DNA from: a virus | Length of the DNA: 64,000 nucleotides | IMG/VR virus record: IMGVR_UViG_3300020185_000014 | Location: 52,070-116,069 of that record | Direction: 5' to 3' (one strand) | Part shown: one piece after another, positions 1-64,000 of the stretch | Position numbering within the stretch: the stretch's first letter is position 1 | Layout: each line of letters begins with the position of its first letter | Program-made: the position numbers and the translations under genes | The notes under the pieces: model-generated | The model's input: the letters and a program-made list of their open reading frames with translations, nothing else | Told to the model about the DNA's origin: nothing | Databases searched by the model: none

Positions 1-1290
1 CGGATATGTAAATGACGCTGACAAACTCGTATCGCTCGCTGTTCTCGTTGTGGTATATTCCGTTCCGGACACGCTCGCCGGTCGTGTAAAGGCAGTCGAT
101 AATTGTACAGACCGCCCACCGTTATTATCTTTATGAATCGGATTGGTGAAAGTAAATGTACCAGAATTCAACACATTACTGACCGACCCGCCCGTTGCTG
201 TAACCGTATTTACCCTGTTGCTATTGTTCGATATTCCGGAAGTCGATACGTTATATGCGGTTGACGTATACGTTTCTAGAAATGTTTTGCCGCTCAAATT
301 AGACATCGAAATTGAATTAGAAACACTTGACCAATTAAAACTAATCGTCGCCGTTTGGGATATAATGCCGCCCAAGTCGTTATTAAATTCGACAGTGGCG
401 CTTGCGCTCCCGCCAGTGTGATTGCTGCTGTTTGAATATATTTGAGAGATAGCATTAGTCGTAAATGATTGCGTCCAATCGACGGTTCCGGCAGGTGGCA
501 GAGATGGACCAGATGACGTATAATCGCCAACGTCAGGGTCAATAATGCCGTTGATGCTTTTCAGCAAGGGTGCGACAGAAGCAACATACTGCGAAGGAAA
601 GTCGTCGGGGTTTGAAACACTAACCGCCCAAGTGGATGCCGGCGTATCCCACGTCAAACTTTGACCATTCGCCGAGACTGTTGGACTGAACGATGCAAGT
701 TCAAGTTGTAATAATCCGCTTGCATTGAATTGAGATCGCCTAACAACATAAGAAGTGTCGTTCTCAATCCAACCAGTGTTAATTCTCAGGTCGCCCTCTG
801 TTTCCCAAACCAAATTTGGAACAAAAGTTTCGACTCTTGCGTTAATGTAATCTGAATCGATTAAAGCAAAAACGCCGTATGAATCAACTGCTGGGTCGAC
901 TCTTGTGTTAATATATGCAGAGTCGATTGCTGTCGTGATTAATGATATAGTCGAGACCGAATCAATACCAACATCGCCGACCCTGGTTGTGACATAGTCA
1001 GAGTCAACCAGGGAGAATATATCACCAGAATCCAAACCATATTTTATGAGAGTGTTTATTTTCGGCGGTGGACTGCCGATGATGATTCTGTCGATCAGAG
1101 TTTGATTTGAGATAACTTTAGTCGCGGAAGAAGCGCCGACCGCAATGATGTTTGCTTGAGGTACTGCATCGGGTAGACTAATCTGGGAAGCAGAAGAACC
1201 GACAATAACTTTTTGCACTATTGTCTGTTTTGATAGAACCTTCTTAACAGTAGGATTATCAACAACAATGTTAAATACGTGTGATGTCAT
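1..1290 (-). CDS. Tail fibre-like structural protein, C-terminus cut by window edge
   Basis: The frame starts at an ATG (1288-1290) and stays open to base 1, so at least 430 residues are present and the C-terminus lies outside the window. The N-terminal 60 residues contain two short beta-rich units around VQKVIVGSSASQI and IDRIIIGSPPPKI. Three copies of a DSxY(I/V)xxRV motif (residues about 95-165) follow; such repeats are common in marine T4-like tail fibre proteins. The rest is Ser/Thr/Asn-rich and beta-like, as in adhesins. A TATAAATA late-promoter element lies 37 bases upstream. Role in host binding is inferred from composition, repeats and the neighbouring fibre genes. Confidence 0.7.
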   Translation of the reverse strand, partial: MTSHVFNIVVDNPTVKKVLSKQTIVQKVIVGSSASQISLPDAVPQANIIAVGASSATKVISNQTLIDRIIIGSPPPKINTLIKYGLDSGDIFSLVDSDYVTTRVGDVGIDSVSTISLITTAIDSAYINTRVDPAVDSYGVFALIDSDYINARVETFVPNLVWETEGDLRINTGWIENDTSYVVRRSQFNASGLLQLELASFSPTVSANGQSLTWDTPASTWAVSVSNPDDFPSQYVASVAPLLKSINGIIDPDVGDYTSSGPSLPPAGTVDWTQSFTTNAISQIYSNSSNHTGGSASATVEFNNDLGGIISQTATISFNWSSVSNSISMSNLSGKTFLETYTSTAYNVSTSGISNNSNRVNTVTATGGSVSNVLNSGTFTFTNPIHKDNNGGRSVQLSTAFTRPASVSGTEYTTTRTASDTSLSASFTYP

Positions 1291-1326
1291 TACGCCGAGC
1301 GCCCAAAAATAAAAAATTCTAAGAAC

Positions 1327-1334
1327 TATTTATA
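1327..1334 (-). promoter_or_regulatory. T4-type late promoter element
   Basis: Exact TATAAATA on the minus strand, upstream of the fibre gene starting at 1290. T4 late promoters consist of this octamer alone, read by the gp55 sigma factor with gp33, and a gp33 homologue is encoded in this window. Confidence 0.6.
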
Positions 1335-1349
1335 AGTTCCAAGGATCCT

Positions 1350-1706
1350 TTATTTTGTGACAGATGGTGTCACAAATATTTGTCCTTCCATAATACGCTC
1401 AGTGATCGTATTGGTGTCGCTGTCTACATGAGAAATTTCTACATCATAAACATACTTCCTCTTCGCTTTGAGCGAATCGGTTTGGGCGTTAGTTAACGAA
1501 AGGTTGACGATGCCGTTAGCTTCCGGAGTAACAATTTCAATAGCGAACGCAGTTTTATCTGAATCGGTTGCGCTATAACTAGGACTCAATTTTGCCGCCA
1601 CAGTGAAATCGCTCAAATCTTTTGGCGTATTATCCGAATTGACTAAGTGCAATTGGACCGCTAAATCGCTTCCTTGGTCGATTGTTAAATCTTTATAATG
1701 TGCCAT
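1350..1706 (-). CDS. Small virion-associated protein, BppU N-domain-like
   Basis: 118 residues. It opens with a beta-rich segment (DLTIDQGSDLAVQLHLVN) and has the pattern of a small immunoglobulin-like or BppU-N-type domain: a polarised strand, then LSDFTVAAKL, then a closing strand ending in EGQIFVTPSV. It sits between two fibre or adhesin genes on the same strand, so a baseplate- or fibre-attachment role is likely. An AATAAATA late-promoter-like element lies just upstream, inside the end of the neighbouring gene. No catalytic motif is visible. Family assignment is tentative. Confidence 0.55.
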   Translation of the reverse strand: MAHYKDLTIDQGSDLAVQLHLVNSDNTPKDLSDFTVAAKLSPSYSATDSDKTAFAIEIVTPEANGIVNLSLTNAQTDSLKAKRKYVYDVEISHVDSDTNTITERIMEGQIFVTPSVTK

Positions 1707-1741
1707 ATTGTTCTCTTTAAATTATTTTTTGATACCAATAT

Positions 1742-3664
1742 TTATTGTAATCCGCCACCGCCAAAACCACCACCTTCGATATCAGATAATGCTGTTGCCT
1801 GCAACGACCATTGCGTATCCACTACTCTATCCGTTTCGCCGCTTTTGCTAAAAGTTAATCTTACACTTCCATCGTTTTGTTGGTTTATTTCTCCTTCGCT
1901 AGTTCCAGAAAGGGCAGTGAGTCCGAACCATAACGCTCTCTTTCCCTTACTTCCGGATGTAACTCCTTGAGCAGAAGTAGTGATACCATCAAAATTATCA
2001 TCAACGGTAGAGTGGTTTGCGACAAATGTTATTGCCCTTGCAGTCGGTGATGTCTCCCAATTGACTTGCTCGCTCAACGAATACTTAACGGTCCATCCGG
2101 CAGAAGCAATATCGTTCAACCTAAAACATTCTCGTCTATTACTATAATCTGTTCCGGTTTCTGGTATCGCAGTCATCGTACTCGTGTTGGTGGTTCCTTC
2201 GGATTTATATAAAATAGACACGGTGCTGCTATTTCCAGCACCGGTCAGAACAGTACCTGCCCCAGCGGCATATACTATAATGTCCGACCCAGATTCTTCA
2301 ACCATTAAATATCCTTCGCATCTAGATGCGGCAGTAGTACCACCAGTAGATACAATACTGCTCATGGAAACTGTATATGGGTTTGTTGAATGGAGCGGAT
2401 AAACATCCATAGTAGAAGTCACCGGATCCGACGCCGTCGAACTGGTATCGTTAATGACAACAGTATCGGATACGCTTCCAGTTGCTGTAGAATTACTATC
2501 TGTCGATGCTAATGTTAGGGTTACAGTTTCTGCACCTTCGGTCGTAGCATCAGCGTTTGCTGTAAACGAAACAGAACCAGTGTTGTTATTGATTGTAATT
2601 GTACCAGTTAGTGAAGACAAACTAATATCGTTTACAGAAACCCCAGTGATTGTATATCCGACCGTCACCCCATTTGAGATATTCGCAGTCGTCACCGTAA
2701 AGGTCGCGGCAGAAGAACCATCTTCATTGATCGAAGCAACGTCAAAGATTCCGCTAACATAAGTTGGTACGGCAGGTGTCGTGCTAGTATCGTTAATGAC
2801 AACAGTATCGGATACGCTTCCAACGTCCAATGCTAAGGTCAACGTCTCCGCGCCTTCGGTCGTAGCATCAGCGTTTGCTGTAAATGAAACAGAACCAGTG
2901 TTGCTATTAATTGTAATTGTTCCGGTTAAAGATGGTAGACTAATATCGTTTGCTGTAATTCCTGTGCCGGAAATAGTGTAACCGAGATTCGTACCATTCG
3001 GAACATTCGCAGTCGTCACCGTAAAGGTTGCTGCAGAAGAACCATCTTCATTGATCGAAGCAACGTCGAAGGAACCTGCATATGTTGCTGATGCGGGTGT
3101 TAAACTCGTATCAGTAACTTCTATGGTAGCTGTGTCGAGAACATTGGAATAACCTGTATCTGTTGATAATGCAACTTCCAGAGTAAATGATTCGGTTCCC
3201 TCGGTTGTATTATCTTCAACAACTTCGACTGTAAAACTTTGTGAAGAAATATTGAATGGCGCGCCGCTAAAGACGGTACTGAACGATCCCGAACTTGCAG
3301 TAAAATCAGATCCTCCGGACACGATTCTCCAGATAAAAGTTTTCGCTCCGCCAGAGTTATTTTCTATGAATGAGAAGGTTTGCTGGCGATCATTAGTTTC
3401 GTTCTTTATTACAGATTCCGGCGTTAATGCATATGAAGAATAGACGACACCATACTCCGCGTTTCTAAATTCGTGTATACTAATCGTCGACGCATCTGTT
3501 GCATCGATACCCGTCCCGTGCAAGTCAGAATAGGTTGCGTTCAAAGTGAGACCGGTCGCATTGCGAATATCGGTATCGTTTAACGAAACTTCTGTCTGGT
3601 GGGTTCCTCCGACAGCAACGTGGATATCGTTAAGCGATATATCATTTATTGGTATATTAGCCAT
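1742..3664 (-). CDS. Calx-beta-like repeat adhesin / tail structural protein
   Basis: 640 residues. The N-terminus (MANIPINDISLNDIHVA) is of a type seen in marine phage structural proteins. Residues about 95-400 hold three tandem domains of about 100 residues with Calx-beta character: a SFDVASINEDGSSAATFTV start and a TTEGAETLTL end. Domains 2 and 3 are almost identical and their DNA is highly similar too, which points to recent duplication or recombination. A Gly-rich tail (GGGFGGGG) ends the protein. It lies between two fibre genes. Calx-beta domains usually act as spacers in adhesins, so a role in the virion-host contact is inferred. Confidence 0.65.
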   Translation of the reverse strand: MANIPINDISLNDIHVAVGGTHQTEVSLNDTDIRNATGLTLNATYSDLHGTGIDATDASTISIHEFRNAEYGVVYSSYALTPESVIKNETNDRQQTFSFIENNSGGAKTFIWRIVSGGSDFTASSGSFSTVFSGAPFNISSQSFTVEVVEDNTTEGTESFTLEVALSTDTGYSNVLDTATIEVTDTSLTPASATYAGSFDVASINEDGSSAATFTVTTANVPNGTNLGYTISGTGITANDISLPSLTGTITINSNTGSVSFTANADATTEGAETLTLALDVGSVSDTVVINDTSTTPAVPTYVSGIFDVASINEDGSSAATFTVTTANISNGVTVGYTITGVSVNDISLSSLTGTITINNNTGSVSFTANADATTEGAETVTLTLASTDSNSTATGSVSDTVVINDTSSTASDPVTSTMDVYPLHSTNPYTVSMSSIVSTGGTTAASRCEGYLMVEESGSDIIVYAAGAGTVLTGAGNSSTVSILYKSEGTTNTSTMTAIPETGTDYSNRRECFRLNDIASAGWTVKYSLSEQVNWETSPTARAITFVANHSTVDDNFDGITTSAQGVTSGSKGKRALWFGLTALSGTSEGEINQQNDGSVRLTFSKSGETDRVVDTQWSLQATALSDIEGGGFGGGGLQ

Positions 3665-3675
3665 TGTATATTATA

Positions 3676-5619
3676 TCAAAGTTTCTTGTTGATTTCGTGT
3701 ATTGCTGATTGATTTCTAATACCGATGTTTTTAGCATTAGTGACCAGAGATTTTAACTCTTTGATTTCTTGTCTCAGTTTAGCGATCTCGTCAAGGTCGA
3801 CCGCGGATGGCGTTTCTTGTACAGTATTAGTTACACTCGTCAATTTAGTTCCGCCCTGTTCTAGAACATCAATCCGACTTGAGAGTTTCTTCGCCTCTTC
3901 TGCGCTCGCAGATAGAACGGTCAGTTCTTTGATCGCTTCGACTAAGACCGGAATCACCCCTTCGTATTTGACGGCAAGTTTTCCGTCGGTCGGACGTTTA
4001 ACCACAATGTCCGGAATGACTTTAATAACTTGTTGAGCGAGTAACCCGATGTCGTGCCGTCTAACATAATATCCATCAATCCCGCCGCGCTGGTGTATAA
4101 CTTCCTCGGTCCAGTCGAAAGAAATGCCGTCGAGTTGCCTAATGACTTCGAGGGGGTTCGGTATTCTTCTAATGTTTTCTTTCATCGTTATATCAGAAGA
4201 TGAATATGCAACCACGTTCGAGGCAGACCTAATCTCTCCAGATGCAACTATAGTTCCACCCGTACCCTGCGTTGTAATTGAACCAGTGATTTGAATATTA
4301 CCATCACCGGTGATGTCGTTAGAATTTACATCCAATCCACCGCCTAACTGTGGTGTTGTATCCTCAACAACACTAGCGATACCGGAGCTCGTATTGCCGA
4401 CCAGATCAGCGCTATTCAACCATTCGCCGTTCGAATATTTCAAAACTTGACCGTCGGACGGATTCGTGATAGTAACGTCACCGATATTTTCTAGATTGTC
4501 AATAACTGCATCGGGCACAGATGTTAAGTAATTCTGATTGGCGACCCATGTTGTTGTAGCATAAGATGCAAGATCGGTTGCTATTAGGTAATTCTGCTCG
4601 CCAACCCATGTTTCGGTCGCGTATCCGCTAGGAATACTGGTTAAGTAATTTTGCTCGCCGACCCATGTTTCGGTCGCGTATCCGCTAGGAATACTGGTTA
4701 AGTAATTTTGCTCGCCGACCCATGTTTCGGTTGCATAATCCTGATCAATTACCCAATTTTGCAAAGAATCTAATCCATCGGATAATGAGGTGAGTGCCGC
4801 GCTCGGGTCAAAATTACCAGCGTGGTAAATTACGTTTTCAGTTATGCCATCAATCGTATGTACGAATCCATTGGCGTCCGGCGTCCAAATCGCAACCTTA
4901 TCCGCAACATCATTCTCTGCCTTGATATACAACCTCAGATCTTCGCTTCCTGGATTTAAAACATCAGCATAAATCCATAAACGATCTCCGCCGCCGGTAT
5001 CAAAATCATTTAATCCGAACTGCACTCCATTATCAGAACCATGAGGAACCTGTATTCTACGATCCGCCCTAAGTTTAGGAATAGCATCTTCGGTGACCAG
5101 CGACAACCCAAGACTAGCGGAATCAATATAATTTTTATCCAGGACCCATGTTTCGGTTGCTACGCTTGAATAGAAACTAGGATCATCCCCAATCGCCGCA
5201 GCAATTTCGTTTAACGTGTCTAGAGTTTCAGGTGCACCGTCAATCAGATTAGATATTTGAGTCGCTACATAAGTTTCTGTGGCAAAGGTGCTCGAGAAAA
5301 CAATCTGAGATTCGGCGATGGAAAGATCACTTTGAAACTGGGTTATATCCGCCGCTAAGAGCCCCGTAGTGTTCCACAGGGCGGTGTTGATATCATACCT
5401 AATGAATTGCCCGTCCAGTGGAGTTTCTGCTTGGACGTCCTGCAGTTCCATCAGGAGAGGCAAATTACCGCCGAGATTAATTTCATTAATCGCCGAAACC
5501 AGATCGCTATTCGCAGAGGTTGTTAAACTAACCAAGTCACCTTGGTATGCAGCGACTTGGTTAAACTTGATTCGCCAAGAGTTGATTGTGTCTGTTAATT
5601 GTGCTGCAACTATTGCCAT
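3676..5619 (-). CDS. Tail fibre with C-terminal S74 intramolecular chaperone
   Basis: 647 residues. The centre (about residues 295-350) has tandem 19-residue units containing YATETWVGEQNYL; related single units (ATETWVLDKNYI, ATTTWVANQNYL) flank them. From about residue 474 the sequence SSDITMKENIRR opens a peptidase S74 (endosialidase-type) chaperone domain, which trimerises fibres and then cleaves itself off at the conserved Ser-Asp. A coiled-coil segment follows (EIAKLRQEIKELKSL). The gene overlaps the upstream small gene by one base (TAATG), so the two are translationally coupled. It is probably a host-recognition fibre, since S74 domains cap such fibres. Confidence 0.8.
   Translation of the reverse strand: MAIVAAQLTDTINSWRIKFNQVAAYQGDLVSLTTSANSDLVSAINEINLGGNLPLLMELQDVQAETPLDGQFIRYDINTALWNTTGLLAADITQFQSDLSIAESQIVFSSTFATETYVATQISNLIDGAPETLDTLNEIAAAIGDDPSFYSSVATETWVLDKNYIDSASLGLSLVTEDAIPKLRADRRIQVPHGSDNGVQFGLNDFDTGGGDRLWIYADVLNPGSEDLRLYIKAENDVADKVAIWTPDANGFVHTIDGITENVIYHAGNFDPSAALTSLSDGLDSLQNWVIDQDYATETWVGEQNYLTSIPSGYATETWVGEQNYLTSIPSGYATETWVGEQNYLIATDLASYATTTWVANQNYLTSVPDAVIDNLENIGDVTITNPSDGQVLKYSNGEWLNSADLVGNTSSGIASVVEDTTPQLGGGLDVNSNDITGDGNIQITGSITTQGTGGTIVASGEIRSASNVVAYSSSDITMKENIRRIPNPLEVIRQLDGISFDWTEEVIHQRGGIDGYYVRRHDIGLLAQQVIKVIPDIVVKRPTDGKLAVKYEGVIPVLVEAIKELTVLSASAEEAKKLSSRIDVLEQGGTKLTSVTNTVQETPSAVDLDEIAKLRQEIKELKSLVTNAKNIGIRNQSAIHEINKKL
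4619..4732 (-). repeat. Two tandem 57-bp coding repeats in the fibre gene
   Basis: Units 4619-4675 and 4676-4732 are identical except at the last base. Each encodes 19 residues of the fibre shaft. A diverged third copy lies immediately upstream in the gene. Such exact in-frame repeats can expand or contract by recombination and change shaft length. Confidence 0.9.
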
Positions 5620-5846
5620 TACTTATTCTCGATTAATTGTAATAGAAGGGTTTTAATCTCGCTGATTTCTTCTTTTAACTCTAAGACAGTTTGATTAATT
5701 TCTTCTTGTTCTTGGAGTTTTTTGCGTTTAATCAACTTCCTCGCTCGTGCCATTTCTATTTCATGACTGTCAACATTAACATATAATCCGGTTTTATTAT
5801 TCTTAACAAGTCCAGGAAACCCATCAACTTTTAAATATTCACTCAT
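5619..5846 (-). CDS. Small coiled-coil protein preceding the fibre gene
   Basis: 75 residues. An N-terminal strand-like part (YLKVDGFPGLVKNNKTGLYV) is followed by a Lys/Glu-rich helix with heptad-like spacing (LELKEEISEIKTLLLQL). Its stop overlaps the fibre start (TAATG), and it begins 3 bases after the DUF4815 gene's stop codon region. Similar small proteins occur beside fibre genes in marine T4-like phages. It may be an adaptor or chaperone; function is unknown. Confidence 0.6.
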   Translation of the reverse strand: MSEYLKVDGFPGLVKNNKTGLYVNVDSHEIEMARARKLIKRKKLQEQEEINQTVLELKEEISEIKTLLLQLIENK

Positions 5847-5849
5847 ATT

Positions 5850-8800
5850 TTATGTCGCCAGGAATTTGATTCTCAGGTCTTTGATCATCGGAACAGCAGA
5901 TGAATTGGTAGACTTCATGACGATCTTGAACTGCGCTCTGTTAAACGAAGGCAACGTACCGCCGATTCCTCCAGGCAATGCTTCTGCCTCGGAGAACGCA
6001 GAAGCAGAAGCACTATGTACTAGTCTAGATTCTGTCGCTATACTTACCCAATTCAAATCTCGAATATTCTGCCCGTCCGTTCCTGTTCTATAATAGACTT
6101 CAATATCTGCTTCTGGCGGGAGGTTGTACTTAAACAACACCTGCGCGCCGACCGCATCATTCACCAAGTCATAGACGTTGGTGATGTGCTTCGCGGCAGC
6201 AGTTCCATCCCTCGGGTCTGTCTCTGAAACTGTATCTAGGTTTGAATTATTATCGATGCAGTTTCCAACCAACGTTAATGAACAACGCTGGAGATCTACC
6301 ACAGGAGACACATAATCGTTACCGCTCTTCAAGTCAACCTTAATAGTCGCCGAAGAATTACCAGACATGTATGCAGTTTCGTTTGTTCCGTTTGCTATAA
6401 TTCTCGGATTGGCGTATGTGTTATTCTCGTTAGACGAAATCCTGCTGAAGAACGTGTCTTGTACATATTTGGTTTCTGACCCAGATATAGATTTACCTGT
6501 GGATAATTTACTCGAAACGACAACAGATGTTGAGTTCGGAATAATATTATCAGATTTGACATTCAGAACATCAAACTGGATATTTCTTCCTGCGACAACT
6601 TTCGTGCCGCCCACATAAGAACTAAGGGTAGCGCTGGTCCCGACATTAAACGAATATCCATCAATACCTGCCGCTGTAATAGTATGGTTACCATTTAACG
6701 CTGAACCTATGATACCGGCATAAGTTGTTGTGGGCGTTAACCCTGAAATAATCGCCTGTTCGCCGACATCCAAACCGTGACACATGTGTTTCACAGTCAC
6801 CACATCACTGCCGTTCGTTGTTTTAATTGGGTTTTCTTTAAGGAGTTTTCCTGGAACACTAGCGTTATTCAGCAATAAACTTCCGTTGGTTTTGAAACTT
6901 GCTCTTGACGTCGAGAACATTAAGTTCATCGCGCCCGAAGGATTCCAAGTAGTGCCAACCTGCGGCATAAAAAATTGACCAGTCGTTTCTTGTGAAGCAA
7001 CTTTCTTTGACGTCGAACCGAGAACATAGTCTTTAACGTCACCAACATATATCTTATAATCTGATGAAGGCGAACTGACAACTAATGCATATTCCGTCCA
7101 AGGACTCAGGTATATCGGTTCTTCGAATACAAAGGAAGTTGGACTCGAGGCGACAGTCGCGAGCAAAGTTGAAGACGTTTCAACAACAACATTAACGTCA
7201 GCGCTGTTAACCACAACTGATGATCCTGGTACAGCAATTTCTGTTGAAGGCGCGCCGTTAATAATTGGTCGAAGTTTCAACATTACGGGAAGATAATCAT
7301 CCTTCGCGCTGAAGAATAAATCGATCTTCGTTAAGACCACACCGAACTGATTGTCCACATAAAAACTTTGTGCCATTGGGTTTTCAGATACCGATACCGC
7401 GTCAGTCGACGTTAATGACAATTGATTCGTATCAGTGTTAACATAGTCGGAAAGAATCGCTGACATGTTTGCTGCATACGTGCTCGGGTTAACACCCGCG
7501 ACTGCCTGTTGGTTTTCGCCAATTAAATGTGGTTGTTCCAACATAATATCAGCAGGGTCAATTCCGTCAAGATAGTTTCTTATATCTCTACCTCTGTATG
7601 AAATCGGCATTGATGTATTGCTATACACTGCGGACACTGGTTCAACATCGCGAGTTGAAGTTACATTTTGTTGATTATTATCAAACACACCTGCCGTAGT
7701 GTAATGCGCAACCGCTTTACTTCCCGCAGCATTATAATCGTTTGTCGTGATATCTAATAGTTTGAATTCTTTTCTACCCGCGCGGAAACGATTAGTCGTC
7801 GTAGATGGAATAAAGAAGGAACCAATTATCTCGCCCTTTTGATCAGAGACCAAAGGAGTAGAACCATCAGGATGACTCACAATACCGAGATCAGCATAAG
7901 TTCCGCCAAGGTCATCGTTTGTTTCTGATACTCGTACAAAGGTAGATTCTTCACGGCACCAATCGTCAAAACGTTTGCCGTCAAAGAAAGGAATAAATCT
8001 AGTGTTGGGTTTCAACCCAGAAACTTTAAAGAAGACTTTCTTTGAACGAATCCAAGGGACTAAAGCGACATCAACATAATTGTTGCCGTATCGCGTGCGA
8101 ATAGTTTCTGAAAAGAATACGCGATTAACATGCCCTGCAGAAGAATGCCTGTCGCTGGGTTTTGCCGCAGATGACGTGTAAGTATCTTTCGCAGGTAAAC
8201 CTGCTCGCGCGCCAACGCCGTTTTGATTCCTAGGGTAAACTGATTCTGCGGGTTGGTGTAAATCTTCTCCACTTCTTCCCGACCAGTTCCATTCCCACTC
8301 GTTCCAGAGCAATGCTTCATTTGTATCGAAACGTGTTGCTCCATCAATAGCATGATTGGACCCGACTCCCGTCTGCTTCCAATCATCTGAGGCAGGAGAA
8401 AGAGTCAACTCGCCCACATATGCATGACTGTTGAATGGGTTGACCGCAATTGATTTTGATGCGAGTGTGTTAAATTTCCATGACGCAGAGTCATACGACA
8501 AATACACATTATCGCCCCGTACCACAACACCGCTCGACGAACCATTATCGATAACTAACCTGATGTTGTCTTCGTCGAATCCAGGACGTAGAGTTTTGCT
8601 TTCGGGATCGATCGCTCCGGAGTATTCTTTCGAACCAGTATCAGAACCAATTTGATCGCTAAAATCATCAACCACAAATCCAGACTCTAATCTTAACTCT
8701 CCGTCTGAATCAAACAATTGAGATAGTTTACTTTCCATTTCTAGAAAACTTAACGAGGTAGATTGTTCTAGTTTATCGACTTTGTTTTCTAGATCTCGAA

Positions 8801-11117
8801 TATCCGCCATCGTATATCGTCGATGATCAACTTGAGTGACGCTGATGTCTTTAGCGTCGAACGTATTTGCATTAAGAACAACTTTGTACAATGTCAAAGC
8901 ATTCTCGGGAGTTGCTTTGAATTTAGGATGTTCATCTTGCTCACCCATCAGTAACGAGAGTTCACCGTTCTGATCAATCAGCACTTTATCCGCTCTTGGT
9001 AAATAGTATTCAACATCCGCAGTTAAGTTATTGGTGTTAGGCGGCAACTCTTTAGTGTTAACAAACGTTCCGTCAGCATTTTTGTCTGGGCGAAAATCAA
9101 TTACATTCCGCAGAGAAACTTTCGTGCCGTCTGTTTGTGTGTAAGTTGGAATATCTTTATAATCAATACCGCTGAAAGATTGCGAAGAATAAAAATTACC
9201 GGAAGACGTTCTTGTAAAATATTTAAACTTAACAAAAATCGAAGTCGTCGGAGCGTCAGTCTCTTTTAGGATTAACCGCCCTTGCTCGTAGTAGTTATCT
9301 CGCTGTCCGTCGTCTAACGCAAACATAGGAGATAGATCTTCGCCGCTAATATCGACAGCTGTAATTTGACTAACCGAGTAAATGTCGAAGAGACCGAGGT
9401 CGACATACCGCGTACCGTCCGAACCAGTCGTTAATGAATACGTTTGCTGATGTTCGACTAAATTCTTCATCGCAACCGCGCCGCTTGAATTGTTCACTAC
9501 GGCATAGATTGTATAATTGATGTTTAAACTTAATCCTGATATTTGAGCAGTTCGATTGTTGTTCGAAAGCGTAACCGTCAATGCTTGTCGCGTTGTCGAA
9601 TCACGGGCAGCGATCCAAGAAGATGTGTCTGTAAAAGATTCTGTTCCACTAACAGAAATCGTTGCAGTGCCCGATGAATTTGTTAGAGATACGAACGCGC
9701 GTTGGGTGTTAATACTGATTGAAGTAATCGATCCTGGTCTTGGTCTTGGCAATGAGAACAATAAATTGTCGTTCGCAGCATCTTGCATTTTCAGACCCTG
9801 TGCGGATGAAGCAACCACAGTAAAATATTTACCTGTGTCTCCGACGCTGCGGATATCTCGTAATTGACCTGTGGTCATAACAACATCAAGAAGATATACT
9901 TTTAAATTCGCCCCATGCGTCTCGACCGATTTGATCTTTGCTGTGCCGGCGGCACCGGTAGCATTTGATGATGTGTATAAATTAACAGAACTGAATAACG
10001 ATGGTAAACCTTGATTGCCGTCGGCGATTAGATAATTTCCATAATCAACATTAATTGAATTGTTTTGTACTGTTTGAGTTTTGGTTGGTTTCGGAAACAC
10101 TAACCGAGTCGACGATGGCGTGTGCGCTCTATGACCTTTAACATATGCAGTACCAGCAGATACCACTAAATCTAATTTAGATGCATCTGTGTTATCTTCC
10201 ATATGCATAAAGAACGGTTCTGAAATATAATTACCAGATTCTTCAAACGTTCTTTGTGCGAGAAGATTTTTGATTTGATTATAACCTTCGAAAGAAGATA
10301 CAGTATCGACAATGATATTATTCTCAACTGACGCAACCTTGATGAAGGTTTCATCTGATTGCACGTCTGATTCTTCAACCAAGACTAAGTTGATTCTGTA
10401 TCGATCTGCGCCAGGAGATGAAGTGTTCGGGTTATCGCCAGCATTATCGTACAAAGTAGAATCGTCGTCGACAGTTACAATATCCTGTACTACTTTATAT
10501 CCAACTGAAGCATTGATACCGCTGCTTGTATATTTGCTCAAGAAAATACTTTGTTTACTAGCATGGACAAAATGACCGACCGCAAAAAAGTCACCCTCGT
10601 CGATGGTAAATTCTGTTCCGCTTCCGACTTCAGAGACGGTCATTGACCAACCGCCGCCGACTAAGATCTCTCCAGGAATAAATTCTGTGGTGGTTGCGCC
10701 CGTATTTTCAGTACCCTGTGAAATGTATTGGACATAAACTGTATTTGGATCAGAGTTCGCTGCAGAAACAGCAAGGATTATCTTCGCCTCAATTCCCGCA
10801 GCACTGCCCGTGACTGTTAATCCAGCGGGTATTGCCGAAAAAGAAGTTTGACCAGATGGCGCCGAGAAAGCAGAAATTTTAGCAAACCGTTTCTTCGAGT
10901 TAATGTGGGTCGAACCGGCATTAACCGCAGCGCCGCCTTTAAAGACGTTCTCGCCGAGTCTTTGCATTTCTTTTTGAAGGATAGTTTGAAGTTGCGTTAA
11001 TTCTCTTGCTTGCAGCGCTTTGCCGCTCCTGAAAAGAATTTTATGAAATCCTTTTTCTTCGTCCCAATCATCCTTATAGGTTGTTGAGAGAGTATTCTTA
11101 TTGTACGTCGTTGGCAT
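5850..11117 (-). CDS. Very large virion structural protein, DUF4815-type
   Basis: 1755 residues, the largest gene in the window. The N-terminus carries KILFRSGKALQARELTQLQ, the signature of DUF4815 proteins of T4-like marine phages. It is followed by long beta-rich, Ser/Thr/Asn-rich repeats, a short coiled coil near residue 780 (DIRDLENKVDKLEQS), and a C-terminal beta-sandwich-like part. It sits between gp8 and the fibre genes, where T4 has gp9-gp12, so a baseplate-periphery or fibre-anchor role is inferred. It could replace the gp10/gp11 connection, but no direct similarity to those proteins is visible. Confidence 0.75.
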   Translation of the reverse strand: MPTTYNKNTLSTTYKDDWDEEKGFHKILFRSGKALQARELTQLQTILQKEMQRLGENVFKGGAAVNAGSTHINSKKRFAKISAFSAPSGQTSFSAIPAGLTVTGSAAGIEAKIILAVSAANSDPNTVYVQYISQGTENTGATTTEFIPGEILVGGGWSMTVSEVGSGTEFTIDEGDFFAVGHFVHASKQSIFLSKYTSSGINASVGYKVVQDIVTVDDDSTLYDNAGDNPNTSSPGADRYRINLVLVEESDVQSDETFIKVASVENNIIVDTVSSFEGYNQIKNLLAQRTFEESGNYISEPFFMHMEDNTDASKLDLVVSAGTAYVKGHRAHTPSSTRLVFPKPTKTQTVQNNSINVDYGNYLIADGNQGLPSLFSSVNLYTSSNATGAAGTAKIKSVETHGANLKVYLLDVVMTTGQLRDIRSVGDTGKYFTVVASSAQGLKMQDAANDNLLFSLPRPRPGSITSISINTQRAFVSLTNSSGTATISVSGTESFTDTSSWIAARDSTTRQALTVTLSNNNRTAQISGLSLNINYTIYAVVNNSSGAVAMKNLVEHQQTYSLTTGSDGTRYVDLGLFDIYSVSQITAVDISGEDLSPMFALDDGQRDNYYEQGRLILKETDAPTTSIFVKFKYFTRTSSGNFYSSQSFSGIDYKDIPTYTQTDGTKVSLRNVIDFRPDKNADGTFVNTKELPPNTNNLTADVEYYLPRADKVLIDQNGELSLLMGEQDEHPKFKATPENALTLYKVVLNANTFDAKDISVTQVDHRRYTMADIRDLENKVDKLEQSTSLSFLEMESKLSQLFDSDGELRLESGFVVDDFSDQIGSDTGSKEYSGAIDPESKTLRPGFDEDNIRLVIDNGSSSGVVVRGDNVYLSYDSASWKFNTLASKSIAVNPFNSHAYVGELTLSPASDDWKQTGVGSNHAIDGATRFDTNEALLWNEWEWNWSGRSGEDLHQPAESVYPRNQNGVGARAGLPAKDTYTSSAAKPSDRHSSAGHVNRVFFSETIRTRYGNNYVDVALVPWIRSKKVFFKVSGLKPNTRFIPFFDGKRFDDWCREESTFVRVSETNDDLGGTYADLGIVSHPDGSTPLVSDQKGEIIGSFFIPSTTTNRFRAGRKEFKLLDITTNDYNAAGSKAVAHYTTAGVFDNNQQNVTSTRDVEPVSAVYSNTSMPISYRGRDIRNYLDGIDPADIMLEQPHLIGENQQAVAGVNPSTYAANMSAILSDYVNTDTNQLSLTSTDAVSVSENPMAQSFYVDNQFGVVLTKIDLFFSAKDDYLPVMLKLRPIINGAPSTEIAVPGSSVVVNSADVNVVVETSSTLLATVASSPTSFVFEEPIYLSPWTEYALVVSSPSSDYKIYVGDVKDYVLGSTSKKVASQETTGQFFMPQVGTTWNPSGAMNLMFSTSRASFKTNGSLLLNNASVPGKLLKENPIKTTNGSDVVTVKHMCHGLDVGEQAIISGLTPTTTYAGIIGSALNGNHTITAAGIDGYSFNVGTSATLSSYVGGTKVVAGRNIQFDVLNVKSDNIIPNSTSVVVSSKLSTGKSISGSETKYVQDTFFSRISSNENNTYANPRIIANGTNETAYMSGNSSATIKVDLKSGNDYVSPVVDLQRCSLTLVGNCIDNNSNLDTVSETDPRDGTAAAKHITNVYDLVNDAVGAQVLFKYNLPPEADIEVYYRTGTDGQNIRDLNWVSIATESRLVHSASASAFSEAEALPGGIGGTLPSFNRAQFKIVMKSTNSSAVPMIKDLRIKFLAT

Positions 11118-11125
11118 ATGTCACC

Positions 11126-12502
11126 TTACAGTTTAATTACAACTTTAACATCTTCAGTTTGATTTGGATCTCTAGTCACTGCCGCGATGTTGTTAATATA
11201 AATCATGTCACCAGAATATATATCAATATCTGGAGCAATGATTCCACCGGCCGGAAGCAATGTTCCTGACCCAGATCCCGCCCCCTCTTCTGCAGATATT
11301 GTTTCCCCTGCGTTAAAAGGCGTGAAACCTGTTGTTTGATTTTGATAGATCCACGCCATAGTATCATAATGAACCAAGTATGCTTTAGCGCCGGAAGTTT
11401 GCCCGACGATTACGCGGTCGCTCAAGAAATCATTGGTTACACTAGCAAATTGTAATTTCTGCATGGCATTACCAGATTGATCGGTAAAATTCGCACCAAG
11501 AACTGAATTGTATTCTTTGGGGTTTTTAATTAATGCGACTTGTCTAAAATCATTTTCGGAAAGTATCGTACCGTTTTCTGTGTTTTCAAAATCCGAGTGA
11601 AACATCAACGCGTCGCATCGTAATGATTTAGTCGGGTCTGCTGAAACTCCAGCAGACGGTCCAAGAACAGCACGAACAGAAGCGCCGGATCCATTTCCAA
11701 TGACCGTAACTTTAGAATTTTTATAACCCGAACCATTTAAAACATTACCCGCACCGTCTAAATCTAATTTAACATGCGTAATTACACCGCCAGATAAATT
11801 TGCAGTAGCGCTCGCGCCGATGCCGCCCTCGGTAAAAACCAAATTAACGGTTCCGCTGTAACCCGATCCACCATCCAACACTTCAACACCGAGAATCGCG
11901 CCGGAGACTGCATCATCTTGTAATCTTTTTTGTTCTATTTCCACAGCAGATATTGCCGCATCATCGCTAGCGATGTGTTGAACGGGAATAAAATTACTCG
12001 TCATGAAACTGTTAGCATCTCCTGGTCCGACTTGATACATGTATTGCCAAACATATCCGTCTGATGTGCTGAACGGTTGCGATTCAACACCCGTGGGTTT
12101 AACAGTAGAAGGAATGGCGCCGCCAACCGTGTTTTTCGCTTGTTCTAAACACGCGTAGACTCGAAGGTTGTCGTTCATGACATAATAAGGGTTCGCAGAA
12201 ACATTGATTTCGCTCAACTGGTCGCTGTATGCGTAATACGTTGTTTCCGAAGTCCAGTTAACGCGGGGAATGACCAGCGATGAACCGAAAACTTTTTTAT
12301 ATGACATCAATGAATGTCGAGTCGTCTGTACAAAACTAAAAGCAGCAATATCGCTGTCTGCTGTTACTGGGGGAGTATCGGTAGCATTCCAAACATCAGA
12401 ACGCCCGATCGCAAGATAATAATTATCCTGTCCGTCCAGAACATTCGTTTTTAACGATTGGAGAAGGTTGCTTTTGAATGAATAAGTAACTGTCGCGGTC
12501 AT
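11126..12502 (-). CDS. 8: Baseplate wedge subunit gp8
   Basis: 458 residues from the ATG at 12500-12502 (MTATVTYSFKSNLLQSL). The frame is open further upstream, but that part overlaps the preceding gene and looks non-coding, so the shorter start is chosen. An AAGAGA element lies about 9 bases upstream. Segments such as DNYYLAIGRSDVW, a VNWTSETTYYAYSD strand and TSDGYVWQYMYQV match the pattern of gp8 in marine T4-like phages. In T4, gp8 is a dimer in the wedge that contacts gp6, gp7 and gp10. It lies directly downstream of the gp25-gp6 block. Confidence 0.75.
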   Translation of the reverse strand: MTATVTYSFKSNLLQSLKTNVLDGQDNYYLAIGRSDVWNATDTPPVTADSDIAAFSFVQTTRHSLMSYKKVFGSSLVIPRVNWTSETTYYAYSDQLSEINVSANPYYVMNDNLRVYACLEQAKNTVGGAIPSTVKPTGVESQPFSTSDGYVWQYMYQVGPGDANSFMTSNFIPVQHIASDDAAISAVEIEQKRLQDDAVSGAILGVEVLDGGSGYSGTVNLVFTEGGIGASATANLSGGVITHVKLDLDGAGNVLNGSGYKNSKVTVIGNGSGASVRAVLGPSAGVSADPTKSLRCDALMFHSDFENTENGTILSENDFRQVALIKNPKEYNSVLGANFTDQSGNAMQKLQFASVTNDFLSDRVIVGQTSGAKAYLVHYDTMAWIYQNQTTGFTPFNAGETISAEEGAGSGSGTLLPAGGIIAPDIDIYSGDMIYINNIAAVTRDPNQTEDVKVVIKL

Positions 12503-12515
12503 TATTACGTTCTCT

Positions 12516-12947
12516 TTAAATGATATTGATTGTATTTCCCATCGCGGGATGATTTGTACATTGATAATAGAGTGTCGATGGGGCAGACATTGTCGGGGTA
12601 AAAATAACGGTTCCTGTATCATCAGCGTTGTTCGAAACGCCGGTATTGTATGCTGCGCCGCCGTTCGACGATCGTATTTCTAATGGATGCCCGCTCGCGT
12701 TGACGATAAAATTATAAGTGCGCCCTCTTTGCAAATACAATACCGGATTGTTTTCGTTTGTTATGAAAAGACGAGTATCCGCTTGGAAAGTATATGCAGA
12801 TGCGCCGCCCGCAGTTATATTAAAACTGGACTCGAGCGCGCTATAAACTTCATCAAAGTTGTTATTAACTTTAACTGCGCCAGACCGTAGCGTATCGCCG
12901 GTTCCATCATTTGCCGAAACACCGACATCGATTAATTGTTTTGCCAT
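12516..12947 (-). CDS. Virion protein with cupredoxin-like C-terminal domain
   Basis: 143 residues. The N-terminal part (DVGVSANDGTGDTLRSG...NNNFDEVY) is a recurrent module at the start of marine phage baseplate and fibre proteins. Residues about 50-143 look like a cupredoxin fold ending in YYQCTNHPAMGNTI. His87 (SGHPL), Cys130, His133 and Met136 are spaced like the ligands of a type-1 copper site. It lies between gp6 and gp8 and has its own late promoter, so it is probably in the baseplate. Copper binding is inference. Confidence 0.65.
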   Translation of the reverse strand: MAKQLIDVGVSANDGTGDTLRSGAVKVNNNFDEVYSALESSFNITAGGASAYTFQADTRLFITNENNPVLYLQRGRTYNFIVNASGHPLEIRSSNGGAAYNTGVSNNADDTGTVIFTPTMSAPSTLYYQCTNHPAMGNTINII

Positions 12948-12971
12948 TATTTTTGACCCATTATCAAAATT

Positions 12972-12979
12972 TATTTATA
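12972..12979 (-). promoter_or_regulatory. T4-type late promoter element
   Basis: Exact TATAAATA on the minus strand, 25 bases upstream of the start at 12947, in the short gap after gp6. It would drive the cupredoxin-like gene and gp8. Confidence 0.6.
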
Positions 12980-12982
12980 TCG

Positions 12983-14800
12983 CTATTCGGTGACCACACC
13001 AGAAACAGCGCTCAGACTTGCGTCGAAATTTAATATGCTATTTTTGCTCGGAACAATTGCGCTTTCGTTATCAGGCATGACGCTGATATAAATGCTGTTT
13101 GTTCCGGAGACATAACCTTGCGGCAAGAACCCGACGAGTTTAACTGTTCCTGTGCTCGGTACAACCTCCCCGACGTTGTCAACCATGACGATATCATTCG
13201 CCACATCAATGACCTGTAAAATATCGCTATTTACTTTGTTCTTGATAACGCAGTTTTTGTTGCCATATAAGAAAATAGTTGAAGTGACTGTGGTATTTGC
13301 ATTGAGGTCGCTAATAGCATCAGGATATACCAAGGTATAATCTTTCGCTACACCAGCAATGAACTTCAACTGCTGGTTCATCTTAATTGTTGCTCTGGAG
13401 GAAAGAATCGCGGCGTTGTTTTCGTCGATGTAAGTTAACAGGTTCGATCTTCGGAATGCGATACCGAAATTACCGATTGAATTATCGGTAAAGAAATTCC
13501 CGATGGCAGTCTTGACTTCAGTTTCAAGCGTAGAAGGCGAACCAGATAGTGCACCTTCGTTATATTGGAACACGCAAGAAATTTCTATATTGGTAACTGA
13601 AGGTTCGACAAACTTAACACCGAAAGAAAGAATGCCGAGTTGATTCGACAGCGTTATGATATTTGCTTCGAGTTCGCTTACTCTTGTCTCATAGTCCGAC
13701 GAAGACGCGTCAAAGGTATCGACAAAAGAAATATAAACGTTACCGAAATCTGGATTATCGTTGTCTTCACCGCCCCAGCATTCCACTGATGAAATTAATG
13801 CGGGGAATTCTCTTTTAATCAGAGAAGCATAGTCTGAAGAAGTAACCATTCTGTTTTGAGTTGAATATTGAAACGGCGCGTTTTTTCTAATTGATTCGAT
13901 TGATTCTTTATCTTTACCGCCATATGATGCATTACTTGTAGCGACTAACGTTGATGTGAAAGAACCCGATGGATACTCAACTGGGGATACTGGCGTATCA
14001 GAAATGAATACACTCGCGCCATTGCCGTCACTTCCGGCAACGGAAAAATACTCGACCACAACTTTATTTCCGGCGGATGGAACATCGCCCAACGTTCCGC
14101 CGTTCCCGAAAGATAGTTCGAAGTGCCCGTTGGGCGCTTCTTTAAGAATATAGATTCTCGATGTAACGTTCAAATCAGAAGATAATTTGATGTTAGTGTA
14201 ACGAACGAAGTTATTAGATGTCGGAGAATCAAAAACCTTTATACTGACGCTATCCATATCAACGCTTTCATCTGGGATAACATAGACGCTATTCGTTTCG
14301 CCAAAACCGACATTAAACGTTTTGGTTTTTAATTCGCCTTCGTAAAATGTTAGATTTTCCCAAGTGTAATTGCCAGAAACCGAAGCATTAGAAACAGCAG
14401 ACGACCTTGTTCTGAATGTATAGATCTTCTCTTCGAGAGTGGAGGTGATAGAAAATCCTGCAGGCAAGGTATAAGTCGATGGTGCTCCGACCCTGCCATC
14501 GTTGATAGATATGTTCGCATTGAATTTTGCGGAAGATTTAGTTCCAGGAATATACCCAACATTCGTCGCAAGGCCGACTAGAGAAGAACGTAATTGAGCA
14601 GTCGAAATGTATGATTCGTTAAGCGCGAAATTTGCAGTTAATGCGTTGAAGTGTGTATTATACGCGAGAACATCTAACAAGTTAGACAGTCCCGATGCTT
14701 CAAAATTATAATCCGCAAATTCTTCTTTATTGAGAAACTGCTTTAGATTGTTTTTAATTGATGTGAAATCTAAACCAGTAGTATTAATCGTTGTCGCCAT
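12983..14800 (-). CDS. 6: Baseplate wedge subunit gp6
   Basis: 605 residues, close to T4 gp6 (660). The N-terminal segment DFTSIKNNLKQFLN...LLDVLAYNTHFNALTANFA is characteristic: gp6 begins with this helical part and continues into a baseplate-J-like body. The late part (SDYASLIKREFP, VYISFVDTF) also fits baseplate-J proteins. T4 gp6 forms the inner iris that holds the six wedges together. It starts 3 bases after the gp25 stop and is probably co-translated with it. Confidence 0.88.
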   Translation of the reverse strand: MATTINTTGLDFTSIKNNLKQFLNKEEFADYNFEASGLSNLLDVLAYNTHFNALTANFALNESYISTAQLRSSLVGLATNVGYIPGTKSSAKFNANISINDGRVGAPSTYTLPAGFSITSTLEEKIYTFRTRSSAVSNASVSGNYTWENLTFYEGELKTKTFNVGFGETNSVYVIPDESVDMDSVSIKVFDSPTSNNFVRYTNIKLSSDLNVTSRIYILKEAPNGHFELSFGNGGTLGDVPSAGNKVVVEYFSVAGSDGNGASVFISDTPVSPVEYPSGSFTSTLVATSNASYGGKDKESIESIRKNAPFQYSTQNRMVTSSDYASLIKREFPALISSVECWGGEDNDNPDFGNVYISFVDTFDASSSDYETRVSELEANIITLSNQLGILSFGVKFVEPSVTNIEISCVFQYNEGALSGSPSTLETEVKTAIGNFFTDNSIGNFGIAFRRSNLLTYIDENNAAILSSRATIKMNQQLKFIAGVAKDYTLVYPDAISDLNANTTVTSTIFLYGNKNCVIKNKVNSDILQVIDVANDIVMVDNVGEVVPSTGTVKLVGFLPQGYVSGTNSIYISVMPDNESAIVPSKNSILNFDASLSAVSGVVTE

Positions 14801-14802
14801 TA

Positions 14803-15255
14803 TTATCTTAACCTCGATACTGTCGTTTCAAATGTCACAGACTCTGACATTCCCAAAATAGAAAATTGAATTGAAACCGAAATTGCATTTAACTCGGGTC
14901 GGGCGTTGACTTCTATATCTAGAACCTTCGCGCGCGGTTCGTGTTTCTCAATTGCTCTTATAATGTTTTGTTTTATTTCGGACTCTGCGGTCTCCCCGCC
15001 TGATAACTCAAAAAGAAAATCGTTCAGGTTCGCTCCGAAAGAAGCATTGAACGGGCGCTCTAAGTTATTAGTTAGAAGTAAATTTTTGATCGCTTGTTTG
15101 ACTGCCGCAGCGTCTTTCTTCTTATATATGTCCCCAGTGTTCGTATTTTTAGCGAACGTGAGGTCAATATCTTTATAGGTGCGAGTTATTGACGTCTGCA
15201 AACTGACTGTCTGTAAGTCTTCATCTTCATTCGCTAATATTTTTATTGTTGACAT
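14803..15255 (-). CDS. 25: Baseplate wedge subunit gp25
   Basis: 150 residues with the GPW/gp25 fold: RTYKDIDLTF, then AVKQAIKNLLLTNNLERPFN and the conserved end EPRAKVLDIEV. T4 gp25 (132 residues) joins gp6 and gp53 in the wedge core and helps start sheath polymerisation. A TATAAATA late promoter lies 27 bases upstream and gp6 follows at once, so this is the head of a wedge transcription unit. Confidence 0.9.
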   Translation of the reverse strand: MSTIKILANEDEDLQTVSLQTSITRTYKDIDLTFAKNTNTGDIYKKKDAAAVKQAIKNLLLTNNLERPFNASFGANLNDFLFELSGGETAESEIKQNIIRAIEKHEPRAKVLDIEVNARPELNAISVSIQFSILGMSESVTFETTVSRLR

Positions 15256-15281
15256 AATTCAAAGAACAATTGATTTAAAGT

Positions 15282-15289
15282 TATTTATA
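15282..15289 (-). promoter_or_regulatory. T4-type late promoter element
   Basis: Exact TATAAATA on the minus strand, in the 37-base gap before gp25. Confidence 0.65.
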
Positions 15290-15292
15290 CTA

Positions 15293-15880
15293 CTATGCAG
15301 GAAGAATTTCAATCAATTCGTTTTTTGATTGTAGTTTTCCATTATAGGTTGTTTCTATTTTCTGTTTAAAGGAAATGTCGAATGATGCTGGAACTGTCGG
15401 CATTGCAAGAACAACCTGACATGAAAGTTTATTGCTAGGATCGAACGTATCATAGTCCAAAACCAGTTTATCAAATTTAAGATAATCTTTCCAATAAACC
15501 GCAAGGTCGAACGATTTACGCAAGTCGATTACGCCTTTCTTGTCAATCAACTGGTAGACTACTGCTCTTCCGGTTTTCTTTAAATCGTTAATCGAATTCG
15601 GAGTGACCGTTTCTTTTAGCGTTGGTCGGTAAACTCCCTCGGCAACAATTAGGCGATGGGAACTGAAATTATTGTTCTTATTGACCATTAACATCGCTTC
15701 AGCATGAAGATATAGTTGTCGTGCTACTTGGGCGCGGTCCACTTCTATCTGTTCGAATTGCGTACGAGTTCCGGCACTTCCCAAGAATTTAGCGCAAGTG
15801 ATGCCTGGACCGAGTTTAGTCGACGACGAAATTGCGCTTTGGTGATTCGGATTATACTTCGGATCAACTAGATAAATCAT
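15293..15880 (-). CDS. Baseplate-associated protein, degenerate M15-peptidase-like
   Basis: 195 residues. The order of segments (LYLHAEAMLMVN, HRLIVAEGVYRP, KKTGRAVVYQL, KSFDLAVYW) resembles the D-Ala-D-Ala/endopeptidase M15 fold, where a SGYR...GRAxD stretch carries the zinc ligands. The His and Asp ligands are not conserved here (GRAVVY in place of GRAVD), so a structural role is more likely than catalysis. It overlaps the spike gene by 4 bases and lies just before the gp25 promoter. The fold assignment is weak; the conserved setting in the hub operon is clear. Confidence 0.5.
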   Translation of the reverse strand: MIYLVDPKYNPNHQSAISSSTKLGPGITCAKFLGSAGTRTQFEQIEVDRAQVARQLYLHAEAMLMVNKNNNFSSHRLIVAEGVYRPTLKETVTPNSINDLKKTGRAVVYQLIDKKGVIDLRKSFDLAVYWKDYLKFDKLVLDYDTFDPSNKLSCQVVLAMPTVPASFDISFKQKIETTYNGKLQSKNELIEILPA

Positions 15881-17328
15881 TGTATCTTAAACCTCTTGCT
15901 CTTCTTATCTAATGGATTGTTCCCGATAATTTGCTGTCCGATCTTGCTGTTGCCGTATTGACCTTCAACCCTGCCAATGTTCTTAGGCGCAGTGTTGCTG
16001 AATTGAGAAGAGAGTTTACCTTCCGACACAAGATTAGATGTGAACTTAGAATTCTTCAAATTCGCAGGATCTCTAAGTTTAGATCTGATCTCGTGAATCG
16101 TGGGATCGCGATCGAACAAATCTTGATAATCGTCAGTCTTTAGAATCTTAGATATTAATGAATTAGGATCATCGATTGTCGTATCTATTTGTACATTCCT
16201 AATCGCATAATTGCTAATAGAAAGGTGGGGGATTACCAACGCAGCGCTGGGCATCGGGGCAGTGGTTGGGATTGTAGCGAACGGCATCACGGTCGGATAA
16301 GATCCTGGAGACCCAGACGGTCCGTCTGGAGCGCTTTTTGCAGCATCTGCTTGTTTTGCCCAACCCGCTTTGTTAGCAAAATCACTAGTGATCGCTTCTT
16401 GCGCTTTCCCGATCAAGGTGCCGTAGAACGTTGTGCCTCCTGCTCCAGACCCCCCAGGAGGTCCAGCAAACGCTTTGCCGTAATGGTCGACTAATTGCCC
16501 GCCGATAGTTCCTTTAGCGCCCATGACGCTAATATTCATTCCAGAAATATTTGTAGTTTGCGAAGATGCTGCCCACTCGAGCGCTGCCGTAGTAACCAAC
16601 GAACCGCCTGATGTAAACTCAACGTTCCCTTCAACAAAATTCTTTTGATCGCCTTTGACCAACAGGTTGTTCTCGCCTAGTATGGTATCGGTATTGGTTC
16701 CGACTACTTGACTGCCGCGCGAACCTTTAATAACATAATTCTGATTCCCATCAACATTTTTTATATGGTTGTGGTTAATGGTTTCGGTTTTATTACCTGC
16801 AGTCGTGACATTAATATTACCACCGACTTCTAAGTTATAATCTCCAGTGACTTTCACTGTCAAATTACCTTTATAGATTAAGTTTCCCTCGCCCTCAACA
16901 ATAACAGTATGATCGTCGCCAGTTACTTCAACCTTCTTATCGACCGACGAAAACAAAACACTGCCGTCGGCGCGAAGTTCAATACCCGATCCGGACTTGT
17001 GTTTAATTAACACTCGCTCGCCGCCAGGAGTATCGTCCACCAACCACACATGACCTGCTGGCGTTTCAGAAACTTGACTGTGGGGGTACTGGGACGGGTT
17101 CTGTTCAGTTGTAATTGTTTCTACTGCAGTATCGCCCCCGAAAGATTTCAGGTTATGTACGGTTTCGCCTTTAGCAGATTTATTGATCGAGTTCCCGAAG
17201 AAATATCCTTGACGAGGATACTCACCAGACGCGTCAATAAATCCATCAGCGGCGATACCTTCACTGTTCTCTCTCGCTTCGCCGATCGTTGCGAGGCGGT
17301 TCTTTAAATTATCTGTTTCGGTTGTCAT
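15877..17328 (-). CDS. 5: Baseplate central spike, gp5 C-terminal beta-helix as a separate gene
   Basis: 483 residues. After a short leader, residues about 95-260 form a repetitive beta-helix of VgrG/gp5C type (for example KGNLTVKVTGDYNLEVGGNI, then VVGTNTDTILGENNLLVKG), the trimeric needle that pierces the outer membrane. A Gly/Pro-rich linker (AGPPGGSGAGGTT) and a C-terminal extension of about 160 residues without repeats follow. There is no OB-fold or lysozyme domain. It overlaps the upstream amidase gene by 4 bases, consistent with coupled synthesis. Family call is firm; the role of the C-terminal extension is unknown. Confidence 0.8.
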   Translation of the reverse strand: MTTETDNLKNRLATIGEARENSEGIAADGFIDASGEYPRQGYFFGNSINKSAKGETVHNLKSFGGDTAVETITTEQNPSQYPHSQVSETPAGHVWLVDDTPGGERVLIKHKSGSGIELRADGSVLFSSVDKKVEVTGDDHTVIVEGEGNLIYKGNLTVKVTGDYNLEVGGNINVTTAGNKTETINHNHIKNVDGNQNYVIKGSRGSQVVGTNTDTILGENNLLVKGDQKNFVEGNVEFTSGGSLVTTAALEWAASSQTTNISGMNISVMGAKGTIGGQLVDHYGKAFAGPPGGSGAGGTTFYGTLIGKAQEAITSDFANKAGWAKQADAAKSAPDGPSGSPGSYPTVMPFATIPTTAPMPSAALVIPHLSISNYAIRNVQIDTTIDDPNSLISKILKTDDYQDLFDRDPTIHEIRSKLRDPANLKNSKFTSNLVSEGKLSSQFSNTAPKNIGRVEGQYGNSKIGQQIIGNNPLDKKSKRFKIQ

Positions 17329-19079
17329 AATTTGGTCGAATTAATTTCCGCTGGAGTGAAAGGTTTTTGAGATGTAGTGTTTTTAAACAACGATGGTTTG
17401 CCGAACATGTCGAGGCAATAATCCCTGACGTCAAATCCAGGATCTAATTCATCATCATCGATATCATTATGCCCGATAACTTGACCTCCAGGATATGCTG
17501 AGTAGAACGCTCTGCAAAACGTTTCGAACGAATTCATTTGAACTCTCGTTAACGAAGAAGATGATAAAAATGCTTGCGGGTTATCAGTTCCAGAAGCGCA
17601 ATTAAACCCACCGACGAAAGCAATTCCAATACTATATGTATCGTGGTCATTGACTGCCGCATGTTGCCCGACGACATTGAGGTTCCTTCCCCGTTGTATA
17701 GAACCGTCTCTTCGAATGATATAGTGATAACCTATCTCGCTCTGCCCGAGTGCAATTTGTTGTTCGTTAATTTCTGAAGATCCAATATCTTTGTTGGTAA
17801 ACGTTTCCGTCCAATGGACAACGACCTCAGTTATGTCTCGCGTCACTTGCCTCAGATCTGCTTCTAATTCTTCAACAGTTGTGATATATGAGTAGACTTT
17901 CTTGTTATTTTCGTCAAAAGTATCTTTACCAATTTCCAATGGGTCTATGAAGACGGACTGCGAAGCGTCCACTATGGTCGATCCTGCGATCGTAGTATTC
18001 AGTCTCTCGAGAATTGATTTGATTGCTTGCGGAGAACTACCAGACTTCTTAGATACGATTTCAACTGCAGCGTCTAATGACCTCTGATCGTCTTGCGATA
18101 ATGTAATTGCGTCATTAATATCAGAGTCTGATAATCCAGGGGCGATTTGTTTAATTTGGTTTGTTGCCTGTTTCGAGAGGTTTTCGCCGAACCCTTGTAG
18201 CAATCCGGATTTTGAATTGGAAATACTTGCGTCAACGCCCTTAGTGTAGTTGTCGGTTTTGATAGAAAGTTCGTTAATGTTTTGCGGTAGGTTTTCCACA
18301 GAATTGTTTACAATATCTCCCGATTTACCAGTTATGCCCGCGAGAGTTGTTTCGAGTTTAGTTTGGTCTACTTCGATGCCCTTTGTTATTGAAGACTGGA
18401 CGGAGGTTACTGAGTTGGATACATCCGTAACCATATCGTCGATGTTTACAGAAATATTATTCGCTCCTGAAGGTGGCGCAGCAAACGAAGAAGAAACATC
18501 TGTCATTGCCGCGTTTGCGGTTTCTGCTAATTGGTTGACCACATCAACGCTGGCGAAACTGCCGACTTTGCCGGCAAGTCCAGTTAATGTACTTTTCACA
18601 CCTGCAGGACTAGCGTTGGCAACTACATTCTGTACGAACCCAGATTTGACTCCTAACCCAGTGATTAAACTCAATGCCGCAGCGAGAGTGCTATTAGTAT
18701 CCGAAATCAAACTTTCGCTGATGATTCTTACATGCCCGTCGGAATCTGGATCAGACCATTCGACAGAAACTTTACTACCGAAAGAACCTGTAAAAGATTC
18801 AATTGTTTCATCGATAGAATTTTTTAGACTCTCAACACCGTCCGTAACCAAACCTTCGACGCTTGCCGTTTGCAGTTTCTGATCCGCTGATGTTGCTTTA
18901 CTCGTTAAACTCTTAATGCCGCCGTTCACTTCTTGGGCAGTATTGCCAACCAACGTTTCTACTGAATTAGTTAGATCCGTTTGCGTCTTATCTGCTTGCG
19001 CTTCCACAAAAGAAGGCGACTGGACTTTATTCTTGAGGTTGCGAACTTCTTCTTTAAATGTAGTTTTATCAATAGGCAT
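17325..19079 (-). CDS. Tail-associated N-acetylmuramoyl-L-alanine amidase
   Basis: 584 residues. The first 400 are Ser/Thr/Asn-rich and helical with low complexity (SVETLVGNTAQEVNGG-type). From about residue 395 to the end is an amidase_2 domain: VVVHWTE with His422, IGYHYIIRRDGSIQRGR with the family Tyr, QHAAVNDHDTYSIGIAFVGG, and IGHNDI...DPGFD giving His537 and Asp546. These three fit the zinc ligands of AmpD/T7-lysozyme-type enzymes. It would cleave the amide bond between MurNAc and L-Ala during entry. It lies between the OB-fold and spike genes, where T4 gp5 has its lysozyme domain. Confidence 0.85.
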   Translation of the reverse strand: MPIDKTTFKEEVRNLKNKVQSPSFVEAQADKTQTDLTNSVETLVGNTAQEVNGGIKSLTSKATSADQKLQTASVEGLVTDGVESLKNSIDETIESFTGSFGSKVSVEWSDPDSDGHVRIISESLISDTNSTLAAALSLITGLGVKSGFVQNVVANASPAGVKSTLTGLAGKVGSFASVDVVNQLAETANAAMTDVSSSFAAPPSGANNISVNIDDMVTDVSNSVTSVQSSITKGIEVDQTKLETTLAGITGKSGDIVNNSVENLPQNINELSIKTDNYTKGVDASISNSKSGLLQGFGENLSKQATNQIKQIAPGLSDSDINDAITLSQDDQRSLDAAVEIVSKKSGSSPQAIKSILERLNTTIAGSTIVDASQSVFIDPLEIGKDTFDENNKKVYSYITTVEELEADLRQVTRDITEVVVHWTETFTNKDIGSSEINEQQIALGQSEIGYHYIIRRDGSIQRGRNLNVVGQHAAVNDHDTYSIGIAFVGGFNCASGTDNPQAFLSSSSLTRVQMNSFETFCRAFYSAYPGGQVIGHNDIDDDELDPGFDVRDYCLDMFGKPSLFKNTTSQKPFTPAEINSTKL

Positions 19080-19081
19080 AA

Positions 19082-19939
19082 TTAATTCGCCAAGGTTTCC
19101 TCATAAGCGATTTCGGCAATATCATTCGCATCTTTATAGTTCGACGCTTTCAGATAATATTTAGCGAACGCTTCCGACGCTTCCTCGATGGTTTCGGCGG
19201 ACGTTAGTTTATAGTTCGCCTTTCGTTTTTTGTTTCTTAACTCGTGCAACACAAATTGGAGTTGAACCGAAAATCGTTTCCAATCATCTTTAATATTGTA
19301 CATAGAAGCAAAATTTAACAGGTCTAGAAACCGCTTACCCGAACCGTCCTTTGACCATGCACCGATACCCTGCAACGTCGAATCGTTCGAATATAGAATA
19401 AACCTCGAAACCAATTGCAACCCAGCAGCGATACTTGCTGCTTGAATAACAGTATAACCGTTCTCTATGAAAAATTTAACTGTTTGACTTCTTCTTTTAT
19501 TGACCGGCGCTTCTCGTGTAGTATCATCGTCAATATCAGGCAACACCATGTTAATAATTTTTTCTTGGTTGTGTTTGTAATTCTCAAGCGTGTTTTGAGT
19601 TTTTGTTTGCGTAGAGGTGGGCAACTCGACTCTTGGTGTTGAACCAATAATAAGAGGGATTTGCGATGAACGACCATCAATAAAAATACCGAATACCATA
19701 CTGCCAGGAAGCAATTGTGGAATTCTACCGATACCGGAAATGCCGCCTTCAGTGTTCGGCATCAAGACCTGCGCCCATGGTAAATCTTTCTCTGGGACTT
19801 CTCCCGTGTACAAGTTATGAATGCCGTTAATTCGCACTTTAACACGACCTTCAAATCCTGCCGGAGGAGTCGTATTAATTAGGGTGCCGACAAACCAACG
19901 AGTTTCATCACCATAAAAAGTTTTTTTAATTGAAAACAT
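19082..19939 (-). CDS. 5: Baseplate hub gp5 N-terminal OB-fold protein with degenerate lysozyme-like tail
   Basis: 285 residues. Residues 1-115 form the gp5 OB-fold (RWFVGTLINTTPP...GRVKVRINGIH, then LPWAQVLMPN and GSMVFGIFIDG), which connects the gp27 ring with the spike. Residues about 145-260 resemble the phage tail lysozyme family: FFIENGYTVIQAASIAAGLQ, then GIGAWSKDGSGKRFLDL. The family's usual ES pair after the GxLQ helix reads VS here (GLQLVSRF), so the catalytic Glu seems lost. The gene abuts the amidase gene (2-base gap) and overlaps the gp27-like gene by one base. Confidence 0.75.
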   Translation of the reverse strand: MFSIKKTFYGDETRWFVGTLINTTPPAGFEGRVKVRINGIHNLYTGEVPEKDLPWAQVLMPNTEGGISGIGRIPQLLPGSMVFGIFIDGRSSQIPLIIGSTPRVELPTSTQTKTQNTLENYKHNQEKIINMVLPDIDDDTTREAPVNKRRSQTVKFFIENGYTVIQAASIAAGLQLVSRFILYSNDSTLQGIGAWSKDGSGKRFLDLLNFASMYNIKDDWKRFSVQLQFVLHELRNKKRKANYKLTSAETIEEASEAFAKYYLKASNYKDANDIAEIAYEETLAN

Positions 19940-21273
19940 TATAACACCAAACTCTTATTATTTTTGCTGATGCGCGATACATCGAGAGAAACAATATGCT
20001 GCGTATCTCTAAACGTATGCCGTGTTGCGAAAATCAAATAATCCCCAGACTTCTCAGGATCTAACGGCGATTCGACATTATTCTCCGCGTTGCTAGTTGT
20101 AAAATGAATACGAACCATATCTCCAACTGTCGCCTTCACCAGCATGAACATAGTGCCACTAACAGAAATACTCATCATGTTTTTATACAATGCTGACTTG
20201 ATTGTTTTATTTTTTACATTCAACGCGAACGTTGACGCGTCGGGTTCATCATGATAACTCTTAAATTCGCCATATGTTCCGCTCGATGAAACTTGGTGGA
20301 AATAAACCGCATTGAATGCATCACTGGCGCTGCTGTTAAATTGTTGTTGTTCGTCGTACAATAATTGCTCAGACTCTTTGCTGATCGTACCATTATCTTT
20401 TAAAGCTTCGATGACGTGCTTTGATGATACGTGCGAACGATACGATAACCCTGTTCCTATATCAGTGTTTGTATAAAAAGAACCAACACATCCATCATCA
20501 ATAAAATCTAATGAGTTGTGATTTGATGTTAAACTGTACGCAAGGATTTGACTGGCCCGGAAAGACTCGTCCAACTCGGTTGCCGTTTGAGTTGCTGCCT
20601 GAGAATGAATGAACGGCAGTTTTTCGTTAAACGGTTTTTGTTTCAACATTTTTTCTAAGTCGCCGAGTCTGACCCTTTTGTCATGTATTGATGAATATAA
20701 GAACAACGGCGACCCCGTTGAAGAGCACGCCTTCTCTAAGATCCAGGCGCATGCTTCGATAGGGGTCATATATGGAACGATAAGTTTTCGTTGAGCGAGG
20801 TTTTTGGTATTGTCCGAAAGGTACGACGCATCAACATCGAGTTTTAATTTGGTGTTAATTATCTTTGTAATGATATTCGGAAAGTTGTCTGTATATGAAC
20901 GACTAAATGGTATCAGGGCATTGAAGTAATTATGCACTTCGACCAACTGAAACATCAAAGTTTCTGCCGCATCATTAGACTTAACGCTCTTAATCATATT
21001 TGATATGATGAACTTTTTCTCGACTAATCTATCTTCGTCTTCTACCGCCGAAGATAAAACTATATTCAAATATTCAGTCCCTTTAAACTGCAGTGATTCG
21101 AAAAGTCCAAGGTTGTCTACCATAACCAAAGTCCCAGTCAGGTATGGTTTTTCTATTGATTCAAAAATTGTCAACTCATAAATTAACTGAGAAACATCAA
21201 GTTTCAAATCATCAAACCGATCCGCAGTGATGACTGCTTCGGATATTTTAAATTGTTGATCAAGACTAGGCAT
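19939..21273 (-). CDS. 27: Baseplate hub subunit, gp27-like
   Basis: 444 residues (T4 gp27 is 391). The start FKISEAVITADRF...IYELTIFESIEKPYLTGTL matches the first barrel of gp27/VgrG-type hub proteins, and VGDMVRIHF with the final SGDYLIFATRHTF fits the late barrel. T4 gp27 trimers form the torus that joins the spike to the tail tube. It lies directly before the OB-fold gp5 gene, its binding partner. Assignment rests on pattern and position. Confidence 0.72.
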   Translation of the reverse strand: MPSLDQQFKISEAVITADRFDDLKLDVSQLIYELTIFESIEKPYLTGTLVMVDNLGLFESLQFKGTEYLNIVLSSAVEDEDRLVEKKFIISNMIKSVKSNDAAETLMFQLVEVHNYFNALIPFSRSYTDNFPNIITKIINTKLKLDVDASYLSDNTKNLAQRKLIVPYMTPIEACAWILEKACSSTGSPLFLYSSIHDKRVRLGDLEKMLKQKPFNEKLPFIHSQAATQTATELDESFRASQILAYSLTSNHNSLDFIDDGCVGSFYTNTDIGTGLSYRSHVSSKHVIEALKDNGTISKESEQLLYDEQQQFNSSASDAFNAVYFHQVSSSGTYGEFKSYHDEPDASTFALNVKNKTIKSALYKNMMSISVSGTMFMLVKATVGDMVRIHFTTSNAENNVESPLDPEKSGDYLIFATRHTFRDTQHIVSLDVSRISKNNKSLVL

Positions 21274-21274
21274 A

Positions 21275-22096
21275 TTAATTTCTTACAAGGCGAGCGAACT
21301 CTTGCACTATTTTTCTAACAGAATTTGGTTTTATGATACGAATAGTTTTGACCGATTCGTTCTGCCCTTCGAAGTATTCTTGGTTTGTAACTGCGTTAGC
21401 ACCGGCGAGCGAGGTTGATAAATCGAACGGGTCGATGTCGATACGCTCTCCGCTGTTGTTTGTGTAATGATGCGGTGCGTTATGTTCAACTACATTATTA
21501 TAGAACCCTGATCCGTATATGGAAGAATAAGTGTATCTAATGTAACTAGGGTTGTAAGGATATAAACCGTTGTCGAAATACATCGTATCAATGTTGGTCA
21601 TTGAAGATTTGTTACCAGATAAAGATGATACATATTTCAAGACGACTTTCCCGATGTCTAGATTTAAATGTACGACAGAAGCAATCGTATCGTTGTTAAT
21701 AATTACTTGCTGCCCCGTTGATAACCGTTTGCCGAGAACAGTCGAACTCGTGAAGAGATCTTTGACTCTGTGGGTTCCGTCTATTTGTACTGAATAATTA
21801 GGATAAATCACTTTCGCCTTTTCTTCAACGTCTTGTCGAGTCAAAGGCCAACCGCATTCACGCAAACTGGGATTGGACAAGAAAAACGTCCAATAATATT
21901 CTGTGCTACCATACAACTGATATGACAGCGTGTCTGGTCTATCGCCGTCCTTTATCACATGATTACTATAGAACGAAACGTCATCGACGAGTTGATCGAT
22001 TAAGTCAACATAAACCCCCATATTTTCGATGTAGTTGAAAGTTTTTTCGTTTCCGAAATAATACGGAACCAGGGGAAAATTATTAAAATACGCCAT
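21275..22096 (-). CDS. 53: Baseplate wedge subunit gp53
   Basis: 273 residues. DGDRPDTLSYQLYGSTEYYW followed by TFFLSNP and GWPLT is the gp53 signature in T4-like phages, after an N-terminal FPLVPYYFG...YVDLIDQL. T4 gp53 is 196 residues; the extra C-terminal part here is unassigned. gp53 joins wedges to the hub together with gp25 and gp6. It overlaps gp48 by one base upstream and starts the hub block. Confidence 0.85.
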   Translation of the reverse strand: MAYFNNFPLVPYYFGNEKTFNYIENMGVYVDLIDQLVDDVSFYSNHVIKDGDRPDTLSYQLYGSTEYYWTFFLSNPSLRECGWPLTRQDVEEKAKVIYPNYSVQIDGTHRVKDLFTSSTVLGKRLSTGQQVIINNDTIASVVHLNLDIGKVVLKYVSSLSGNKSSMTNIDTMYFDNGLYPYNPSYIRYTYSSIYGSGFYNNVVEHNAPHHYTNNSGERIDIDPFDLSTSLAGANAVTNQEYFEGQNESVKTIRIIKPNSVRKIVQEFARLVRN

Positions 22097-23031
22097 TAGT
22101 ATCCTTCCACAATTAATTCGCGCGTCAGTGCGCGAGATTCTGTAAAGTTTAGAGACATCTGGATATCGGTAAAGTTACCGTCCGGATGGAACCCAGCATT
22201 TTCAGAGTTATACACGACGCTCACGGTTCTAAGGTAACAATCTAAAAACTTAGTGGCGATTTCCTTTCCATCATACTCAAACCGAACTTCAAACATGTTT
22301 GGAATTTTATAACCCAAAGAAATAGGAACGTTGTCTGCGGCGGATATCGTTCCAGGGTAAAGTTCTGTCCTGAAGAATTTAATTATGTTTTTTATTTCTT
22401 CTGCTTCTTCTTTAGATTTACCAATCATTCGGAAAGTAAACGGCAGTTCCCTTAGCGGTACAGACTCGAACATCGCCCTTGTGTTTGGGTTGATTACGGT
22501 TCTTGTGTTTAGGGCGACCGCGCCGCCAATCTGATCGCCGAACTTACTTGAAGTTCTACTCAATGCAAGTCGCGCGAGCGGGGTATCGAAACTTTTTGTA
22601 GAAAAACTTTCCGCGAATGATTGGACGCCGTCGGTCATCGATTTAACTGCAGCGCCAGCAATGCTCGCGCCGCTTTGCATTCCACCCTCAAGGGTTGCGC
22701 CGAGCGTTCCGAGGTCTAAGTTGCTATACTGAACTGCGTCAGTGATACTAATATTTTCCGGTAGGTACAGTTCAACTTTCGATCCGTAGTTCTTCGACCT
22801 TTCTACACCAGAAACATCGGTTTGACTTTCATCTGATCCGCTGTTCTTATTCGCCACGTCAGACGACGCTGGTTCAGATGTTTCGCCGTCCTGCGATTGG
22901 AGATACTTTCCAACTTGTTTTGATTGTCTAGCGATAATTGCTGTCGATATTGGTTCGACTTTTACCAAGCGAAAAATAACTCTTCCTTTATAGTTGTCTT
23001 GGTCGACTAGAGGGTATGTGTAGTTTGGCAT
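22096..23031 (-). CDS. 48: Baseplate tail-tube cap gp48
   Basis: 311 residues. The conserved block VINPNTRAMFESVPLRELPF followed by TFRMIGKSKEEAEEI is characteristic of gp48 in marine T4-like phages, and FEVRFEYDG with the closing NLNFTESRAL strand fits the tube-like fold. gp48 and gp54 cap the hub and nucleate the tail tube. It is the first gene of the minus-strand baseplate run and has a TATAAATA element 31 bases upstream. Confidence 0.8.
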   Translation of the reverse strand: MPNYTYPLVDQDNYKGRVIFRLVKVEPISTAIIARQSKQVGKYLQSQDGETSEPASSDVANKNSGSDESQTDVSGVERSKNYGSKVELYLPENISITDAVQYSNLDLGTLGATLEGGMQSGASIAGAAVKSMTDGVQSFAESFSTKSFDTPLARLALSRTSSKFGDQIGGAVALNTRTVINPNTRAMFESVPLRELPFTFRMIGKSKEEAEEIKNIIKFFRTELYPGTISAADNVPISLGYKIPNMFEVRFEYDGKEIATKFLDCYLRTVSVVYNSENAGFHPDGNFTDIQMSLNFTESRALTRELIVEGY

Positions 23032-23040
23032 TCCAATCTC

Positions 23041-23069
23041 AATAAATAAGTTTACATGGATTATTTATA
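23041..23069. promoter_or_regulatory. Divergent late promoters between gp48 and gp4
   Basis: The 47-base gap between the two oppositely transcribed genes holds TATAAATA on the minus strand (23062-23069) and an AATAAATA variant on the plus strand (23041-23048). Each lies about 30 bases from its start codon. Confidence 0.5.
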
Positions 23070-23078
23070 GCGAAATAT

Positions 23079-23588
23079 GTGAAAACTTATAAGGGAAAAT
23101 ATAAACCGAAGAATCCTGACAAATATAAAGGCGACCCAACCGGCGTTGTCTATCGTTCGGGGTGGGAGAGGTCAGTAATGCTCCATTTCGATAACTCATC
23201 TGATGTTGTGTCATGGTCAAGCGAAGAAGTGGTCGTTCCGTATATTTATGACGTCGACAAAACCAGACACCGATATTTCGTCGACTTCTTAGTCACTTAC
23301 AAAAACGGAACCACGCTTCTAATCGAAGTCAAACCCAATAAAGAAACCACCCCACCGAAGAAAGTCAATACTCGGAACAAGAAATATATGACCGAAGCAT
23401 TGACTTATGTTCGAAACATGAACAAGTGGGAAGCAGCGATTGAGTATTGTAAAGACCGAGGATGGAAGTTTGAGATATGGACCGAAGTAGAACTACGAAA
23501 CATGGGCATACTTCCCAAACCGTTAAAAAAGTTGAAACCGCTTCCAGCGTATTCTAAAAAACCTAGAACTCCTAGAAAAAAGTTATAA
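23079..23588 (+). CDS. 4: Head completion protein gp4
   Basis: 169 residues, T4 gp4 is 150. The pattern KYKGDPTGVVYRSGWE, YFVDFLVTYKNG, LIEVKPNKET and the MNKWEAA...RGWKFEIWTE end match gp4 along its whole length; this is a TnsA-N-like nuclease fold (E-D-ExK) used in head completion. The start is GTG at 23079: the overlapping ATG at 23077 is followed at once by TGA. It opens the plus-strand late operon. Confidence 0.9.
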   Translation: MKTYKGKYKPKNPDKYKGDPTGVVYRSGWERSVMLHFDNSSDVVSWSSEEVVVPYIYDVDKTRHRYFVDFLVTYKNGTTLLIEVKPNKETTPPKKVNTRNKKYMTEALTYVRNMNKWEAAIEYCKDRGWKFEIWTEVELRNMGILPKPLKKLKPLPAYSKKPRTPRKKL

Positions 23589-23591
23589 ATA
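23584..23591 (+). promoter_or_regulatory. T4-type late promoter element
   Basis: Exact TATAAATA on the plus strand, overlapping the gp4 stop and 27 bases before the next start (23618). Confidence 0.65.
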
Positions 23592-23617
23592 ATCCATAAG
23601 ACATTCCGGTTATTAAT

Positions 23618-24202
23618 ATGAGCAACCTATTCGCCAGATACGAAAGAGAAGCATTTCGCGCTGGGATTCAACCCAGAACAAAAGAGTCTAGAGAATGGTT
23701 TAGAAATAAACTCAAAACGGTTCGGCGGGTTGACCGTAACAAACTGATGAAAGAAGCGGAATTGGTCAAAACCGATCAAAGTATCGCAGGGCACATGTAC
23801 ATGTTTTCCTATGACCCAAAAACCAAAGACACGTTGCCGTATTACGATAAATTTCCTTTGGTAATTGTAGTCGGTCCCGCGAAAGGAGGGTTCTATGGGA
23901 TCAATCTCCACTATCTTCCTCCCGCACTAAGAGCGAAGTTTCTTGATGGATTGTTGGACATCACTAACAATAAAAGATACGACGAAACGACCAAATTCAG
24001 ACTGTCATACAAGTTTCTTAAATCAAGTTCGAAAATGAAATACTTTGCTCCATGTTTCAAACATTATTTGACGGAACACGTCAGAGGTCAATTCGCAAAG
24101 GTATTAGCGCCAGAATATGAGATTGCGGTTTTCTTACCGACGGCAGACTGGGCGAAAAGTTCATCCGGCAAAATCTATGGCGATTCTAGGAGAATGATTT
24201 AA
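23618..24202 (+). CDS. Conserved T4-like late protein of unknown function
   Basis: 194 residues with a strongly patterned centre: GHMYMFSYDPKTKDTLPYYD, then FPLVIVVGPAKGGFYGINLHYL. I recognise this as a conserved protein of marine T4-like phages but not its function. Its position directly after gp4 makes a head-completion or DNA-end role (as T4 gp2) conceivable. It is basic, has no membrane segment, and its last base is the first base of the next gene (TTTAATG). Confidence 0.6.
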   Translation: MSNLFARYEREAFRAGIQPRTKESREWFRNKLKTVRRVDRNKLMKEAELVKTDQSIAGHMYMFSYDPKTKDTLPYYDKFPLVIVVGPAKGGFYGINLHYLPPALRAKFLDGLLDITNNKRYDETTKFRLSYKFLKSSSKMKYFAPCFKHYLTEHVRGQFAKVLAPEYEIAVFLPTADWAKSSSGKIYGDSRRMI

Positions 24203-24870
24203 TGTCATACAGCATCGAACAACTACAAGGGTTGATTTCCGCCAAAGAGGGATTCGCGCGATCTAATCTGTTCAGAGTAATACTTCCATCGATGTCAAGA
24301 ATAACGGGAAGCGACAACGCGACTGATATTTCGTCTAACGAGTTAAACCTCTACTGCAAAAACGTTGCATTACCTGGAAAGCAAATTACAGGAGCAGTCT
24401 CAAAGATTGGTCTAATGAGTTTTAATGTGGCGAATGGTTTCGCTAACGACCCTGTGACCATGACCTTCAGGGTATTCAATCGACCCGATATATTAACATA
24501 TTTCCGCGAATGGCGTGATACCATTATTACAGAAGACTATCAGGTCGGGTACTACAACGATTATGTTAAAGGAATCAAAATTCAACTGTTGAAGAAAGGG
24601 TTTGCATTTCCGCTCTTCAATAAACAACTAAACCTGAACATACCGGAATCAATTAGAAAATCATTGCCGAGTCTAGGTCCAATAAACTTTGCTCAAAATG
24701 AAATAGATATAGATTTTAAAACAGACGATCAGGTGATCTACACCTACGATTTAATTGACGCATATCCGTCTACGTTCACAAGCATCACCCTTTCGGACGA
24801 CGAGCAGGATGGATTGATAGAGATAACAGTTTCTTTCGCCTTCAAGGATTTTAAAGAATCTGAAATTTAA
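24202..24870 (+). CDS. 54: Tail tube-like protein, probably the gp54-type tube initiator
   Basis: 222 residues. FARSNLFRVILPS, NLYCKNVALPGKQI, PVTMTFRVFNRPD and the closing ITVSFAFKDFK form the tube-protein fold shared by gp19, gp48 and gp54. The location next to gp26/gp51 and the tape-measure candidate favours the tube initiator gp54 over the major tube protein gp19, which normally follows the sheath gene. The distinction cannot be made from motif reading alone. Confidence 0.6.
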   Translation: MSYSIEQLQGLISAKEGFARSNLFRVILPSMSRITGSDNATDISSNELNLYCKNVALPGKQITGAVSKIGLMSFNVANGFANDPVTMTFRVFNRPDILTYFREWRDTIITEDYQVGYYNDYVKGIKIQLLKKGFAFPLFNKQLNLNIPESIRKSLPSLGPINFAQNEIDIDFKTDDQVIYTYDLIDAYPSTFTSITLSDDEQDGLIEITVSFAFKDFKESEI

Positions 24871-24885
24871 TAATGGAGATTTATA

Positions 24886-25587
24886 ATGGCATTACCTAAA
24901 CTCAACGACTCGCCGAAGTACTCGATAACGATTCCATCAACAAACAAAGAAGTATCTTTCAGACCATACTTGGTTAAAGAAGAGAAGGTCTTAATGATGG
25001 CGCTCGAGACTGAAGACCAGAAGAGCGCGTTAATGGCGATTGCAGATACTATCGAAGCATGTGTATTTGAGAAAATCGACACTCGCAAACTAACAACGTT
25101 CGACGTCGAATATATGTTCACTCAAATCCGCGCGAAATCCGCAGGAGAAACCGCTTCCATCGGAATTAAATGCAATTCGTGTTCGGCGATCAACGATGTT
25201 GTAATTAAGTTAGACGACATTAATGTTGATGTTCCGGTAACAGAAAACATCATTAATTTAACCGACGAAGTATCGATCGAACTTAGATGGCCATCATATT
25301 TCGAGATCACCGGATTCGATACAGATAAATCTCCAAGCGCGGCGGCATTCGAAATGGCGGCACTATGCATAGAAGCGATTATGCACGAAGGTGAACGAAC
25401 CCTTGCAACAGATTGTAGTAACAAAGAATTAATGGAATTTATCGAATCAATGACAACAGAACAGTTTAAGTCTGTTACAGATTATATCGCACTAATGCCT
25501 CAAATGCAACACAGAGTTGATTTTGATTGTAGTAAGTGCGGTGAAGAAAACCATATCGACGTTAAAGGATTGCAGAATTTTTTTTAA
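24886..25587 (+). CDS. 26: Baseplate hub assembly protein gp26 (T4_baseplate family)
   Basis: 233 residues (T4 gp26 is 208). It starts with LPKLNDSPKYSITIPST and has the family's VSFRPYLVKEEKVLMMALE and an internal CNSC plus a C-terminal CSKC, which together form a probable zinc ribbon. In T4, gp26 acts in hub assembly. The gene ends on a run of eight T residues; see the frameshift feature. GGAG is present 8 bases before the ATG. Confidence 0.8.
   Translation: MALPKLNDSPKYSITIPSTNKEVSFRPYLVKEEKVLMMALETEDQKSALMAIADTIEACVFEKIDTRKLTTFDVEYMFTQIRAKSAGETASIGIKCNSCSAINDVVIKLDDINVDVPVTENIINLTDEVSIELRWPSYFEITGFDTDKSPSAAAFEMAALCIEAIMHEGERTLATDCSNKELMEFIESMTTEQFKSVTDYIALMPQMQHRVDFDCSKCGEENHIDVKGLQNFF
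25576..25587 (+). promoter_or_regulatory. Candidate -1 frameshift site at end of gp26
   Basis: The gp26 frame ends AAT TTT TTT TAA (T8 at 25578-25585). Slipping back one base on the T run reads TTA ATT AAC and continues for 61 more sense codons through the gp51-like segment to the stop at 25770-25772. The -1 frame is open from 25566. This is sequence-based inference; transcript slippage on T8 would have the same effect. Confidence 0.5.
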
Positions 25588-25640
25588 TTAACCTCTCTCA
25601 TGATAATTTGGTTAATCATTTTAGAACCAATTTCGAATTA

Positions 25641-25772
25641 ATGCATAGTCACAAATATTCATTGACCGAACTTGATAACATGATGCCTTGGGAGAGGGAA
25701 ATTTACATAACGCTTTTGACGCAGAGAATTAAAGAAGAAAACGATTTAAGGAAACAACAAAGTGGCAGATAG
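25641..25772 (+). CDS. 51: gp51-like hub assembly segment, alone or as a gp26 frameshift extension
   Basis: From the ATG at 25641 this encodes 43 residues including YSLTELDNMMPWEREIYITL, a segment I recognise from gp51-type proteins of marine T4-like phages. No ribosome-binding site precedes that ATG. Sense codons with protein-like composition (NLSHDNLVNHFRTNFEL) continue upstream in the same frame to the T8 run at the end of gp26. The real product may therefore be a gp26-gp51 fusion made by -1 slippage. It overlaps the next gene by 11 bases. Confidence 0.6.
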   Translation: MHSHKYSLTELDNMMPWEREIYITLLTQRIKEENDLRKQQSGR

Positions 25773-27090
25773 TAATATCATCATTACAAGTTCAATCGAA
25801 TCGTTGCGTAGAAGCAACCCCGAAGCACTTCGTCCGCAAGAATCCTCCGGAGGCGAAGCTGGCGGTGGATCTTCCTTCGATTTATCGCCGTTGGTCGAAT
25901 TATCTCAACTGATGCTCGCCGAGATTAAATCTGTTAATATGAATTTCGAATTGTTTTTCGAAAAAATGGAATTAGCGCGGTTGAAATCTAGAGACTCTGG
26001 TCCAGCAGAAAGTCCGTCCGCACCCTCCGTTAATGCGCCGGAAAGTGAGAAAGATGATTCTGGGTTTCTGTTCGACGGGATTGTTGCCGGTTTCATGGCA
26101 TTTAAATCAACCATCGTATCTTTTGCGTTGAGGTTTAAAAACTTCATCAAAATTATCGCAAAACCGTTTGTGATAATCACTGCGGCAGTCACAGGCATCC
26201 TTGGTTTCATTGAGGGGTTTACAGAAAATGCAGACGACACTATGGGAGAAAAGATAACCAGAGGGATAATGCGCGGCATCGAGAATATCATAGATGTTAT
26301 TGTTGCTTGGCCTGCACAGTTATTAGTTGATACTGTAGCGTGGTTGTCCAGAGCTCTCGGGGCAGAAGGCATTGCTGATTACTTAGATAGGGTTGATATA
26401 AGAAAGGCATTAGCAGACATGTTCGATTATTTCGAATCATTCATTGAACCGATTGGCGCGATGATCGATTCTGTAATCGCGGTATTTCAATCCGATCAAG
26501 TTAAAGAACTCATCGAGGGAGTCAAAGGTAAAATTATCGACGGGTTCAATTCTGGAATAGAAACTCTATCCGGCATCATGAACACTATCTTCAGTGCAGT
26601 GCAGTGGTTTAGCGAAACTGACATGGAAGAAAAGGTTGAAGGAGGTCTCGGGTTATTCCGAGATGTCGTAGATGGGATTCAAAAGTGGATCGGTAATCTC
26701 GCTTCATCGTTATATGAAGCATTACCAGATTTTTCCAGTTTTGCAAAGTCGTCTATTTCTTTTGTAAAAGATGCATCGGGCGCGGTAGGGAATTTGTTTA
26801 GCGACGATAACACATCGGGCGCGGTAGGGAATTTGTTTAGCGACGATAACACATCGGTCACACCACTAACAAGTTCTACGAGGGAAACATCCGCCGCAAG
26901 TTTATCAGAAGAATCTAGAATCGCCGCAGCACAAAACATTACAGGTCAACAAACATCAGTTAACGTTGTTGATAATAGTGTGAGTTCTACGAGCAATTCT
27001 AGTTCATCTGCAGCAATTATGATGGAGACTCCACCAGCGACAGACCGTTACGATCCAATAAGAGGTCGTAACGGTCTGCGTTTCGCTTAG
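25762..27090 (+). CDS. Candidate tape-measure / hub protein (gp29 position)
   Basis: 442 residues from a GTG start with AAGGAA about 9 bases upstream. After a Ser/Gly-rich N-terminus come a helical part (ELSQLMLAEIKSV...FFEKMELARLK), a hydrophobic stretch near residues 120-150 (FVIITAAVTGILGFIEGF), long amphipathic helices, and a Ser/Thr-rich tail with a duplicated 13-residue unit. Hydrophobic, helical composition and position right after the gp26/gp51 pair match tape-measure proteins. T4 gp29 is 590 residues. The 3' end overlaps the convergent gp32 gene by 4 bases. Confidence 0.6.
   Translation: MADSNIIITSSIESLRRSNPEALRPQESSGGEAGGGSSFDLSPLVELSQLMLAEIKSVNMNFELFFEKMELARLKSRDSGPAESPSAPSVNAPESEKDDSGFLFDGIVAGFMAFKSTIVSFALRFKNFIKIIAKPFVIITAAVTGILGFIEGFTENADDTMGEKITRGIMRGIENIIDVIVAWPAQLLVDTVAWLSRALGAEGIADYLDRVDIRKALADMFDYFESFIEPIGAMIDSVIAVFQSDQVKELIEGVKGKIIDGFNSGIETLSGIMNTIFSAVQWFSETDMEEKVEGGLGLFRDVVDGIQKWIGNLASSLYEALPDFSSFAKSSISFVKDASGAVGNLFSDDNTSGAVGNLFSDDNTSVTPLTSSTRETSAASLSEESRIAAAQNITGQQTSVNVVDNSVSSTSNSSSSAAIMMETPPATDRYDPIRGRNGLRFA
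26774..26851 (+). repeat. Exact 39-bp tandem duplication in the tape-measure candidate
   Basis: Units 26774-26812 and 26813-26851 are identical and in frame, encoding SGAVGNLFSDDNT twice. The absence of any difference implies a recent event. Confidence 0.95.
27041..27078. terminator. 13-bp perfect inverted repeat at the convergent gene ends
   Basis: Arms CAGACCGTTACGA (27041-27053) and its exact complement (27066-27078) enclose a 12-base loop inside the last codons of the tape-measure candidate, just before the convergent gp32 stop at 27087. A bidirectional terminator or transcript 3'-end stabiliser fits the position, but there is no long T run on either side. Confidence 0.5.
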
Positions 27091-27980
27091 TCGTCCGCTG
27101 CTAACTTGGCGAAGTATGACATGGTATCATCATCATCTACGACAGGCGCTTCGGCAATAACTCGTTGAGTCGATTGTTTTTGAACTGGCGCAACTTCCGT
27201 TGTATCCATAGCAACTTCTTGCTTGGCGGTACGCGGTGCTGCATCTCCTAAGACCATTGCTAGTCTAGCAGAGAGTTCTTCATAAGTCTTGAAGTTTGAC
27301 GCTTCGGTGAACTCAGTTAAATCATAGAGAGACTCATAGATTTGCTCTAGTTCATCGTCGTCTTGCGATAAGACTGAAGGGGTAGAGAATTCTGACTTGT
27401 CATAGTTTCGGTATCCTTCGACTTTACGAATCTTCAGTTTGAAGGACGCGCCTTCCCAAAAATCGAAAGGGTTGATAGGATCCTCGTCAGCAAATTGAGG
27501 TTGCATAACGTCCATGACTTTGTCAAAGATTTTCTTACCAAACGTGTAGAGAAAAACCTTACCTTCGTTGTCAGGGTTTCCTGAGTCTTGCTCAACAACA
27601 ATGTTAGCAACATAGTGGAGTCGACGCTTGCGTTCTCGAGCGATCGCGCGCATTTCGTCACTTTCGGTTGCCCAAAGTTTAGAGTTCATTTCAGAAACAG
27701 GATCCTGTTGACCAATGGAAGTCAAAGACTTCTCAATATACCATTGACCGGTTGGACCTTTGAACCCATGATCCCAATACTTCACCCACGGCAGTTCATT
27801 ACCGGATGGAGCAGGGAGAAAGCGAATAACGGCATAACCGTTACCTGCTTTATCTACGGTAGGTTTCCACTGACGATCATCAACGTAAGACTTCTTCTCA
27901 GTCGAGGATGTTGTATCAGCGGCAGCAATCATCTTACTGATTGCGCTTTTGCGGTTCTTCTTAAGTGTAGCAAATGACAT
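27087..27980 (-). CDS. 32: Single-stranded DNA-binding protein gp32
   Basis: 297 residues (T4 gp32 is 301). N-terminal LAST-like basic start (MSFATLKKNRKSAISKM), core WVKYWDHGFKGPTGQWYIEK, DPVSEMNSKLW and FGKKIFDKVMDVM, and an acidic C-terminal tail (VVDDDDTMSYFAKLAADD) for partner binding. The zinc-binding cysteines of T4 gp32 are absent (SIGQQDPVSE where T4 has CPVC), as I recall for cyanophage homologues. AAGGAA precedes the ATG and a sigma70-like promoter lies upstream. gp32 coats ssDNA in replication, recombination and repair. Confidence 0.95.
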   Translation of the reverse strand: MSFATLKKNRKSAISKMIAAADTTSSTEKKSYVDDRQWKPTVDKAGNGYAVIRFLPAPSGNELPWVKYWDHGFKGPTGQWYIEKSLTSIGQQDPVSEMNSKLWATESDEMRAIARERKRRLHYVANIVVEQDSGNPDNEGKVFLYTFGKKIFDKVMDVMQPQFADEDPINPFDFWEGASFKLKIRKVEGYRNYDKSEFSTPSVLSQDDDELEQIYESLYDLTEFTEASNFKTYEELSARLAMVLGDAAPRTAKQEVAMDTTEVAPVQKQSTQRVIAEAPVVDDDDTMSYFAKLAADD

Positions 27981-28045
27981 AGTATTTCCTTGTATGTACA
28001 GAGTATTTTAGTTTGTCCACAATATATTCATAATGTATGAGATAT

Positions 28046-28074
28046 ATATTACTAAACTTTTTCGCCAATGTCAA
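28046..28074 (-). promoter_or_regulatory. Sigma70-type promoter for gene 32
   Basis: TTGACA (28069-28074) and TAATAT (28046-28051) with a 17-base spacer, on the minus strand. Predicted start lies about 60 bases before the gp32 ATG. The -35 hexamer overlaps the gp33 stop codon. Confidence 0.65.
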
Positions 28075-28313
28075 ATCGGCAGTTTATTTGATCGAGGTAG
28101 ATAATTAAGATCCATCGCTTCAACCTCAACCTTGTTCGTGATCGCTTCGTTCAGGTATTTTTTGATATCCTGGACTTCGAGCGAATTCTTTTCACAGATT
28201 AAAATAATTGCATCCATGTACGGTATTCCTTTAATCCGTACAGTCTCTTCAATCATCTTACTGAACTTCTTCTTGGTTAACATCAACCCATCAAGTTTCA
28301 TTAGATTCTCCAT
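28071..28313 (-). CDS. 33: Late-promoter transcription accessory protein gp33
   Basis: 80 residues from the ATG at 28311-28313 (MENLMKLDGLMLTKKKFSKM). The frame is open further upstream but only as overlap with the previous gene. The segment TKKKFSKMIEETVR...YMDAIILICEKN and the LNYLPRSNKLP end match gp33 of marine T4-like phages. gp33 links the gp45 sliding clamp to RNA polymerase carrying gp55 and activates the TATAAATA promoters found throughout this window. It overlaps the previous gene by 23 bases. Confidence 0.8.
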   Translation of the reverse strand: MENLMKLDGLMLTKKKFSKMIEETVRIKGIPYMDAIILICEKNSLEVQDIKKYLNEAITNKVEVEAMDLNYLPRSNKLPI

Positions 28314-28785
28314 ATACGCCAATGTCTGGATACCAAACACCATGCGATCGTTTAACATTACCTTCGGCATCGAAGACTGGAACAACACTAACGAATTTAA
28401 TTTTGTGCTGCATATTTTCACCATAATACATATCATTCCAAACACCGGTGGTTAGGTATGATTGCATATTTTTAATATAATTATCAGCAATCTGGTACTC
28501 GAGTCGCTGTTTCCAATCTTTTGATTCGCGGAAGATTTTCATCCCAAGGCGTTTCTCTTGCCAAGTCTTAATCCACATTTTTACTTTGTTTGGATTGAGA
28601 TAATGTTCTTCGTCGAGATCTCTAATAGTTTCGTGCACAGAAAGATTCTTCGCCGGACCTTTCGCTTCGCGCGCTTTCCGTAACCGCTCTCCTGCAGCAA
28701 GTTTCTGCTCAGGGGTCATAGGTTTGCGTTTGCGTTTGATCTTAGTCCGTTCAAACTTTTCGGGTTCTTGATATTTTTTATTCAT
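28291..28785 (-). CDS. Conserved T4-like protein upstream of gp33
   Basis: 164 residues from the ATG at 28783-28785 (MNKKYQEPEKFERTKIKRKR). A basic N-terminus (KPMTPEQKLAAGERLRKARE) is followed by a Trp/Tyr-rich part (MWIKTWQEKRLG, YLTTGVWNDMYYGENM). I recognise it as a conserved companion of gp33 in marine T4-like phages, without known function. It overlaps the dehydrogenase gene by 8 bases and gp33 by 23. DNA or RNA binding is possible from its charge. Confidence 0.6.
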   Translation of the reverse strand: MNKKYQEPEKFERTKIKRKRKPMTPEQKLAAGERLRKAREAKGPAKNLSVHETIRDLDEEHYLNPNKVKMWIKTWQEKRLGMKIFRESKDWKQRLEYQIADNYIKNMQSYLTTGVWNDMYYGENMQHKIKFVSVVPVFDAEGNVKRSHGVWYPDIGVYGESNET

Positions 28786-29590
28786 GACGAATACCGTTAT
28801 TAATTTCAACAATAGAGTCAAGGATCTTAACTTGACGGTCAAGGCGCTGAGCGACCGCACGCAGCGCGTTCACGTCTTTGGGTAGACAATGTCCGCCGAA
28901 CCCAAAGTTGCCGTCAGGTCCAGGCACCTGAGTGTGAGAGCGACCAATTCGGGAATCGATAGTGATAGCGTCGATCATTTGATCGTAACCATCGAAACCG
29001 CACGCATTGAAAAGTGCATGCATTTCATTAAAGAACGTCACCTTGGTCGCTAAGAAACAATTCTCAACATATTTCGAGAACGATGCTTGATCCAACGAGC
29101 AATACTTAACTTCGCTGAGCTGTCGCAAGACTGGGCGAAACAACTCATCCCAGAATCTACAATCATCCCCACCAAAGATCGCGAATGTCTGATTACGAAA
29201 TTCTTCTGTCGGGTTACGGTTTATGTTAGAACCACCAAGAAATTCTGGTGAGTATGTGATACTAAAATTATTGTCGCTATGAATCTTACTTAACCAAACA
29301 GGATCAACAGCGCTCTTAATTAGAAATTTGATATTTTTAATTCTACCGTATTTCTTAAAGATATCATCGACGTTATCAGTAACGCACGACCCGTCGTCTG
29401 GGTTCGCAGGTGTAGCAACACAAACAATAACCGCATCGGGTGGCGAAGTTGCGAAATGCGGAGTATATTTGTGACCCTTAAACGGATCGTCAATAAACAG
29501 GGAATCGCGGACGCTCGCCGACGAATGCTCACTAAGCGCGCCGTGAATCGCTTCGCCGACGGGTCCATATCCAGCAATAACTATTTTCAT
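28778..29590 (-). CDS. Nucleotide-sugar (UDP-glucose/GDP-mannose type) dehydrogenase, lacking C-terminal domain
   Basis: 270 residues. GYGPVGEAI is a Rossmann NAD-binding start, VIVCVATP follows, then SPEFLGGSN, and GFGGHCLPKD near residue 235 carries the catalytic Cys of UDP-glucose 6-dehydrogenases (usually GFGGSCFPKD). Typical enzymes have about 390-450 residues; the C-terminal substrate-binding domain is missing. It would oxidise a nucleotide sugar to a uronic acid if active. Its neighbours are replication and transcription genes, but it may supply the glycan island 4 kb away. Confidence 0.8.
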   Translation of the reverse strand: MKIVIAGYGPVGEAIHGALSEHSSASVRDSLFIDDPFKGHKYTPHFATSPPDAVIVCVATPANPDDGSCVTDNVDDIFKKYGRIKNIKFLIKSAVDPVWLSKIHSDNNFSITYSPEFLGGSNINRNPTEEFRNQTFAIFGGDDCRFWDELFRPVLRQLSEVKYCSLDQASFSKYVENCFLATKVTFFNEMHALFNACGFDGYDQMIDAITIDSRIGRSHTQVPGPDGNFGFGGHCLPKDVNALRAVAQRLDRQVKILDSIVEINNGIRHE

Positions 29591-29638
29591 TTTAGGAACT
29601 CTCTATATAATATATTATTGTAACTTATTAGGTTTTAA
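29591..29638. promoter_or_regulatory. Divergent promoter region
   Basis: The 48-base AT-rich gap between divergent genes contains TATAAT on the plus strand (within CTATATAATATATT) and ATATTATA on the minus strand. No clear -35 boxes were identified. Confidence 0.4.
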
Positions 29639-29902
29639 ATGTCAAACGAAATATTTGATTTTGGATTTACCGCAGTCAACGAAGATGAGTTGGACGCGGT
29701 TCAGAGGGCATCGAAAGAGGCAGAATTAAATTATGAGTCGGCGGATAAGTCGCAATCAAAACTCAATGATTTATATAATGCGATACAACCACTCTTGACC
29801 AACCTCAAATTGAACCCCGAGAAAGATTATATCTATTGGCCTGATAGGTTAACAAAGGTCGAATCTTTCGAAGAATATATATTAGAAATCTACACCAAGT
29901 AG
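29639..29902 (+). CDS. Small conserved T4-like acidic protein
   Basis: 87 residues. The start EIFDFGFTAVNEDELDAVQ and the end NPEKDYIYWPDRLTKVE are conserved in a small protein I recognise from marine T4-like phages; function is unknown. It is acidic and helical, with no membrane segment. It is the only plus-strand gene between 27 and 64 kb, and its 3' end overlaps the convergent gene by 21 bases. Confidence 0.65.
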   Translation: MSNEIFDFGFTAVNEDELDAVQRASKEAELNYESADKSQSKLNDLYNAIQPLLTNLKLNPEKDYIYWPDRLTKVESFEEYILEIYTK

Positions 29903-30166
29903 ACATACGTTTTCGGCATAGTTATCTGCATCAATTTCTCTAGAGAATGATTCTGATGTTTTCACACGCCGTTCCTTCTCGTATATCTCAACAAGAAATC
30001 CATCATCGGTGAGGCAAACAATTGCCTCGATGGGTTCTTCTCTATGAAAGTGCCGCGATATCTCTACGCGTGTTTTCTTGTTTCCGAATGCCCTATCCCA
30101 GTTGCTAGAAAACTTATCACTTTCCACACTGGTGGGTCTGCGAGACGACCCCTTACCATTCACCAC
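29882..30166 (-). CDS. Small conserved phage protein (GKGSxRRP type)
   Basis: 94 residues. It begins MVNGKGSSRRPTSV, followed by NWDRAFGNKKTRVEI, a pattern seen in many phage hypotheticals. The rest is a small alpha/beta domain. The start overlaps the upstream gene by 14 bases, consistent with an operon. Function unknown. Confidence 0.55.
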   Translation of the reverse strand: MVNGKGSSRRPTSVESDKFSSNWDRAFGNKKTRVEISRHFHREEPIEAIVCLTDDGFLVEIYEKERRVKTSESFSREIDADNYAENVCLLGVDF

Positions 30167-30722
30167 GAGTTTGCTCCTTCCACCAATCAGGTGCGCCGCG
30201 ATTAGTCCATTTCGACAGCGACTGTTTTGCTTCTAGGTAATAATTCCTATAAGACGCGACTGAATCGCCCTCAACAATGCATTGTGGGTATTGCTTCATC
30301 GCTGGCGTGGGTTGAGTAAACTTTTTGGTTGTGTCGATATGCATCGGAGGATAGCGCAAGATATCTTCTAGTTTTCTAACAGACTCGTGTTTGCGTCCAT
30401 ATCGATGAGTGTATTCCAAACCTAATTGGATCCACAGTTTATACAACCACATGTAATTCGCATGCGATTCTCTGACCCAAAGCGCGGAAGGGTGTGAAAC
30501 ATGACACGCCAAGTACACCTCGCGGTTCATATATGGGTCTTCAAGATACCACCGTTTTACATTTCTTCCTGTCGCCGTTTGACCAATCCACATAGTCCCG
30601 TCACAAATCCGATGAGCGGTGGATAGCAATTGCGCATACTCAACACACATTTTACTCGAGTGAGAATCGTTGTGATGTTGTGCGCAGGTCGTCGGGTCTT
30701 CATGAAGATAGAATATGTTCAA
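30153..30722 (-). CDS. Conserved phage protein, MNIFYLxxDPxxCAxxH family
   Basis: 189 residues. The start MNIFYLHEDPTTCAQHHNDS followed by HSSKMCVEYAQLLSTAHR is widespread in phages; some are annotated as pyrimidine-dimer glycosylase-like (Pyr_excise), but I do not see a convincing match to T4 DenV. The many conserved His, Asp and Trp residues suggest an enzyme. It follows a 52-residue gene in the ThyX operon. Confidence 0.55.
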   Translation of the reverse strand: MNIFYLHEDPTTCAQHHNDSHSSKMCVEYAQLLSTAHRICDGTMWIGQTATGRNVKRWYLEDPYMNREVYLACHVSHPSALWVRESHANYMWLYKLWIQLGLEYTHRYGRKHESVRKLEDILRYPPMHIDTTKKFTQPTPAMKQYPQCIVEGDSVASYRNYYLEAKQSLSKWTNRGAPDWWKEQTRGEW

Positions 30723-30724
30723 TC

Positions 30725-30883
30725 TTACTTTTCCTCAGTTTGTAAATTCGCTTGTAGTAGTGCTGCATTCCAGAAAGATTTAATTCTGCCGCGCTCACTA
30801 TGTGATAGACTATTGTATAATCTTTTATCTGAAGAAGCAACCTTGTTGACCTTCCGCATAATCTTCGCTGTCTTACCGTTCAT
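30725..30883 (-). CDS. Small basic protein between ThyX and the next gene
   Basis: 52 residues, MNGKTAKIMRKVNKVASSD and on to QANLQTEEK. Its ATG overlaps the ThyX stop region by 11 bases and its stop comes 3 bases before the next gene, so it fills the gap exactly. Small basic proteins starting MNGK-A-K are typical in T4-like genomes. Function unknown. Confidence 0.6.
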   Translation of the reverse strand: MNGKTAKIMRKVNKVASSDKRLYNSLSHSERGRIKSFWNAALLQANLQTEEK

Positions 30884-31556
30884 TCAATAACTCCACTGCT
30901 TTAATAACGTCTGGAAAATGCACACCGAGAATATCCCAGCACTGATCGGCGATATCCATATGCTCTTTCTGCGTCCCATGACCTCGCCTCAGTTCGCAAT
31001 AATGGACCCAAGAACGTAAGGTTCCCGCCATATACAAAGTCGTCCCAGTGAGACCCTCCGGAAGCAGGGCGCGCGCTTGTTCTTTGGCGATACCAATATT
31101 TAACGCAATCTCGTATGCATCTTTGGAAGACTTCGAAAGTTCTGCTTGTAGTTCAGTAAATACTTCTTGCGCTTTTTTCTGTTTAATCGGATCCTCGTCA
31201 ACCATACTTAATTGACGATTGGTCGGATGCTGTTTCCTCGCTTCACGGTTTACGTGAAACGTTTCGCTGACAGCATATCTCTGAGAGAATTCTTGAAACG
31301 AAAACGAACGATGCCGAAGAATCTGTCGAGCAATATCTCGAGTTGTTTTAATTTCCATGGTCACAGATACCATCTCGAATGGAGACCAGTGTGATTCCCT
31401 GATCAAATAAGAGATAAGTTTTGATGCTGTTTTAGTATTGTTTTGATTGTTAGGATTACTGACCCTCGCCGCATGAGCGATTAAATCGTTTGCCGTATGA
31501 CAACCAGTAATCGCTGACGGCGATGACATAGAGATCAAACTTACATTATGAGTCAT
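30873..31556 (-). CDS. thyX: Flavin-dependent thymidylate synthase ThyX
   Basis: 227 residues from the ATG at 31554-31556. The ThyX signature RHRSFSFQEFSQRY (RHRxxSxxxxSxR) is intact, and the LPEGLTGTTLYMAGTLRSW...FLRLR-like end (SWVHYCELRRG) fits the family. It makes dTMP from dUMP with FAD, NADPH and methylene-THF, supplying phage DNA synthesis. The frame is open 14 codons upstream but the internal start overlaps the preceding stop by 11 bases, as elsewhere in this operon. Confidence 0.93.
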   Translation of the reverse strand: MTHNVSLISMSSPSAITGCHTANDLIAHAARVSNPNNQNNTKTASKLISYLIRESHWSPFEMVSVTMEIKTTRDIARQILRHRSFSFQEFSQRYAVSETFHVNREARKQHPTNRQLSMVDEDPIKQKKAQEVFTELQAELSKSSKDAYEIALNIGIAKEQARALLPEGLTGTTLYMAGTLRSWVHYCELRRGHGTQKEHMDIADQCWDILGVHFPDVIKAVELLNER

Positions 31557-31737
31557 ATGCGCCCTCCATATAGGTTCCCGCAACAGAATAGTATGCAATT
31601 ACAGTATGCAACGCTGAGATCAACGCTCGGTCTTGTAATTCTTCGGGATCTTCACTTAACATTAACACTTGAGACTTCAAGTCTTGCGCGACGATATCGT
31701 CAGCACATTCATCTTTAAAGATATCACGATATATCAT
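31546..31737 (-). CDS. Small acidic hypothetical protein
   Basis: 63 residues (MIYRDIFKDECADDIVAQDL and on). AAGGAAG lies about 8 bases upstream. Helical and acidic, with no recognised domain. It is the first gene after the tRNA cluster and overlaps ThyX by 11 bases. Confidence 0.5.
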   Translation of the reverse strand: MIYRDIFKDECADDIVAQDLKSQVLMLSEDPEELQDRALISALHTVIAYYSVAGTYMEGAYDS

Positions 31738-31763
31738 TCACAACTTCCTTTCATAAAATATTG

Positions 31764-31837
31764 CTGGCGTGGTTGGGATCGAACCAACGACCGCCTGATT
31801 AACAGTCAGGAGCTACTACCGTCTGAGCTACACGCCA
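31764..31837 (-). tRNA. tRNA-Asn (anticodon GTT)
   Basis: Minus strand. Acceptor arms TGGCGTG and CACGCCA pair, the D arm is GCTC-based, the anticodon loop reads CTGTTAA, and the T arm is GTTGG-TTCGATC-CCAAC. Discriminator is G; CCA is not encoded (CAA follows). Confidence 0.92.
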
Positions 31838-31845
31838 ATACAAAA

Positions 31846-31921
31846 TGGTGCCGCCACCAAGAGTCGAACTCGGGACCTACTGATTACAAATCAGTTGCTC
31901 TACCAACTGAGCTATGACGGC
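31846..31921 (-). tRNA. tRNA-Thr (anticodon TGT)
   Basis: Minus strand. Acceptor GCCGTCA pairs with TGGCGGC, the anticodon loop is TTTGTAA inside a CTGAT/ATCAG stem, and the T loop is TTCGACT. Discriminator A is followed by an encoded CCA (31846-31848). Confidence 0.92.
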
Positions 31922-31929
31922 AAAATTTT

Positions 31930-32030
31930 TTTCAAATTTGATAGTCGCCCCCAGGAAACATTGAGAGTGAAACCCCCGCGCTATCAATGAGCACCTACTC
32001 GGTGGAATTGTGCTCTTTCCTCTTTGTGTT
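31930..32030 (-). ncRNA. Candidate structured RNA between tRNA genes
   Basis: The 129-base gap between tRNA-Ser and tRNA-Thr has no plausible ORF. On the minus strand it holds a GAGCAC/GTGCTC hairpin (32015-31989) and a TTGATAG/CTATCAA stem (31987-31938) enclosing two GGGGG runs and GTTTC/GAAAC-like segments. A late-type TATAAATA (32033-32040) lies just upstream. T4 encodes stable RNAs C and D in its tRNA cluster, so a similar stable RNA is possible. No known family is recognised. Confidence 0.45.
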
Positions 32031-32032
32031 AT

Positions 32033-32040
32033 TATTTATA
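32033..32040 (-). promoter_or_regulatory. TATAAATA element inside the tRNA cluster
   Basis: Exact minus-strand TATAAATA just after the tRNA-Ser 3' end. It could drive the candidate ncRNA and the tRNA-Thr/tRNA-Asn pair late in infection. Confidence 0.45.
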
Positions 32041-32050
32041 AAACTAGAAT

Positions 32051-32141
32051 TGGCGGAAGATGAAGGATTCGAACCTTCGATACCCTATTAAGGTATGCTG
32101 GTTTTCAAGACCAGTGCATTCAACCACTCTGCCAATCTTCC
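32051..32141 (-). tRNA. tRNA-Ser (anticodon TGA)
   Basis: Minus strand. Acceptor GGAAGAT pairs with ATCTTCC, discriminator G, encoded CCA (32051-32053). The anticodon loop is CTTGAAA, and a long variable arm (ATACC...GGTAT) identifies a class II serine tRNA. Confidence 0.93.
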
Positions 32142-32170
32142 TACTCGTTTATATAGTAAACCACTATCCT

Positions 32171-32326
32171 CTATAGAATAACAACGAAACCAACAATTAA
32201 AACAAAAATGCTAACGATCGCGGCAACTTCGCCGGCAATCTGCAGCGCGTCATGCTCGGGAGCAACAGGCGCTGCAGTCTTTTTGTAGATAGAACCAACA
32301 GCGTGACTTGATTGAACTTGATACAT
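32171..32326 (-). CDS. Small single-span membrane protein
   Basis: 51 residues. A soluble N-terminus (MYQVQSSHAVGSIYKKTAAP) is followed by one hydrophobic segment (AAIVSIFVLIVGFVVIL) reaching the C-terminus. AAGGAA lies 7 bases before the ATG and a conserved sigma70-like promoter about 30 bases upstream. Tail-anchored early proteins of this sort often modify the host membrane or exclude superinfecting phage; function here is unknown. Confidence 0.65.
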   Translation of the reverse strand: MYQVQSSHAVGSIYKKTAAPVAPEHDALQIAGEVAAIVSIFVLIVGFVVIL

Positions 32327-32355
32327 TTCGATTCCTTATTGTCAATAACAGAGTT

Positions 32356-32384
32356 ATTATGCGCCTTTTTAAACAAAATGTAAA
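32356..32384 (-). promoter_or_regulatory. Conserved sigma70-type phage promoter (copy 1)
   Basis: Minus strand: TTTACA (32379-32384), 17-base spacer starting TTTT, CATAAT (32356-32361). The upstream flank CTTAGCGC is identical to copy 2 at 32.8 kb. It drives the 51-residue membrane protein gene. Confidence 0.75.
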
Positions 32385-32401
32385 GCGCTAAGTCCTTGAT
32401 T

Positions 32402-32788
32402 CTACGCGATTAATTTAGTGACTCGTTCGTGTAGCGCTTGAAGTCGCTCGTTCATATCTTCCATATCAAGGTCCATTTTAACCTTGGTGAACCCTTCATG
32501 GTCAACCATATAGAACGCAGGGTTTGCTTGATCAAATACCATATCGCCGATCGAAAGAGAACGCGCTTGTTTGCGGAGCGTCACACGCTCAGAGTCATTT
32601 CTCCAACCGTCGCGGTTCATCCAATGAAATACCATTTCTATGGTGTCGGACTCAATTTCAGCGACGATTTCAAACATGTCGATCATTTCGCTCTTATATG
32701 CTTCTGAACCGAAACACATCAGGTCGCGTACCACTGGCAGGTTAGCGTCATCGCGATCGTTGATTTGGTAGATAGTGAACTTAGACAT
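32402..32788 (-). CDS. Hypothetical early-type protein
   Basis: 128 residues (MSKFTIYQINDRDDANLPVV and on). A compact alpha/beta N-terminal part with a central acidic region (DMFEIVAEIESDTIEMVF) and a C-terminal helix (DMNERLQALHERVTKL). No catalytic motif recognised. Its own promoter (copy 2) lies 32 bases upstream and AAAGAGAAAG precedes the ATG. Confidence 0.55.
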   Translation of the reverse strand: MSKFTIYQINDRDDANLPVVRDLMCFGSEAYKSEMIDMFEIVAEIESDTIEMVFHWMNRDGWRNDSERVTLRKQARSLSIGDMVFDQANPAFYMVDHEGFTKVKMDLDMEDMNERLQALHERVTKLIA

Positions 32789-32819
32789 ATTTCTTTCTCT
32801 TTATTTAATTTATGAGACT

Positions 32820-32848
32820 ATTATGACCTAATACCAGGAAAATGTAAA
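32820..32848 (-). promoter_or_regulatory. Conserved sigma70-type phage promoter (copy 2)
   Basis: Minus strand: TTTACA (32843-32848), 17-base spacer starting TTTT, CATAAT (32820-32825), followed by AGTCTCAT. The last 14 bases (CATAATAGTCTCAT) are identical to copy 3 at 63.26 kb, and the CTTAGCGC flank is identical to copy 1. Confidence 0.75.
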
Positions 32849-32856
32849 GCGCTAAG

Positions 32857-33543
32857 TTATTGTTTTTGTTCGTATTTTTTGATAGTGTTTAGCAACATCT
32901 CAGTCCAATTATCTCGGTGTTCGATGAATACTTGAGGGTCTGCGTCATCTACTGCAATGATAGTGACGAGTTGGGTGATGGGCATGCCGGTTCGCTCTTC
33001 CCACATGATTGCATAGGCAGACTCTTGGCAGAAGTAGTTTTCAACGTATTTTCGTTGCTTTCGTTTTTTACTGGTTTTGAAATCGATGATTGATGGTATT
33101 CCATTAAATTCAGCGACACAATCAACGCGGCCAGCAACCCGTAGATGATCAGAATAGAGAGGAAGTTCTTGTCCATAAATTCGTCCAATCTTTTCATCTA
33201 AGATCTCCTTAACGTTATTGAAGTTGCCATATATGTTTGGCATATAACCGCTGGCGAAATCCGGATCATTGTTAAGATATTTCTCAATGATTTCATGAAC
33301 TGCTGTGCCTCTCGTTGCTGCGCGATAAGAAATCTTGTCTGCTTCTGCTTCGCCGACTCTTTTTCTCCATGCTTTAATTCCTGCTTCAGAAAGAACGCTC
33401 AACACGGTTGTGATGGAAGGATATCGTTTTTTATCGGGAGTTTCGTATTTTCTGCCAGAATCGTTTGTTTCTGCAGTTAAATCTGCGTATCCGAGATCAA
33501 TCGGCGCGTGCTCAAATATTACTCTTTCGTTGTTTTGCTTCAT
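32857..33543 (-). CDS. PD-(D/E)XK exonuclease-like protein (RecB/Cas4 fold)
   Basis: 228 residues. RGTAVHEIIEKYL supplies the GxxxHxxxE helix, RVAGRVDCVAEFNG the motif Asp, IIDFKTSKK the D-x-K pair, and QESAYAIMW the QxxxY motif. Together these are the standard PDDEXK_1 arrangement. Marine T4-like phages carry such a single-domain exonuclease, probably for recombination or host DNA processing. PSITTVLSVL is typical of the N-terminal substrate-binding part. It overlaps the glycan-island gene upstream by 32 bases. Confidence 0.85.
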   Translation of the reverse strand: MKQNNERVIFEHAPIDLGYADLTAETNDSGRKYETPDKKRYPSITTVLSVLSEAGIKAWRKRVGEAEADKISYRAATRGTAVHEIIEKYLNNDPDFASGYMPNIYGNFNNVKEILDEKIGRIYGQELPLYSDHLRVAGRVDCVAEFNGIPSIIDFKTSKKRKQRKYVENYFCQESAYAIMWEERTGMPITQLVTIIAVDDADPQVFIEHRDNWTEMLLNTIKKYEQKQ

Positions 33544-34321
33544 ATGCCCTTCTCTGTTTTCTATTCATTACCATCGGCGCTGGCGGTTCGCCTTGCCTGA
33601 TATCTTCAGTCGGGTCTTGCTGCGCTTTGCGTCTAAGTTCTTCGGGAGACTTTCCCTTTAACCTAGCACCTCGCGCATCAAAAAGACCTTTAGTTTTTGA
33701 TTCGACAGACGTATTATACGTTATTATTTTCACATTGTCAAATCGTTCTATTTGAAGGTCATCATGAGTATGATGTAAAACAAACTGGGTATTCTTAAAT
33801 TCTTTGAAGATACCTTCCCAGATAGGTCGCCAATTGCCCAGAAGGCGGTAGGTGTTATTCGCTTCTCTATCGCTGGGAAGAATGAGGTCGGTCATGCTTC
33901 TCATATTAAAGTCGAATAGTGTATCGAAACCATAAAGATGTATTTCATCCGCGTTGTGTTTATTTGCCGCGTAATGCGCCGCCATGTGACCGCAGTTGAA
34001 ATTTGTGGGGTTGCCTGCATATTTTGGAACGGTCGTATAAAACGATTTAACCTTACTGGCATATTTGAGATAGAACGCAGACTTTTCTTCCATCCAAATG
34101 CGAGGACGAGTTCCGAGAACCCAATCGTATTGATCCAATGCGATAGAACCTTCGTTAAGCGCCATCATCATTTTAAAGTCGACCATGCATGTAGCATATA
34201 CCAATTTCGGGTCAATTTCGAACGGGGGCATGTTACAAACAAGAATCGTGCCTTCCCTCTGCTCCTCATTGAATAGCGCGCTCTTGTCGCCATTTCCTAA
34301 GACGTGTACTATTTTAGACAT
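33512..34321 (-). CDS. DUF115/GT42-like (sialyltransferase-fold) protein
   Basis: 269 residues. It starts VHVLGNGDKSALF and has CNMPPFE, then NFNCGHMAAHYAANKH and DEIHLYGFDTL. This order (GNGxS, mid-segment, SGxxMAxxA, EIxLxGxD) matches GT42 sialyltransferases and DUF115/MAF proteins. The C-terminus is basic (NRKQRRAYEAKQRK). It is the last gene of the glycan island and overlaps its upstream neighbour by 8 bases. Sugar donor and acceptor cannot be told from sequence. Confidence 0.6.
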   Translation of the reverse strand: MSKIVHVLGNGDKSALFNEEQREGTILVCNMPPFEIDPKLVYATCMVDFKMMMALNEGSIALDQYDWVLGTRPRIWMEEKSAFYLKYASKVKSFYTTVPKYAGNPTNFNCGHMAAHYAANKHNADEIHLYGFDTLFDFNMRSMTDLILPSDREANNTYRLLGNWRPIWEGIFKEFKNTQFVLHHTHDDLQIERFDNVKIITYNTSVESKTKGLFDARGARLKGKSPEELRRKAQQDPTEDIRQGEPPAPMVMNRKQRRAYEAKQRKSNI

Positions 34322-34973
34322 CGCTCATCATTCCTTTGATCACTTGCTTTCCCTTCTCGCCGGTCCAGTGCATTATTAATTTGTTTGGATTATCTTGACC
34401 GTCAATTAATTGTATACGCAACCAATTGTATATATTGGGAAGTGTAGCAATGTGCATCAGGCGCATTAGTGGATTAATCTTAACCAGTTCGTGTAAAACC
34501 TCTTGGTCGCCCTTTGCTATACCTTTCTCGCAGCTCTCTATCCATTTATTGAGAATGTTCGGTTTTCCAATTATCCCAATCACCCCAGAGTTATGCCACG
34601 TTTCGCCTCGGCGTTTGCTCCATGGTTTATCTTCCACCATTGCAATTTTATCGACTTCTAGATATTTAAATATATTCTTTAGATCGCCAAGAACGTGACA
34701 GTCGGTATCAACCCAAATTAATTGTTTTGCATTAATGATCTTAAGAGTGAGCGGTTTTAAAAACCACCCGTTGTTATCGCCTTTAGGGATATCGACCACA
34801 TCAGCAAATAATTTAGATTCGATAATGTTTTGTTTGGTTTCTTCCGATACACCAAAGTTCGCAAACACGATAGGTGTGTCGTTGTGCTTCTTGTAATTTT
34901 CTATGAACCACGGTAACATCCATGCAGTGTTATCGTCGCAACCTGTTACAAAACACTTATCAAATGAGTTCAT
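34314..34973 (-). CDS. GT8-like glycosyltransferase
   Basis: 219 residues. LIWVDTDCHVLGDL carries a DxD motif at the usual place after about 90 residues, NSGVIGI provides the following acceptor-loop pattern, and a His near the C-terminus (LIMHWTGEKG) fits the GT-A metal ligand. The N-terminal FVTGCDDNTAWMLPWF resembles nucleotide-sugar-binding starts. It overlaps both neighbours and belongs to the glycan island. Confidence 0.75.
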   Translation of the reverse strand: MNSFDKCFVTGCDDNTAWMLPWFIENYKKHNDTPIVFANFGVSEETKQNIIESKLFADVVDIPKGDNNGWFLKPLTLKIINAKQLIWVDTDCHVLGDLKNIFKYLEVDKIAMVEDKPWSKRRGETWHNSGVIGIIGKPNILNKWIESCEKGIAKGDQEVLHELVKINPLMRLMHIATLPNIYNWLRIQLIDGQDNPNKLIMHWTGEKGKQVIKGMMSDV

Positions 34974-35604
34974 ACTTCTCGCCGCCGTCCCACTGATGTT
35001 TCGCTAAACAACCTTCAGTCTTTTGTATGGTTGAGAAAGAATCCTTTGCCTCTACTGGCCAAGGATAATATTCTTGCAACCAAGGAAACCTGTTAATGTT
35101 AAGGAACACGTCTGTCGGTGCCGCGTCGACCTTCGCTCTTTCTATTAAGAGTTTCGCACCAGATGGTTTTATACGATATGCATGCGCTCCAGGAAAATAC
35201 GGTTTGCTGAATAATGAACTGGTTCCAAGAGATTCCGGCAATTTGAACTTACCGTAACTGGGCGCGCCGATAGACACACAGTGCTTGTAGGAAATATATT
35301 TGGGAATTTTCGCGACAGCAATTGCATCATGTTCGAATATCTGGTATTCTTCATTATCTTCAACACACCGTTCCCAAAGAGAAAAGTGAGAAAGAAATGC
35401 AGAAATGCATTTTTCTTTGTACGAGTATACTTCTTCAAATAGATCTTCGGGCAACCCCTTGCTCTTAAGAATAGCAGTCGGGTTATCGTTCGGAGTTATC
35501 GCATCAAACATCTGTACGTCGTATTCCGGCATAGAATTTATACACCGCTGCGCGACTTTAACCGATGGTTCGATAGATTTAATTGTAATTACAAATGATT
35601 TCAT
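34960..35604 (-). CDS. GT25-like glycosyltransferase (copy 1)
   Basis: 214 residues from the ATG at 35602-35604, which overlaps the upstream stop as ATGA. KSFVITIKSIEPS, AFLSHFSLWERCVE, QIFEHDAI, PGAHAYRIKPSGAKLLIE are the four blocks of GT25 LPS glycosyltransferases (EDD usually in place of EHD). It is the first of three tandem paralogues. It probably transfers a hexose to an LPS-like acceptor. Confidence 0.72.
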   Translation of the reverse strand: MKSFVITIKSIEPSVKVAQRCINSMPEYDVQMFDAITPNDNPTAILKSKGLPEDLFEEVYSYKEKCISAFLSHFSLWERCVEDNEEYQIFEHDAIAVAKIPKYISYKHCVSIGAPSYGKFKLPESLGTSSLFSKPYFPGAHAYRIKPSGAKLLIERAKVDAAPTDVFLNINRFPWLQEYYPWPVEAKDSFSTIQKTEGCLAKHQWDGGEKYELI

Positions 35605-36320
35605 AAAGTAGTTGTCGATATAATCGGTTGAACTCTTGACACGTATGGATACAAACAACCGATCTTATTACCCATCAATTGCCGGCACATGATAGCATCA
35701 TTAGGCCAAGCGCCGTATTCCGAGGTCAATTCAATCAATTTATTTGCGCCTTCAGGTTTTATATAGTAGGCAGAATTCCCAGGAAGTCCAGCAGGGTGCT
35801 CGGTTTCTTTGATATAAGGAACCGGAACCACTTGACTTTTATTTCCCATTTTCTTATCAGAAACTTTAATGTTGTACAGTTCCGCGCTGGGAGTTGCTCC
35901 GCGCTGCGGAGCATTCAACGAGGCGATCCAACGGGGAGAATCTCTCAGAACATCAACAGGTATTCTCGAATGGAAGATTGCGTCATGCTCACAGATGATT
36001 GAAGGTACGTTATCTTGGAATATTTTTTTCCAGAGCATGTAGTGTGACAAAAAACATGCAATTCTCCTTTTAGGTTCTGCCGTATTATATCCAACTTTCG
36101 TCAACCCAGAAGAAAAGTCTTTAACGACCTGACCATTCCACGGATAGTTCCATCTTAGATTATATTTTTCCATCAAGTCGTCGACCTGATCAGGGGTGAC
36201 TGCACGAAAAGGCACAACTTCTATTGAGGAATCATTGTGCGCTAACACTGATTCAGCAGCAGTATTTTTTGCCGATACAGATGTCGCTTCATCCATTAAA
36301 GTTATAATATAGAGTTGCAT
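35601..36320 (-). CDS. GT25-like glycosyltransferase (copy 2)
   Basis: 239 residues. YIITLMDE start, IACFLSHYMLWKKIF, SIICEHDAIF and PGNSAYYIKPEGANKLIE correspond block by block to the adjacent copies. Sequence between blocks has diverged widely, so the paralogues are old and may have different specificities. Overlaps both neighbours by 1-4 bases. Confidence 0.72.
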   Translation of the reverse strand: MQLYIITLMDEATSVSAKNTAAESVLAHNDSSIEVVPFRAVTPDQVDDLMEKYNLRWNYPWNGQVVKDFSSGLTKVGYNTAEPKRRIACFLSHYMLWKKIFQDNVPSIICEHDAIFHSRIPVDVLRDSPRWIASLNAPQRGATPSAELYNIKVSDKKMGNKSQVVPVPYIKETEHPAGLPGNSAYYIKPEGANKLIELTSEYGAWPNDAIMCRQLMGNKIGCLYPYVSRVQPIISTTTL

Positions 36321-37012
36321 TATACACCATGCGACGTGTTTAGATTTATTGTATTAAATTTTACTGGAGAAGGCAAGAGATATTGAATATTAACATTGCT
36401 CGAGTTCAAAATAAAATCAGATTGATCTAAGTTTCTTTCTGCCACTTTTAACATTTTCTTCGCCCCCTTTGGCGTTAAAGCATATGCGCCAGTACCAGGA
36501 ACCATAAATGATCCCTTCCACTCGTTTTCTCTGTAATAGACTAGAGGATAATCAGAAGGGAGATTTTCGACTCCCTGCCCTTGCCATTTATATCCTCTTA
36601 GTTGACTTATATTTAACTTATTTGGTGGAGCAAAAACATACTCCGCATTCAGAATTAAATATTCATCGAAGTCGTGATCGCGCCAATATGAAATAAAGAT
36701 AGCATCGTGTTCAATAAATGCCATCGGTTCATCTTTCTCAACAACCTCTTTCCAAAAGTTTACGTGGTTCATCACGCAACTTAGTTTTGTATAGAAACGA
36801 TTTTCGTTTTCAGATTTAAAATTAATCAATCTGCTGTTCTCTATCATGGAAACAGAACGCTGCGATTCATCAACTTTATTTAATGTTTTCGGCGTAACTC
36901 CGGAAGTTAGTTTCAGGTCCCATCCAGAAAATATTTTAGAAGAACGTTCTGCATCTTCCGCTTGCGCGATAGATTTGGAATGAGAAGGAACATAGATAAT
37001 TTGACCTTTCAT
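36320..37012 (-). CDS. GT25-like glycosyltransferase (copy 3)
   Basis: 230 residues. QIIYVPSHSKS start, KLSCVMNHVNFWKEVVE, MAFIEHDAIF and PGTGAYALTPKGAKKMLK match copies 1 and 2. The third paralogue is the most diverged in the N-terminal part. All three share EHDAI where GT25 enzymes usually have EDD, which might change metal binding. Confidence 0.7.
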   Translation of the reverse strand: MKGQIIYVPSHSKSIAQAEDAERSSKIFSGWDLKLTSGVTPKTLNKVDESQRSVSMIENSRLINFKSENENRFYTKLSCVMNHVNFWKEVVEKDEPMAFIEHDAIFISYWRDHDFDEYLILNAEYVFAPPNKLNISQLRGYKWQGQGVENLPSDYPLVYYRENEWKGSFMVPGTGAYALTPKGAKKMLKVAERNLDQSDFILNSSNVNIQYLLPSPVKFNTINLNTSHGV

Positions 37013-37029
37013 TTGTTTGCATACCTTTG

Positions 37030-37635
37030 TTACGCCGTTTTGCGTTTTACCGTAAAGATTTTGTAATCTCCATCTACAGCAGTATTAATAGAACCTTCAT
37101 TCACAACAGAAAACCCGCAGTCTTTCACTTTGCCGATAAAAAAAGATTCGTTTTGTACGTGTATTTTACCATCAACACAAACAGGAAGTTTATCCCAACA
37201 CCTCAAGGTGAAAATACAATATTCTTTTGAAGATTGTAACACATTTTCTAATATTTTTAAAGAGTCTTGTTCTCCGAGAAGGTTCAACATTCTAAAACAC
37301 AAAGTCAGGTCAGACGACTTTTCAATATTCTGATCAATTAGATTGTGTTTAAATATCTCTAATTTTTCCCCCTTATTTTTTTTCGCTTCTTTTATCATAT
37401 CTTCGGACAGTTCATACCCACAAAAAACTTTGACGTTATCTGCATTTTCGATAACATCAGAAAACCTATTAGTGCCAAGGGGGGCGTCTGAAACAGACGA
37501 TATTTGAGGATTCTCTTTGATAAAATTTTCAACCCACGATTGTTCAAACTTCCACTTCTTGCTGTTCTTTCTGCGTGTATCATAATGCGCAGCTCGTTCA
37601 GCAGTATAATGGTCTTCAACTAATTTTTTAGTCAT
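37030..37635 (-). CDS. SAM-dependent methyltransferase-like protein
   Basis: 201 residues. The N-terminus (VEDHYTAERAAHYDTRR) and the order SVSDAPLGTNRFSDVI, FCGYELSEDMIKEAK, LTLCFRMLNLLGE, YCIFTLRCW follow a class I methyltransferase fold. The glycine-rich SAM loop is unusual (DAPLGTNRF where DxGCGTGxF is common), so activity is uncertain. It overlaps the kinase gene by 4 bases and lies among sugar-transfer genes, suggesting O-methylation of a sugar. Confidence 0.62.
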   Translation of the reverse strand: MTKKLVEDHYTAERAAHYDTRRKNSKKWKFEQSWVENFIKENPQISSVSDAPLGTNRFSDVIENADNVKVFCGYELSEDMIKEAKKNKGEKLEIFKHNLIDQNIEKSSDLTLCFRMLNLLGEQDSLKILENVLQSSKEYCIFTLRCWDKLPVCVDGKIHVQNESFFIGKVKDCGFSVVNEGSINTAVDGDYKIFTVKRKTA

Positions 37636-38267
37636 TTCTTATATTCCTTGTATTTTTTTCTTATTTTCCAATAATAGTCAACTGTTTGTTGCGAAACACC
37701 ATAAAGATGCTCGTGATCTTCTAATATATTTGAGTTTCTTGAGTTCAAAAACCAAGCATTATTGCAAGACAAAAATTCGTTATCAATTAACTTTATTCCG
37801 CCCTTTGTGATAATCACGTTGTCTATGGTCAGGTCATTATGATTGACATAATTTTTTATGTTTGTTTCTGGTGTGTATTGTAAACCGATCCTCATATGTA
37901 TATGTTGCAAATAATCCCAGGTCTGAATCCTAATCGGCAACCCCCGAAGGGTTTTAACGCATTCGTCAATTTCATCTTTCAAAAATTGTCTGTTTACCGG
38001 ATCCTGCTCAGATTCATCGATATATTCCTCAGCGATATATAACCCATCAGAAAATAAAACTTCAGGAAAATATTGTTTAACTTCTGATATGGTTTGTATA
38101 TGTAATCTGAGAGCAACTTGTTCTTTATTGAAGTTTTGATAAACTTTGATTTTATTCCCGCGCCAATCGGCGAAGATTGAATCTAACCCGTTGGAGTTTT
38201 TCAAATTATTTATTGGACGGTTGTTTTTTGTTGGATGAATATTTTTCAACTCACTTAGCACAAACAA
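37632..38267 (-). CDS. Aminoglycoside/choline-kinase-fold phosphotransferase
   Basis: 211 residues. NHNDLTIDNVII is the catalytic loop (HxDxxxxN) and KLIDNEF the metal-binding DxE of the APH/choline-kinase fold; KIKVYQNF...ALRL earlier is consistent with the ATP-binding lobe. Such kinases phosphorylate sugars or choline-like groups on LPS. It sits between the methyltransferase-like gene and the cupin. Confidence 0.72.
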   Translation of the reverse strand: MFVLSELKNIHPTKNNRPINNLKNSNGLDSIFADWRGNKIKVYQNFNKEQVALRLHIQTISEVKQYFPEVLFSDGLYIAEEYIDESEQDPVNRQFLKDEIDECVKTLRGLPIRIQTWDYLQHIHMRIGLQYTPETNIKNYVNHNDLTIDNVIITKGGIKLIDNEFLSCNNAWFLNSRNSNILEDHEHLYGVSQQTVDYYWKIRKKYKEYKK

Positions 38268-38283
38268 TTCCTATAGTCATCCT

Positions 38284-38634
38284 TCATTCTTCCCCCCTTC
38301 TTTCGATGTCGCTCTCTTCGCAGAGCAACCCGTTTTGTACTTCTAGAATATGACAATATCCCATACCAACATTACATGCTTTGTGCCACGTACCTTTAGG
38401 GATTATTTGTGTATCGTTTGGTCCTAATTTAACAACCTCTTTAACCCCATCGGGTGATTCTAAGATTATCTCAAGGATTCCCGCCATAACGTACCAGTGC
38501 TCGTTTCTTTGATCGTGGCGCTGATCGGACAAACAAAGTCCAGGCTCGATCACCAATTCTTTAACTTTCACTTGTTTATAATCTAGCAGCGTGTGCCAGA
38601 TGCCCCAAGGTCTTTCGTTCGTTTCAATCGCCAT
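38284..38634 (-). CDS. Mannose-6-phosphate isomerase type II-like cupin
   Basis: 116 residues. ERPWGIWHTLLDY, VKELVIEPGLCLSDQRHDQR, NEHWYVMAGILEI, IPKGTWHKACN and LEVQNGLLCEESDIER match the C-terminal cupin of bifunctional ManC/AlgA proteins, here as a free-standing domain. Metal ligands are the His of QRHDQ, the EHW pair and the later H. It would interconvert fructose-6-P and mannose-6-P or a related sugar. No guanylyltransferase domain is present. Confidence 0.85.
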   Translation of the reverse strand: MAIETNERPWGIWHTLLDYKQVKVKELVIEPGLCLSDQRHDQRNEHWYVMAGILEIILESPDGVKEVVKLGPNDTQIIPKGTWHKACNVGMGYCHILEVQNGLLCEESDIERRGEE

Positions 38635-38654
38635 TAGAAATGCCCCAAATATGT

Positions 38655-39023
38655 TTAATAATTCCCATGACTCTTATGTTCTAGAATTTCAGAACCGCTC
38701 AGATTATTTATCTTCTTTTTTATGTCTGCTCTGATGTCATTAAAATAATACACTGAGCGAGATAAGTCTATAAACGAATCGCCGAAATCTTTCATTGCTT
38801 CGTGATTCCTTTTCCCCTCTTCTACCCCCCAACAAATACTGTTCACTTCATGTAACAATTTTTGCATTTTTTCTATAATAGGAGGGAGGTTCAAACCTTT
38901 TTTAATTTCTAATAAATGCTCAAGTTCTTGTTTAGAAGTATCCAATCCATGTTCTATTTTTATTTCTAAGATTGTGATCTTATCTAAAAGTTCTCCGACT
39001 GATACTGGTATCTTACATTCCAT
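38655..39023 (-). CDS. DUF6165-like protein
   Basis: 122 residues. CKIPVSVGELLDKITILEIK is the family start, followed by a helical remainder (ELEHLLEIKKGLN). DUF6165 genes are usually found beside glycosyltransferases in bacteria and phages; the function is unknown. It overlaps its upstream neighbour by 11 bases. Confidence 0.7.
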   Translation of the reverse strand: MECKIPVSVGELLDKITILEIKIEHGLDTSKQELEHLLEIKKGLNLPPIIEKMQKLLHEVNSICWGVEEGKRNHEAMKDFGDSFIDLSRSVYYFNDIRADIKKKINNLSGSEILEHKSHGNY

Positions 39024-39786
39024 TTAAAAACCTATTGTACATAACCCCATGCCTTTTTGATCTAACAACGTGATGTGAAACATTTCTCTTGATACTGTAG
39101 ATATCTATTTTATCGTACGGCAAATAATACTGCGCTAGATGAAAGAACCCAGAATCTATTCCAACATAATATTCTGAATTCGCTATAGCATTTCCTGCTG
39201 CGATAAGAGAAGTTTTCAGCAATTCGTTTCTAGAGGATCCACCAACCATGACTGCCGGAAGATTATATTCGTTTTCGATTTTCAGTATCTGTAAAGGAGA
39301 AAGCTGCCTAGATTTATCTGTTGTGTCCCATTGAACAGTAATATATTTTTCGGGTAAAAAATCTAATTTCTTACCGATAGGTTTTAACTCGGGCAACTTC
39401 GTCAGATATTTTCCAGCATCAATTAAATCTAATTCGTCCACTTTTCCTAAAGGGCATTCTGATAATGTATCGGCATAGTAATATGTTTGCGCTTCTATTC
39501 CTTTATCTTTTAGATAAGCAATCCAATCAGTCTCTGGTAAATTACACACGTCATGAACTTCAATGGATACTAACCCGCCGGACATTTGACATATTTCTGC
39601 CCAAGAATCTTTCTTATGCTGCTTGCCGTATTTGTCTGAGGTTAAGTGAAGAACAACTTTAGTATTATGCGCTTTGGCATATTGTATGCCTATTAGAGCG
39701 CTGTGTAGACGATCTCCAACGCCAGGAGTGGTATACGCGAAATCTTTTCTAATTAAAGATCGAGAACGGATAGCAATATTTTTCAT
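39013..39786 (-). CDS. GT9/GT-B-like glycosyltransferase
   Basis: 257 residues. TTPGVGDRLHSALIGIQYAK resembles the N-terminal Rossmann part with a GxGD loop, and AIANSEYYVGIDSGFFHLAQ matches the GT9 heptosyltransferase C-domain motif (GxDSGxxHLA). KYITVQWD and LPAVMVGGSS complete the GT-B pattern. It is shorter than typical GT9 enzymes (about 330-350). Overlaps its upstream neighbour by 4 bases. Confidence 0.68.
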   Translation of the reverse strand: MKNIAIRSRSLIRKDFAYTTPGVGDRLHSALIGIQYAKAHNTKVVLHLTSDKYGKQHKKDSWAEICQMSGGLVSIEVHDVCNLPETDWIAYLKDKGIEAQTYYYADTLSECPLGKVDELDLIDAGKYLTKLPELKPIGKKLDFLPEKYITVQWDTTDKSRQLSPLQILKIENEYNLPAVMVGGSSRNELLKTSLIAAGNAIANSEYYVGIDSGFFHLAQYYLPYDKIDIYSIKRNVSHHVVRSKRHGVMYNRFLNGM

Positions 39787-40568
39787 AATATTTCTTTCAG
39801 CAGTTTCTGTATATTTTCGCCTTTTTCTGGTAACAGGTCTCTCAAAAAGAAATGAAGAAAATGCGATTCTTTGTGCTTATCTCCCTCTAGAGCAGTATAT
39901 AATGCATTCCAACGCCAATCTAATTTTTGTACTTCGATGCTTTCTTTCTTGAAAAAATAATTCAATGTGATTTGATCTGACTGCCATTTGAATGGACCCT
40001 TTCCGTCAACCAAATCTTTCAGATAATAGGAGTCTAATATCTGTTTAGGCGATTTGTGTTTAATCACATCCATCATTGCTTTAGAATCGTATAGCATTAC
40101 CCCAGAATTAAAAAACATGCCACCGTTTTCGCCCCACTCCCATTCTACATCGGATAGAGGTTTTAACATCATATTCGCATATTGAGTAATCTTATCTCTG
40201 TATTTCTTATTGATCGGTAAGTCGCCTTCATACACTGAAGCAACAGTTCCATGTAGTTGTTCGAATATCGAGGGAGTGTTTTCTTTGATGTAGATATCTG
40301 CGTCTATAACACAGCATTGATCATAATGGGGAAAATGATTAAATATATTTTCCTTTTCAAAAATCGGCATGTATCCTAATTTTTTCCATCCTCCTGTTTT
40401 TCCAGTTCTATCTGTATTGAAAGGGTCAGGAGTAATTCTAAGGATTGGCCTAGATTGACAAATGTAATCTGCCCCAATATCGTTCGCATACTGGCGAACA
40501 CTTTCTGTGCAAAAATCATACAAATTTGACCGTTTGCCAATATAGACTTGATAAATTAATCTTTTCAT
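39783..40568 (-). CDS. GT8-like glycosyltransferase (tandem copy A)
   Basis: 261 residues. RLIYQVYIGKRSNLYD, QCCVIDADIYIKENTPSIFE with a DxD motif, GGMFFNSGVMLYDS, SDQITLNYFF and a C-terminal HFLHFFLRD run colinear with the adjacent copy B over the full length. The pair arose by tandem duplication and has diverged. Overlaps copy B by 4 bases. Confidence 0.75.
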   Translation of the reverse strand: MKRLIYQVYIGKRSNLYDFCTESVRQYANDIGADYICQSRPILRITPDPFNTDRTGKTGGWKKLGYMPIFEKENIFNHFPHYDQCCVIDADIYIKENTPSIFEQLHGTVASVYEGDLPINKKYRDKITQYANMMLKPLSDVEWEWGENGGMFFNSGVMLYDSKAMMDVIKHKSPKQILDSYYLKDLVDGKGPFKWQSDQITLNYFFKKESIEVQKLDWRWNALYTALEGDKHKESHFLHFFLRDLLPEKGENIQKLLKEIL

Positions 40569-41353
40569 ATTATCTCTAAAATTTCTTTTATGTTTTCTCC
40601 CCTCGATGGAAGATTGTCGCGTTTAAAAAAATGAACAAAGTGTGCTTCTTTTTCTTTTCCGTTTTGCAATGCAGTAAATAACGCGTTGAATTTCCAATCA
40701 ATGTGTTTAACATCGATCTCTTCCTTTTTAACCCACCAATTCAACAGAGTTTGATCGGTGCTCCACTTCCACGTACCATCACCGTCAACAAACCTTTTAA
40801 ACTCTATTCTGTTTAAAAATTCTCGGGCAGTTTGTCCGCGTAGATATTTGCTAAGGTCGCTCGAGAAAACCATTAACCCCATATTAAAAAACTCAGCTCC
40901 AGGAGACCCATGGTGATGCCATTTCCAATCAACGTCCTTTAACGTACTATATTGCGATTTGCTGTAGTTTTCAATTTTACTTAGGTGTGTTCCATTAATG
41001 GGCATTTCGCGTTCGCAAACTGCGCCGAAAACATGATTACCTAATTCATCGAAGATGTTAGGAGAATTTTCTTTAATGTAAATATCGGCATCGATAATCG
41101 CTATCTGGTCATAATCGTCAAGATAGTCAAAGGCGTTTTCTTTCTCGAAGATGGGCAGATACCCGCCGTGTTGTTCCCATGCTCTAGGATTTCTGTTTGT
41201 TGCAAAAACATCAGGTTTGATTCTGAGAATAGGTTTTGTTTGAACGATATGGTCAAACCCATATTTCTCGCAATATTTTTCAGCAGACTCTATACATGCT
41301 TCATACAGTTTCGAAGGTTTTCCTACGCAGACTTGATATATCATTCTCTTCAT
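40565..41353 (-). CDS. GT8-like glycosyltransferase (tandem copy B)
   Basis: 262 residues. RMIYQVCVGKPSKLYE, QIAIIDADIYIKENSPNIFD with DxD, GAEFFNMGLMVFSS, STDQTLLNWWV and HFVHFFKRDNLPSRGENI match copy A throughout. It is the first gene of the glycan island; its start lies inside the 3' part of a small basic gene (53-base overlap). Confidence 0.75.
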   Translation of the reverse strand: MKRMIYQVCVGKPSKLYEACIESAEKYCEKYGFDHIVQTKPILRIKPDVFATNRNPRAWEQHGGYLPIFEKENAFDYLDDYDQIAIIDADIYIKENSPNIFDELGNHVFGAVCEREMPINGTHLSKIENYSKSQYSTLKDVDWKWHHHGSPGAEFFNMGLMVFSSDLSKYLRGQTAREFLNRIEFKRFVDGDGTWKWSTDQTLLNWWVKKEEIDVKHIDWKFNALFTALQNGKEKEAHFVHFFKRDNLPSRGENIKEILEII

Positions 41354-41477
41354 TTCTAAGATACTCTTTCCAGTTTTGTATTTTTTTCGGTTTACTACTT
41401 AATTTCTTCGAAGAAAATTCGTTTTCATTCTTGCGTTGCTTTTTGTTTCGAGGATCGAAACGTGCATACTTTGCCAT
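41301..41477 (-). CDS. Small basic protein overlapping the first glycosyltransferase
   Basis: 58 residues, MAKYARFDPRNKKQRKNENE and on. Highly basic. Its ATG directly follows the stop of the 45-residue gene (TAG-ATG) and AGG lies 6-8 bases upstream. The 53-base overlap with the glycosyltransferase makes it less certain than its neighbour. Confidence 0.5.
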   Translation of the reverse strand: MAKYARFDPRNKKQRKNENEFSSKKLSSKPKKIQNWKEYLRNEENDISSLRRKTFETV

Positions 41478-41615
41478 CTACCTGCCTTGACCTCTATATT
41501 TTTTATAAGAACGTTTCTTATGTTTGTTAAGACCGCTTATATTAAAACGACCACGACCAATTGAAGTTCCTTTCGGCATTTTTTCAACTTTAGCACTTCC
41601 GCCATGTAGCGCCAT
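41478..41615 (-). CDS. Small basic conserved T4-like protein
   Basis: 45 residues with GTSIGRGR and the end NKHKKRSYKKYRGQGR, a short protein I recognise from T4-like cyanophage genomes. Its ATG overlaps the lysozyme stop (TAATG). Nucleic-acid binding is possible from the charge; function unknown. Confidence 0.6.
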   Translation of the reverse strand: MALHGGSAKVEKMPKGTSIGRGRFNISGLNKHKKRSYKKYRGQGR

Positions 41616-42061
41616 TACACATTCTCCAATCTAGTCATTAATCTTTCCGCGCGGTTGGTTACTTGTCTATGCCACCTAGAATCGCGCCCTTCTACTGCGG
41701 CAGTTTTCCAATCACTTTCTAACAATGCCGCATTCATTTTCTTGAACTTACTTAAACGAGGTCGACCCATGTTAAACATCATGTTAACAACTATTTGTTG
41801 AACTTCCTCTGGAAAATTGTCGAAGTTTCCGCCAGGAAACAATTGATGGCATTCTGCGATTGCTGTATCCAAATCTTGATCAAAGGCATCCCAAACCCTT
41901 TCTTCTGATACTGGAGTTGCCACCGCAACTCCACTTTCTGCATCATCCGAACAGATTAAATGTCCAACGCCGAATGTCGGTAAACCAAGATGATCCAAGT
42001 ATACCTCATACTTGACCCCTTCATCGATTTTCAATTGCTCGAAAACTTCTTTTCTGTTCAT
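41615..42061 (-). CDS. e: T4-type lysozyme (endolysin, GH24)
   Basis: 148 residues (T4 gpe is 164). LKIDEGVKYEVYLDHLGLPT followed by FGVGHL contains Glu14, Asp23 and Thr29, with the same 9- and 6-residue spacing as T4 Glu11/Asp20/Thr26. VVNMMFNMG and WHRQVTNRAERL are also family blocks. No signal peptide, so it needs a holin, none of which is recognised here. It cleaves the MurNAc-GlcNAc bond at lysis. Confidence 0.95.
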   Translation of the reverse strand: MNRKEVFEQLKIDEGVKYEVYLDHLGLPTFGVGHLICSDDAESGVAVATPVSEERVWDAFDQDLDTAIAECHQLFPGGNFDNFPEEVQQIVVNMMFNMGRPRLSKFKKMNAALLESDWKTAAVEGRDSRWHRQVTNRAERLMTRLENV

Positions 42062-42073
42062 AACATAATCTCT

Positions 42074-42313
42074 TTAAATATTAACTGAATTTTGTACTCT
42101 GGAACCACTAGACCGTTTAATTCGTTCTAAGTGATTTTTCCAATCGCCTGAAGTTTTATTCACGATATTTCCTGTATGAGTCACGAGACTCGCAGGACTA
42201 GTGTGAATTTGTTTCCAAACTCCTTCTGCTTGCAATTCTTCTTTTTCTGAAATTTTGAGAAACATATCTTTCGTTTCTCCAGTTTCCACGTTCTTCATTG
42301 TATATGTAGGCAT
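42074..42313 (-). CDS. FmdB-like small protein without zinc cysteines
   Basis: 79 residues. MPTYTMKNVETGETKDMFLK is the start of the FmdB-like family found in marine T4-like phages, and the SPASLVTHTGNIVNKTSGDW part is also conserved there. The Cys pairs of bacterial FmdB zinc ribbons are absent. Position just upstream of lysozyme. Function unknown. Confidence 0.6.
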   Translation of the reverse strand: MPTYTMKNVETGETKDMFLKISEKEELQAEGVWKQIHTSPASLVTHTGNIVNKTSGDWKNHLERIKRSSGSRVQNSVNI

Positions 42314-42345
42314 TAGCTAACTTTCTCTCCACGAGTTCATTTTAT

Positions 42346-42378
42346 AAAAGGTCAGGGTTGCTATTAAACAACCCGACC
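42346..42378 (-). terminator. Rho-independent terminator (minus strand)
   Basis: On the minus strand, GGTCGGGTTG pairs with CAACCCTGACC through one mismatch around a TTTAATAG loop and is followed by TTTTAT. It lies between the 56-residue gene and the FmdB-like gene and closes the upstream small-gene unit. Confidence 0.7.
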
Positions 42379-42391
42379 AGTAGATATGGGA

Positions 42392-42562
42392 TCACCCCCT
42401 TGTGCGATTCTCAACCTGTTCGATAGCGCCAATTAGAAAATTTCTTTTCTTCGCCATCTTATAAGATGCGTCAATTTTTCCTCTCTTATTTAAATTACGA
42501 ATACAATTTCCAAGTTCACGAGAGTCTTTCTTTAATCGTTCTATTTGATTAGCACTAACCAT
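42392..42562 (-). CDS. Small basic hypothetical protein
   Basis: 56 residues (MVSANQIERLKKDSRELGNC and on to VENRTRG). AGGAG lies 6 bases before the ATG, a strong ribosome-binding site. Helical and basic. The terminator at 42346-42378 follows directly. Function unknown. Confidence 0.6.
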   Translation of the reverse strand: MVSANQIERLKKDSRELGNCIRNLNKRGKIDASYKMAKKRNFLIGAIEQVENRTRG

Positions 42563-42602
42563 AGGCGCTCCTGTATGTTGTTAATTTATTTGTTGAGAAT
42601 AA

Positions 42603-43037
42603 TCAATCTTGGATTAAATCGGGGAATGCCTCCTTAATTATTTCTACTGATAATCCTTTCACCGTTTCGGGTTTATTTATCATTGATGCTAGTAACGTAG
42701 CATCTCCTGGATCCACAGATTCTAGAATGTTTAAGAACATCTTTTCTCTGCGCACTTTATCGAGTCTCTCGGATTCTTGTAACCCAGAAACAAAATATTT
42801 AAATTTTAGGTGTTGTTTGAGTAGTGATGATGGTGGCGGACCTTCTTCATACGGAGTGTACGGAGGCTCGCCCGCAGGAAGGTTCCATTGGATCTTTGGA
42901 TCAAAGAAACCTCTACACACATCAAACAACGGCATTGATGCATGCTTCCTGAGTATCTTAATCTTATCTTCTTTAGATGCAGAAGAATCAACTAGATTAA
43001 AGATTTCGTGTATTTGCAGTCTGTTGGTACTGATCAT
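42603..43037 (-). CDS. DUF6433 family protein
   Basis: 144 residues. RLQIHEIFNLVDSS, KIKILRKHASMPLFDVCRGF and FDPKIQWNLPAGEPPYTPYE are the hallmarks of the DUF6433 family of T4-like marine phages. Helical C-terminus. Function unknown; in related phages it lies close to recombination genes. Confidence 0.75.
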   Translation of the reverse strand: MISTNRLQIHEIFNLVDSSASKEDKIKILRKHASMPLFDVCRGFFDPKIQWNLPAGEPPYTPYEEGPPPSSLLKQHLKFKYFVSGLQESERLDKVRREKMFLNILESVDPGDATLLASMINKPETVKGLSVEIIKEAFPDLIQD

Positions 43038-43135
43038 AAGTTTATCCTACATTATGTATATATAATTGGAGAAGTTACTAGTATTAACATCCCTCCAATT
43101 TAAGTGTATTCTACACTCCTCTGATGAGATAAGCT

Positions 43136-43573
43136 TTATTTTACTAAAGTTTTCTCGGTTTGTAAAGGTAAATGCTTTGAGTTGATTCTGCACATAATCA
43201 TTTGATTATAATAGTCTTCTCTTAGTAAGACGTCATGATCGAATTGTAGTTTCGCTTCGTAGTACGAGCATTCACCTTTGGTTTTACATAACTTTAGGAT
43301 AATGCGAATATAGTCTTCTTCAGACGCTTCTGAGACCCTCTCAGCGAGTTTCTTGTTAGACCCGAAGTATTTACGCCAATCAGATTCTACTAAAACCTTT
43401 TTCTTTCTTTTACGAGTTTTGGTAATGCCCAGGGTCTTCGTTCGCCAAAAGAGTTTCTTACCGATATATTTCATACCGGTCGTCTTCTCTTCTATTTCAT
43501 AAACAAACCCGACCCAACCAGACAAGTCCTCTTCAGAAGGGTCGAATATCTCCCCTTCATATTGCCATCTCAT
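43136..43573 (-). CDS. SegE-like GIY-YIG endonuclease-like protein
   Basis: 145 residues. GFVYEIEEKTTGMKYIGKK is a GIY-YIG type N-terminus, ESDWRKYFGSNKKL the following block, and SYYEAKLQFDHDVL carries the metal-ligand Glu position. These are the features of the SegE_GIY-YIG family of T4-like phages. It may be a homing or resolving endonuclease. It overlaps the zinc-ribbon gene by 4 bases. Confidence 0.75.
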   Translation of the reverse strand: MRWQYEGEIFDPSEEDLSGWVGFVYEIEEKTTGMKYIGKKLFWRTKTLGITKTRKRKKKVLVESDWRKYFGSNKKLAERVSEASEEDYIRIILKLCKTKGECSYYEAKLQFDHDVLLREDYYNQMIMCRINSKHLPLQTEKTLVK

Positions 43574-43701
43574 TCTTCTTCAAACACAACTGCAGTGCCG
43601 CACATCGGACAGAATCCTGGTTTCTCGTCTTCGTTTAAAACTGTCACGGTTAATTCCGCGTCACAGATGCTGCATTCTAATTCAAACATATATCTATCCA
43701 T
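43570..43701 (-). CDS. Small zinc-ribbon protein
   Basis: 43 residues from the ATG at 43699-43701 (MDRYMFELECSICDAELTVT). CSIC and CPMC form a four-Cys zinc ribbon. It starts 2 bases after the ribonucleotide reductase stop and overlaps the SegE-like gene by 4 bases. Small zinc ribbons of this sort often contact RNA polymerase or nucleic acid; function here is unknown. Confidence 0.65.
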   Translation of the reverse strand: MDRYMFELECSICDAELTVTVLNEDEKPGFCPMCGTAVVFEEE

Positions 43702-43703
43702 TG

Positions 43704-45629
43704 TTATTGTATCTCGCAAAACCCTGCGGCGCAAGCGAGCTCTTGACTTCCAATTGTCATATCTGATTTTTCGTATTCTGATAATAAGGACCAATCAACT
43801 TCCTTCGGCATCTGTGCCAGAAGCGCTTTATAACCTGCTTCGTCGGTATCTTGATAAGGTGCTTGTGTATAATTGTGATCAGAGAAGGGCAAGAAAGAAA
43901 CACCAGACATAAAATCGAAGTTCTTATAAACCCATGCTCCCACTTCAATCCACTCATGTTCTTTAACAGATACAGTGATAGAAGGTTTATGTTCGCACCA
44001 ATGCTTTTGATAAACCAACCACATTTCTAATTGTTCAATTGCAGTCATGTCAGTACGAAACACTGCGCCTTTGTCTACCTTCATCGGGAAAGAAAATACA
44101 GTAGTATGACTCGGATTCATTTGATCGTCTTCCCAAGGAAACCCCGCGTCGATCATCATTTCAGTTAGCGGATCTTTTTTGTCGCCGCGCACTGTGCGAA
44201 TATAATATGGATTATGACGGGCATGAATACCCGAAGCAGCATCGACCAGTTGAGAAACTGTTCCCGAAGGTTTAACGCATGTGATTGCTACGCTTTGGTT
44301 GATACCTAAAGACTTTGCCATTTCGGCATTCGTATCGACGGCAATTTGTCTAAGTTTTTCTAACTCCGCACCGAGAGTTTTCCCGCCGCGTTTGCCGTTC
44401 GTTAAAGGGTTGTCCATAATACCTGTCATAGAAACACCAAGCAAGCGTTCCTCTTCGCAGTTATTCCTCCAAGATTTTGACAGGTATTTAAAATTAACTA
44501 GAGTGCTTTGGAATGTGCCTAGGATAGTTGCTAATCGAACTTTCTCGCCGAGAGTTTCCCAACTATCGCTCGGGCGAACTACAACTTCAGACAAGTTGCA
44601 GAATTCGCGAGAACGAAGGATGATTTCTGAACATGGGTTTGTGCCGAATTCATAATCGCCTACGATTCTCCTGCCGTGTGATTCGGATATCTTATTAGCG
44701 GACTGCCTGTTAAAAATACCACGCTCGCCGGATTTCGAATCATATAATGCTTTCCATTCGTCCATGAAAATGCCGATATCGGGTTTTTCAGTATAGCAAG
44801 CAGAGTTATTAGCGAGCGCGCGTTGACCATCGTTCTGCCACCATTGACCCGCTTTGGCGTGTCGCATCCTATCATCGGATAGATTTGATAAAGAAATTAA
44901 AGCGGACCTTCTGACGCCGCCGACTACAACAATCTCTGCAATTTTACAAATAATATCGTGCGCTTCGATCGTCGTGAGACGCCTTCCTGCAGCGCCTCGG
45001 AACGTTGCAACGCAGAACTGGAAGAGTTGATTCAATGGTTCGGGACCTGAGGCACGACCCCCAAAAGTCTTCAGAGGAGCTCCAGATGGTCGCACGCGAG
45101 ATAGATCCCACTTAGGAATTTGTCCCGCGTATAGAAGACCGACCACTTCTTTTAATGCTTTCGCCCATCCAAGTTTACTGTCGGCGACCACGATAGTTGT
45201 TTCGGTTTCATGAAACTCGTCCGAGATAATCGGCAACTGGGAGATATATTGACGCTCTACAGAAAACCCCACGCCTGTCCCGTTCATCAATACATATAGA
45301 ATCTCGTCGAATGCTTGCGGTTTGTCGACTGCAACGTATGAGCAGTTGTACCCTGCAATATTTTCTCTTTCTAATGCCGGACCAGCAGTCATCAAACACC
45401 GCATGGATGGCATAACTCTCAAACTCAAGACTGCTTCTTCGAGTTCTGTCCGGAGTGGACTGGGTAATGAGTAGTCGCAGGTTTCTTTTAAATGGTTCTC
45501 AAAAAAACTAAAATATCTGCTGATGGTTTCTTCCCACGTTTCTCGTCGCCCTAATTCTGGAACCCAACGAGAATATCTAGAAAGATGGATGAACTGCTGA
45601 TATTTGCTTGGCAGCGTGTTAGATGACAT
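43704..45629 (-). CDS. nrdJ: Adenosylcobalamin-dependent (class II) ribonucleotide reductase
   Basis: 641 residues, shorter than monomeric RTPR of Lactobacillus (739). LSRYSRWVPELGRRETWEET is the monomeric-RTPR start, NIAGYNCSYV holds the first redox Cys, GTNPCSEIIL the radical Cys and Glu, CVKPSGTVSQLVDAASGIH the second part of the barrel, and LACAAGFCEIQ the C-terminal CxxxxC that re-reduces the site. It reduces ribonucleotides using B12, so the host must make or import cobalamin. No NrdA/NrdB is in the window. Confidence 0.9.
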   Translation of the reverse strand: MSSNTLPSKYQQFIHLSRYSRWVPELGRRETWEETISRYFSFFENHLKETCDYSLPSPLRTELEEAVLSLRVMPSMRCLMTAGPALERENIAGYNCSYVAVDKPQAFDEILYVLMNGTGVGFSVERQYISQLPIISDEFHETETTIVVADSKLGWAKALKEVVGLLYAGQIPKWDLSRVRPSGAPLKTFGGRASGPEPLNQLFQFCVATFRGAAGRRLTTIEAHDIICKIAEIVVVGGVRRSALISLSNLSDDRMRHAKAGQWWQNDGQRALANNSACYTEKPDIGIFMDEWKALYDSKSGERGIFNRQSANKISESHGRRIVGDYEFGTNPCSEIILRSREFCNLSEVVVRPSDSWETLGEKVRLATILGTFQSTLVNFKYLSKSWRNNCEEERLLGVSMTGIMDNPLTNGKRGGKTLGAELEKLRQIAVDTNAEMAKSLGINQSVAITCVKPSGTVSQLVDAASGIHARHNPYYIRTVRGDKKDPLTEMMIDAGFPWEDDQMNPSHTTVFSFPMKVDKGAVFRTDMTAIEQLEMWLVYQKHWCEHKPSITVSVKEHEWIEVGAWVYKNFDFMSGVSFLPFSDHNYTQAPYQDTDEAGYKALLAQMPKEVDWSLLSEYEKSDMTIGSQELACAAGFCEIQ

Positions 45630-45684
45630 AATAACTCCAATAATTTATTTTTCATTTTTCAATCAGTATATTATATATGAACTT

Positions 45685-46155
45685 TTAATCAGAAAACAAT
45701 TTACGCCAAAATGGTTTCTTTTTAGGCGGGTTGCCAATTTCTTCCGCTTGTTTTGTAATAACACCGATGTTTTCGTTCGCCGCATCAATCAATCCGCGAC
45801 TCTTTATGTAGTACCCATTAAATGCAAAAATAATGGTTTGTTGCTGTTGTATGTATGCGCGAATGTCTGACAGGTTTAGAGACAGGTCTTGATAACCATC
45901 TCCGGTAAGGGCGAACAACGCAATGGGTTTGCCTTGTTTCTTTAATTTTTCTATTTGTTCTTCGAAATTACCTTCGTTGATAATTATCCACGAAACTGGT
46001 CGTAAGTTTAAGTTATCAGAATCTGGTAAGATAAGTTCTGGTTTGTCGACCGGTTTCGCTGATATTTCTATCGGCGTTACTGACGAGCAACCGTTAATTA
46101 ATAAAGTTGATAGAATCAAACACCCAAGGGCATTCGCTGTTAAATTCTTTCCCAT
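45685..46155 (-). CDS. Outer-membrane lipoprotein, candidate o-spanin
   Basis: 156 residues. Signal peptide NALGCLILSTLLINGC with lipobox LINGC (Cys23). The mature part has a WIIINEGNFEEQIEKLKKQG alpha/beta piece and ends with a basic KKKPFWRKLF. It overlaps the upstream inner-membrane protein gene by 62 bases in a different frame, as Rz1-type genes overlap Rz. Most known o-spanins are shorter and Pro-rich, so the call is tentative. Confidence 0.6.
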   Translation of the reverse strand: MGKNLTANALGCLILSTLLINGCSSVTPIEISAKPVDKPELILPDSDNLNLRPVSWIIINEGNFEEQIEKLKKQGKPIALFALTGDGYQDLSLNLSDIRAYIQQQQTIIFAFNGYYIKSRGLIDAANENIGVITKQAEEIGNPPKKKPFWRKLFSD

Positions 46156-46558
46156 TAGTTGCCTTCTTTTCTGATTCGGTCAATTTCGCACCAGTTAAAA
46201 TTTCAAAGCAGCGTAATGCTTTATCACTTGCTTTGTTGATTATCTTTTCCACGAGTTTAGGTTTTTCTTTTGCGAGATAAGCAAGGTCGTGTTTTTGCAA
46301 CTTATCCGATAAGACATTATTTTGATCGCGGATTGTTTGAAAGTCGTCGTTGACTTTACTGAGAGTTTCTGAAACTTCCCTATAACTTTGTTGTAGGGAA
46401 GCGATAGTTTCTTGAGAGATAACAACCGCTTGTTCTAGTTTGGCGTTGTTTGCTGTCAGGCTGGCGATTGTTTTTTGAGTCTGCTTGTAGTGTAGATACG
46501 AAATTCCAGAAACGGTCGAAGCAACAACAAACATCAATATTGCTATTTTTGCGCCCAT
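46094..46558 (-). CDS. Inner-membrane coiled-coil protein, candidate i-spanin
   Basis: 154 residues from the ATG at 46556-46558. One N-terminal membrane segment (AKIAILMFVVASTVSGISYL) is followed by a long periplasmic coiled coil (LTANNAKLEQAVVISQETIA and on). This is the Rz topology, and the overlapping lipoprotein gene would be its partner. Lysozyme is 4 kb away. Spanins fuse the inner and outer membranes in the last step of lysis. Confidence 0.6.
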   Translation of the reverse strand: MGAKIAILMFVVASTVSGISYLHYKQTQKTIASLTANNAKLEQAVVISQETIASLQQSYREVSETLSKVNDDFQTIRDQNNVLSDKLQKHDLAYLAKEKPKLVEKIINKASDKALRCFEILTGAKLTESEKKATNGKEFNSECPWVFDSINFIN

Positions 46559-46559
46559 G

Positions 46560-46721
46560 TTATTTGACCTGTCTTTTTTTCTTCCCGTTAATTTCAATGA
46601 AGTTTCGAGTCAGAATTTTATATTTCTTTTTCTTCTTCGGTTCCATATTCTTAGTGTCCTGAGGAATACCAGCGTCGCCGGTCGTCATCATTTCTTCACC
46701 AAATTGTTTAAATGTTTTCAT
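46560..46721 (-). CDS. Small basic protein with capsid-targeting-like N-terminus
   Basis: 53 residues, MKTFKQFGEEMMTTGDAGIP then KKKKKYKILTRNF. The first ten residues resemble the T4 internal-protein targeting peptide (MKTYQEF-type). The gene fits exactly between the spanin candidate and the Smr-like gene. If processed like T4 internal proteins, a basic peptide of about 40 residues would remain in the head. This is inference. Confidence 0.55.
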   Translation of the reverse strand: MKTFKQFGEEMMTTGDAGIPQDTKNMEPKKKKKYKILTRNFIEINGKKKRQVK

Positions 46722-46724
46722 TTT

Positions 46725-46937
46725 CTATACCTTATGTACTAGCACATATCCTTCGAAAAACGAATCAACCCTATCGCACTTTATTCTTGCTGCAGTAGAC
46801 ATAACCAATTGAGACATTCGACTGCTTTTTCCGGTTACGATTCTCAACGGAACATCGTTCTGGTTGAGGAGTATAAAGTTTTCAACTAATCGTTCAACTT
46901 CTTCATGAACGACTCCGTGTAAATCAAGTTCTTTCAT
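46725..46937 (-). CDS. Smr-like domain protein
   Basis: 70 residues. MKELDLHGVVHEEVERLVEN followed by FILLNQN and PLRIVTGKSSRM has the LDLHG and TGKSSRM blocks of the Smr (small MutS-related) domain. Free-standing Smr proteins bind or nick branched DNA or cleave RNA. The domain is about 10 residues shorter than usual. It overlaps the upstream gene by 4 bases. Confidence 0.7.
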   Translation of the reverse strand: MKELDLHGVVHEEVERLVENFILLNQNDVPLRIVTGKSSRMSQLVMSTAARIKCDRVDSFFEGYVLVHKV

Positions 46938-47521
46938 CTATAAATTTCGCCGAGAGCAATATGTATCTTCTTTCCGCTGTTTAAATGAAATGCCTCGTAT
47001 ATATCTATACCTGATAAGTTTGCAACAGGAAATGATTCGTTCTTGACTCTGATCCTATCTTTTGGTTTTACGATATCGTCGAGGGTTTCTGACAAAACTT
47101 TTTCATTTTTAATTCGGTAAATCCCAGGCGATAATTGTTTATCTTCGAGGAGAAACCACTCAGATGCTTCTTGCAGCAAGTCGAGCACGTCGAACCCAGA
47201 CTCATAGATGATCTTGTTGATATTCTTCTCTGAAATACTGTACGTTTCTTTAAGGAGATACAACGCAGAAACGTAGGATGCAATCTTTGAAGAACCTCCA
47301 GGCGCTTTCGCGATAAGTTTTTTAATGTTGAACACTAATTTATGAAACGCGGTGTAGGATGATTTTTCAGAAGAAGATTCTATCTTTTTGCTCTTAATTC
47401 GTTTTCCTGCGTCGTCGATAATACCTAATTTGAATGCGTCGGTATCTTCAAAATTTGTAACAAGAAGTTTTAGAAACCTGAAGGTATATACTAAATCTCC
47501 TGCTCTCGTAAGTAATGACAT
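46934..47521 (-). CDS. Conserved T4-like protein of unknown function
   Basis: 195 residues. SLLTRAGDLVYTFRFLKLLV and FEDTDAFKLGIID are strongly conserved in marine T4-like phages as I remember them, followed by a helical middle (AFHKLVFNIKKLIAKAPGGS) and a C-terminal strand-rich piece. No function is known to me. Position next to head or structural genes suggests a virion or assembly role. Confidence 0.6.
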   Translation of the reverse strand: MSLLTRAGDLVYTFRFLKLLVTNFEDTDAFKLGIIDDAGKRIKSKKIESSSEKSSYTAFHKLVFNIKKLIAKAPGGSSKIASYVSALYLLKETYSISEKNINKIIYESGFDVLDLLQEASEWFLLEDKQLSPGIYRIKNEKVLSETLDDIVKPKDRIRVKNESFPVANLSGIDIYEAFHLNSGKKIHIALGEIYR

Positions 47522-47534
47522 TATTAAACTCGCT

Positions 47535-49973
47535 TTAATTTGGTATGTTAAATCTATTTTGGTATGCTACCCAGTTATTGGTTATTTCTGCGGCGGATAA
47601 TGCCCTGTCGTAAACAGCAAATAGTCCGTAGTCATGATCTCCGGTATTTGACGGAGCATCTCGCGTCGCTCCGCGCGAATTCAACTTCGGCCATGATGTT
47701 TCATCTTTTAGCACCGACCCGTTTCCGAATTCTGCTATGTTCTCGTCAATTAATTGACCATTCCTATACATCTTCACAGTATGACCATCAAACGTTAATG
47801 TGGTATAGTACCATGTGTCTGTGGATATCGCAACTCCGACTGCCGGATCGGGTCTCCAATGCCATCCTAAGTTGACCGCGTCCCTTATCGCCCATTGCAA
47901 ATTATTATCATTTGTGCGCATTTCCCATATATATTCTTTGTTAAAAAGAATATCTTCTGGTGGCGAGTTACTCTGTTTCCTAAACACCACTTCCACCGTA
48001 ATAAAGTTGATGTCGTTAAATTGATGATAAGATGTTGCCCAATCATCAACCCCTAAATGCCAATAACTTTGCAGGTGATTGGGTTGTTCGATATGAACCG
48101 GAGTACCAAAAAACTCAAAGTCTCTGCCAGAACTATAAGAGGAATTTTCTGATATATTGATCCAGTTACGCACAGTCACCCCGTCCGGATCTATCATATC
48201 TGTACTTGCGGGCAGACCAGCATCAAGAAGCACAACTAGATCATCAATTCCTTGCGGTTTACCCTCGAGGGTTGATGTGTTATACCAGAACCCATTATGG
48301 TAACTTTCGTTATAACCCAAATCCGTATTATATCTAGTGAATCCGTTCGCGGGTAAAATTGGTCTTTCTGCTGTCGTCCCGCCTTGACCTTCTACACTAG
48401 TGTCCGTAATTGAGAACGTTGAATAGGTTTCTACGGCACCGTCTCTTAAAACGTTGACGCGATAGTTCTTAGTTCCTTCTGTTGTTACGTCTACTGCCGG
48501 TCTGAACGTGAACGATCCAGTCTTTAAGAAGAATGATCCCGACAATTCGAAACTCCCGCTCGCGGGTGCAATATCCGTTGCGGTAACTCCGTTATACAAT
48601 ACCTCGTAATCGAGTTCAGATTCTTCAATGTTTCTTGACTCGACGTCAATTGTAATCTCGGTGCCTTCGTCGTAGAACCCAAGGTCAGCACCGCCGCCGA
48701 TCGAGATATTCAATTCGGAAAACGCTGCACCGCCTTGCGAGAAGCACGAGACTCCTATTTGACTCGACCCCATGAATTTATTTAAAACTCCACCGAAAGC
48801 AGAAGTTGATACGTCGACTGTTAATCCGCCTTTCAGCACTTCGGAATTAGGATCAGTGGAGTATGCTGTTATAACGTCCCCCGAACGTTCGACTCGGATC
48901 GTTGTTCCTCGCGGGAGAAAAGTGTTCCAGTTGCTAGCGCCAACATAAGGAATCGCCGCACTACCGTTCGCGATTATTTGTCCGTCGCCCTGCAGGTAAT
49001 TATAAGTGACCGCCCATGCATCGGTTTGGTGGTCCACCGCTTGATCTTGATTTCTAATTGCGGATAACGTGTATTCTCTACCGGCAGCGCCATACAACCC
49101 TGCCGTGTCTTTATAGAACGCTATGACAATTCCAAGACGATCGTTATCGGCATCTGCGGATGTTATCTTAGACTGGATTACATAATCCTGATACTCATCA
49201 TTACTAACGAATCCAATATAGCTGCCGGAATTTAATGTTGAAGCAATGCTGCCGGTCTCTTCAGTATACGACCACGCAGTTAATTCTGAAGCAATGGCGG
49301 GGTAGGCGGTGCTCCCTGAATGAGAAAACCTTAACCACGTGTCAAATATAGTTGATTGACCAATAGTAAACGCATTTGTGATTCTGGTTACTCGTGGCAA
49401 ATTTCGTATGATCACGTCATCGCTAACCGTAGGCAACCCGATAGAAGTAGTTAGTGACTGGTCTATGGTCATTGTAATAGTAGTGTCCGCCTCTATATTG
49501 TTAACTGCGAATGATTTGTGTTGCGTCGCGTTTAGCATATTGAACGATCCGATGAGCGGCCGGTTGACCTGATTTGGTTGGACCCCGCTCAGCGTATAAA
49601 AAATTTCTTTATAATTCGGAGGAAAAGCAGAACTGGTCAAAGAAAATGTAAACGCATCAAGTTCTTGAGCGGAATCAATATTGGATGTTAACGAAAGCGC
49701 CGGAAGTCCATCAGTACCATATGGGTTAATGCCTTGCCCCATTTCCCTATCGAACGTGTGGAAATTATTTGAAAATCGTTGGACGTTGAGGAACCCGTCT
49801 TCAGAAAAAAGCGGACCGTGTCCAGGGTTATCGTCGACGGAGTCGATAGATTCGAATCCGCCCATATATGATAGGACTGATGAATAGTAATGATCTAATT
49901 CAGCAATGGTTAAATCGCTATCGGGAACGTCTCTCAATTCGTTTCTAAGATCATTCCAAACGAGTTTTCTCAT
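47535..49973 (-). CDS. Virion protein with C-terminal concanavalin/LamG-like lectin domain
   Basis: 812 residues. The N-terminal 120 residues are phage-specific (LVWNDLRNELRDVPDSDLTI), the centre is beta-rich with repeat-like units near residues 440-540, and about residues 600-812 form a LamG/concanavalin-like domain: YWHLGVDDW, TLTFDGHTVKMYRNGQLID, LFAVYDRALSAAEITNNW. Such domains bind glycans. It overlaps the next gene by 4 bases. It may be a second receptor-binding or head-decoration protein; its N-terminal DDNPGHGP piece recalls marine fibre proteins. Confidence 0.65.
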   Translation of the reverse strand: MRKLVWNDLRNELRDVPDSDLTIAELDHYYSSVLSYMGGFESIDSVDDNPGHGPLFSEDGFLNVQRFSNNFHTFDREMGQGINPYGTDGLPALSLTSNIDSAQELDAFTFSLTSSAFPPNYKEIFYTLSGVQPNQVNRPLIGSFNMLNATQHKSFAVNNIEADTTITMTIDQSLTTSIGLPTVSDDVIIRNLPRVTRITNAFTIGQSTIFDTWLRFSHSGSTAYPAIASELTAWSYTEETGSIASTLNSGSYIGFVSNDEYQDYVIQSKITSADADNDRLGIVIAFYKDTAGLYGAAGREYTLSAIRNQDQAVDHQTDAWAVTYNYLQGDGQIIANGSAAIPYVGASNWNTFLPRGTTIRVERSGDVITAYSTDPNSEVLKGGLTVDVSTSAFGGVLNKFMGSSQIGVSCFSQGGAAFSELNISIGGGADLGFYDEGTEITIDVESRNIEESELDYEVLYNGVTATDIAPASGSFELSGSFFLKTGSFTFRPAVDVTTEGTKNYRVNVLRDGAVETYSTFSITDTSVEGQGGTTAERPILPANGFTRYNTDLGYNESYHNGFWYNTSTLEGKPQGIDDLVVLLDAGLPASTDMIDPDGVTVRNWINISENSSYSSGRDFEFFGTPVHIEQPNHLQSYWHLGVDDWATSYHQFNDINFITVEVVFRKQSNSPPEDILFNKEYIWEMRTNDNNLQWAIRDAVNLGWHWRPDPAVGVAISTDTWYYTTLTFDGHTVKMYRNGQLIDENIAEFGNGSVLKDETSWPKLNSRGATRDAPSNTGDHDYGLFAVYDRALSAAEITNNWVAYQNRFNIPN

Positions 49974-50338
49974 ATCGATCTCAGTCTCTCAACAATGATC
50001 GGGTCGAGTCCGATCTCAGAATAATTTATTGTCGGTAATACATTAAGGAAAATATAGAATGGTCTTAAAACGCGCTGGTGTTTTTCTTCCATCTTATACT
50101 CCATCATCTTCAATCCTGCGGGAACCCCGAATACATTAAATATTACAATCAAGTGATTAAGTATCAATCGCTCCGATAAAACTTTATTTTCAATGTATCG
50201 ATTCAGTAATCGTTTTACATATTTGAACCGTTTAAGGTCTTCATGAAACTCATCGGCATCGATGCACGCGGGACTATAGTAGTGCCGTGCCGCGAACAGT
50301 GCAAATGTTTCTTCGTTAAGTGTTTCAAATAATTTCAT
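49970..50338 (-). CDS. Conserved T4-like cyanophage-type protein
   Basis: 122 residues. FALFAARHYYSPACIDADEF, EDLKRFKYVKRLLNRY and RLILNHLIVIFNVFG form a helical protein that I recognise from marine T4-like phages (possibly DUF7207). Function unknown. The N-terminus (MKLFETLNEE) weakly resembles the F-x-x-[LF]-x-x-E start of the internal-protein candidates nearby. Confidence 0.6.
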   Translation of the reverse strand: MKLFETLNEETFALFAARHYYSPACIDADEFHEDLKRFKYVKRLLNRYIENKVLSERLILNHLIVIFNVFGVPAGLKMMEYKMEEKHQRVLRPFYIFLNVLPTINYSEIGLDPIIVERLRSI

Positions 50339-50416
50339 TCATAGTAACTCATCTCTGTTACTATTATATATTCGTTCTGTGTCATGACATGACAGGCATG
50401 CACGACAAATACGTTA

Positions 50417-50710
50417 CTATTTCTTAGAGATCCAGGCAGAAACGCCCATGTAAGCGCCAACAACACCTGCTTGCGCGATATAGAATAGTCCTAGAACATC
50501 CGCCAAAGCGTTTATTCGACTGTCTTGAAATATTGGTAAAAATAACGCAAGAGTGAAAACGATCATAGACCACATTGAGATCCATGCCATATTTCTTTGC
50601 GTATCTGCTTTCTCTTCTCGAATTTCTAACTCGAGTATTTCTTCTTTAACTTTCAGTTCACTTTCCGTAATAACGCCATCACTATCTAAATCGACAGTGG
50701 AATTCGACAT
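50417..50710 (-). CDS. Two-span membrane protein with EF-hand-like loop
   Basis: 97 residues from the ATG at 50708-50710. VDLDSDGVITESEL near the N-terminus is a near-canonical EF-hand calcium loop (D-x-D-x-D-G). A charged helix follows, then two hydrophobic segments (MWSMIVFTLALFLPIF and LGLFYIAQAGVVGAYMGV). The start overlaps the upstream stop (TAATG). Role unknown; a holin-like topology is possible. Confidence 0.6.
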   Translation of the reverse strand: MSNSTVDLDSDGVITESELKVKEEILELEIREEKADTQRNMAWISMWSMIVFTLALFLPIFQDSRINALADVLGLFYIAQAGVVGAYMGVSAWISKK

Positions 50711-50961
50711 TAGTTCTCTCCTGAGATTTTCCCCCAAAAGTGCTTGATCGTATCAGCACTTAGAAGACGTTGCTTTGGTCCTGGTGCTTCGGTTAACACC
50801 TGAGGTTGAGCAATTGGTTCTTGTGTATATCGTTCTCTATAGAATTCTTCAATATGCTCTGGTAACATTCTTTGTTTCTTAAGCATTTCACCAGACGGCG
50901 AAACCCAACCATTAGGGGTCGGGGTCGCGTCTTCACACCAATGTGGAGGTTTAATCGACAT
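50710..50961 (-). CDS. Hypothetical protein, zinc-free conserved start
   Basis: 83 residues. KPPHWCEDATPTPNGWVSPSGEML then KKQRMLPEHIEEFY. The PHWCEDAxPTxxGW stretch is common in short phage proteins that precede head genes. The rest is helical. It overlaps the membrane-protein gene and follows the acidic head-protein gene by 2 bases. Function unknown. Confidence 0.5.
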   Translation of the reverse strand: MSIKPPHWCEDATPTPNGWVSPSGEMLKKQRMLPEHIEEFYRERYTQEPIAQPQVLTEAPGPKQRLLSADTIKHFWGKISGEN

Positions 50962-50963
50962 GG

Positions 50964-51956
50964 TTATACCTTTGTGGTATCTTTAGGTGTTTCGGGTTTG
51001 AGGTCGCCTTTACGAATATCGCCAGGGCGAGCGGGTGCTTGTTTAGTTGCACGCCCTGCCTTTGTTGCATCGTCATGACCTTTCTCTTCAAAGTCTTCAA
51101 TATCTTTATCGGACTTGGCGTGATCCGCCGCAAATTTCTTAGAGGAGGCAGGTTCTTTATCCATGATACCTTCGGGTTTCGTTGCACCTTTCTTGTGAGA
51201 TTTATCTTCCCACATATTCTTCATTGATGCGATCGCGCGTTGCTGTAGTGCAGAGTAAGTTTCTTCAATCTCTGCTTCTAATTCAGCAACCGTACCTTCT
51301 TGAACTTTTGATTTAGCGTCACGTGCTTTCTGAAGTTTTTCTTGATCGTTTCTTGTACGCGCGCGAGTTCTAATCTGCGCTTCATCCACTTCATCTTCTT
51401 CGTTTGCTTTCTTCAACGCTTTCTGTACACGAGGATTATCGCTCATGCCTTTCTTTTGCTTGTCAATTTTCTTAACAGCACCGGTCATATCGCCGCTCAT
51501 GTTCTTGGCGGTTTTGATAGCAGATGATACACCTTCGAGTTGATCCGCCGGAACATTAAACTCTACGCCATGTTCGAACAGAACGTCGACGCCGTCAGAT
51601 GACTCGGACATAATCTCGCCATAACCCCATTGTTCGTGACGAACAGATTCACATGATGATTTCTTTTTCTCAGAAGATTCGAATCTTGAACATTCATCAT
51701 CGTGGTTTTCTGTAGAACCACCGCACTCACTGCATTTATTCATTCCGCTCTTACTCATCTTAATCTCATTTTCGCTTTCTTGTTTGATCGCGCGTTTAAC
51801 AGATTTGCGTCGATTGTGCAAGTATTCATCGGAGGAGTCTACATCTCCGTCGTTGTCGATGTCCGCATCTGCCTTACCGACAGGGTCCATCTTCTTTTTC
51901 TTTTCTGAAACCTGACCCCATAAATCTTTAAATCTATTCAAATCTTCAGTATTCAT
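50964..51956 (-). CDS. Charged internal-head/scaffold-type protein with dockerin-like calcium loop
   Basis: 330 residues, very rich in Lys, Glu, Asp and Ser. DPVGKADADIDNDGDVDSSD is a dockerin/EF-hand-like repeat common in internal proteins of T4-like marine phages; then EYLHNRRKSVKRAI. A Cys cluster (CSECGG...CSRF) near residue 75 may bind zinc. The rest is disordered with E/K repeats. A role as an internal or core head protein is inferred from composition and neighbours. Confidence 0.6.
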   Translation of the reverse strand: MNTEDLNRFKDLWGQVSEKKKKMDPVGKADADIDNDGDVDSSDEYLHNRRKSVKRAIKQESENEIKMSKSGMNKCSECGGSTENHDDECSRFESSEKKKSSCESVRHEQWGYGEIMSESSDGVDVLFEHGVEFNVPADQLEGVSSAIKTAKNMSGDMTGAVKKIDKQKKGMSDNPRVQKALKKANEEDEVDEAQIRTRARTRNDQEKLQKARDAKSKVQEGTVAELEAEIEETYSALQQRAIASMKNMWEDKSHKKGATKPEGIMDKEPASSKKFAADHAKSDKDIEDFEEKGHDDATKAGRATKQAPARPGDIRKGDLKPETPKDTTKV

Positions 51957-51967
51957 TACTATCTCCG

Positions 51968-52258
51968 TTATAGGATACCATTAAAATGACTAACAACCAT
52001 CGAAACCACACCACCAATAGTCAACCAAGTGATTTTCTGTAACGAAGTTAATGTTACCAGCATCGCGGTTGTTTTCGTATCAATGACGTCAATTTTTTCT
52101 GACAATTTATTTACTCTCTCATGAGATTCTTTTCTACGAATCTCAAGTTCATTAATTTTTTCTTCTACTCTCGCCAACTGTATTACCACGTCGGACAATC
52201 TATCTATTTTTTCTTCGATACGATCTAATCGATCGTCTTGTTCCGTACCACGTTCCAT
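51968..52258 (-). CDS. Coiled-coil protein with C-terminal membrane segment
   Basis: 96 residues. Heptad-patterned helix (RLDRIEEKIDRLSDVVIQLA and on to residue 65) then one hydrophobic span (TWLTIGGVVSMVVSHF). Similar XhlA-like coiled-coil membrane proteins occur in phage lysis or entry modules. A TATAAATA lies about 90 bases upstream. Function unknown. Confidence 0.55.
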   Translation of the reverse strand: MERGTEQDDRLDRIEEKIDRLSDVVIQLARVEEKINELEIRRKESHERVNKLSEKIDVIDTKTTAMLVTLTSLQKITWLTIGGVVSMVVSHFNGIL

Positions 52259-52346
52259 ACTGTGCTCTCCGGTATGATTTTATATTAAGAAGTCGTGCAA
52301 CAATTCAAAAAGCAATGACGTTAAAATAAAATAGAACACTCGAGGT

Positions 52347-52354
52347 TATTTATA
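52347..52354 (-). promoter_or_regulatory. T4-type late promoter element
   Basis: Exact TATAAATA on the minus strand in the 100-base gap upstream of the coiled-coil gene starting at 52258. Confidence 0.55.
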
Positions 52355-52358
52355 AAAT

Positions 52359-52706
52359 TTAATTATCTACCTTGGACCCCGCTCTCCATTGATAGCAACT
52401 CCAATACTTAGCTTTCCATTTAGGACCTGGATTATCACAACCGTGCCTTGCGCGAAAAGACTTGCGGCGCGCTGGATCGTCCCGTTTAATTTCCATATTG
52501 GGATCTCCGAAGTTAACCTTAACGACATTACCCTTTTCGTTCTTAACGTATACAGAAAACTTCTTAGGACCACCAGAGGTCCTGAACGGATTGTTGAGAG
52601 ACACTTTCTTGCCCTGATACTCTGATTCAACGATCTCTAATTCTTCGTATAAACTTTCGCAAACACAATCAATATGATCTGCTCGGTGCGTATTGAATTT
52701 CTTCAT
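52359..52706 (-). CDS. Conserved head-associated protein (KKFSVYVKN...RHGCDNPGPK type)
   Basis: 115 residues. GGPKKFSVYVKNEKGNVVKV, then NFGDPNMEIKRDDPARRKSF and RARHGCDNPGPKWKAKYWSC form a module found at the C-termini of head-region proteins in many large phages; here it is free-standing. Two Cys and one His may bind metal. Function unknown. It abuts the DUF1353 gene. Confidence 0.62.
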   Translation of the reverse strand: MKKFNTHRADHIDCVCESLYEELEIVESEYQGKKVSLNNPFRTSGGPKKFSVYVKNEKGNVVKVNFGDPNMEIKRDDPARRKSFRARHGCDNPGPKWKAKYWSCYQWRAGSKVDN

Positions 52707-52708
52707 GA

Positions 52709-53278
52709 CTATTCTCTACTCCTATGTCCGTTCCAGGCGACGAACCCCGCAAGGCGCAGCGCCCAATATGCAAGGTAGTTTAACACTTTAAATCCGTTCA
52801 CTTCAATACAGATATCACGAAACAATTCATCCGCTGCTTTCTGATCTAAGAGTTGGGTTTGACCTTCTTTCGTTGCGGGTTTCAGCGACGCATACTTGTA
52901 AGCATAGTCGTGAACTAAACCGCCCATCAACAAAACACCGACTGGTGATAGAAATGTCGCGAGAAACTTTGGAACAGACGCCCCGTCGAATTGAAATCCT
53001 GCAGGAACAACGTAGAATTTACCGCCCAATGAATAGTGCCAGTCTTCGACGATTTCCCATTGACGAGTACCGAGCAACCACATCCATACACCCTTGAAGA
53101 AACCTTTATCTTTGGTTTCAATAGGCAGGGGTGACATTTTAGGCATGCTAGCATATTTGAAATCTACACGACTTTCGCCTTGCCCATCGAAATAACTGAC
53201 TACGAAACCAACTAAAACGAGTACAGCAAGAATTGTCCATTGCCAAAACGTTGTTGCTAATTCTAAAAACATTTCCAT
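52709..53278 (-). CDS. DUF1353 protein with N-terminal membrane anchor
   Basis: 189 residues. One hydrophobic segment (WQWTILAVLVLVGFVVSYF) and a DUF1353 domain: VVPAGFQFDGASVPKFLATF and GGLVHDYAYKYA. This family is frequent in tailed phages; no activity is established. The HDYAY pair and Asp are invariant in the family. It starts 1 base after the basic head-protein gene ends. Confidence 0.8.
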   Translation of the reverse strand: MEMFLELATTFWQWTILAVLVLVGFVVSYFDGQGESRVDFKYASMPKMSPLPIETKDKGFFKGVWMWLLGTRQWEIVEDWHYSLGGKFYVVPAGFQFDGASVPKFLATFLSPVGVLLMGGLVHDYAYKYASLKPATKEGQTQLLDQKAADELFRDICIEVNGFKVLNYLAYWALRLAGFVAWNGHRSRE

Positions 53279-53279
53279 T

Positions 53280-54566
53280 TTACTTTCCTAGACTTCTATG
53301 CGCTGCTGCTGCTTGTTTAACTGCGGCGGGACCGCCTTTCGCTAATCTGATTTTGAGTTGACGCTTACCCATTACAGGTAATTTGTCGTACAACTTCAGA
53401 GCGTGATGAGCATCATCAGCACTAACTTTACCAGTTTTGCCCTTATGGAATACCGGTGTGTGTATACCTTTAGTATCAACAACCTTTCGAAGTTGGACGA
53501 TTGGATGTAGGTCTGCCTTATCGTCATATGTAGTTTTTGGTTTAGACTTAACAGGTTTCGGCGCTGCTGCTTTCTTAGGGTTCGCTGCAGCGTCCTTCTT
53601 CTTCTGTTGACGTTTAACAGAAGACCTTCCGTCGGCGTCTCTCGCTGACGCTTTCTTATCTCTAATGCGAGCAATCTCTTCTCTTTCTTTATCGGTCAAC
53701 TCTGACACAACAGATTCTTTCGGTACACAGTTCGGAACAGTCTTACCGTTCTTTTTCTTAGTCCCGACCATTTCGTAATCGTCCCAGCAAGGATCGCTCT
53801 TCTCTGTCTTTGCATTTGTTTGGTGCGATTTTCTTTGTTGTTTTATTCGCGCAAATGATTTTTCGCGATCATACTCTGCTTCCGCTTCTTTGTACTTTGC
53901 TGAACTACCTTTACCACCAATAGGTGTCGGTGGTTTTCTGTATACTTCATCAACAGATTCTTTTTCTAATGCTTTCTTAACAATTTTTCCTGCTGCAGTC
54001 TTAACGCCTTGAGCGCGTTTAGGATTTTTCCAAGACTTATCTGCAAAACTCTGTAGAGTCTTAGTGCTCAGTTCAGCAACCGGTTCTTCAGAGACATTCT
54101 TACCTCTACCATGCTTGACGAGGTATGAACCAGATGTGTCTTTATGAACAACGCCATTATGTGTCTTGGCGTGACTGTATGCAGTATTCTTATCGAATTT
54201 ACCTGCATTGCCCTTGTCCCGACCCTTCTCGCCTTTACCGCCTATGTAACCTTCTTGTTTAATAATTTCTTTGTCTGTCTTAACCATGCGAACCCTTCGC
54301 TTCCCTTTTTCATCTGTATACATTTCGGGTTTTTTATCTGCGGAGGTTACTTTTTCTTCTGCCCTTTTGATACCTTTGGCTCGGTTATCTGCTTTTCGTT
54401 GATGAACTTTACCCATGTGGTCTGTCCAATCGCTTTTCGAAGAATCTGCCGATCCGGTTCTTGTCTTGTAATCCTTAGCGATTCTTTGATGAGAATCCTT
54501 AGAATCTTTCGCTTTGTCCAGATATTTTTTCTTCATTTCCGGAGAAAGTTCGTTAACCTTATTCAT
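53280..54566 (-). CDS. Highly basic internal head protein candidate
   Basis: 428 residues with extreme Lys/Arg content and little predicted order. DPCWDDYEMVGTKKKNGKTV then PNCVPKE is a motif common in internal or head proteins of T4-like phages, and HAKTHNGVVHKDTSGSYLVK, SVVSELTDKEREEIA are further recurrent elements. It probably helps package or condense DNA. It overlaps the nucleotidyltransferase gene by 4 bases (ATGA). Confidence 0.58.
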   Translation of the reverse strand: MNKVNELSPEMKKKYLDKAKDSKDSHQRIAKDYKTRTGSADSSKSDWTDHMGKVHQRKADNRAKGIKRAEEKVTSADKKPEMYTDEKGKRRVRMVKTDKEIIKQEGYIGGKGEKGRDKGNAGKFDKNTAYSHAKTHNGVVHKDTSGSYLVKHGRGKNVSEEPVAELSTKTLQSFADKSWKNPKRAQGVKTAAGKIVKKALEKESVDEVYRKPPTPIGGKGSSAKYKEAEAEYDREKSFARIKQQRKSHQTNAKTEKSDPCWDDYEMVGTKKKNGKTVPNCVPKESVVSELTDKEREEIARIRDKKASARDADGRSSVKRQQKKKDAAANPKKAAAPKPVKSKPKTTYDDKADLHPIVQLRKVVDTKGIHTPVFHKGKTGKVSADDAHHALKLYDKLPVMGKRQLKIRLAKGGPAAVKQAAAAHRSLGK

Positions 54567-55732
54567 ACCAGATCCTTGTTGCCTTTATGTTTCGAATAAC
54601 CTTTTTTGGTTGATTTCTTTTTATCAGTATGCACTGCTGCTTTGTTAAACTTACTAGCATATTTTGCGACAGGATTACTACTTCCTTCTGGTACAGTTCT
54701 CCTGTTAACTTCCCTTGCTCGTTTCAAGCGAGCGATATCCAAAAGTTTATCGTGCTTTGATTTATCTGCTTGTTTTTCTTTAGATATTTTCTTCTTCGCG
54801 ATCTCGACAGCATCTTCTTCTACTTCAACTGACTCTCCAGGGGTCATAGATTTTGCTTTACGAGTTGCTTCAGGCGTGCCCCATTCCGGAGCATTGCCCA
54901 TCGTTCCTTCTTTTACAACAGAATCAATCCATTGACGCGATATGTTGCCTTCGTCTAATCCTATGATGACGTAGTTAGTGCCGAGTCGCTGAATGTGACC
55001 TGATTGTTTTGATTTTGTAATTATAACTCTATCGCCGACTTCAAACAAATCGCCTTGAACAAACTTCTCTCGGATTTCTGAGACTGGGTTAAACTCGCAC
55101 CGTGTTTTAAATTCGGTCGCTTCTTTCAAACCCATGCCAACACGAACAGCGTTAAATAAAGATTTTGCATCTTTATTAGACATGCTTCTCGGTACGCCCT
55201 GCGAAAACTTCACGAAATCGTTAGTCTTTGCATGCGCGCGTTGTTTGCTTGCCGAGATACCGGAAACGTCGTCAGCGTCCGGATCTCTTTCGCCAGCAGA
55301 GACAACTGTGATCTTTTCGAAGTTGTAGAAACCGTGCCGCGCTTTTGTGCCGTTGTATTTGTTTAACAGAGTTTGAAACTCGGTAACTCGATCTGACCCG
55401 ACTACCATCGTGACTTTTCGATACCCTTGGTCGTAGAGGTTGACCGCAGCATCAAAAACGTTTTTAACTTTCTTATTTGATAAGATGTTCCTACCGTGTT
55501 TCGGGAACATCTTTCGGGAGAGTTTAACTTTCTCAATATAGGGGATCGGATTGCTTTTCGGATCTTGCGATTGAGATAAGAATATTTTGTATGGATTTTT
55601 CTGAGACTTTCTAGAAATAGTATCTAAGAGTTTTTCGTGTCCGGTGGTGGGAGGATTCATTCTACCAAAAGTGAAAAAGATTTCTCTATCTTCTTCGACG
55701 AGAAATTGTTTAAATGACGAAATAGAATTCAT
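54563..55732 (-). CDS. Cytidylyl/NMN-adenylyltransferase-like protein with head-targeting-like start
   Basis: 389 residues. It begins MNSISSFKQFLVEE, resembling the T4 capsid-targeting peptide. FTFGRMNPPTTGHEKLLD is the start of a nucleotidyltransferase (NMNAT/cytidylyltransferase) with TTGH where HxGH is usual; VVGSDR and ISASKQR correspond to the family's second and third blocks. A basic C-terminal third (EIAKKKISKEKQADKSKHDK) follows. It might modify NAD, CTP or lipid metabolism if delivered into the cell. Substrate is unknown. Confidence 0.7.
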   Translation of the reverse strand: MNSISSFKQFLVEEDREIFFTFGRMNPPTTGHEKLLDTISRKSQKNPYKIFLSQSQDPKSNPIPYIEKVKLSRKMFPKHGRNILSNKKVKNVFDAAVNLYDQGYRKVTMVVGSDRVTEFQTLLNKYNGTKARHGFYNFEKITVVSAGERDPDADDVSGISASKQRAHAKTNDFVKFSQGVPRSMSNKDAKSLFNAVRVGMGLKEATEFKTRCEFNPVSEIREKFVQGDLFEVGDRVIITKSKQSGHIQRLGTNYVIIGLDEGNISRQWIDSVVKEGTMGNAPEWGTPEATRKAKSMTPGESVEVEEDAVEIAKKKISKEKQADKSKHDKLLDIARLKRAREVNRRTVPEGSSNPVAKYASKFNKAAVHTDKKKSTKKGYSKHKGNKDLV

Positions 55733-55747
55733 TGTACCGTATCCCTT

Positions 55748-56209
55748 TTACTTAGAAGAAGATCTTCTTTCTTTATCTAGTTTTCTAATTGACGGGAGGT
55801 TTCGTACAGCGATTCGGTCGATACGACCTTTCATTTTCTCGAGTCGTTTTTCGATTTCTTGCCGGCGAGCAGGTGGAACTTCAGCGCGAGACTTGCCTTT
55901 CGACAGTTTCTTGAAGACCTGATTCATCGCATGTTTTCTTGCACGCTTCTTGAGGCGAGGAAGGTCCGCCGCTTTTTTAGATTGACGTTTTCGTCCAACC
56001 TTGAGGCGGGTTTTCATTTTACGCATCTGACGACCACGCGCGCGCCTTTGAGAGAAAGTTAGCGCTTCTAATTCTACTTCCGCTTCTTCCGCAGGACCGC
56101 CAGTACCATTCGTCTTGCGGCGCTTCTGTACGCGATAATTAGTCAATTCATCTTCGCCTGGTCGATACTCGACCGTCGTGAAGTTTTTGAAACTCATTGG
56201 TTTCGGCAT
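55748..56209 (-). CDS. Arg/Lys-rich head-region protein
   Basis: 153 residues. FSQRRARGRQMRKMKTRLKV, RKHAMNQVFKKLSKGKSRAE and PPARRQEIEKRLEKM are blocks of a basic helical family found in T4-like marine phages. It begins MPKPMSFKNFTTVEY, a possible variant of the targeting-like start. GGAAAG lies before the ATG. DNA contact inside the head is inferred. Confidence 0.62.
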   Translation of the reverse strand: MPKPMSFKNFTTVEYRPGEDELTNYRVQKRRKTNGTGGPAEEAEVELEALTFSQRRARGRQMRKMKTRLKVGRKRQSKKAADLPRLKKRARKHAMNQVFKKLSKGKSRAEVPPARRQEIEKRLEKMKGRIDRIAVRNLPSIRKLDKERRSSSK

Positions 56210-56237
56210 TTCGCTTTCCTTTGGTTCAATCCATTTA

Positions 56238-57467
56238 TTAACTTCTGGAAGGTGTATCCCAACCTTTCAGAATATTGGGGGAAAAGTTGTTGTATGAAAA
56301 TTCCATTCTGTCAACAATCTTTACCGCGTCACCACCAAGTTGATCAATAGCGACGAAACCTTCTGCTCCCGTCACTTTAAACCCTCTTTTAGTTTTTACA
56401 AAAGTATCAATATCTTGCAATCTATTCAAGTTATTTATAAGTTTTAATTTCGTTAACACAATCAATTTCTGTAGTTTAAATATTCGCTCTAAGTCTGCCT
56501 TGTTAGCGACGCTAAAGAACGCAAGCAGGTCGTCGAGTTTCTTTTGTTGTGTTGACTTACCCGCATCAGTTTTTCTTTTATCTATTTCTTTCTGATATTT
56601 TTCTTGTATAAATGCAATACAGTTAGCAACTAATTTCTTCTCGTTTTGCGTATGCATGGAAATGCCTTTCCTTACAAGAGAGTTGCTGAATGTCTCGATA
56701 TGTTGAGCCAGCATTTGATTCTGTTCTAGTTGCCTTAGTGCTCCGCCTGATATCTTATTGAATAGAACACCGATTTCAGTCAGCATTTTGTTGACGTCTT
56801 TTGTTTCTTGAGCGGACATAGTTGCTTTTGTTACATCCCGCAACATAGCATCTTGAGACCAGACGGAAGAAACTTTCTTGAGCGCCTTAACGTTAACGCC
56901 ATATGATGCGCGCATAGATTCAAACGTTTTCCCTTTATAGGTTGTGTGCCAAACAATGCCGATCTTCGCTTTGATGACTTCTTGCGCTTGATCATATGGC
57001 ACGGCATAGACGATTGTGTTCGGGTGGAAAGTTACATACCTCTGCCCGTCGATCCGTTTTACCGTTTTATCGCCTGTGCCGAATAGGAAGTCACCCTGTA
57101 TCACATCTTTGATACCGAGTTTACTTAGATGCTTGAGCGCTTCCTTTAGTTTCGCGTTTAGGTCGCCCGAAGTATCTTCATCAATATCAGCATCAGTCTT
57201 ATAGACCTTGGGGTTCTTATTGAAGATACCTTTCTTGGCGACGAAAAATTTACCATCTCTCGGATCGGTTCCTGCAAATACTGCCGGTGCCCCGTCCCAC
57301 TTGACAGACACCTTACCTTCTTTTTTCCCTGCGAGCATATCGCGCAGGTCTCTAAGGGCAAAGATCGCTTGCCTAGTACCATTAACACCGCCATAGAGAA
57401 CCTTATCCTCTATGTGCGTCATATGGGTGTTTTTTTGCTCTGTGATAAAATTTTTAAAATTTTCCAT
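56238..57467 (-). CDS. DUF6267-like protein with KxDG nucleotidyltransferase motif
   Basis: 409 residues. It begins MENFKNFITEQ, a targeting-like start. VSVKWDGAPAVFAGTDPRDG holds Lys56-Trp-Asp-Gly, the motif-I lysine of ATP-dependent ligase/capping-enzyme folds, and FFVAKKGIFNKNPKVY, VIQGDFLFG follow in the order of motifs III-IV. The C-terminal 200 residues are helical. It is not a standard DNA ligase. An RNA/DNA-repair or adenylating activity inside the head or on entry is speculation. Confidence 0.65.
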   Translation of the reverse strand: MENFKNFITEQKNTHMTHIEDKVLYGGVNGTRQAIFALRDLRDMLAGKKEGKVSVKWDGAPAVFAGTDPRDGKFFVAKKGIFNKNPKVYKTDADIDEDTSGDLNAKLKEALKHLSKLGIKDVIQGDFLFGTGDKTVKRIDGQRYVTFHPNTIVYAVPYDQAQEVIKAKIGIVWHTTYKGKTFESMRASYGVNVKALKKVSSVWSQDAMLRDVTKATMSAQETKDVNKMLTEIGVLFNKISGGALRQLEQNQMLAQHIETFSNSLVRKGISMHTQNEKKLVANCIAFIQEKYQKEIDKRKTDAGKSTQQKKLDDLLAFFSVANKADLERIFKLQKLIVLTKLKLINNLNRLQDIDTFVKTKRGFKVTGAEGFVAIDQLGGDAVKIVDRMEFSYNNFSPNILKGWDTPSRS

Positions 57468-58246
57468 TATACATTATCTATTAAAATAATATCAAAGATT
57501 GCACCAGCGCCGCATGTATTGCCGGACTGCGCCCGAATCTCGATATCTGTTTTTTCTGTAAACCGCAGAGGCACTGTATATTCGTATTCAAACGGAATGC
57601 CGAATGTCCCGAACTGCCCTTTAACGTTGAACGCTCCATTGAATGGTTTCGCCATTAACTTGTATTTGACATCAGTAGATTTATCGACGCTGCATTGCAG
57701 TTTGGTTAGATAACCTGTTTTGCCAGCGGGAACAGTATAGATCGCCATCAATGTTTGCCCGTTGTCGGCGAGTATTTTTGCTGCAACGATACTATCCACA
57801 GTTATTGTGATATCATGTTCGTTAGTATCGGCACCGGTTGGTGGGACAATAACCGACGCTCTGAAGACCCTAATGAACTGAGCAATACTCGACGAACCGA
57901 CTGCTACCGCTTCAACGATTAGGTTGTAGTTCTCGTCGAGACCCTGAATGCTAATAACTGCCCCAGGAGCGTCGCCCGTGACTGCTGCAACGGTGGCGTT
58001 GGTTGGATACGCATATAAGTTAGACCCGTCCCAAATACTTTCGAAACCATTATTGCCGAGGTTTACATTGAACCCAAATTTGTTTATTGCAGAATACCCT
58101 TCAACCAAACCTGCTGCGAGGTTTATATTAACTAGAGACCCGCCGTTGTTAATTATATTGCCGTCTTTATCTGCCGTCATAACAACTTCATAAAGATGAC
58201 GGTTGTTAAGCATTAGTTGTTCTTTATTTTTATCAAATTGTGCCAT
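57467..58246 (-). CDS. Conserved marine phage virion protein
   Basis: 259 residues. GYSAINKFGFNVNLGNNGFES, FIRVFRASVIVPPTG, and GQTLMAIYTVPAGKTGYLTK are blocks of a beta-rich protein that I recognise from many marine T4-like phages as a structural protein, probably a capsid or head decoration protein. It overlaps the DUF6267 gene start by 1 base and is probably made in large amounts. Function is not established. Confidence 0.65.
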   Translation of the reverse strand: MAQFDKNKEQLMLNNRHLYEVVMTADKDGNIINNGGSLVNINLAAGLVEGYSAINKFGFNVNLGNNGFESIWDGSNLYAYPTNATVAAVTGDAPGAVISIQGLDENYNLIVEAVAVGSSSIAQFIRVFRASVIVPPTGADTNEHDITITVDSIVAAKILADNGQTLMAIYTVPAGKTGYLTKLQCSVDKSTDVKYKLMAKPFNGAFNVKGQFGTFGIPFEYEYTVPLRFTEKTDIEIRAQSGNTCGAGAIFDIILIDNV

Positions 58247-58258
58247 TTTATTATTCTC

Positions 58259-59041
58259 TTATTTGTTGATCGCGAAAGAATACCGCACGATATCTTCAAC
58301 CGTTTTCTCGAACTGATCAAGTTTTATTGTGTTAGGTCCATCGCTCGGCGCGTTATCTGGGTCGTGATGCACTTCCAAAAAGAAGTTTTCTATTCCGAGC
58401 GCACTGCCGCTTCTCGCTAAACCAGAAACATAATCCCTGTTGCCCCCAGAAGCAGATCCTAGTCCTCCTGGTTTTTGTACAGAATGTGTTACGTCAAATA
58501 CAATCGGGTTGTGATAATTTTCCATCATATACTGCATCCCAGTAAAATCAACAACAAGACTGTTATACCCAAAACAGGTTCCTCTCTCTGTTATCCAAAC
58601 ATCTTTGGCGCCAACAGTTTTACTTAGGATGTTCTTAACATCCCATGGGGCGAGGAACTGTCCCTTCTTGATATTAACCACCTTCCCCGTTTGACATGCT
58701 GCTACAACAAGGTCAGTTTGCCTACACAGGAATGCAGGTATTTGCAAAACATCAACTACATCGCCGAACCAATTTGAAATTCTATCAATTTGTTCAACAG
58801 TATGAACGTCTGTTAGAATGTCGACGTTCTGTAAAAATTTGATCATCTTAAGATCCGCCAGCGTCGAATCTAAACCAACTCCGCGTTCACTGTCAGCGCT
58901 CGATCGGTTTGCTTTATCATAACTGGATTTGAAGATATACTCTACGCCATGTAAATCACACACGCGTTTACACTCTTTAGCGATTTCTAGACTCTGGGTG
59001 TATGTTTCATGTTGGCATGGTCCGGCGATTATTCTCATCAA
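58259..59041 (-). CDS. kdsA: 3-deoxy-D-manno-octulosonate-8-phosphate synthase (KdsA)
   Basis: 260 residues (E. coli KdsA 284). AGPCQHE, FKSSYDKANRSS, ILTDVHTVEQ, VDVLQIPAFLCRQTDLVVA, VNIKKGQFLAP, ERGTCFGYNSLVVDFTGM, FDVTHSVQKPGG and EVHHDPDNAPSDGPN are all present, so the active site appears complete. It condenses PEP with arabinose-5-phosphate to make KDO-8-P, the precursor of the LPS inner core. It overlaps the upstream nuclease-fold candidate by 4 bases (ATGA). Phage-encoded KdsA has been reported in some marine T4-like phages. Confidence 0.92.
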   Translation of the reverse strand: MMRIIAGPCQHETYTQSLEIAKECKRVCDLHGVEYIFKSSYDKANRSSADSERGVGLDSTLADLKMIKFLQNVDILTDVHTVEQIDRISNWFGDVVDVLQIPAFLCRQTDLVVAACQTGKVVNIKKGQFLAPWDVKNILSKTVGAKDVWITERGTCFGYNSLVVDFTGMQYMMENYHNPIVFDVTHSVQKPGGLGSASGGNRDYVSGLARSGSALGIENFFLEVHHDPDNAPSDGPNTIKLDQFEKTVEDIVRYSFAINK

Positions 59042-60030
59042 TTTATTCTCTCGAGTAATATTCTTAAATATTTTGGCCCTTTATCAACTGACGTTGTGCC
59101 CCTGAATTGAAAGTGCACCTTGTAGTTTTTTCTGTTGATCTTAGCATTAAATTTGATGTTTGCGTATTTACGCACCCCTGCTTCGGGATAAACGTATGAA
59201 TCGGTAGATAACCCTGATATAGAAACATCGTTTTTTCTACCAACCTTCTTAACTAAAACATCATCTTCTTTCTTTTTATGTATTATGACGACCTGCTCTC
59301 CTAATGCTTGAGAGAGCACGTCAGTCAAGTTCGCGGAGACCCTTGTGTAGTTTGGTTTTTTTGTCTTACACTGATACTCTTTACCGAACCCGCCCATCAT
59401 GACACCGTCGAACCCAAAGAACTCATTCATCCGGACCTGTAACCTCTTGTCAAGAAAATACTTAAAGATTGAGGCAGACAACGTATAATAACTCTGCGAC
59501 ATCTTAAGAGAAAGGTACATCTTTTTGTTTTGTTTTTTCAGGGTCAAATCAGTCAGTGTCACACCAGTTGAGTTACTGATCAAAACCTTTCTGCCATCAA
59601 ACCTAAGCTCTCTCTTCTGATTCTTGGATCCTTCTGGTATTACTTCCCATGGATCGCTCGGGTCAATCTTAAGCACACGGCACATCTCATTGATCGTGTC
59701 AGAATGCCTAATCTCATTATCTTGCGCGCCGTTGAAAAAGTTTACTAGATCGTTCTCTAATTCTTTTTCAAACTTAACACCGCCTGCTCCTTTCTGAATA
59801 ATTGGTTTGAATATAACGTCACCAATATTAGTGACAGAAAGGACATCAAGTGAACCGGACTTCGACTTCTTGAAGACTGACTCAAACTGAATCTTTTCTT
59901 TCTTAAATAGTTTCTCAACCGATGTCTTCGTTTTAATCCTGTCCCGCGACTTGACGATGAAATCGTTTCTCTTTTTAGTTATGCTCGCTGAAGCGTCTGC
60001 TTTCTTGAGAAGCGATTCCAAGGAAGCCAT
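59038..60030 (-). CDS. Putative PD-(D/E)XK-fold protein
   Basis: 330 residues. Basic N-terminal 60 residues, then GGVKFEKELENDLVNFF (helix with Glu), VTLTDLTLKKQNKKMYLSLK with Asp161 and the S-L-K ending at Lys176, in the E...D...xLK order of restriction-endonuclease folds. KDVSISGLSTDSYVYP-like and LRILLER strands follow. Overlaps the next gene by 1 base. I do not recognise the family; the nuclease call is inference. Confidence 0.5.
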   Translation of the reverse strand: MASLESLLKKADASASITKKRNDFIVKSRDRIKTKTSVEKLFKKEKIQFESVFKKSKSGSLDVLSVTNIGDVIFKPIIQKGAGGVKFEKELENDLVNFFNGAQDNEIRHSDTINEMCRVLKIDPSDPWEVIPEGSKNQKRELRFDGRKVLISNSTGVTLTDLTLKKQNKKMYLSLKMSQSYYTLSASIFKYFLDKRLQVRMNEFFGFDGVMMGGFGKEYQCKTKKPNYTRVSANLTDVLSQALGEQVVIIHKKKEDDVLVKKVGRKNDVSISGLSTDSYVYPEAGVRKYANIKFNAKINRKNYKVHFQFRGTTSVDKGPKYLRILLERIN

Positions 60031-61109
60031 CAGAACTTCACTTGTTTCTTGACAGCAATATCAGGAACCAATCCCATAAAAGAAATCACAGAGCGCACGC
60101 CTTGTTTAAACAACGCTGAAACTTTAGACCATGCTGAAGAAACTGTGTTCTTGATTTTTCGGGCGATCTTCGCAAGGTTTACTTCTGAAATAATTTCTAG
60201 ATCACCATATTCGGTTGATTCGTCCATGGCATCAACGATTAACGAAATCACCGACCAGAAGTTATACTCCCCAGTCTTAACGCCCTTCAGTTTCCTTGAA
60301 GATGTCTTAAACCGTGCTTGTAATCGCATCTTGTCAGCGATACGCTCGCAGTATCCATCATCCTCAACGCTGTGTACCTGAATGCTCTTCCCGTCATGAG
60401 TTGAGACCAGCATAAACTCCGCAGCAGAATTACTATCTTTTCCGTATTTTTGGTATCCGGACATCGCTTCGCGCGCGAATGCGATCTTAAAGTCTCGGTT
60501 GTTTTCGAACAATGTTCCGAGTTCTTGCATCGCCTCTTTATGCGCTTTCTCGCCTTTGTTGACGATTTCGTTTTCGCCTGATTTGATCAGAGGTCTCAAT
60601 TGAGAAGGCGCTAGAGTATTCGTGACGAACCCTTCGATAATATCTCGGGTCTTAATGAACTGGGGATCTTTAACCAATTTTGCGGAAGATGTATTAACCG
60701 CAGAATAGAAAGTTGCAGTTGATTCTGCCTTACCGCCAGACATCAATTGCGCTAATCCAATCTTCAAAGAGATTCTCATATCGCCGATTAAGATATCTGT
60801 TTTTGGTGTGGTATCACTACCACCGTGGGATTTCCAAAACGGAGTCAGCGAGCTTTTCGCTCTGCCGTACTGTTCTGCTTTTTTGCCTTTCAGTTTGGGG
60901 TAATTTTTAAGGAGGAAGGAAGCGACGCGCTTGCCGGTTTCCATAGCAACTGGGTTCGCTTGTATAACTTTAAAGACGCTATCGCTAATGCCCATTTCGG
61001 ACGGGTTTGCTTTTTTGTTTTGAACTTCATAAAACCCAATGACGATTGCTGCTTCATAATCTTCTGCTTTCAGTTTACCTTCAGACAGAAATGATTTAAA
61101 TGTATCCAT
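60030..61109 (-). CDS. Putative nuclease-fold internal protein with targeting-like start
   Basis: 359 residues. It begins MDTFKSFLSEG, resembling the T4 head-targeting peptide with its F-x-x-F-L-x-E. TPKTDILIGDMRISLKIG carries Asp105 and the S-L-K ending at Lys116 (restriction-endonuclease-fold order), then QLMSGGKAESTATFY. Other parts are helical, and a basic hydrophobic C-terminus (VRSVISFMGLVPDIAVKK) closes it. It is paired with the adjacent nuclease-fold candidate. A late promoter lies 26 bases upstream. Function unknown. Confidence 0.5.
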   Translation of the reverse strand: MDTFKSFLSEGKLKAEDYEAAIVIGFYEVQNKKANPSEMGISDSVFKVIQANPVAMETGKRVASFLLKNYPKLKGKKAEQYGRAKSSLTPFWKSHGGSDTTPKTDILIGDMRISLKIGLAQLMSGGKAESTATFYSAVNTSSAKLVKDPQFIKTRDIIEGFVTNTLAPSQLRPLIKSGENEIVNKGEKAHKEAMQELGTLFENNRDFKIAFAREAMSGYQKYGKDSNSAAEFMLVSTHDGKSIQVHSVEDDGYCERIADKMRLQARFKTSSRKLKGVKTGEYNFWSVISLIVDAMDESTEYGDLEIISEVNLAKIARKIKNTVSSAWSKVSALFKQGVRSVISFMGLVPDIAVKKQVKF

Positions 61110-61134
61110 GATCGTTTTCCTAATTCACTGGTTC

Positions 61135-61142
61135 TATTTATA
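61135..61142 (-). promoter_or_regulatory. T4-type late promoter element
   Basis: Exact TATAAATA on the minus strand, 26 bases before the start at 61109. It would drive the nuclease-like pair, KdsA and the head genes downstream. Confidence 0.6.
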
Positions 61143-61145
61143 TGA

Positions 61146-61343
61146 TTAATATCTCGGATAATCTCCTGTGTCTTCTTCTCTCAAATCAGTAATTCGCTGC
61201 ACGATATCTTGTTTCTTCTTCTCGGAAAAATCATCCCAATCGACAATTTCATCGAGGAAACGATAACACCCGACACAGAATTTACTCCATGTCGGATCTA
61301 GTACGCAAACGCCAACGCAAGGCGATGGGGTTTTACTTTTCAT
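61146..61343 (-). CDS. DUF1289 protein
   Basis: 65 residues from the ATG at 61341-61343, which overlaps the upstream stop (TAATG). SPCVGVCVLDPTWSKFCVGC followed by YRFLDEIVDW is the DUF1289 signature with four Cys, probably a metal or Fe-S site. The family is mostly proteobacterial, a hint of host origin. Function unknown. Confidence 0.8.
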   Translation of the reverse strand: MKSKTPSPCVGVCVLDPTWSKFCVGCYRFLDEIVDWDDFSEKKKQDIVQRITDLREEDTGDYPRY

Positions 61344-61570
61344 TATCGTACAATGATGCAAAGTTTCCACGCGAATGCGGAAACAATAATAGACATGAAC
61401 GATAAGCGGGGATCGTTCTCATAGATGATTGCGACAGTTGGTATAATTGTGAACTCGTTATAATCTTTCCAACTTTTTTCAAAACCAAACTCGACAGTCT
61501 TATTGCTATACTTCTCTAACAACCTCGTAGCACCTGAGACTATCTTCTTGCTTTTTTCTTTTGACATCAT
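61343..61570 (-). CDS. Small protein with C-terminal hydrophobic segment
   Basis: 75 residues from ATGs at 61568-61570; the frame also has an upstream ATG at 61639 deep inside the neighbouring gene, so the start is uncertain. Basic N-terminus (SKEKSKKIVSGATRLLEKYS), then FTIIPTVAIIYEN and a C-terminal SFMSIIVSAFAWKLCIIV hydrophobic end. Overlaps the glycine-zipper gene by 65 bases. Function unknown. Confidence 0.45.
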   Translation of the reverse strand: MMSKEKSKKIVSGATRLLEKYSNKTVEFGFEKSWKDYNEFTIIPTVAIIYENDPRLSFMSIIVSAFAWKLCIIVR

Positions 61571-61841
61571 TACCAAGTTTGTTACCGATAACTGTTCCGA
61601 GAACCATTGTCGCATCATTTCCTCCGTCAATTTTTGCACCTAAAATACCACCGAGAATTGCGCCAATCGTACCTTCCATTGACCCAAATGTTTTTTCTGA
61701 GTATCCTTCAATGATACCCAATCGCTCTGTCTTTTGACGTTCTTTAACCGTCTCCTTGACGCACACCTGATCGGGAGTGGCGCTCGCATCAAATGCAAAC
61801 AACAAGAGCGCTACTCCTGCTCCGACTTTCAATACCTTCAC
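61506..61841 (-). CDS. Glycine-zipper secreted/outer-membrane protein
   Basis: 111 residues from a GTG at 61839-61841, which overlaps the upstream stop as GTGA and has GGGAG nearby; an ATG at 61865 is an alternative (119 residues). Signal peptide VLKVGAGVALLLFAFDASA, then a glycine-zipper segment GTIGAILGGILGAKIDGG of the 17-kDa surface-antigen type. Such proteins insert into the outer membrane. Possible superinfection-exclusion or lysis role; unknown. Confidence 0.6.
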   Translation of the reverse strand: MKVLKVGAGVALLLFAFDASATPDQVCVKETVKERQKTERLGIIEGYSEKTFGSMEGTIGAILGGILGAKIDGGNDATMVLGTVIGNKLGNDVKRKKQEDSLRCYEVVREV

Positions 61842-62143
61842 AACATTTCTCCCATGATTGTCCAATTATGAGTTTCGTATTTCCGAGTCGCGAATATGGT
61901 CTTTCGCAATTCTTTGCCTTCACGAAATTCTGCAACTGGAAGACCCTCTTCGTTCTCTCCCATGCTGAACAGGTATTTAGTGGACTCTTGTTGACCTAGT
62001 GCCAATCGTTTCACCAAAGCATAAGTGTCACGTAGATCTCCAAAAAAACTAGAGTGACGGTCGAACGAAACATCTTCATCCGTGCATACACCCATCATTA
62101 TAGTTAAACCCTCTTCCATCATTTCTCCCCTTCTCATCATCAC
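61838..62143 (-). CDS. Hypothetical protein
   Basis: 101 residues from the first of several Met codons (MMMRRGEMMEEGLTIMMG); the true start may be one of the internal Met residues. DEDVSFDRHSSFFGDLRDTY and LFSMGENEEGLPVAEFREGK look folded. Overlaps both neighbours by 4 bases. No family recognised. Confidence 0.45.
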   Translation of the reverse strand: MMMRRGEMMEEGLTIMMGVCTDEDVSFDRHSSFFGDLRDTYALVKRLALGQQESTKYLFSMGENEEGLPVAEFREGKELRKTIFATRKYETHNWTIMGEML

Positions 62144-62424
62144 TTGATACTCCTGTTGTTAATAAAGTTTACAGCAAACGTTTTTGGGTCTTCGTGATTA
62201 ACTGCTTCCGAATCAATAAATTCGTCAGTGACTTTGTCAGCGACCCTTGATGCCACATCGTCGCGGATTGAGCGAGACTCTTCATCAAATTCATCACCAT
62301 CAAATAACAACCAATCTTGTCCGATCAAGTCAGCGGCGAGCTCGCCTAGAACGAGATCATCTAACTCTGTTATTTCTTGTAAAATAATATCAAACATATC
62401 ATTCATATCCAGTTTAATTTTCAA
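62140..62424 (-). CDS. Acidic hypothetical protein
   Basis: 94 residues, strongly acidic (LLFDGDEFDEESRSIRDDV), helical at both ends. No motif recognised. Last gene before the UUCG terminator going upstream; first of the small-gene unit that runs down to 61.1 kb. An acidic protein of this kind could mimic DNA, but nothing further supports that. Confidence 0.5.
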   Translation of the reverse strand: MKIKLDMNDMFDIILQEITELDDLVLGELAADLIGQDWLLFDGDEFDEESRSIRDDVASRVADKVTDEFIDSEAVNHEDPKTFAVNFINNRSIK

Positions 62425-62451
62425 ATAGCATACCTTTTGTTATTAAGAAGA

Positions 62452-62478
62452 AGAAAAAATGGGGGACCGAAGTCCCCC
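62452..62478 (-). terminator. Rho-independent terminator with UUCG tetraloop (minus strand)
   Basis: On the minus strand GGGGGAC-TTCG-GTCCCCC (62478-62461) is followed by ATTTTTTCTT. A 7-bp perfect GC-rich stem with the stable C(UUCG)G loop and a T run is a strong intrinsic terminator for the winged-helix gene. Confidence 0.88.
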
Positions 62479-62485
62479 TTGGTTT

Positions 62486-62737
62486 TTATACTGCGGACGC
62501 AGCGATTGCTTTGTAACCAGCAGCGACTACAGACTTGGTGGGAGTACCGAGACGGTAGAAACCTTTGGTCTGACCTTTACTGTTGGTTCGATTGTTCAGG
62601 TATACAGGGAAACCTTCGAATCGAATATTTTGAATTACAGCATATGGGTTTTTAGCGCCAAATTGTGCTGTGATTTGCTTTGCGGTCAACTGTCGACCAT
62701 CTACGAGTGCGTTCAATACGCGAGTTGTTTGAGACAT
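62486..62737 (-). CDS. Small winged-helix/HTH-like protein
   Basis: 83 residues from the ATG at 62735-62737, chosen for GGAGG 6 bases upstream. RVLNALVDGRQLTAKQITAQ followed by FGAKNPYAVIQNIRFEGFPV is a winged-helix pattern (helix-turn-helix then wing VYLNNRTNSKGQTKGFYRL). It is probably a DNA-binding regulator or a highly expressed early protein, given the strong ribosome-binding site and the terminator. Confidence 0.7.
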   Translation of the reverse strand: MSQTTRVLNALVDGRQLTAKQITAQFGAKNPYAVIQNIRFEGFPVYLNNRTNSKGQTKGFYRLGTPTKSVVAAGYKAIAASAV

Positions 62738-62762
62738 TTCTGTCCTCCATTTCATTTTAAAG

Positions 62763-63242
62763 TTACCAGTACAATTCAAGAAGTTCTTCTTCGAGTCCGT
62801 ATGCCTCTTTCTCCCATGGCAAATCTTTGTATTCCAAAGACTCATCATTTTTGAGCGCCCCGAGACCTAAGTTCAGGGATTTGGCGGTCAGTTCTCGACG
62901 AATATACTGCTTTGCATGTACAAGTTCATGTGCCAGCGTACTGGCGATTTCCCTTACGGTGTAAGGAAATTTCTCTTCTTGCTCGGGATCACAATAATTC
63001 CGAGCAAGACTAATAGCGATTGTTCTAACTTTACCGATTGTCCCGCCATGATTGTATGTACCGAAGTCGACACAATACCCAGCATCATTTCCTTCTAGAT
63101 TAGTTCGCATTTCAATGGCAATAGAGATGTGCCGTTTGATGTCGCGCTTGAAGAAATGGTTGACCACATCACATGCGAATTTCTCCATTCTAGTTTTTTG
63201 GGGAAACCTACCGACAGCAATTACATTAATCATTTTTACCAA
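62763..63242 (-). CDS. SprT-like zinc metallopeptidase
   Basis: 159 residues. STLAHELVHAKQYI carries the HExxH zinc site (HELVH), and WEKEAYGLEEEL provides the downstream Glu. The N-terminal part resembles SprT-like core domains of phage proteins (CVDFGTYNHGGTIGKVRTIA). It could cleave a host protein early in infection. A conserved sigma70-like promoter lies 20-48 bases upstream. Confidence 0.78.
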   Translation of the reverse strand: MVKMINVIAVGRFPQKTRMEKFACDVVNHFFKRDIKRHISIAIEMRTNLEGNDAGYCVDFGTYNHGGTIGKVRTIAISLARNYCDPEQEEKFPYTVREIASTLAHELVHAKQYIRRELTAKSLNLGLGALKNDESLEYKDLPWEKEAYGLEEELLELYW

Positions 63243-63261
63243 CTTTCTATATCATGAGACT

Positions 63262-63290
63262 ATTATGACGGATTTTGACCAAAAAGTAAA
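63262..63290 (-). promoter_or_regulatory. Conserved sigma70-type phage promoter (copy 3)
   Basis: Minus strand: TTTACT (63285-63290), 17-base spacer starting TTTT, CATAAT (63262-63267), followed by AGTCTCAT as in copy 2. Confidence 0.7.
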
Positions 63291-63327
63291 GTTCCAAGTC
63301 ATTGATTTTACAAGGGTTTTTTGTGCC

Positions 63328-63711
63328 CTAATATTGATAAATCGAGTCGATCGAGTTAGCATAGAACCATTCGCCTTTGATATATCCATTGATCAGACGC
63401 TTCGCCTGACGGACTGCAATAACGATATCAGGGTCTTTGTTTTCGCCGAACTCAAGTATCCTATCGATCTCAATGAGCGCCTTCTGGCGTCCCTCAGCGA
63501 TCCTGATGCCGCGTTTACCATCCTTGTGGAACTCTATTTCAAAACTTTTGAGCGTCTCGTTCTCCTGCGCTTCTTCATGATGCCGAGCGAGAATTTCGTT
63601 ACACGTCGCCAAGGAGAGTTTCTTGACCTGTGTGACGCAGGTCTCTTCTAGGATTACTCGCCGGAGTTTTGCCGGAATATCTTTCTGAAATTGGTAAGGT
63701 TTAAATTCCAT
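63328..63711 (-). CDS. Hypothetical early-type protein
   Basis: 127 residues. KPYQFQKDIPAKLRRVILEE, then CNEILARHHEEAQENETL and a C-terminal KGEWFYANSIDSIYQY. Alpha/beta, charged, no family recognised. Its start overlaps the DUF932 stop by one base, so the two are co-translated. Confidence 0.5.
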   Translation of the reverse strand: MEFKPYQFQKDIPAKLRRVILEETCVTQVKKLSLATCNEILARHHEEAQENETLKSFEIEFHKDGKRGIRIAEGRQKALIEIDRILEFGENKDPDIVIAVRQAKRLINGYIKGEWFYANSIDSIYQY

Positions 63712-64000
63712 TACGCTGCCTCCGCATAATCAATTGCTGTGTTAATCGCTCTAACTTTACGACCGGCGTTGTAACCATACCACGCTGACGATAGGCGAGA
63801 TTCATTGTTACGACCTAACACATGGTCGGTCATATATGTAACCGAGTTGAGAGCATTCCACCATGTCCCTGGAGCGAGATCTGCTCCTGGTTGGGTTTCA
63901 AGTATATCAAACGCTTGCTTCCCGCTCCGCGACAACTCTTCGTACTTCTTGATATCCTTACCTCCGGTGTTAGCGTGAGGGAAGATCGTGTTGAAGTATT
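63711..64000 (-). CDS. DUF932-like protein, N-terminus cut by window edge
   Basis: The frame is open to base 64000, so only the last 96 residues are in the window. YFNTIFPHANTGGKDIKKYE and GTWWNALNSVTYMTDHVLGR match the C-terminal part of DUF932 (phage/plasmid-like protein TIGR03299 type), a family common in phages and plasmids with no established function. Ends YNAGRKVRAINTAIDYAEAA. Confidence 0.75.
   Translation of the reverse strand, partial: YFNTIFPHANTGGKDIKKYEELSRSGKQAFDILETQPGADLAPGTWWNALNSVTYMTDHVLGRNNESRLSSAWYGYNAGRKVRAINTAIDYAEAA

Follow-up and report, generated by a model that had tools for sequence, protein, structure and literature searches.

Separate spike genes and two wall hydrolases in a T4-like phage module that appears to need one working enzyme

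A baseplate locus with separate spike genes

The stretch of viral DNA analysed here (the window, 64,000 nucleotides of a 116,069-base IMG/VR virus record) carries on its minus strand three consecutive, intact open reading frames: gene 1 (19082–19939, 285 aa), gene 2 (17325–19079, 584 aa) and gene 3 (15877–17328, 483 aa). Genes 1 and 2 are separated by a 2-nt gap, genes 2 and 3 overlap by the 4 nt ATGA, and a fourth gene on the same strand (15293–15880) encodes a 195-aa protein of no known family. Directly upstream of gene 1, in the position of T4 gp27, lies a gene for a hub protein (19939–21273; phrog_350 tail protein, 1.4e-36), and the module is followed by genes for a gp25-like (14803–15255; GPW_gp25, 3.5e-13) and a gp6-like baseplate wedge protein (12983–14800; phrog_219, 2e-120), all of them likewise on the minus strand. 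These neighbours on either side identify the region as the operon for hub and spike of the baseplate in a T4-like (Kyanoviridae-like) phage; the nearest cultured phages by gp6, all of them placed in Kyanoviridae, are C48C1 (37%), Methylophilales phage Melnitz and Pelagibacter phage HTVC008M.

T4 gp5 is cleaved into two products, gp5*, which contains the OB fold and the lysozyme, and gp5C (PMC3004832). An earlier sequence-only reading of this locus took the three genes to be T4 gp5 split in domain order, encoding separately what T4 makes by cleavage and with an amidase in place of the lysozyme. The frames, their strand and their tight junctions are as that reading described them, and the gp5-type OB fold that it assigned to gene 1 is indeed present (aa ~2–110; Pfam Gp5_OB, 1.4e-6, above the cut-off, with T4 gp5 chains matched in the PDB), but it overlooked a second domain in the same protein (aa ~144–285), which matches Phage_lysozyme2 at 3.4e-12, above the curated cut-off (Pfam match 150–269). 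This spike lysozyme is not of the T4 type (GH24) but belongs to the phi29 gp13 family, and it matches the phi29 tail lysozyme gp13 in the PDB when profiles of the relatives are used. Because gene 1 carries its own lysozyme domain, the amidase is an extra gene, and the idea that it has taken the lysozyme's position is refuted.

The enzyme encoded between the OB and spike genes is, as had been proposed, of the Amidase_2 family (aa ~414–548; Pfam 1.4e-14, T7 lysozyme match 7e-13), and it is preceded by a helical-looking N-terminal region of about 390 residues (aa ~1–395) that belongs to no known family and that gave no homology in hhalign comparisons with the phage C48C1 helical protein or with P-SSM2 gp5. 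The domain-order claim therefore holds only in part: OB fold, enzyme and beta-helix do come from separate genes, and genes 1 and 3 match gp5* and gp5C, but the amidase matches neither cleavage product and is an additional middle gene with no T4 counterpart.

Gene 3 is the beta-helix spike that the sequence-only reading had recognised, matching phrog_430 (8e-32) and residues 385–580 of T4 gp5 (2e-13); it is predicted to form a trimeric beta-helix of the gp5C type and carries a conserved C-terminal extension. Near its start (aa 29–38) stands a GFxDxxGxYP motif that is present in 104 of 123 relatives. The same motif is found in T4 gp5 just after the OB domain, between OB and lysozyme, and in HTVC008M between the OB and spike parts of one short, enzyme-free protein. 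Since the motif here opens the spike gene, the gene break differs from the T4 cleavage point, contrary to what had been supposed, and the OB-spike junction of gp5 may be read as a slot that has been fitted with different hydrolases. As for gene 4, it has no Pfam or PHROG match, but among 156 relatives its counterpart forms a C-terminal fusion with the spike in 68, is a separate gene in 70 and was not seen in 18; on the strength of these fusions, it is probably a spike component, perhaps an unrecognised component of the spike or its tip.

Elsewhere in the 116,069-base record, which is possibly incomplete, there is no second gp5 OB domain, Phage_lysozyme2 or Amidase_2, in line with the expectation that no separate full-length gp5 would be present. 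The window does contain a separate Phage_lysozyme (PF00959) gene on the minus strand (41615–42061), likely an endolysin.

Relatives and their active-site states

The three-gene order was sought in relatives, as the sequence-only reading had suggested, by IMG/VR profile scans with genes 1, 2 and 3, keeping the best 80 loci per scan. Separate OB+lysozyme, amidase-fold and spike genes in the same order were found in at least 264 IMG/VR loci, 156 of them non-redundant, and among 150 measurable cases the first junction falls within −35 to +30 nt in 142 and the second in 149. Sequencing error as the source of the gene boundaries is excluded by this recurrence, and chance is likewise excluded as the origin of the arrangement. 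In the first analysis, the viral loci missing one of the three genes were all truncated contigs. The three-gene arrangement is the rule in a large, uncultured and apparently marine clade rather than a peculiarity of one virus; no cultured phage in the searched collection carries it. In a subclade of eight relatives (L052, L053, L056, L058, L060, L064, L065 and L069), an extra stretch of about 0.8–1.3 kb lies between the OB-lysozyme and amidase genes. Five further relatives (L311, L323, L325, L331 and L352) combine the OB fold with an M15-peptidase-like motif and with a dead amidase in one open reading frame of about 880 aa (for example L311:1685–4360 and L325:5351–7981), followed by the spike. 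The motif, H-x6-D...HxD, stands in place of the lysozyme; the domain is called peptidase-like from this motif, with no Pfam report, and would be a third kind of enzyme to occupy this slot.

In the window, the position of the catalytic Glu of the lysozyme is occupied by Val177 (19409–19411, minus strand), in the context LQLVSRF. The column was set by alignment to PDB 3csr, which places Glu45 of gp13 at the ES motif within the lysozyme domain, and it was followed through alignments of 108–156 relatives. Glu45 is the suggested catalytic residue of gp13, and mutation has shown the corresponding residue of GH184 to be essential (PMC10394673); from this substitution we read the lysozyme active site of the window as lost. 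The amidase, in turn, retains equivalents of the zinc ligands (H422, H537 and D546; His/His/Asp) and of Tyr46 of T7 lysozyme (Tyr451); the T7 row of the alignment was typed in manually and, over the residues used, matches the 1aro alignment. Because the lysozyme has lost its catalytic Glu while the zinc site of the amidase is intact, a shift of enzyme class from glycosidase to amidase is likely in this virus, and in this functional form the replacement that had been proposed probably stands. Amidase activity is not assured, the main biochemical doubt being Glu544: it stands where T7 lysozyme has Lys128, a position that is variable across the clade that has lost the lysozyme Glu. Lys128 is not universal among active Amidase_2 enzymes, and animal PGRP amidases work with Thr there.

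When the 156 non-redundant loci are classified by the lysozyme catalytic Glu and the amidase zinc site, 69 have lost the Glu and kept the zinc site, 55 have kept the Glu and lost the zinc site, 32 retain both and none has lost both, although a rare double-loss lineage could be missed among the best 80 loci per scan. The 88 loci from OB-based scans alone, which were not selected for amidase, give the same picture (34, 41, 13 and 0, respectively). The lost Glu has been replaced by a scatter of residues (A, V, I, Q, T, K, S, F and others), and two residues that were not used in the classification follow the active-site states closely: the Gln of a QW motif is present in 83 of 87 lysozymes with the Glu vs 6 of 69 without, and the Tyr46 equivalent in 97 of 101 amidases with an intact zinc site vs 7 of 55 without.

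The dead amidases are true homologues (hhalign 5e-59) yet fall below Pfam detection, and they retain a HYxIxRDGxxxRGRP core. Pairwise dN/dS is 0.071 for dead vs 0.062–0.066 for live lysozymes, and 0.143 for dead vs 0.044–0.049 for live amidases, such that dead lysozymes are constrained like live ones and dead amidases are under weaker but clear constraint. This purifying selection implies that the dead domains are not decaying remnants.

Independence of the losses and competing explanations

A naive Fisher test of the reciprocal pattern (8e-20) was set aside because the loci share kinship, and tree-based tests were used instead. The tree was built with FastTree from the hub, OB, spike, gp25 and gp6 sequences, with both enzymes left out, and has some weak nodes. 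On this tree there are about six separate lysozyme losses (L226; L358; L151/155/159; L153/L324; L353; and the clade of the window) and a minimum of four to five losses of the amidase (the main clade, L292, L357, L223/242 and L245/263/297). A four-state model with dependent losses beats independence (LR 19.7, p 5e-5), with both second-loss rates estimated at 0. Two tips are doubtful, L358, where Asp replaces Glu, and L115, which has a Glu inside a lost clade but no QW motif; without doubtful tips such as these, the outcome is unchanged (LR 19.3, p 6e-5). In its conservative version, a Poisson estimate made earlier with 123 loci put the joint P at about 1e-4; the strict no-regain version (3e-8) was rejected as too generous, the single nested tips L115 and L180 splitting losses. 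Among close sister loci, L353 has Gln and L356 has Glu at the lysozyme catalytic position, a recent natural inactivation.

Several other accounts of the locus can be envisioned. That T4 gp5 has merely been cut in three, with an amidase instead of a lysozyme, agrees with the gene order but is hardly credible given the lysozyme domain within gene 1 and the motif that puts the break away from the T4 cleavage site. It is also improbable that the amidase is a lysis endolysin or accessory enzyme that happens to be encoded in the baseplate operon and is absent from the virion. Its nearest sequence family is that of phage lysis amidases (phrog_822, with endolysin matches), but in all of the recovered loci (at least 264) the gene is translationally coupled and stands between the OB and spike genes, its N-terminal region does not resemble endolysins, versions that are catalytically dead persist at the same place, five relatives have it fused to the OB protein, and the separate Phage_lysozyme gene, as the likely endolysin, argues against a lysis role for the hub enzyme. 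From operon position, coupling and these fusions, we infer that the amidase is part of the virion. A somewhat stronger, though still unlikely, objection is that no requirement underlies the reciprocal pattern, which would instead stem from sampling together with two or three old losses at the level of whole clades: most loci without the lysozyme Glu do fall in one clade and most loci without the amidase zinc site in another, and only the best 80 loci per scan were sampled. Against this stand the number of losses in separate places, including the young L353/L356 pair, the long branches with zero double losses, the dependence test, and the five loci without a lysozyme domain that bear the M15-like motif instead.

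The most serious alternative concerns the role of the dead domain rather than the pattern of loss. Beyond serving as a scaffold, it may bind peptidoglycan and thereby anchor the live enzyme to its substrate; purifying selection on the dead domains and the conserved core of the dead amidases both speak for this role, as does the precedent of non-catalytic PGRPs, which have the Amidase_2 fold and bind peptidoglycan without zinc (PMC8124813). The roughly threefold higher dN/dS of dead compared with live amidases, however, is what relaxed constraint predicts, and we consider this possibility a real one but less likely than not to be the full account. We incline to an either/or, two-enzyme device, in which selection demands one active wall hydrolase, lineages have settled on a glycosidase, an amidase or a peptidase, and the inactive partner has become a lasting subunit with a structural or wall-binding role. 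The active hydrolase could also be an enzyme that sits in another part of the tail.

Known systems and a model for the spike

A split gp5 is in itself already known. In the cultured Methylophilales phage Melnitz EXVC044M, genes 154/155 are annotated as two genes, one encoding OB fold and enzyme together and the other a spike that opens with the GFRDPNNFYPRR motif, as here; Melnitz differs in having no amidase gene and in carrying a VanY-like peptidase (1.1e-4, just under the Pfam cut-off) in place of Phage_lysozyme2. The Rhizobium phages RHph_I1_18 and RHph_I46 also have separate OB and spike genes. In RHph_I1_18, the OB fold is joined to a Phage_lysozyme2 with intact Glu and the middle gene encodes a 116-aa protein without amidase; in the cultured RHph_I46, the OB gene (L236:5001–5867) and the spike gene (L237:3465–6020) are 33 kb apart, and the latter comes after the terminase gene. 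The gp5 proteins of Ochrobactrum phage OC and Caulobacter phage Cr30 share with the window the OB fold, Phage_lysozyme2 (with intact Glu) and spike, but as a single fused polypeptide and without amidase. The gp5 of HTVC008M (L235:1273–2325, 350 aa) comprises OB and spike with no recognisable enzyme domain, and is annotated as a tail lysozyme; gp5 of pelagimyophages and cyanophages has been noted as highly divergent (PMC7029224).

Compared with T4 gp5 itself (PDB 1k28), the window shares the OB fold, enzyme, beta-helix and adjoining gp27-like hub, but T4 makes one polypeptide with a T4-type lysozyme that cleaves itself at Ser351/Ala352, whereas the window has separate genes, a phi29-type lysozyme with a dead site and an additional amidase gene. 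The N-terminal domain of phi29 gp13 (PDB 3csr) belongs to the same fold family as the gene 1 lysozyme, with Val replacing Glu45 in the latter, and gene 2 conserves the zinc ligand and Tyr46 equivalents of T7 lysozyme (Amidase_2, PDB 1aro) but differs from it in the 390-aa N-terminal extension, the probable hub location and the Glu at the Lys128 equivalent. In the literature searched, we found no published description of a three-gene spike or of reciprocal active-site loss; as far as these searches reach, the conserved three-gene, two-hydrolase spike and the repeated, mutually exclusive loss of its active sites are new.

In the T4 model, contraction of the tail forces a needle across the outer membrane, and an enzyme of the hub opens the wall (PMC3004832). 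By analogy, the needle here would cross that membrane on tail contraction, and a hub-borne peptidoglycan hydrolase would then open the wall locally. The parts would be an OB-lysozyme adapter, an amidase with a helical region, a needle formed by the beta-helix and a small partner of the spike, encoded by separate, co-translated genes; as these parts are separate polypeptides, no proteolytic maturation would be needed. In the window virus, the amidase would be the working enzyme, and the lysozyme domain, its catalytic Glu gone, would be retained for structure or for wall binding. The ancestor would have had both enzymes active, with lineages then losing either one repeatedly, but never both. Taken as a whole, a T4-like spike module of separate genes, in which either enzyme may work, one active hydrolase is needed and the dead partner is kept, is in our judgement the probable explanation; it draws on what was observed of the domains and the order of their genes, of the residue states and how they are distributed, of dependence on the tree and of purifying selection on dead domains, and it supposes that the parts are in the virion, form a complex and include an active enzyme.

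For annotation, the clade holds a warning: dead amidases escape Pfam, and intact-looking "tail lysozymes" may be inactive. More broadly, the need for a tail-borne wall enzyme and the choice of its type are difficult to examine in T4, since its enzyme and spike form a single protein. This clade offers a natural experiment, with two hydrolases per spike and repeated loss of either but never both; its members supply natural active-site knockouts and an example of enzymes becoming structural parts, in a device that appears to require one working wall enzyme and to keep the dead one as a part.

Follow-up and report, generated by a model that had tools for sequence, protein, structure and literature searches.

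Results

The window, by which we mean the whole 64,000-nucleotide stretch analysed, is part of the 116 kb sequence of an uncultured marine phage that is T4-like and a relative of HTVC008M; its gp23 matches phage C48C1 at 67% and HTVC008M at 60%, and a VrlC homologue is also present. VrlC occupies window positions 5850–11117, and a glycan cassette follows at 33.5–41.4 kb, past the baseplate, gp32-like and ThyX genes (Table 1). The contiguous minus-strand gene run described here by the initial annotation is exact at 33512–41353, with a summed coding length of 99.96% of the span, although it holds twelve ORFs rather than eleven. Overlaps of 1–14 bases are found at many junctions, but not at three of them (A to L: +8, +14, +4, +1, -17, +4, -16, -20, +11, +4 and +4 bases). 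For C, an internal ATG at 35604 gives 214 aa and a 4-base overlap, while the listed TTG at 35658 gives a 58-base overlap.

The island encodes three GT25 and two GT8 enzymes, a further GT-A-type enzyme, a weakly GT9-like protein and a protein with a GT42-like fold, together with a type II phosphomannose-isomerase cupin, a DUF6165 protein, a methyltransferase and a protein recognised through a kinase motif. Its upstream border is the lysozyme gene, which stands at the same place in many relatives and is read in the same direction as the island, an arrangement that would fit late expression. Between lysozyme and L, one tiny ORF of 45 aa starts at 41615, and a second starts at 41477 and runs into L. 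A fibre-like gene (47535–49973) lies 6 kb upstream of the island.

Table 1 Genes of the glycan island and its flanks, in window coordinates.
Feature	Position	Strand	Length (aa)	Assignment	Evidence
Lysozyme flank	41615..42061	(-)		Phage lysozyme	Pfam Phage_lysozyme E 3.7e-8
Tiny ORFs	41354..41615	(-)		Two tiny basic ORFs between lysozyme and L, no clear gap	Read off sequence
L	40565..41353	(-)	262	GT8 glycosyltransferase, first gene of variable interior	Pfam Glyco_transf_8 E 1.2e-8
K	39783..40568	(-)	261	GT8-like glycosyltransferase	Pfam GT8 E 1.2e-3, under cut-off
J	39013..39786	(-)	257	Weakly GT9-like	Pfam GT9 E 0.035, under cut-off
I	38655..39023	(-)	122	DUF6165 protein	Pfam PF19662 E 2.7e-6, just above cut-off
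H	38284..38634	(-)	116	Single-domain type II phosphomannose-isomerase cupin	Pfam MannoseP_isomer E 1.7e-18
G	37632..38267	(-)	211	Putative, aminoglycoside/choline-kinase-like	Motif HNDLTIDNVI...IKLIDNE alone
F	37030..37635	(-)	201	Methyltransferase-like	PHROG 3382 E 9e-8; Pfam Methyltransf_25 E 3e-3 (weak)
E	36320..37012	(-)	230	GT25 glycosyltransferase, downstream end of variable recombining interior	Pfam GT25 E 6e-9
D	35601..36320	(-)	239	GT25 glycosyltransferase	Pfam GT25 E 1.5e-14
C	34960..35604	(-)		GT25 glycosyltransferase, first of terminal trio	Pfam GT25 E 1.3e-12
B	34314..34973	(-)	219	GT-A/glycogenin-like transferase, terminal trio	Weak profile match
A	33512..34321	(-)	269	GT42/MAF-like fold protein, terminal trio	Predicted-structure match
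Nuclease flank	32857..33543	(-)		PD-(D/E)XK nuclease	Pfam PDDEXK_1 E 1.7e-7; 32-base overlap with A

Gene families, the fold of A and the gene content of relatives support a glycan cassette in a T4-like phage. C, D and E score 48.5, 54.8 and 36.5 bits on PF01755 (gathering cut-off 24), and D has matches in four relatives (G001, G002, G003 and G009). The GT8 call holds for L, whose D-A-D-I motif is invariant in 8 relatives, and extends to the sub-threshold K, which aligns with L at about 47% identity. The methyltransferase-like, ManC-type cupin and DUF6165 calls were likewise recovered as F, H and I; H keeps the Q-x-H...E-H motif, and I is found in 5 of 15 phage records. The GT9 claim stands as a sub-threshold likeness of J, homologues of which reach 32–54% in four relatives and occur in other islands of these phages. 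For G, neither sequence nor structure prediction added support to the kinase motif: it has no Pfam or PDB match and a poor predicted model (pLDDT 42). The only full-length homologue of G lies on contig L002/L248; a 39% match in G003 proved to be radical-SAM-like and thus unrelated to the supposed kinase. Profiles of B match glycosyltransferase 8bz4 and glycogenin (GT8) weakly, at E 0.01–0.09, its D-T-D motif is invariant, and it is 35% identical to an HTVC008M protein. The assignments of J, G and B are weak. Pfam and PHROG searches with A and B gave no match, PDB sequence searches with A, J, G and the GT8 pair returned nothing useful, and no membrane stretch was predicted in any island gene of the window.

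An AlphaFold2 model of A (pLDDT 70.5) fits GT42/MAF transferases, in line with the GT42-like call of the initial annotation. Foldseek by itself returned nothing significant for A; a second aligner, VIA-align, gave Z 10.8 to the MAF glycosyltransferase 5mu5 and Z 9.0–10.3 to the CstI/CstII sialyltransferases (1ro7, 10.3), with rmsd 3.3–4.7 Å over 163–166 residues for 5mu5 and 1ro7. Comparable Z values (9–10.4) were also obtained for SteA, thiamine pyrophosphokinases and HPPK, so the fold class of A is firmer than its family. Among genes for a CMP-nonulosonic acid donor, neither NeuB nor CTP_transf_3 above cut-off was found in 8 records, and the host could supply such a donor.

Base composition separates parts of the island. 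Island genes have a mean GC of 0.380 and a set of 54 genes outside the island one of 0.419 (p 0.0016, Mann-Whitney test), and the earlier hand counts (14 G/C in 37201–37260, 31 in 10801–10860) are exact. The AT-richness belongs to E–L (mean 0.364, with the cupin H an exception at 0.439), whereas A–D, at 0.412, resemble the backbone.

Conserved end and variable interior

The island is bipartite, with a conserved 3′ end (GT25-B-A, then the nuclease) and a variable interior at 36320–41353. We found 433 relatives of A in IMG/VR. In 61 of 66 loci surveyed, the gene just before A is B-like; a GT25 gene stands two positions before A in 53 of 60 loci, and the nuclease follows immediately downstream of A in 50 of 63. 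The trio is near-core within one large phage group. The idea that the nuclease mobilises the island finds no support beyond the adjacency of the two, as relatives without the island carry the nuclease too.

Beside this fixed end, twelve complete islands hold ten distinct interiors. Those of relatives are rebuilt with other glycosyltransferases, GDP-mannose 4,6-dehydratase (E 4e-117), methyltransferases including FkbM, radical SAM proteins and fusions of HAD and sugar-nucleotidyltransferase domains; the added genes represent activated-sugar chemistry. Moreover, the site carries no island in four relatives that are more distant. With this and the turnover of the interior, the whole cluster and its composition are not core throughout, which the initial annotation would have taken as refuting had they been.

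The same pattern appears against a near-identical phage (L002), from which the flanks differ by 0.6–1.1% and the interior by 8.3%, mostly synonymously. Here dS is 0.41–0.68 in E, H, I and K (0.68 in E) compared with 0.01–0.03 in upstream flanking genes, and dN/dS of interior genes is 0.05–0.09. Together, the divergence contrast, the synonymous excess and the low dN/dS indicate allelic recombination under purifying selection, in which functional genes are exchanged. Searched as nucleotide sequence against sequenced phages, the island had no match, and L found no relative in isolated phages. A bacterial genome scan yielded nothing with J and four distant, uninformative matches with H, so that no donor or host emerged.

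Discussion

Gene content, the fold match of A, the fixed end with its variable interior, recombination and purifying selection were observed; an acceptor, a sugar, an order of steps and a benefit are inferred. We propose, at a probability of roughly one half, that the cassette modifies a host surface glycan in the cytoplasm. The island would encode a soluble glycan-building pathway with which a T4-like phage rewrites the surface glycan of a Gram-negative host during infection. Of 111 island ORFs in eight phages, no more than 2 have even a weak hydrophobic stretch, which argues for cytoplasmic assembly. GT8, GT9 and GT25 are families typically found in LPS core and LOS assembly, and the target would most likely be the outer core or O-chain of LPS or lipo-oligosaccharide, altered during synthesis at the cytoplasmic face of the inner membrane. 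Cupin H may channel mannose-6-phosphate into the route to GDP-mannose. A strain-specific part would be made and decorated by the variable glycosyltransferases (GT8, GT25 and GT9-like) together with the methyltransferase and the possible kinase, and the GT25-B-A trio would perform a step common to all these phages. An altered coat would mask receptors and lessen superinfection or re-adsorption, and receptor competition would in turn select for exchange of interiors.

The initial annotation had also offered virion and DNA glycosylation; the former and host-surface modification are inseparable by sequence. Cytoplasmic glycosylation of the phage's own virion proteins (those of tail fibres, baseplate or capsid), with the trio as conserved linker, the interior as variable cap and a change in adsorption or stability, is the main rival, possible yet rather unlikely. 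Every enzyme appears soluble, and a protein acceptor is equally compatible with A because its best fold match is the flagellin-glycosylation type MAF, with the LPS-type CstI/CstII tied. The nearby fibre-like gene and an adjoining lysozyme suggestive of late expression also agree with virion glycosylation, but the cassette lies outside the structural region. The exact late promoter TATAAATA, which precedes baseplate genes here, is absent from the island coding strand in nine phages; this weak evidence against a virion role was dropped because the neighbouring lysozyme, too, has no such motif in front of it. A related, more doubtful idea is that the trio is a dedicated, widespread module that places the same glycan anchor on a single acceptor, perhaps a protein of the virion, with the interior as a swappable cap locus varied, as in antigen variation, by homologous recombination between the conserved nuclease and lysozyme genes.

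It is improbable that the island is bacterial cargo acting on host metabolism, extracellular polysaccharide or aggregation rather than phage recognition, or partly neutral passenger DNA: the AT-rich interior differs from the backbone and presence varies among relatives, but purifying selection and retention of the trio in hundreds of phages oppose neutrality, and the bacterial scans turned up no close donor of either J or H. Glycosylation of modified phage bases against restriction, as in T4, is very unlikely even for a T4-like phage with many glycosyltransferases and one island methyltransferase, given that no thymidylate-synthase-fold gene (the dCMP hydroxymethylase fold; PF00303) was found in 7 incomplete records (9 of 14 controls detected), that the T4 alpha- and beta-glucosyltransferase families PF11440 and PF09198 were not detected (nor was any control), and that a dozen variable sugar genes exceed the needs of base glucosylation.

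Related systems have been described. Glycosyltransferase-rich hypervariable regions of marine T4-like phages have been published, including the host recognition cluster (HRC) of pelagimyophages (HTVC008M group), for which host O-chain modification and superinfection avoidance were proposed; the same host-modification conclusion is drawn there from GT8-rich regions (PMC7029224). As there, GT8-rich variable gene sets sit within the conserved backbone of T4-like marine myophages. The HRC, however, is a part of the structural region, placed between VrlC and gp14, whereas the present island lies across the baseplate block, between nrdJ/lysozyme and the PD-(D/E)XK nuclease; gp14 was not located in the present phage (G000), an incomplete contig. 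HTVC008M does carry a sugar-gene cluster at the matching position behind ribonucleotide reductase, with a sequence match for B only, and the accessible part of the HRC description makes no mention of a conserved GT25-B-A end (PMC7029224).

The cell-wall synthesis and modification set of the T4-like cyanophage S-SCSM1 shares a mannose-6-phosphate isomerase domain, its single-domain type II isomerase resembling H, and several glycosyltransferases; its GDP-mannose 4,6-dehydratase has counterparts here in relatives' islands only (PMC9602691). Compared by description, S-SCSM1 differs in its cyanobacterial host, fucosyltransferases and GDP-fucose synthase, in place of GT8, GT25 and GT42-like proteins (PMC9602691). 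Serotype conversion by gtrABC of temperate phages such as P22 is likewise a phage-coded O-antigen change that blocks other phages, but requires the membrane flippase GtrA and the bactoprenol transferase GtrB (PMC11436027), neither of which has a Pfam match in the membrane-stretch-free island. T4 DNA glucosyltransferases share with the island their nature as T4-like phage glycosyltransferases.

The island is thus a variant of the published marine phage glycosyltransferase regions, at another position and with a conserved terminal module. Glycan genes of marine T4-like phages can form a fixed-site island that combines such a module with an exchangeable interior, a pattern that divergent phages and near-identical ones alike display when compared. 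Three defined core enzymes are now available for acceptor tests, and the natural series of cassettes offers a means of testing whether it is the coat of the host or the phage particle itself that is diversified.

Genomic setting of the island

The window covers bases 52070-116069 of a linear virus record of 116,069 bases in all. The initial annotation had called the phage T4-like, which was borne out by its major capsid protein (67% identity to phage C48C1, 60% to Pelagibacter phage HTVC008M) and by its VrlC, baseplate, tail tube and gp32-like genes. Twelve minus-strand ORFs, lettered A (3'-most) to L, are packed with almost no gaps between a lysozyme and a nuclease gene. A lysozyme distinct from the amidase-domain protein is also encoded, as is an Rz-like spanin.

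Island genes and other features of the window
Feature	Position	Strand	Assignment or remark
Amidase-domain protein	17325-19079	(-)	584 aa, among baseplate genes; domain confined to C-terminal part
ThyX and three tRNA genes	30873-32141	(-)	Asn, Thr, Ser; just downstream of island flank
Exact TATAAATA	32033-32040		among ThyX/tRNA genes
PD-(D/E)XK nuclease	32857-33543		one border of island
A	33512-34321	(-)	GT42/MAF-like by predicted fold
B		(-)	GT-A-like
C, D, E		(-)	GT25
F		(-)	methyltransferase-like
G		(-)	kinase motif only
H		(-)	type II phosphomannose-isomerase cupin
I		(-)	DUF6165
J		(-)	weakly GT9-like
K		(-)	GT8
L	40565-41353	(-)	GT8
Two tiny, strongly basic ORFs	41354-41615	(-)	span lysozyme-to-island stretch; one of 45 aa, second starts 41477 and runs into L
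Phage lysozyme	41615-42061		other border of island
B12-dependent class II ribonucleotide reductase	43704-45629	(-)	65% to SAR116 phage HMO-2011
Cytidyltransferase-like	50964-51956	(-)	PHROG 764
Cytidyltransferase-like	54563-55732	(-)	PHROG 395; C-terminal DUF7230 segment

A conserved end and a changing interior

Base composition divides the island in two, and relatives split alike. Mean GC is 0.364 for the interior (E to L; the cupin H, at 0.439, is an exception), compared with 0.412 for A to D and 0.419 for the other window genes (n = 54). Among the closest relatives, fetched by two queries (nrdJ and the GT8 protein), the order GT25-B-A-nuclease is retained in eight phages, with interior genes varying in number and kind; in record G009, the GT25 immediately before B is not called as a separate ORF. 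Twelve complete islands contain ten different interiors, and those of relatives also carry GDP-mannose dehydratase, HAD-plus-nucleotidyltransferase fusions, FkbM and other methyltransferases, and radical SAM proteins. Our locus survey took in 80 A-carrying loci (relatives of A total 433): A is preceded by a B-like gene in 61 of 66 (50 when only profile matches to B are counted), where B-like covers both such matches and unmatched ORFs of equal length; two genes upstream of A there is a GT25 gene in 53/60, and the nuclease follows A in 50/63. At two loci, L244 and L246, the nuclease lies upstream, yet the island still ends in GT25-B-A; the trio therefore goes with the island rather than with the nuclease. 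The nrdJ-to-nuclease site of four more distant relatives (G011-G014) gave no match to any window island gene, and the GT25 and GT8 families are absent from the entire records of G011 and G014.

Predicted fold of A

An AlphaFold2 model of protein A, built from an eight-relative alignment, was of moderate quality (pLDDT 70.5), and a Foldseek search with it returned no significant match. When a second aligner was applied to the Foldseek candidates, the leading or nearly leading scores went to MAF glycosyltransferase (Z 10.8) and the CstI/CstII sialyltransferases (Z 9.0-10.3), and animal sialyltransferases ranked lower. A is therefore likely akin to GT42 in its predicted fold. A search of eight records for nonulosonate-synthesis genes found none.

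Possible role and known systems

Families characteristic of LPS core and LOS assembly include GT8, GT9 and GT25. Every protein of the window's island appears soluble; of 111 island ORFs from the eight phages, just 2 reach even a weak hydrophobicity threshold. This pattern fits cytoplasmic assembly, with either a lipid-linked or a protein acceptor, and speaks against a gtrABC-type operon. The cupin, with the GDP-mannose dehydratase of relatives, points to putative mannose-derived sugars. Given these soluble proteins, LPS-type families and mannose-sugar genes, we favour modification of the host surface, at a probability of about one half, over glycosylation of the virion, the main rival, which we consider clearly less probable; both readings reach beyond gene content. 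DNA glycosylation is unlikely, as judged on an incomplete record and searches of which two had no ringing control.

Hypervariable GT8-rich regions are described in pelagimyophages, where O-chain modification against superinfection is proposed (PMC7029224). Compared with what is described there, our island occupies another position, beyond the VrlC-gp14 region, and ends in a conserved trio. S-SCSM1 has a similar sugar-gene set including a single-domain mannose-6-phosphate isomerase (PMC9602691). The sugar-gene cluster of HTVC008M matches in position, immediately behind ribonucleotide reductase genes, with B alone recognisably related; those reductase genes are class Ia, whereas the window phage has class II.

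Probable recent allelic exchange in the interior

The 12 kb contig L002 (1-12152) comes from a near-identical phage in another sample, with >99% identity in the upstream flanking genes. Over 36320-41560 it departs from the window by 8.3%, against 1.1% on one side of that stretch and 0.6% on the other (Fisher p about 1e-104, neighbouring sites not being independent). In E, H, I and K, synonymous divergence amounts to 0.41-0.68, compared with 0.01-0.03 in the upstream flanking genes, and dN/dS is 0.05-0.09. Blocks alternate along the L002 interior, an allelic mosaic that resembles the outcome of repeated homologous swaps between functional alleles. The window allele is no one-off assembly error, since a further contig (L082) carries the same sequence for 6.5 kb, reaching 38185; there is a small chance that L002 is chimeric. 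L002 offers a ready case for the study of recombination breakpoints.

Follow-up and report, generated by a model that had tools for sequence, protein, structure and literature searches.

Probable T4-type capsid-targeting leaders on dissimilar proteins of an uncultured phage

The window (the whole 64,000-nucleotide stretch of DNA analysed here, from a marine T4-like phage) encodes proteins from families without detectable mutual similarity that nevertheless begin with much the same short peptide, raising the question of what this shared N-terminus does. The first-pass annotation had likened it, on four unrelated carriers, to the capsid-targeting sequence of T4, which comprises the first 10 residues; residues 4 and 7 serve in targeting and 8 and 10 in processing, and the gp21 cleavage site is L/I-x-E (PMC9026906).

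Leader-bearing proteins in the window

All four open reading frames are present, all on the - strand. Three of them bear the complete leader, M-x(1-5)-F-x-x-F-[IL]-x-E, and the last, a 53-aa peptide, bears only part of it. The first carrier, a 359-aa protein (60030..61109, -), starts with MDTFKSFLSE (61080..61109, -; score 17.8, predicted cut after E10), and the second, a 409-aa DUF6267 protein with a KWDGAP (KxDG) motif (56238..57467, -), with MENFKNFITE (57438..57467, -; score 21.8). The third, a 389-aa cytidyltransferase/NMNAT-like nucleotidyltransferase with a C-terminal DUF7230 (54563..55732, -), carries MNSISSFKQFLVEE (55691..55732, -; score 18.6, held out from training), with a predicted cut after LVE. 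The fourth is the basic 53-aa peptide (46560..46721, -; leader MKTFKQFGEE at 46692-46721, score 9.4). A 153-aa basic protein (55748..56209, -), absent from the earlier annotation, is a fifth carrier with a degenerate leader, MPKPMSFKNFTTVE (56168-56209, score 5.9); the basic protein in the equivalent place of relative C48C1 starts with MLSFKQFVSE (score 12.5).

F-x-x-F is present in all four originally noted leaders; its two F residues are 7 and 10 in the cytidyltransferase and 4 and 7 in the other three. With the fifth carrier included, the first F is residue 4 in three proteins and residue 7 in two. The leaders of the nuclease-like protein, the DUF6267 protein and the cytidyltransferase end in gp21-type L/I-x-E (LSE, ITE and LVE, respectively), a site absent from the 53-aa peptide (F-G-E-E) and the 153-aa protein (TTVE). 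The weakest case is that of the 53-aa peptide, with no I/L two positions before Glu. A 115-aa protein (52359..52706, -) has a start of its own without the leader (MKKFNTHRADH), and its homologues carry one (MKKFKQYIDEG in C48C1, MKRFSQFISES in L143).

Partial support for describing these proteins as late comes from a sequence resembling a T4-type late promoter, TATAAATA (61135-61142, -), which lies 33 bp upstream of the start of the nuclease gene and at the head of a tightly packed co-directional run extending down to the cytidyltransferase. Nine such sites are found in the window vs 4.2 expected by chance.

Identity of the carriers

The 359-aa protein is a putative PD-(D/E)XK (MspI/HinP1I-like) nuclease on the basis of its predicted structure (AlphaFold2, pLDDT 73.7, residues 1-10 disordered). 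Foldseek gave MspI as the best PDB match (E=3.5e-3, probability 0.99), followed by HinP1I (E=2.1e-2), with modest TM-scores and no match at E<=0.001; a sequence profile searched against PDB matched no nuclease. D105 and S114-x-K116 are invariant in the family alignment (A3).

The DUF6267 protein (Pfam PF19782, E=4e-100) probably has a nucleotidyltransferase/ligase fold. Its alignment (A5) shows motif I (KxDG) and, further along, EG-h-V and K motifs, with K56, D58, G59, E369, G370, V372 and K383 invariant; we take the later motifs to be those of the nucleotidyltransferase (ligase) superfamily. In the AlphaFold2 model (pLDDT 84.5) the leader is disordered, and Foldseek matches were weak (E about 1), ligases and a capping enzyme being among them; the sequence profile matched no ligase in PDB. 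The 389-aa protein matches phrog_395 (E=4e-68) and PF23876 (E=1e-11), contains the nucleotidyltransferase start GRMNPPTTGH, and matches PF01467 (CTP_transf_like) only at E=0.004, below the cut-off of that family.

The 53-aa peptide matches phrog_1823 over residues 1-18 (E=0.005) and its gene comes after a 61.2-like gene (46934-47521), from which a single Smr-like gene separates it. It is likely the equivalent of T4 gene 61.1 by synteny; T4 61.1 begins MKTFKEFIKE. In a comparison for mimicry of the gp23 arm by the 61.1 family, the peptide scored 16, within the range of shuffled sequences, so such mimicry is not claimed for it. Megablast of the region against phage records gave no match.

A gp21-type S77 prohead protease is encoded in the same genome (G000:C1:18032-18469, E=1.1e-43). 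Half-motifs resembling the leader end occur in the expected cut region of the MCP of this phage (MLVE/AP, slash marking the cut) and of relatives: FLTE/TG in C48C1, FISE/AG in DSL-LC02, LLTE/AP in S-CREM2 and FLTE/AE in T4.

Recurrence of the leader in relatives and in T4

Within the 116-kb record, F..F.{1,3}E occurs in the first 24 residues of 5/122 called genes, vs 0.58 expected from internal 24-mers (p=3e-4), the motif having been chosen after four of the five carriers were seen. As relaxed regexes yielded weak enrichment and numerous spurious matches, a matrix was built from two families and then tried on others. The training set comprised 109 leaders of the DUF6267 and nuclease families, with F at residue 4 in 79 and at residue 3 in 21. 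Tests across families, independent of the choice of motif by eye, recovered 30/45 nuclease-family and 60/83 cytidyltransferase N-termini with a matrix trained on DUF6267 alone, and 76/106 DUF6267 and 60/83 cytidyltransferase N-termini with one trained on nucleases, against a background of 15/6535 internal Met; the two-family matrix also recovered the third family, cytidyltransferases. Held-out genes across ten genomes were likewise enriched (21/1972 gene N-termini vs 9/6451 internal Met windows, p=8e-8). N-termini scoring at least 10 belong mostly to proteins of unknown function, and none to a recognised replication gene.

The search of relatives proposed earlier found the same leader on several unrelated families in marine phages: DUF6267, PD-(D/E)XK-like nucleases, cytidyltransferases, basic peptides, DUF5824 and HAD phosphatases. 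It is gained or lost between otherwise similar proteins, e.g. the HAD phosphatases. By a loose regex the pattern is present in 101/106 distinct DUF6267 N-termini, and 66/85 distinct cytidyltransferase relatives have a leader score of at least 9; HTVC008M leaders are degraded. When the 259 called genes of T4 were ranked blind by the marine-trained matrix, IPIII came 2nd, IPII 3rd and IPI 16th. The T4-like nature of the N-terminus is thus supported by its match to the published T4 signal, by these ranks and by the presence of the S77 protease.

Association with virion proteins

The phage itself is uncultured and known from sequence; packaging of the carriers is supported in relatives, by published mass spectrometry (MS). 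The possibility raised at the outset, that the leader is equally frequent in non-virion genes, disagrees with the S-CREM2 virion data (PMC10665884), where it is present on 4/4 non-lysis enzymes (SAM hydrolase, 'Cas9', kinase and cytidyltransferase) vs 1/61 undetected genes (Fisher 7e-6) in a comparison covering one phage and two genome regions chosen for holding detected enzymes, with annotated gene starts and the S-CREM2 DUF6267 left out. In the same two regions it is found on 5/13 detected proteins outside known head and tail genes (p=4e-4). The leader of ORF12 begins 17 residues in. The authors of that study state that incomplete CsCl separation cannot be excluded (PMC10665884).

Virion-detected cytidyltransferases all carry the leader (S-SM1, MKKFSAFLNEA; S-CREM2, MKNFSSFLTEA; S-SZBM1, MRFRQFIIEA). 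That of S-PM2 is leaderless and reported as undetected in the virion, that of PA5oct is leaderless and has no MS note, and the cytidyltransferase test in S-CBWM1 gave no match. In S-SZBM1 the DUF6267 protein is leaderless and absent from the MS table, in which a leader-bearing neighbour is listed. A kinase is reported from S-CRM01 virions, as cited in PMC10665884, and the S-CRM01 homologue of the kinase starts with MISFDQFLSE. Seven S-CREM2 virion proteins (ORFs 17, 155, 156, 160, 165, 174 and 176) have no leader, leader-bearing ORF175 went undetected, and in the 30-protein MS table of S-SZBM1 no length fits either of two small proteins of that phage that bear the leader (165 and 105 aa); the tag is therefore neither the only route into the virion nor always seen there.

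Interpretation

The tag is real, is a pattern at the protein level, is common to dissimilar families, resembles that of T4 and tracks virion detection in relatives. Most probably, the leaders are T4-type capsid-targeting sequences, with a predicted cut by gp21, on a swappable cargo of enzymes. The aromatic pair F-x-x-[F/Y] would dock each protein on the prohead core before DNA packaging, and the S77 protease would cut after [I/L]-x-E, as the motif suggests, releasing a mature protein within the head that may then accompany the DNA into a new host. The leader would serve as an address tag; the predicted cargo here comprises basic peptides, an NMNAT/cytidyltransferase, a ligase-like KxDG protein and a putative nuclease of restriction-endonuclease fold, with enzyme activities presumed from family and fold. 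Since published MS places tagged enzymes in purified virions of relatives, such a leader is probably the mark of enzymes that enter the host together with the DNA.

The same leader could direct its carriers to the prohead as helpers of head assembly or maturation (core or scaffold) and not as injected effectors, in the manner of T4 gp22, gp67 and gp68, core proteins that undergo cleavage and are largely eliminated, or of IPIII, which affects head shape (PMC9026906); several carriers are indeed small and basic, as are the T4 internal proteins. We consider this unlikely, as the carriers include clear enzyme families (S-AdoMet lyase, E=2e-19; HAD-type phosphatase; cytidyltransferase) and are found in mature S-CREM2 virions, and T4 IPI, IPII, IPIII and Alt stay in mature heads, many reportedly being ejected (PMC9026906).

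Short, amphipathic N-terminal segments might also serve as membrane- or tail-binding segments, degrons or translation-start features, and N-termini are compositionally unusual in general. Codons for the F, I/L and E of the leader vary synonymously, placing the constraint on the protein, and a translation-start artefact was rejected on these grounds. In the nuclease-family alignment (A3) E10 is invariant and L8 (23/26), F4 (18/25) and F/Y7 (20/24) are frequent, other leader positions being variable; Glu and the preceding I/L are thus the most conserved residues, as expected of a gp21 site. Together with the recovery of IPIII and IPII from T4 and the association with virion detection, this makes a signal of another kind very improbable. 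Ordinary N-termini that happen to hold F and E, through chance and shared ancestry, would fit a motif first spotted by eye and the modest enrichment in this genome alone, but the cross-family tests, the enrichment among held-out genes, the positive control in T4 and the link with MS detection leave next to no room for such a coincidence.

Returning to the capsid-targeting interpretation, a wider version is offered only tentatively, as somewhat doubtful: marine T4-like phages may share a general capsid-import code, the peptide F-x-x-[FY]-[IL]-x-E, moved between many unrelated enzymes to make a host-specific cargo (nuclease, ligase-like, NAD-related, SAM-degrading, kinase), with injection preceding expression of any phage gene. 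This code might be common to the assembly machinery, with F-x-x-[FY]-[LIM] at the C-terminus of gp21 and with the small 61.1 protein of each phage mimicking the cut-site region in the N-arm of that phage's capsid protein.

Significance

In the sea, T4-like phages rank with the most abundant viruses, and for enzymes reported by MS surveys in cyanophage virions at least one group was unable to tell packaging from lysate carry-over (PMC10665884). A readable N-terminal tag suggests which virion-detected enzymes are probably cargo, allows further cargo (T4 gp61.1 included) to be predicted from nothing but sequence and permits a direct test of cleavage in existing raw MS data. It also singles out candidates for delivery at the very start of infection, e.g. 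the putative nuclease and a SAM-degrading enzyme, with host DNA or host restriction as possible targets, and the leaders offer a ready set of capsid-loading tags. The class of signal is already known; its present use appears to be undescribed in the literature searched.

Comparison with known systems

Inner-body and ejection proteins of phiKZ and SPN3US, likened here from literature descriptions only, are also cargo, cleaved by a protease related to gp21 at the end of a short motif whose last residue is E (PMC9026906), but belong to another phage lineage. T4 Alt, an ADP-ribosyltransferase, is an enzyme cut by gp21, borne in the head and injected, as is proposed for the marine carriers, whose predicted activities differ and for which no sequence relation to it was noticed. 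A parallel in form is the signal of T4 IPII and IPIII (MKTYQEFIAE): about 10 residues at the N-terminus, aromatics at 4 and 7, I/L at 8 and E at 10, carried by several small basic proteins in a genome encoding gp21. In contrast, marine leaders usually have F and not Y as the first aromatic, and the residue after Glu is often E, Q or D (A in the T4 internal proteins shown); their carriers are mostly enzymes without similarity to internal proteins, and among relatives the tag is exchanged between numerous families. The cyanophage virion papers cited here give the proteins and no packaging signal (PMC10665884, PMC9146016, PMC3037559); the signal is the present addition. The virion enzymes of S-CREM2, S-SZBM1, S-SM1 and S-CRM01 are direct relatives of the carriers described here, with the same cytidyltransferase family and the same leader.

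Leader-bearing genes and their locus

The window covers positions 52070-116069 of a 116-kb IMG/VR record of a T4-like phage. The nearest named relative found is Phage C48C1 (Kyanoviridae); Methylophilales phage Melnitz, Pelagibacter phage HTVC008M and cyanophages come next. The four leader-bearing orfs proposed in the first-pass annotation are all present, all on the (-) strand: a nuclease-fold protein (60030-61109; MDTFKSFLSE), a DUF6267 protein (56238-57467; MENFKNFITE), a cytidyltransferase (54563-55732) and a 53-aa peptide (46560-46721; MKTFKQFGEE, without I/L two residues before Glu). One more carrier, at 55748-56209, had been overlooked; its leader is degenerate. Genes between 54.6 and 61.1 kb form a compact block transcribed in one direction, with a sequence resembling a T4-type late promoter (TATAAATA) 33 bp upstream of its first gene, encoding the nuclease.

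Within this block lies a gene for KDO-8-phosphate synthase, an LPS precursor enzyme (58259-59041 (-); NCBIfam E=4e-101) that, to our knowledge, is not expected in a phage. A 70-aa Smr-like protein (46725-46937 (-); Pfam E=0.002, below cut-off) is encoded between 61.2-like and 61.1-like genes. The window's nuclease and DUF6267 protein recur with 100% identity on a second IMG/VR contig, IMGVR_UViG_3300027413_000341 (L099:669-1745).

Conservation and distribution of the leader

The strict pattern F..F.{1,3}E occurs at 5/122 N-termini in this genome (0.58 expected), but was picked from four of these five carriers, and independent tests were therefore made. Across 160 IMG/VR loci sampled for the DUF6267 and nuclease families, a loose regular expression matched 101/106 distinct DUF6267 and 40/45 distinct nuclease N-termini; in alignments Glu, the I/L two residues before it and both aromatics are conserved, and the residues between are highly variable. 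A 7-column matrix trained on either family recovers the other, plus cytidyltransferases, at 67-72%, whereas 0.23% of internal-Met windows are picked up as background. Once the training families were excluded, 21 of 1972 called genes from ten complete phage genomes had N-terminal scores >=10 (2.75 expected, p=8e-8). Codons for the conserved residues differ synonymously among 255 distinct leaders, and constraint therefore acts on the peptide.

When 2128 genes from IMG loci were clustered, the leader occurred mainly in a small number of families without detectable mutual similarity (nuclease, DUF6267, cytidyltransferase, basic peptides, DUF5824, HAD phosphatase, two more with no Pfam match, and others) and in none of 70 clusters covering 614 distinct N-termini. 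Examples of the HAD phosphatase, DUF5824 peptide and the two families lacking Pfam matches are L026:6330-6947, L094:9384-10004, L032:2801-3052, L028:380-1693 and L061:804-1796 (loci of IMG/VR relatives). The tag is found in some HAD members (MKGFREYIKEA-YIPSLNVFDIDDTLF) and is absent from others (MGLTVFDIDDTLF); judged from these sequences, it behaves as a module.

Likeness to the T4 capsid-targeting signal

The first 10 residues of T4 IPIII suffice, residues 4 and 7 serving targeting and 8 and 10 processing, and gp21 cleaves after L/I-x-E (PMC9026906). The proposed likeness to this signal is supported: the marine-trained matrix, with no T4 sequence in training, ranks the internal proteins IPIII 2nd, IPII 3rd and IPI 16th of 259 called T4 genes, and a gp21-type prohead protease (Peptidase_S77, E=1e-43) is encoded in the same genome. 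Three of the four window leaders have all sequence features tested of this class, the 53-aa peptide lacking one. A half-motif matching the leader is present at the expected cut region of major capsid proteins (MLVE|AP in this phage; in relatives, for example, FLTE|TG of C48C1).

Ranked first among the T4 genes is gp61.1, whose annotation is hypothetical protein and which begins MKTFKEFIKE. Small 61.1-position proteins imitate the N-arm of their own phage's major capsid protein, at and past the gp21 cut site, as in T4 (FGSFLTEAEIGGDHGYNATNIAAGQTSGAVTQIGP / FKEFIKEDMVAGDSGGNPENISIGTTSGAVVNKGP; gene 61.1, AF158101 18966-19130), S-CREM2 (ORF160, listed in its virion MS table), syn9 (L009:14455-14979) and DSL-LC02 (L011:12527-12745). 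Own-phage similarity exceeds cross-phage similarity (56.8 vs 29.1, permutation p=4e-5); imitation was not seen in the window's 53-aa peptide, C48C1 or S-PM2. The gp21 C-terminus has the form F-x-x-[FY]-[LIM] (REFKNFLSLL, KAFERFISGL, SAFETFLKSL...) in this phage (G000:C1:17861-18529 of the whole record, outside the window) and in 7/7 non-T4 relatives with listed C-termini (L012-L018); just 1-3 called genes per genome carry it in their last 15 residues. This ending is similar to the leader, and both may dock on one and the same core.

Tagged proteins in virions of relatives

For cyanophage S-CREM2, 52 virion proteins have been reported with coordinates (PMC10665884). With gene starts taken from the annotation, the leader was found on 4/4 non-lysis enzymes listed in the virion, in the two regions of the genome that encode the virion enzymes: SAM hydrolase (ORF6, MKDFDSFLEE), ORF12 (L232:7704-10313, ...LRFASFMAEA; annotated 'Cas9', with no match in Pfam at E<=0.05 or NCBIfam at E<=0.01), a kinase (ORF14, VKRFDAFLTEE) and cytidyltransferase (ORF154, MKNFSSFLTEA). 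ORF13 is likewise leader-bearing, and among 61 undetected genes of these regions only ORF175 is. Across the two regions together, leader and detection are associated for enzymes (Fisher p=7e-6) and for the 13 detected proteins outside known head/tail genes (p=4e-4).

Cytidyltransferase homologues have also been found in virions of S-SM1 (PMC3037559; leader MKKFSAFLNEA) and S-SZBM1 (PMC9146016; MRFRQFIIEA). The S-PM2 homologue, reported as undetected (PMC3037559), is a leaderless DUF6267-cytidyltransferase fusion (L010); the leaderless PA5oct copy is without the MS note borne by its neighbours, and a leaderless S-SZBM1 DUF6267 protein is missing from the MS table that lists its leader-bearing neighbour. 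Leaderless proteins also occur in these virion proteomes, and two small leader-bearing S-SZBM1 proteins have no matching entry in the MS table; the tag is therefore one route and detection is incomplete.

Possible cargo and mechanism

The 359-aa protein may be a PD-(D/E)XK nuclease, its nearest structural matches being MspI and HinP1I with weak E-values. In DUF6267, KxDG and later motifs, which we take to be typical of covalent nucleotidyltransferases, are all invariant, and fold matches are weak. The third carrier is a predicted cytidyltransferase/NMNAT-like enzyme. Fusion of the latter two into a single protein (S-PM2; phrog_455 profile) suggests that they act together. In models of the nuclease and DUF6267 protein the leader is disordered and the ordered domain begins past the predicted cut.

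In the most likely scheme, carriers would be synthesised late and dock on the prohead core by the aromatic leader, whose identity, like protease presence and virion association, is shown by the present analysis or by published work on relatives. Going by the motif, gp21 would then cleave after [I/L]-x-E; mature cargo would be retained while DNA is packaged and, by analogy with T4, injected along with it.

The signal class itself is already known. By title and abstract, the papers found on capsid targeting in T4-like phages concern T4, P1, SPN3US or T4-based tools, and a search of literature lying mostly outside subscription journals turned up no account of tags of this kind on enzymes of marine phages. 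The tagged marine-phage proteins are proposed to work like the IP/Alt cargo of T4.
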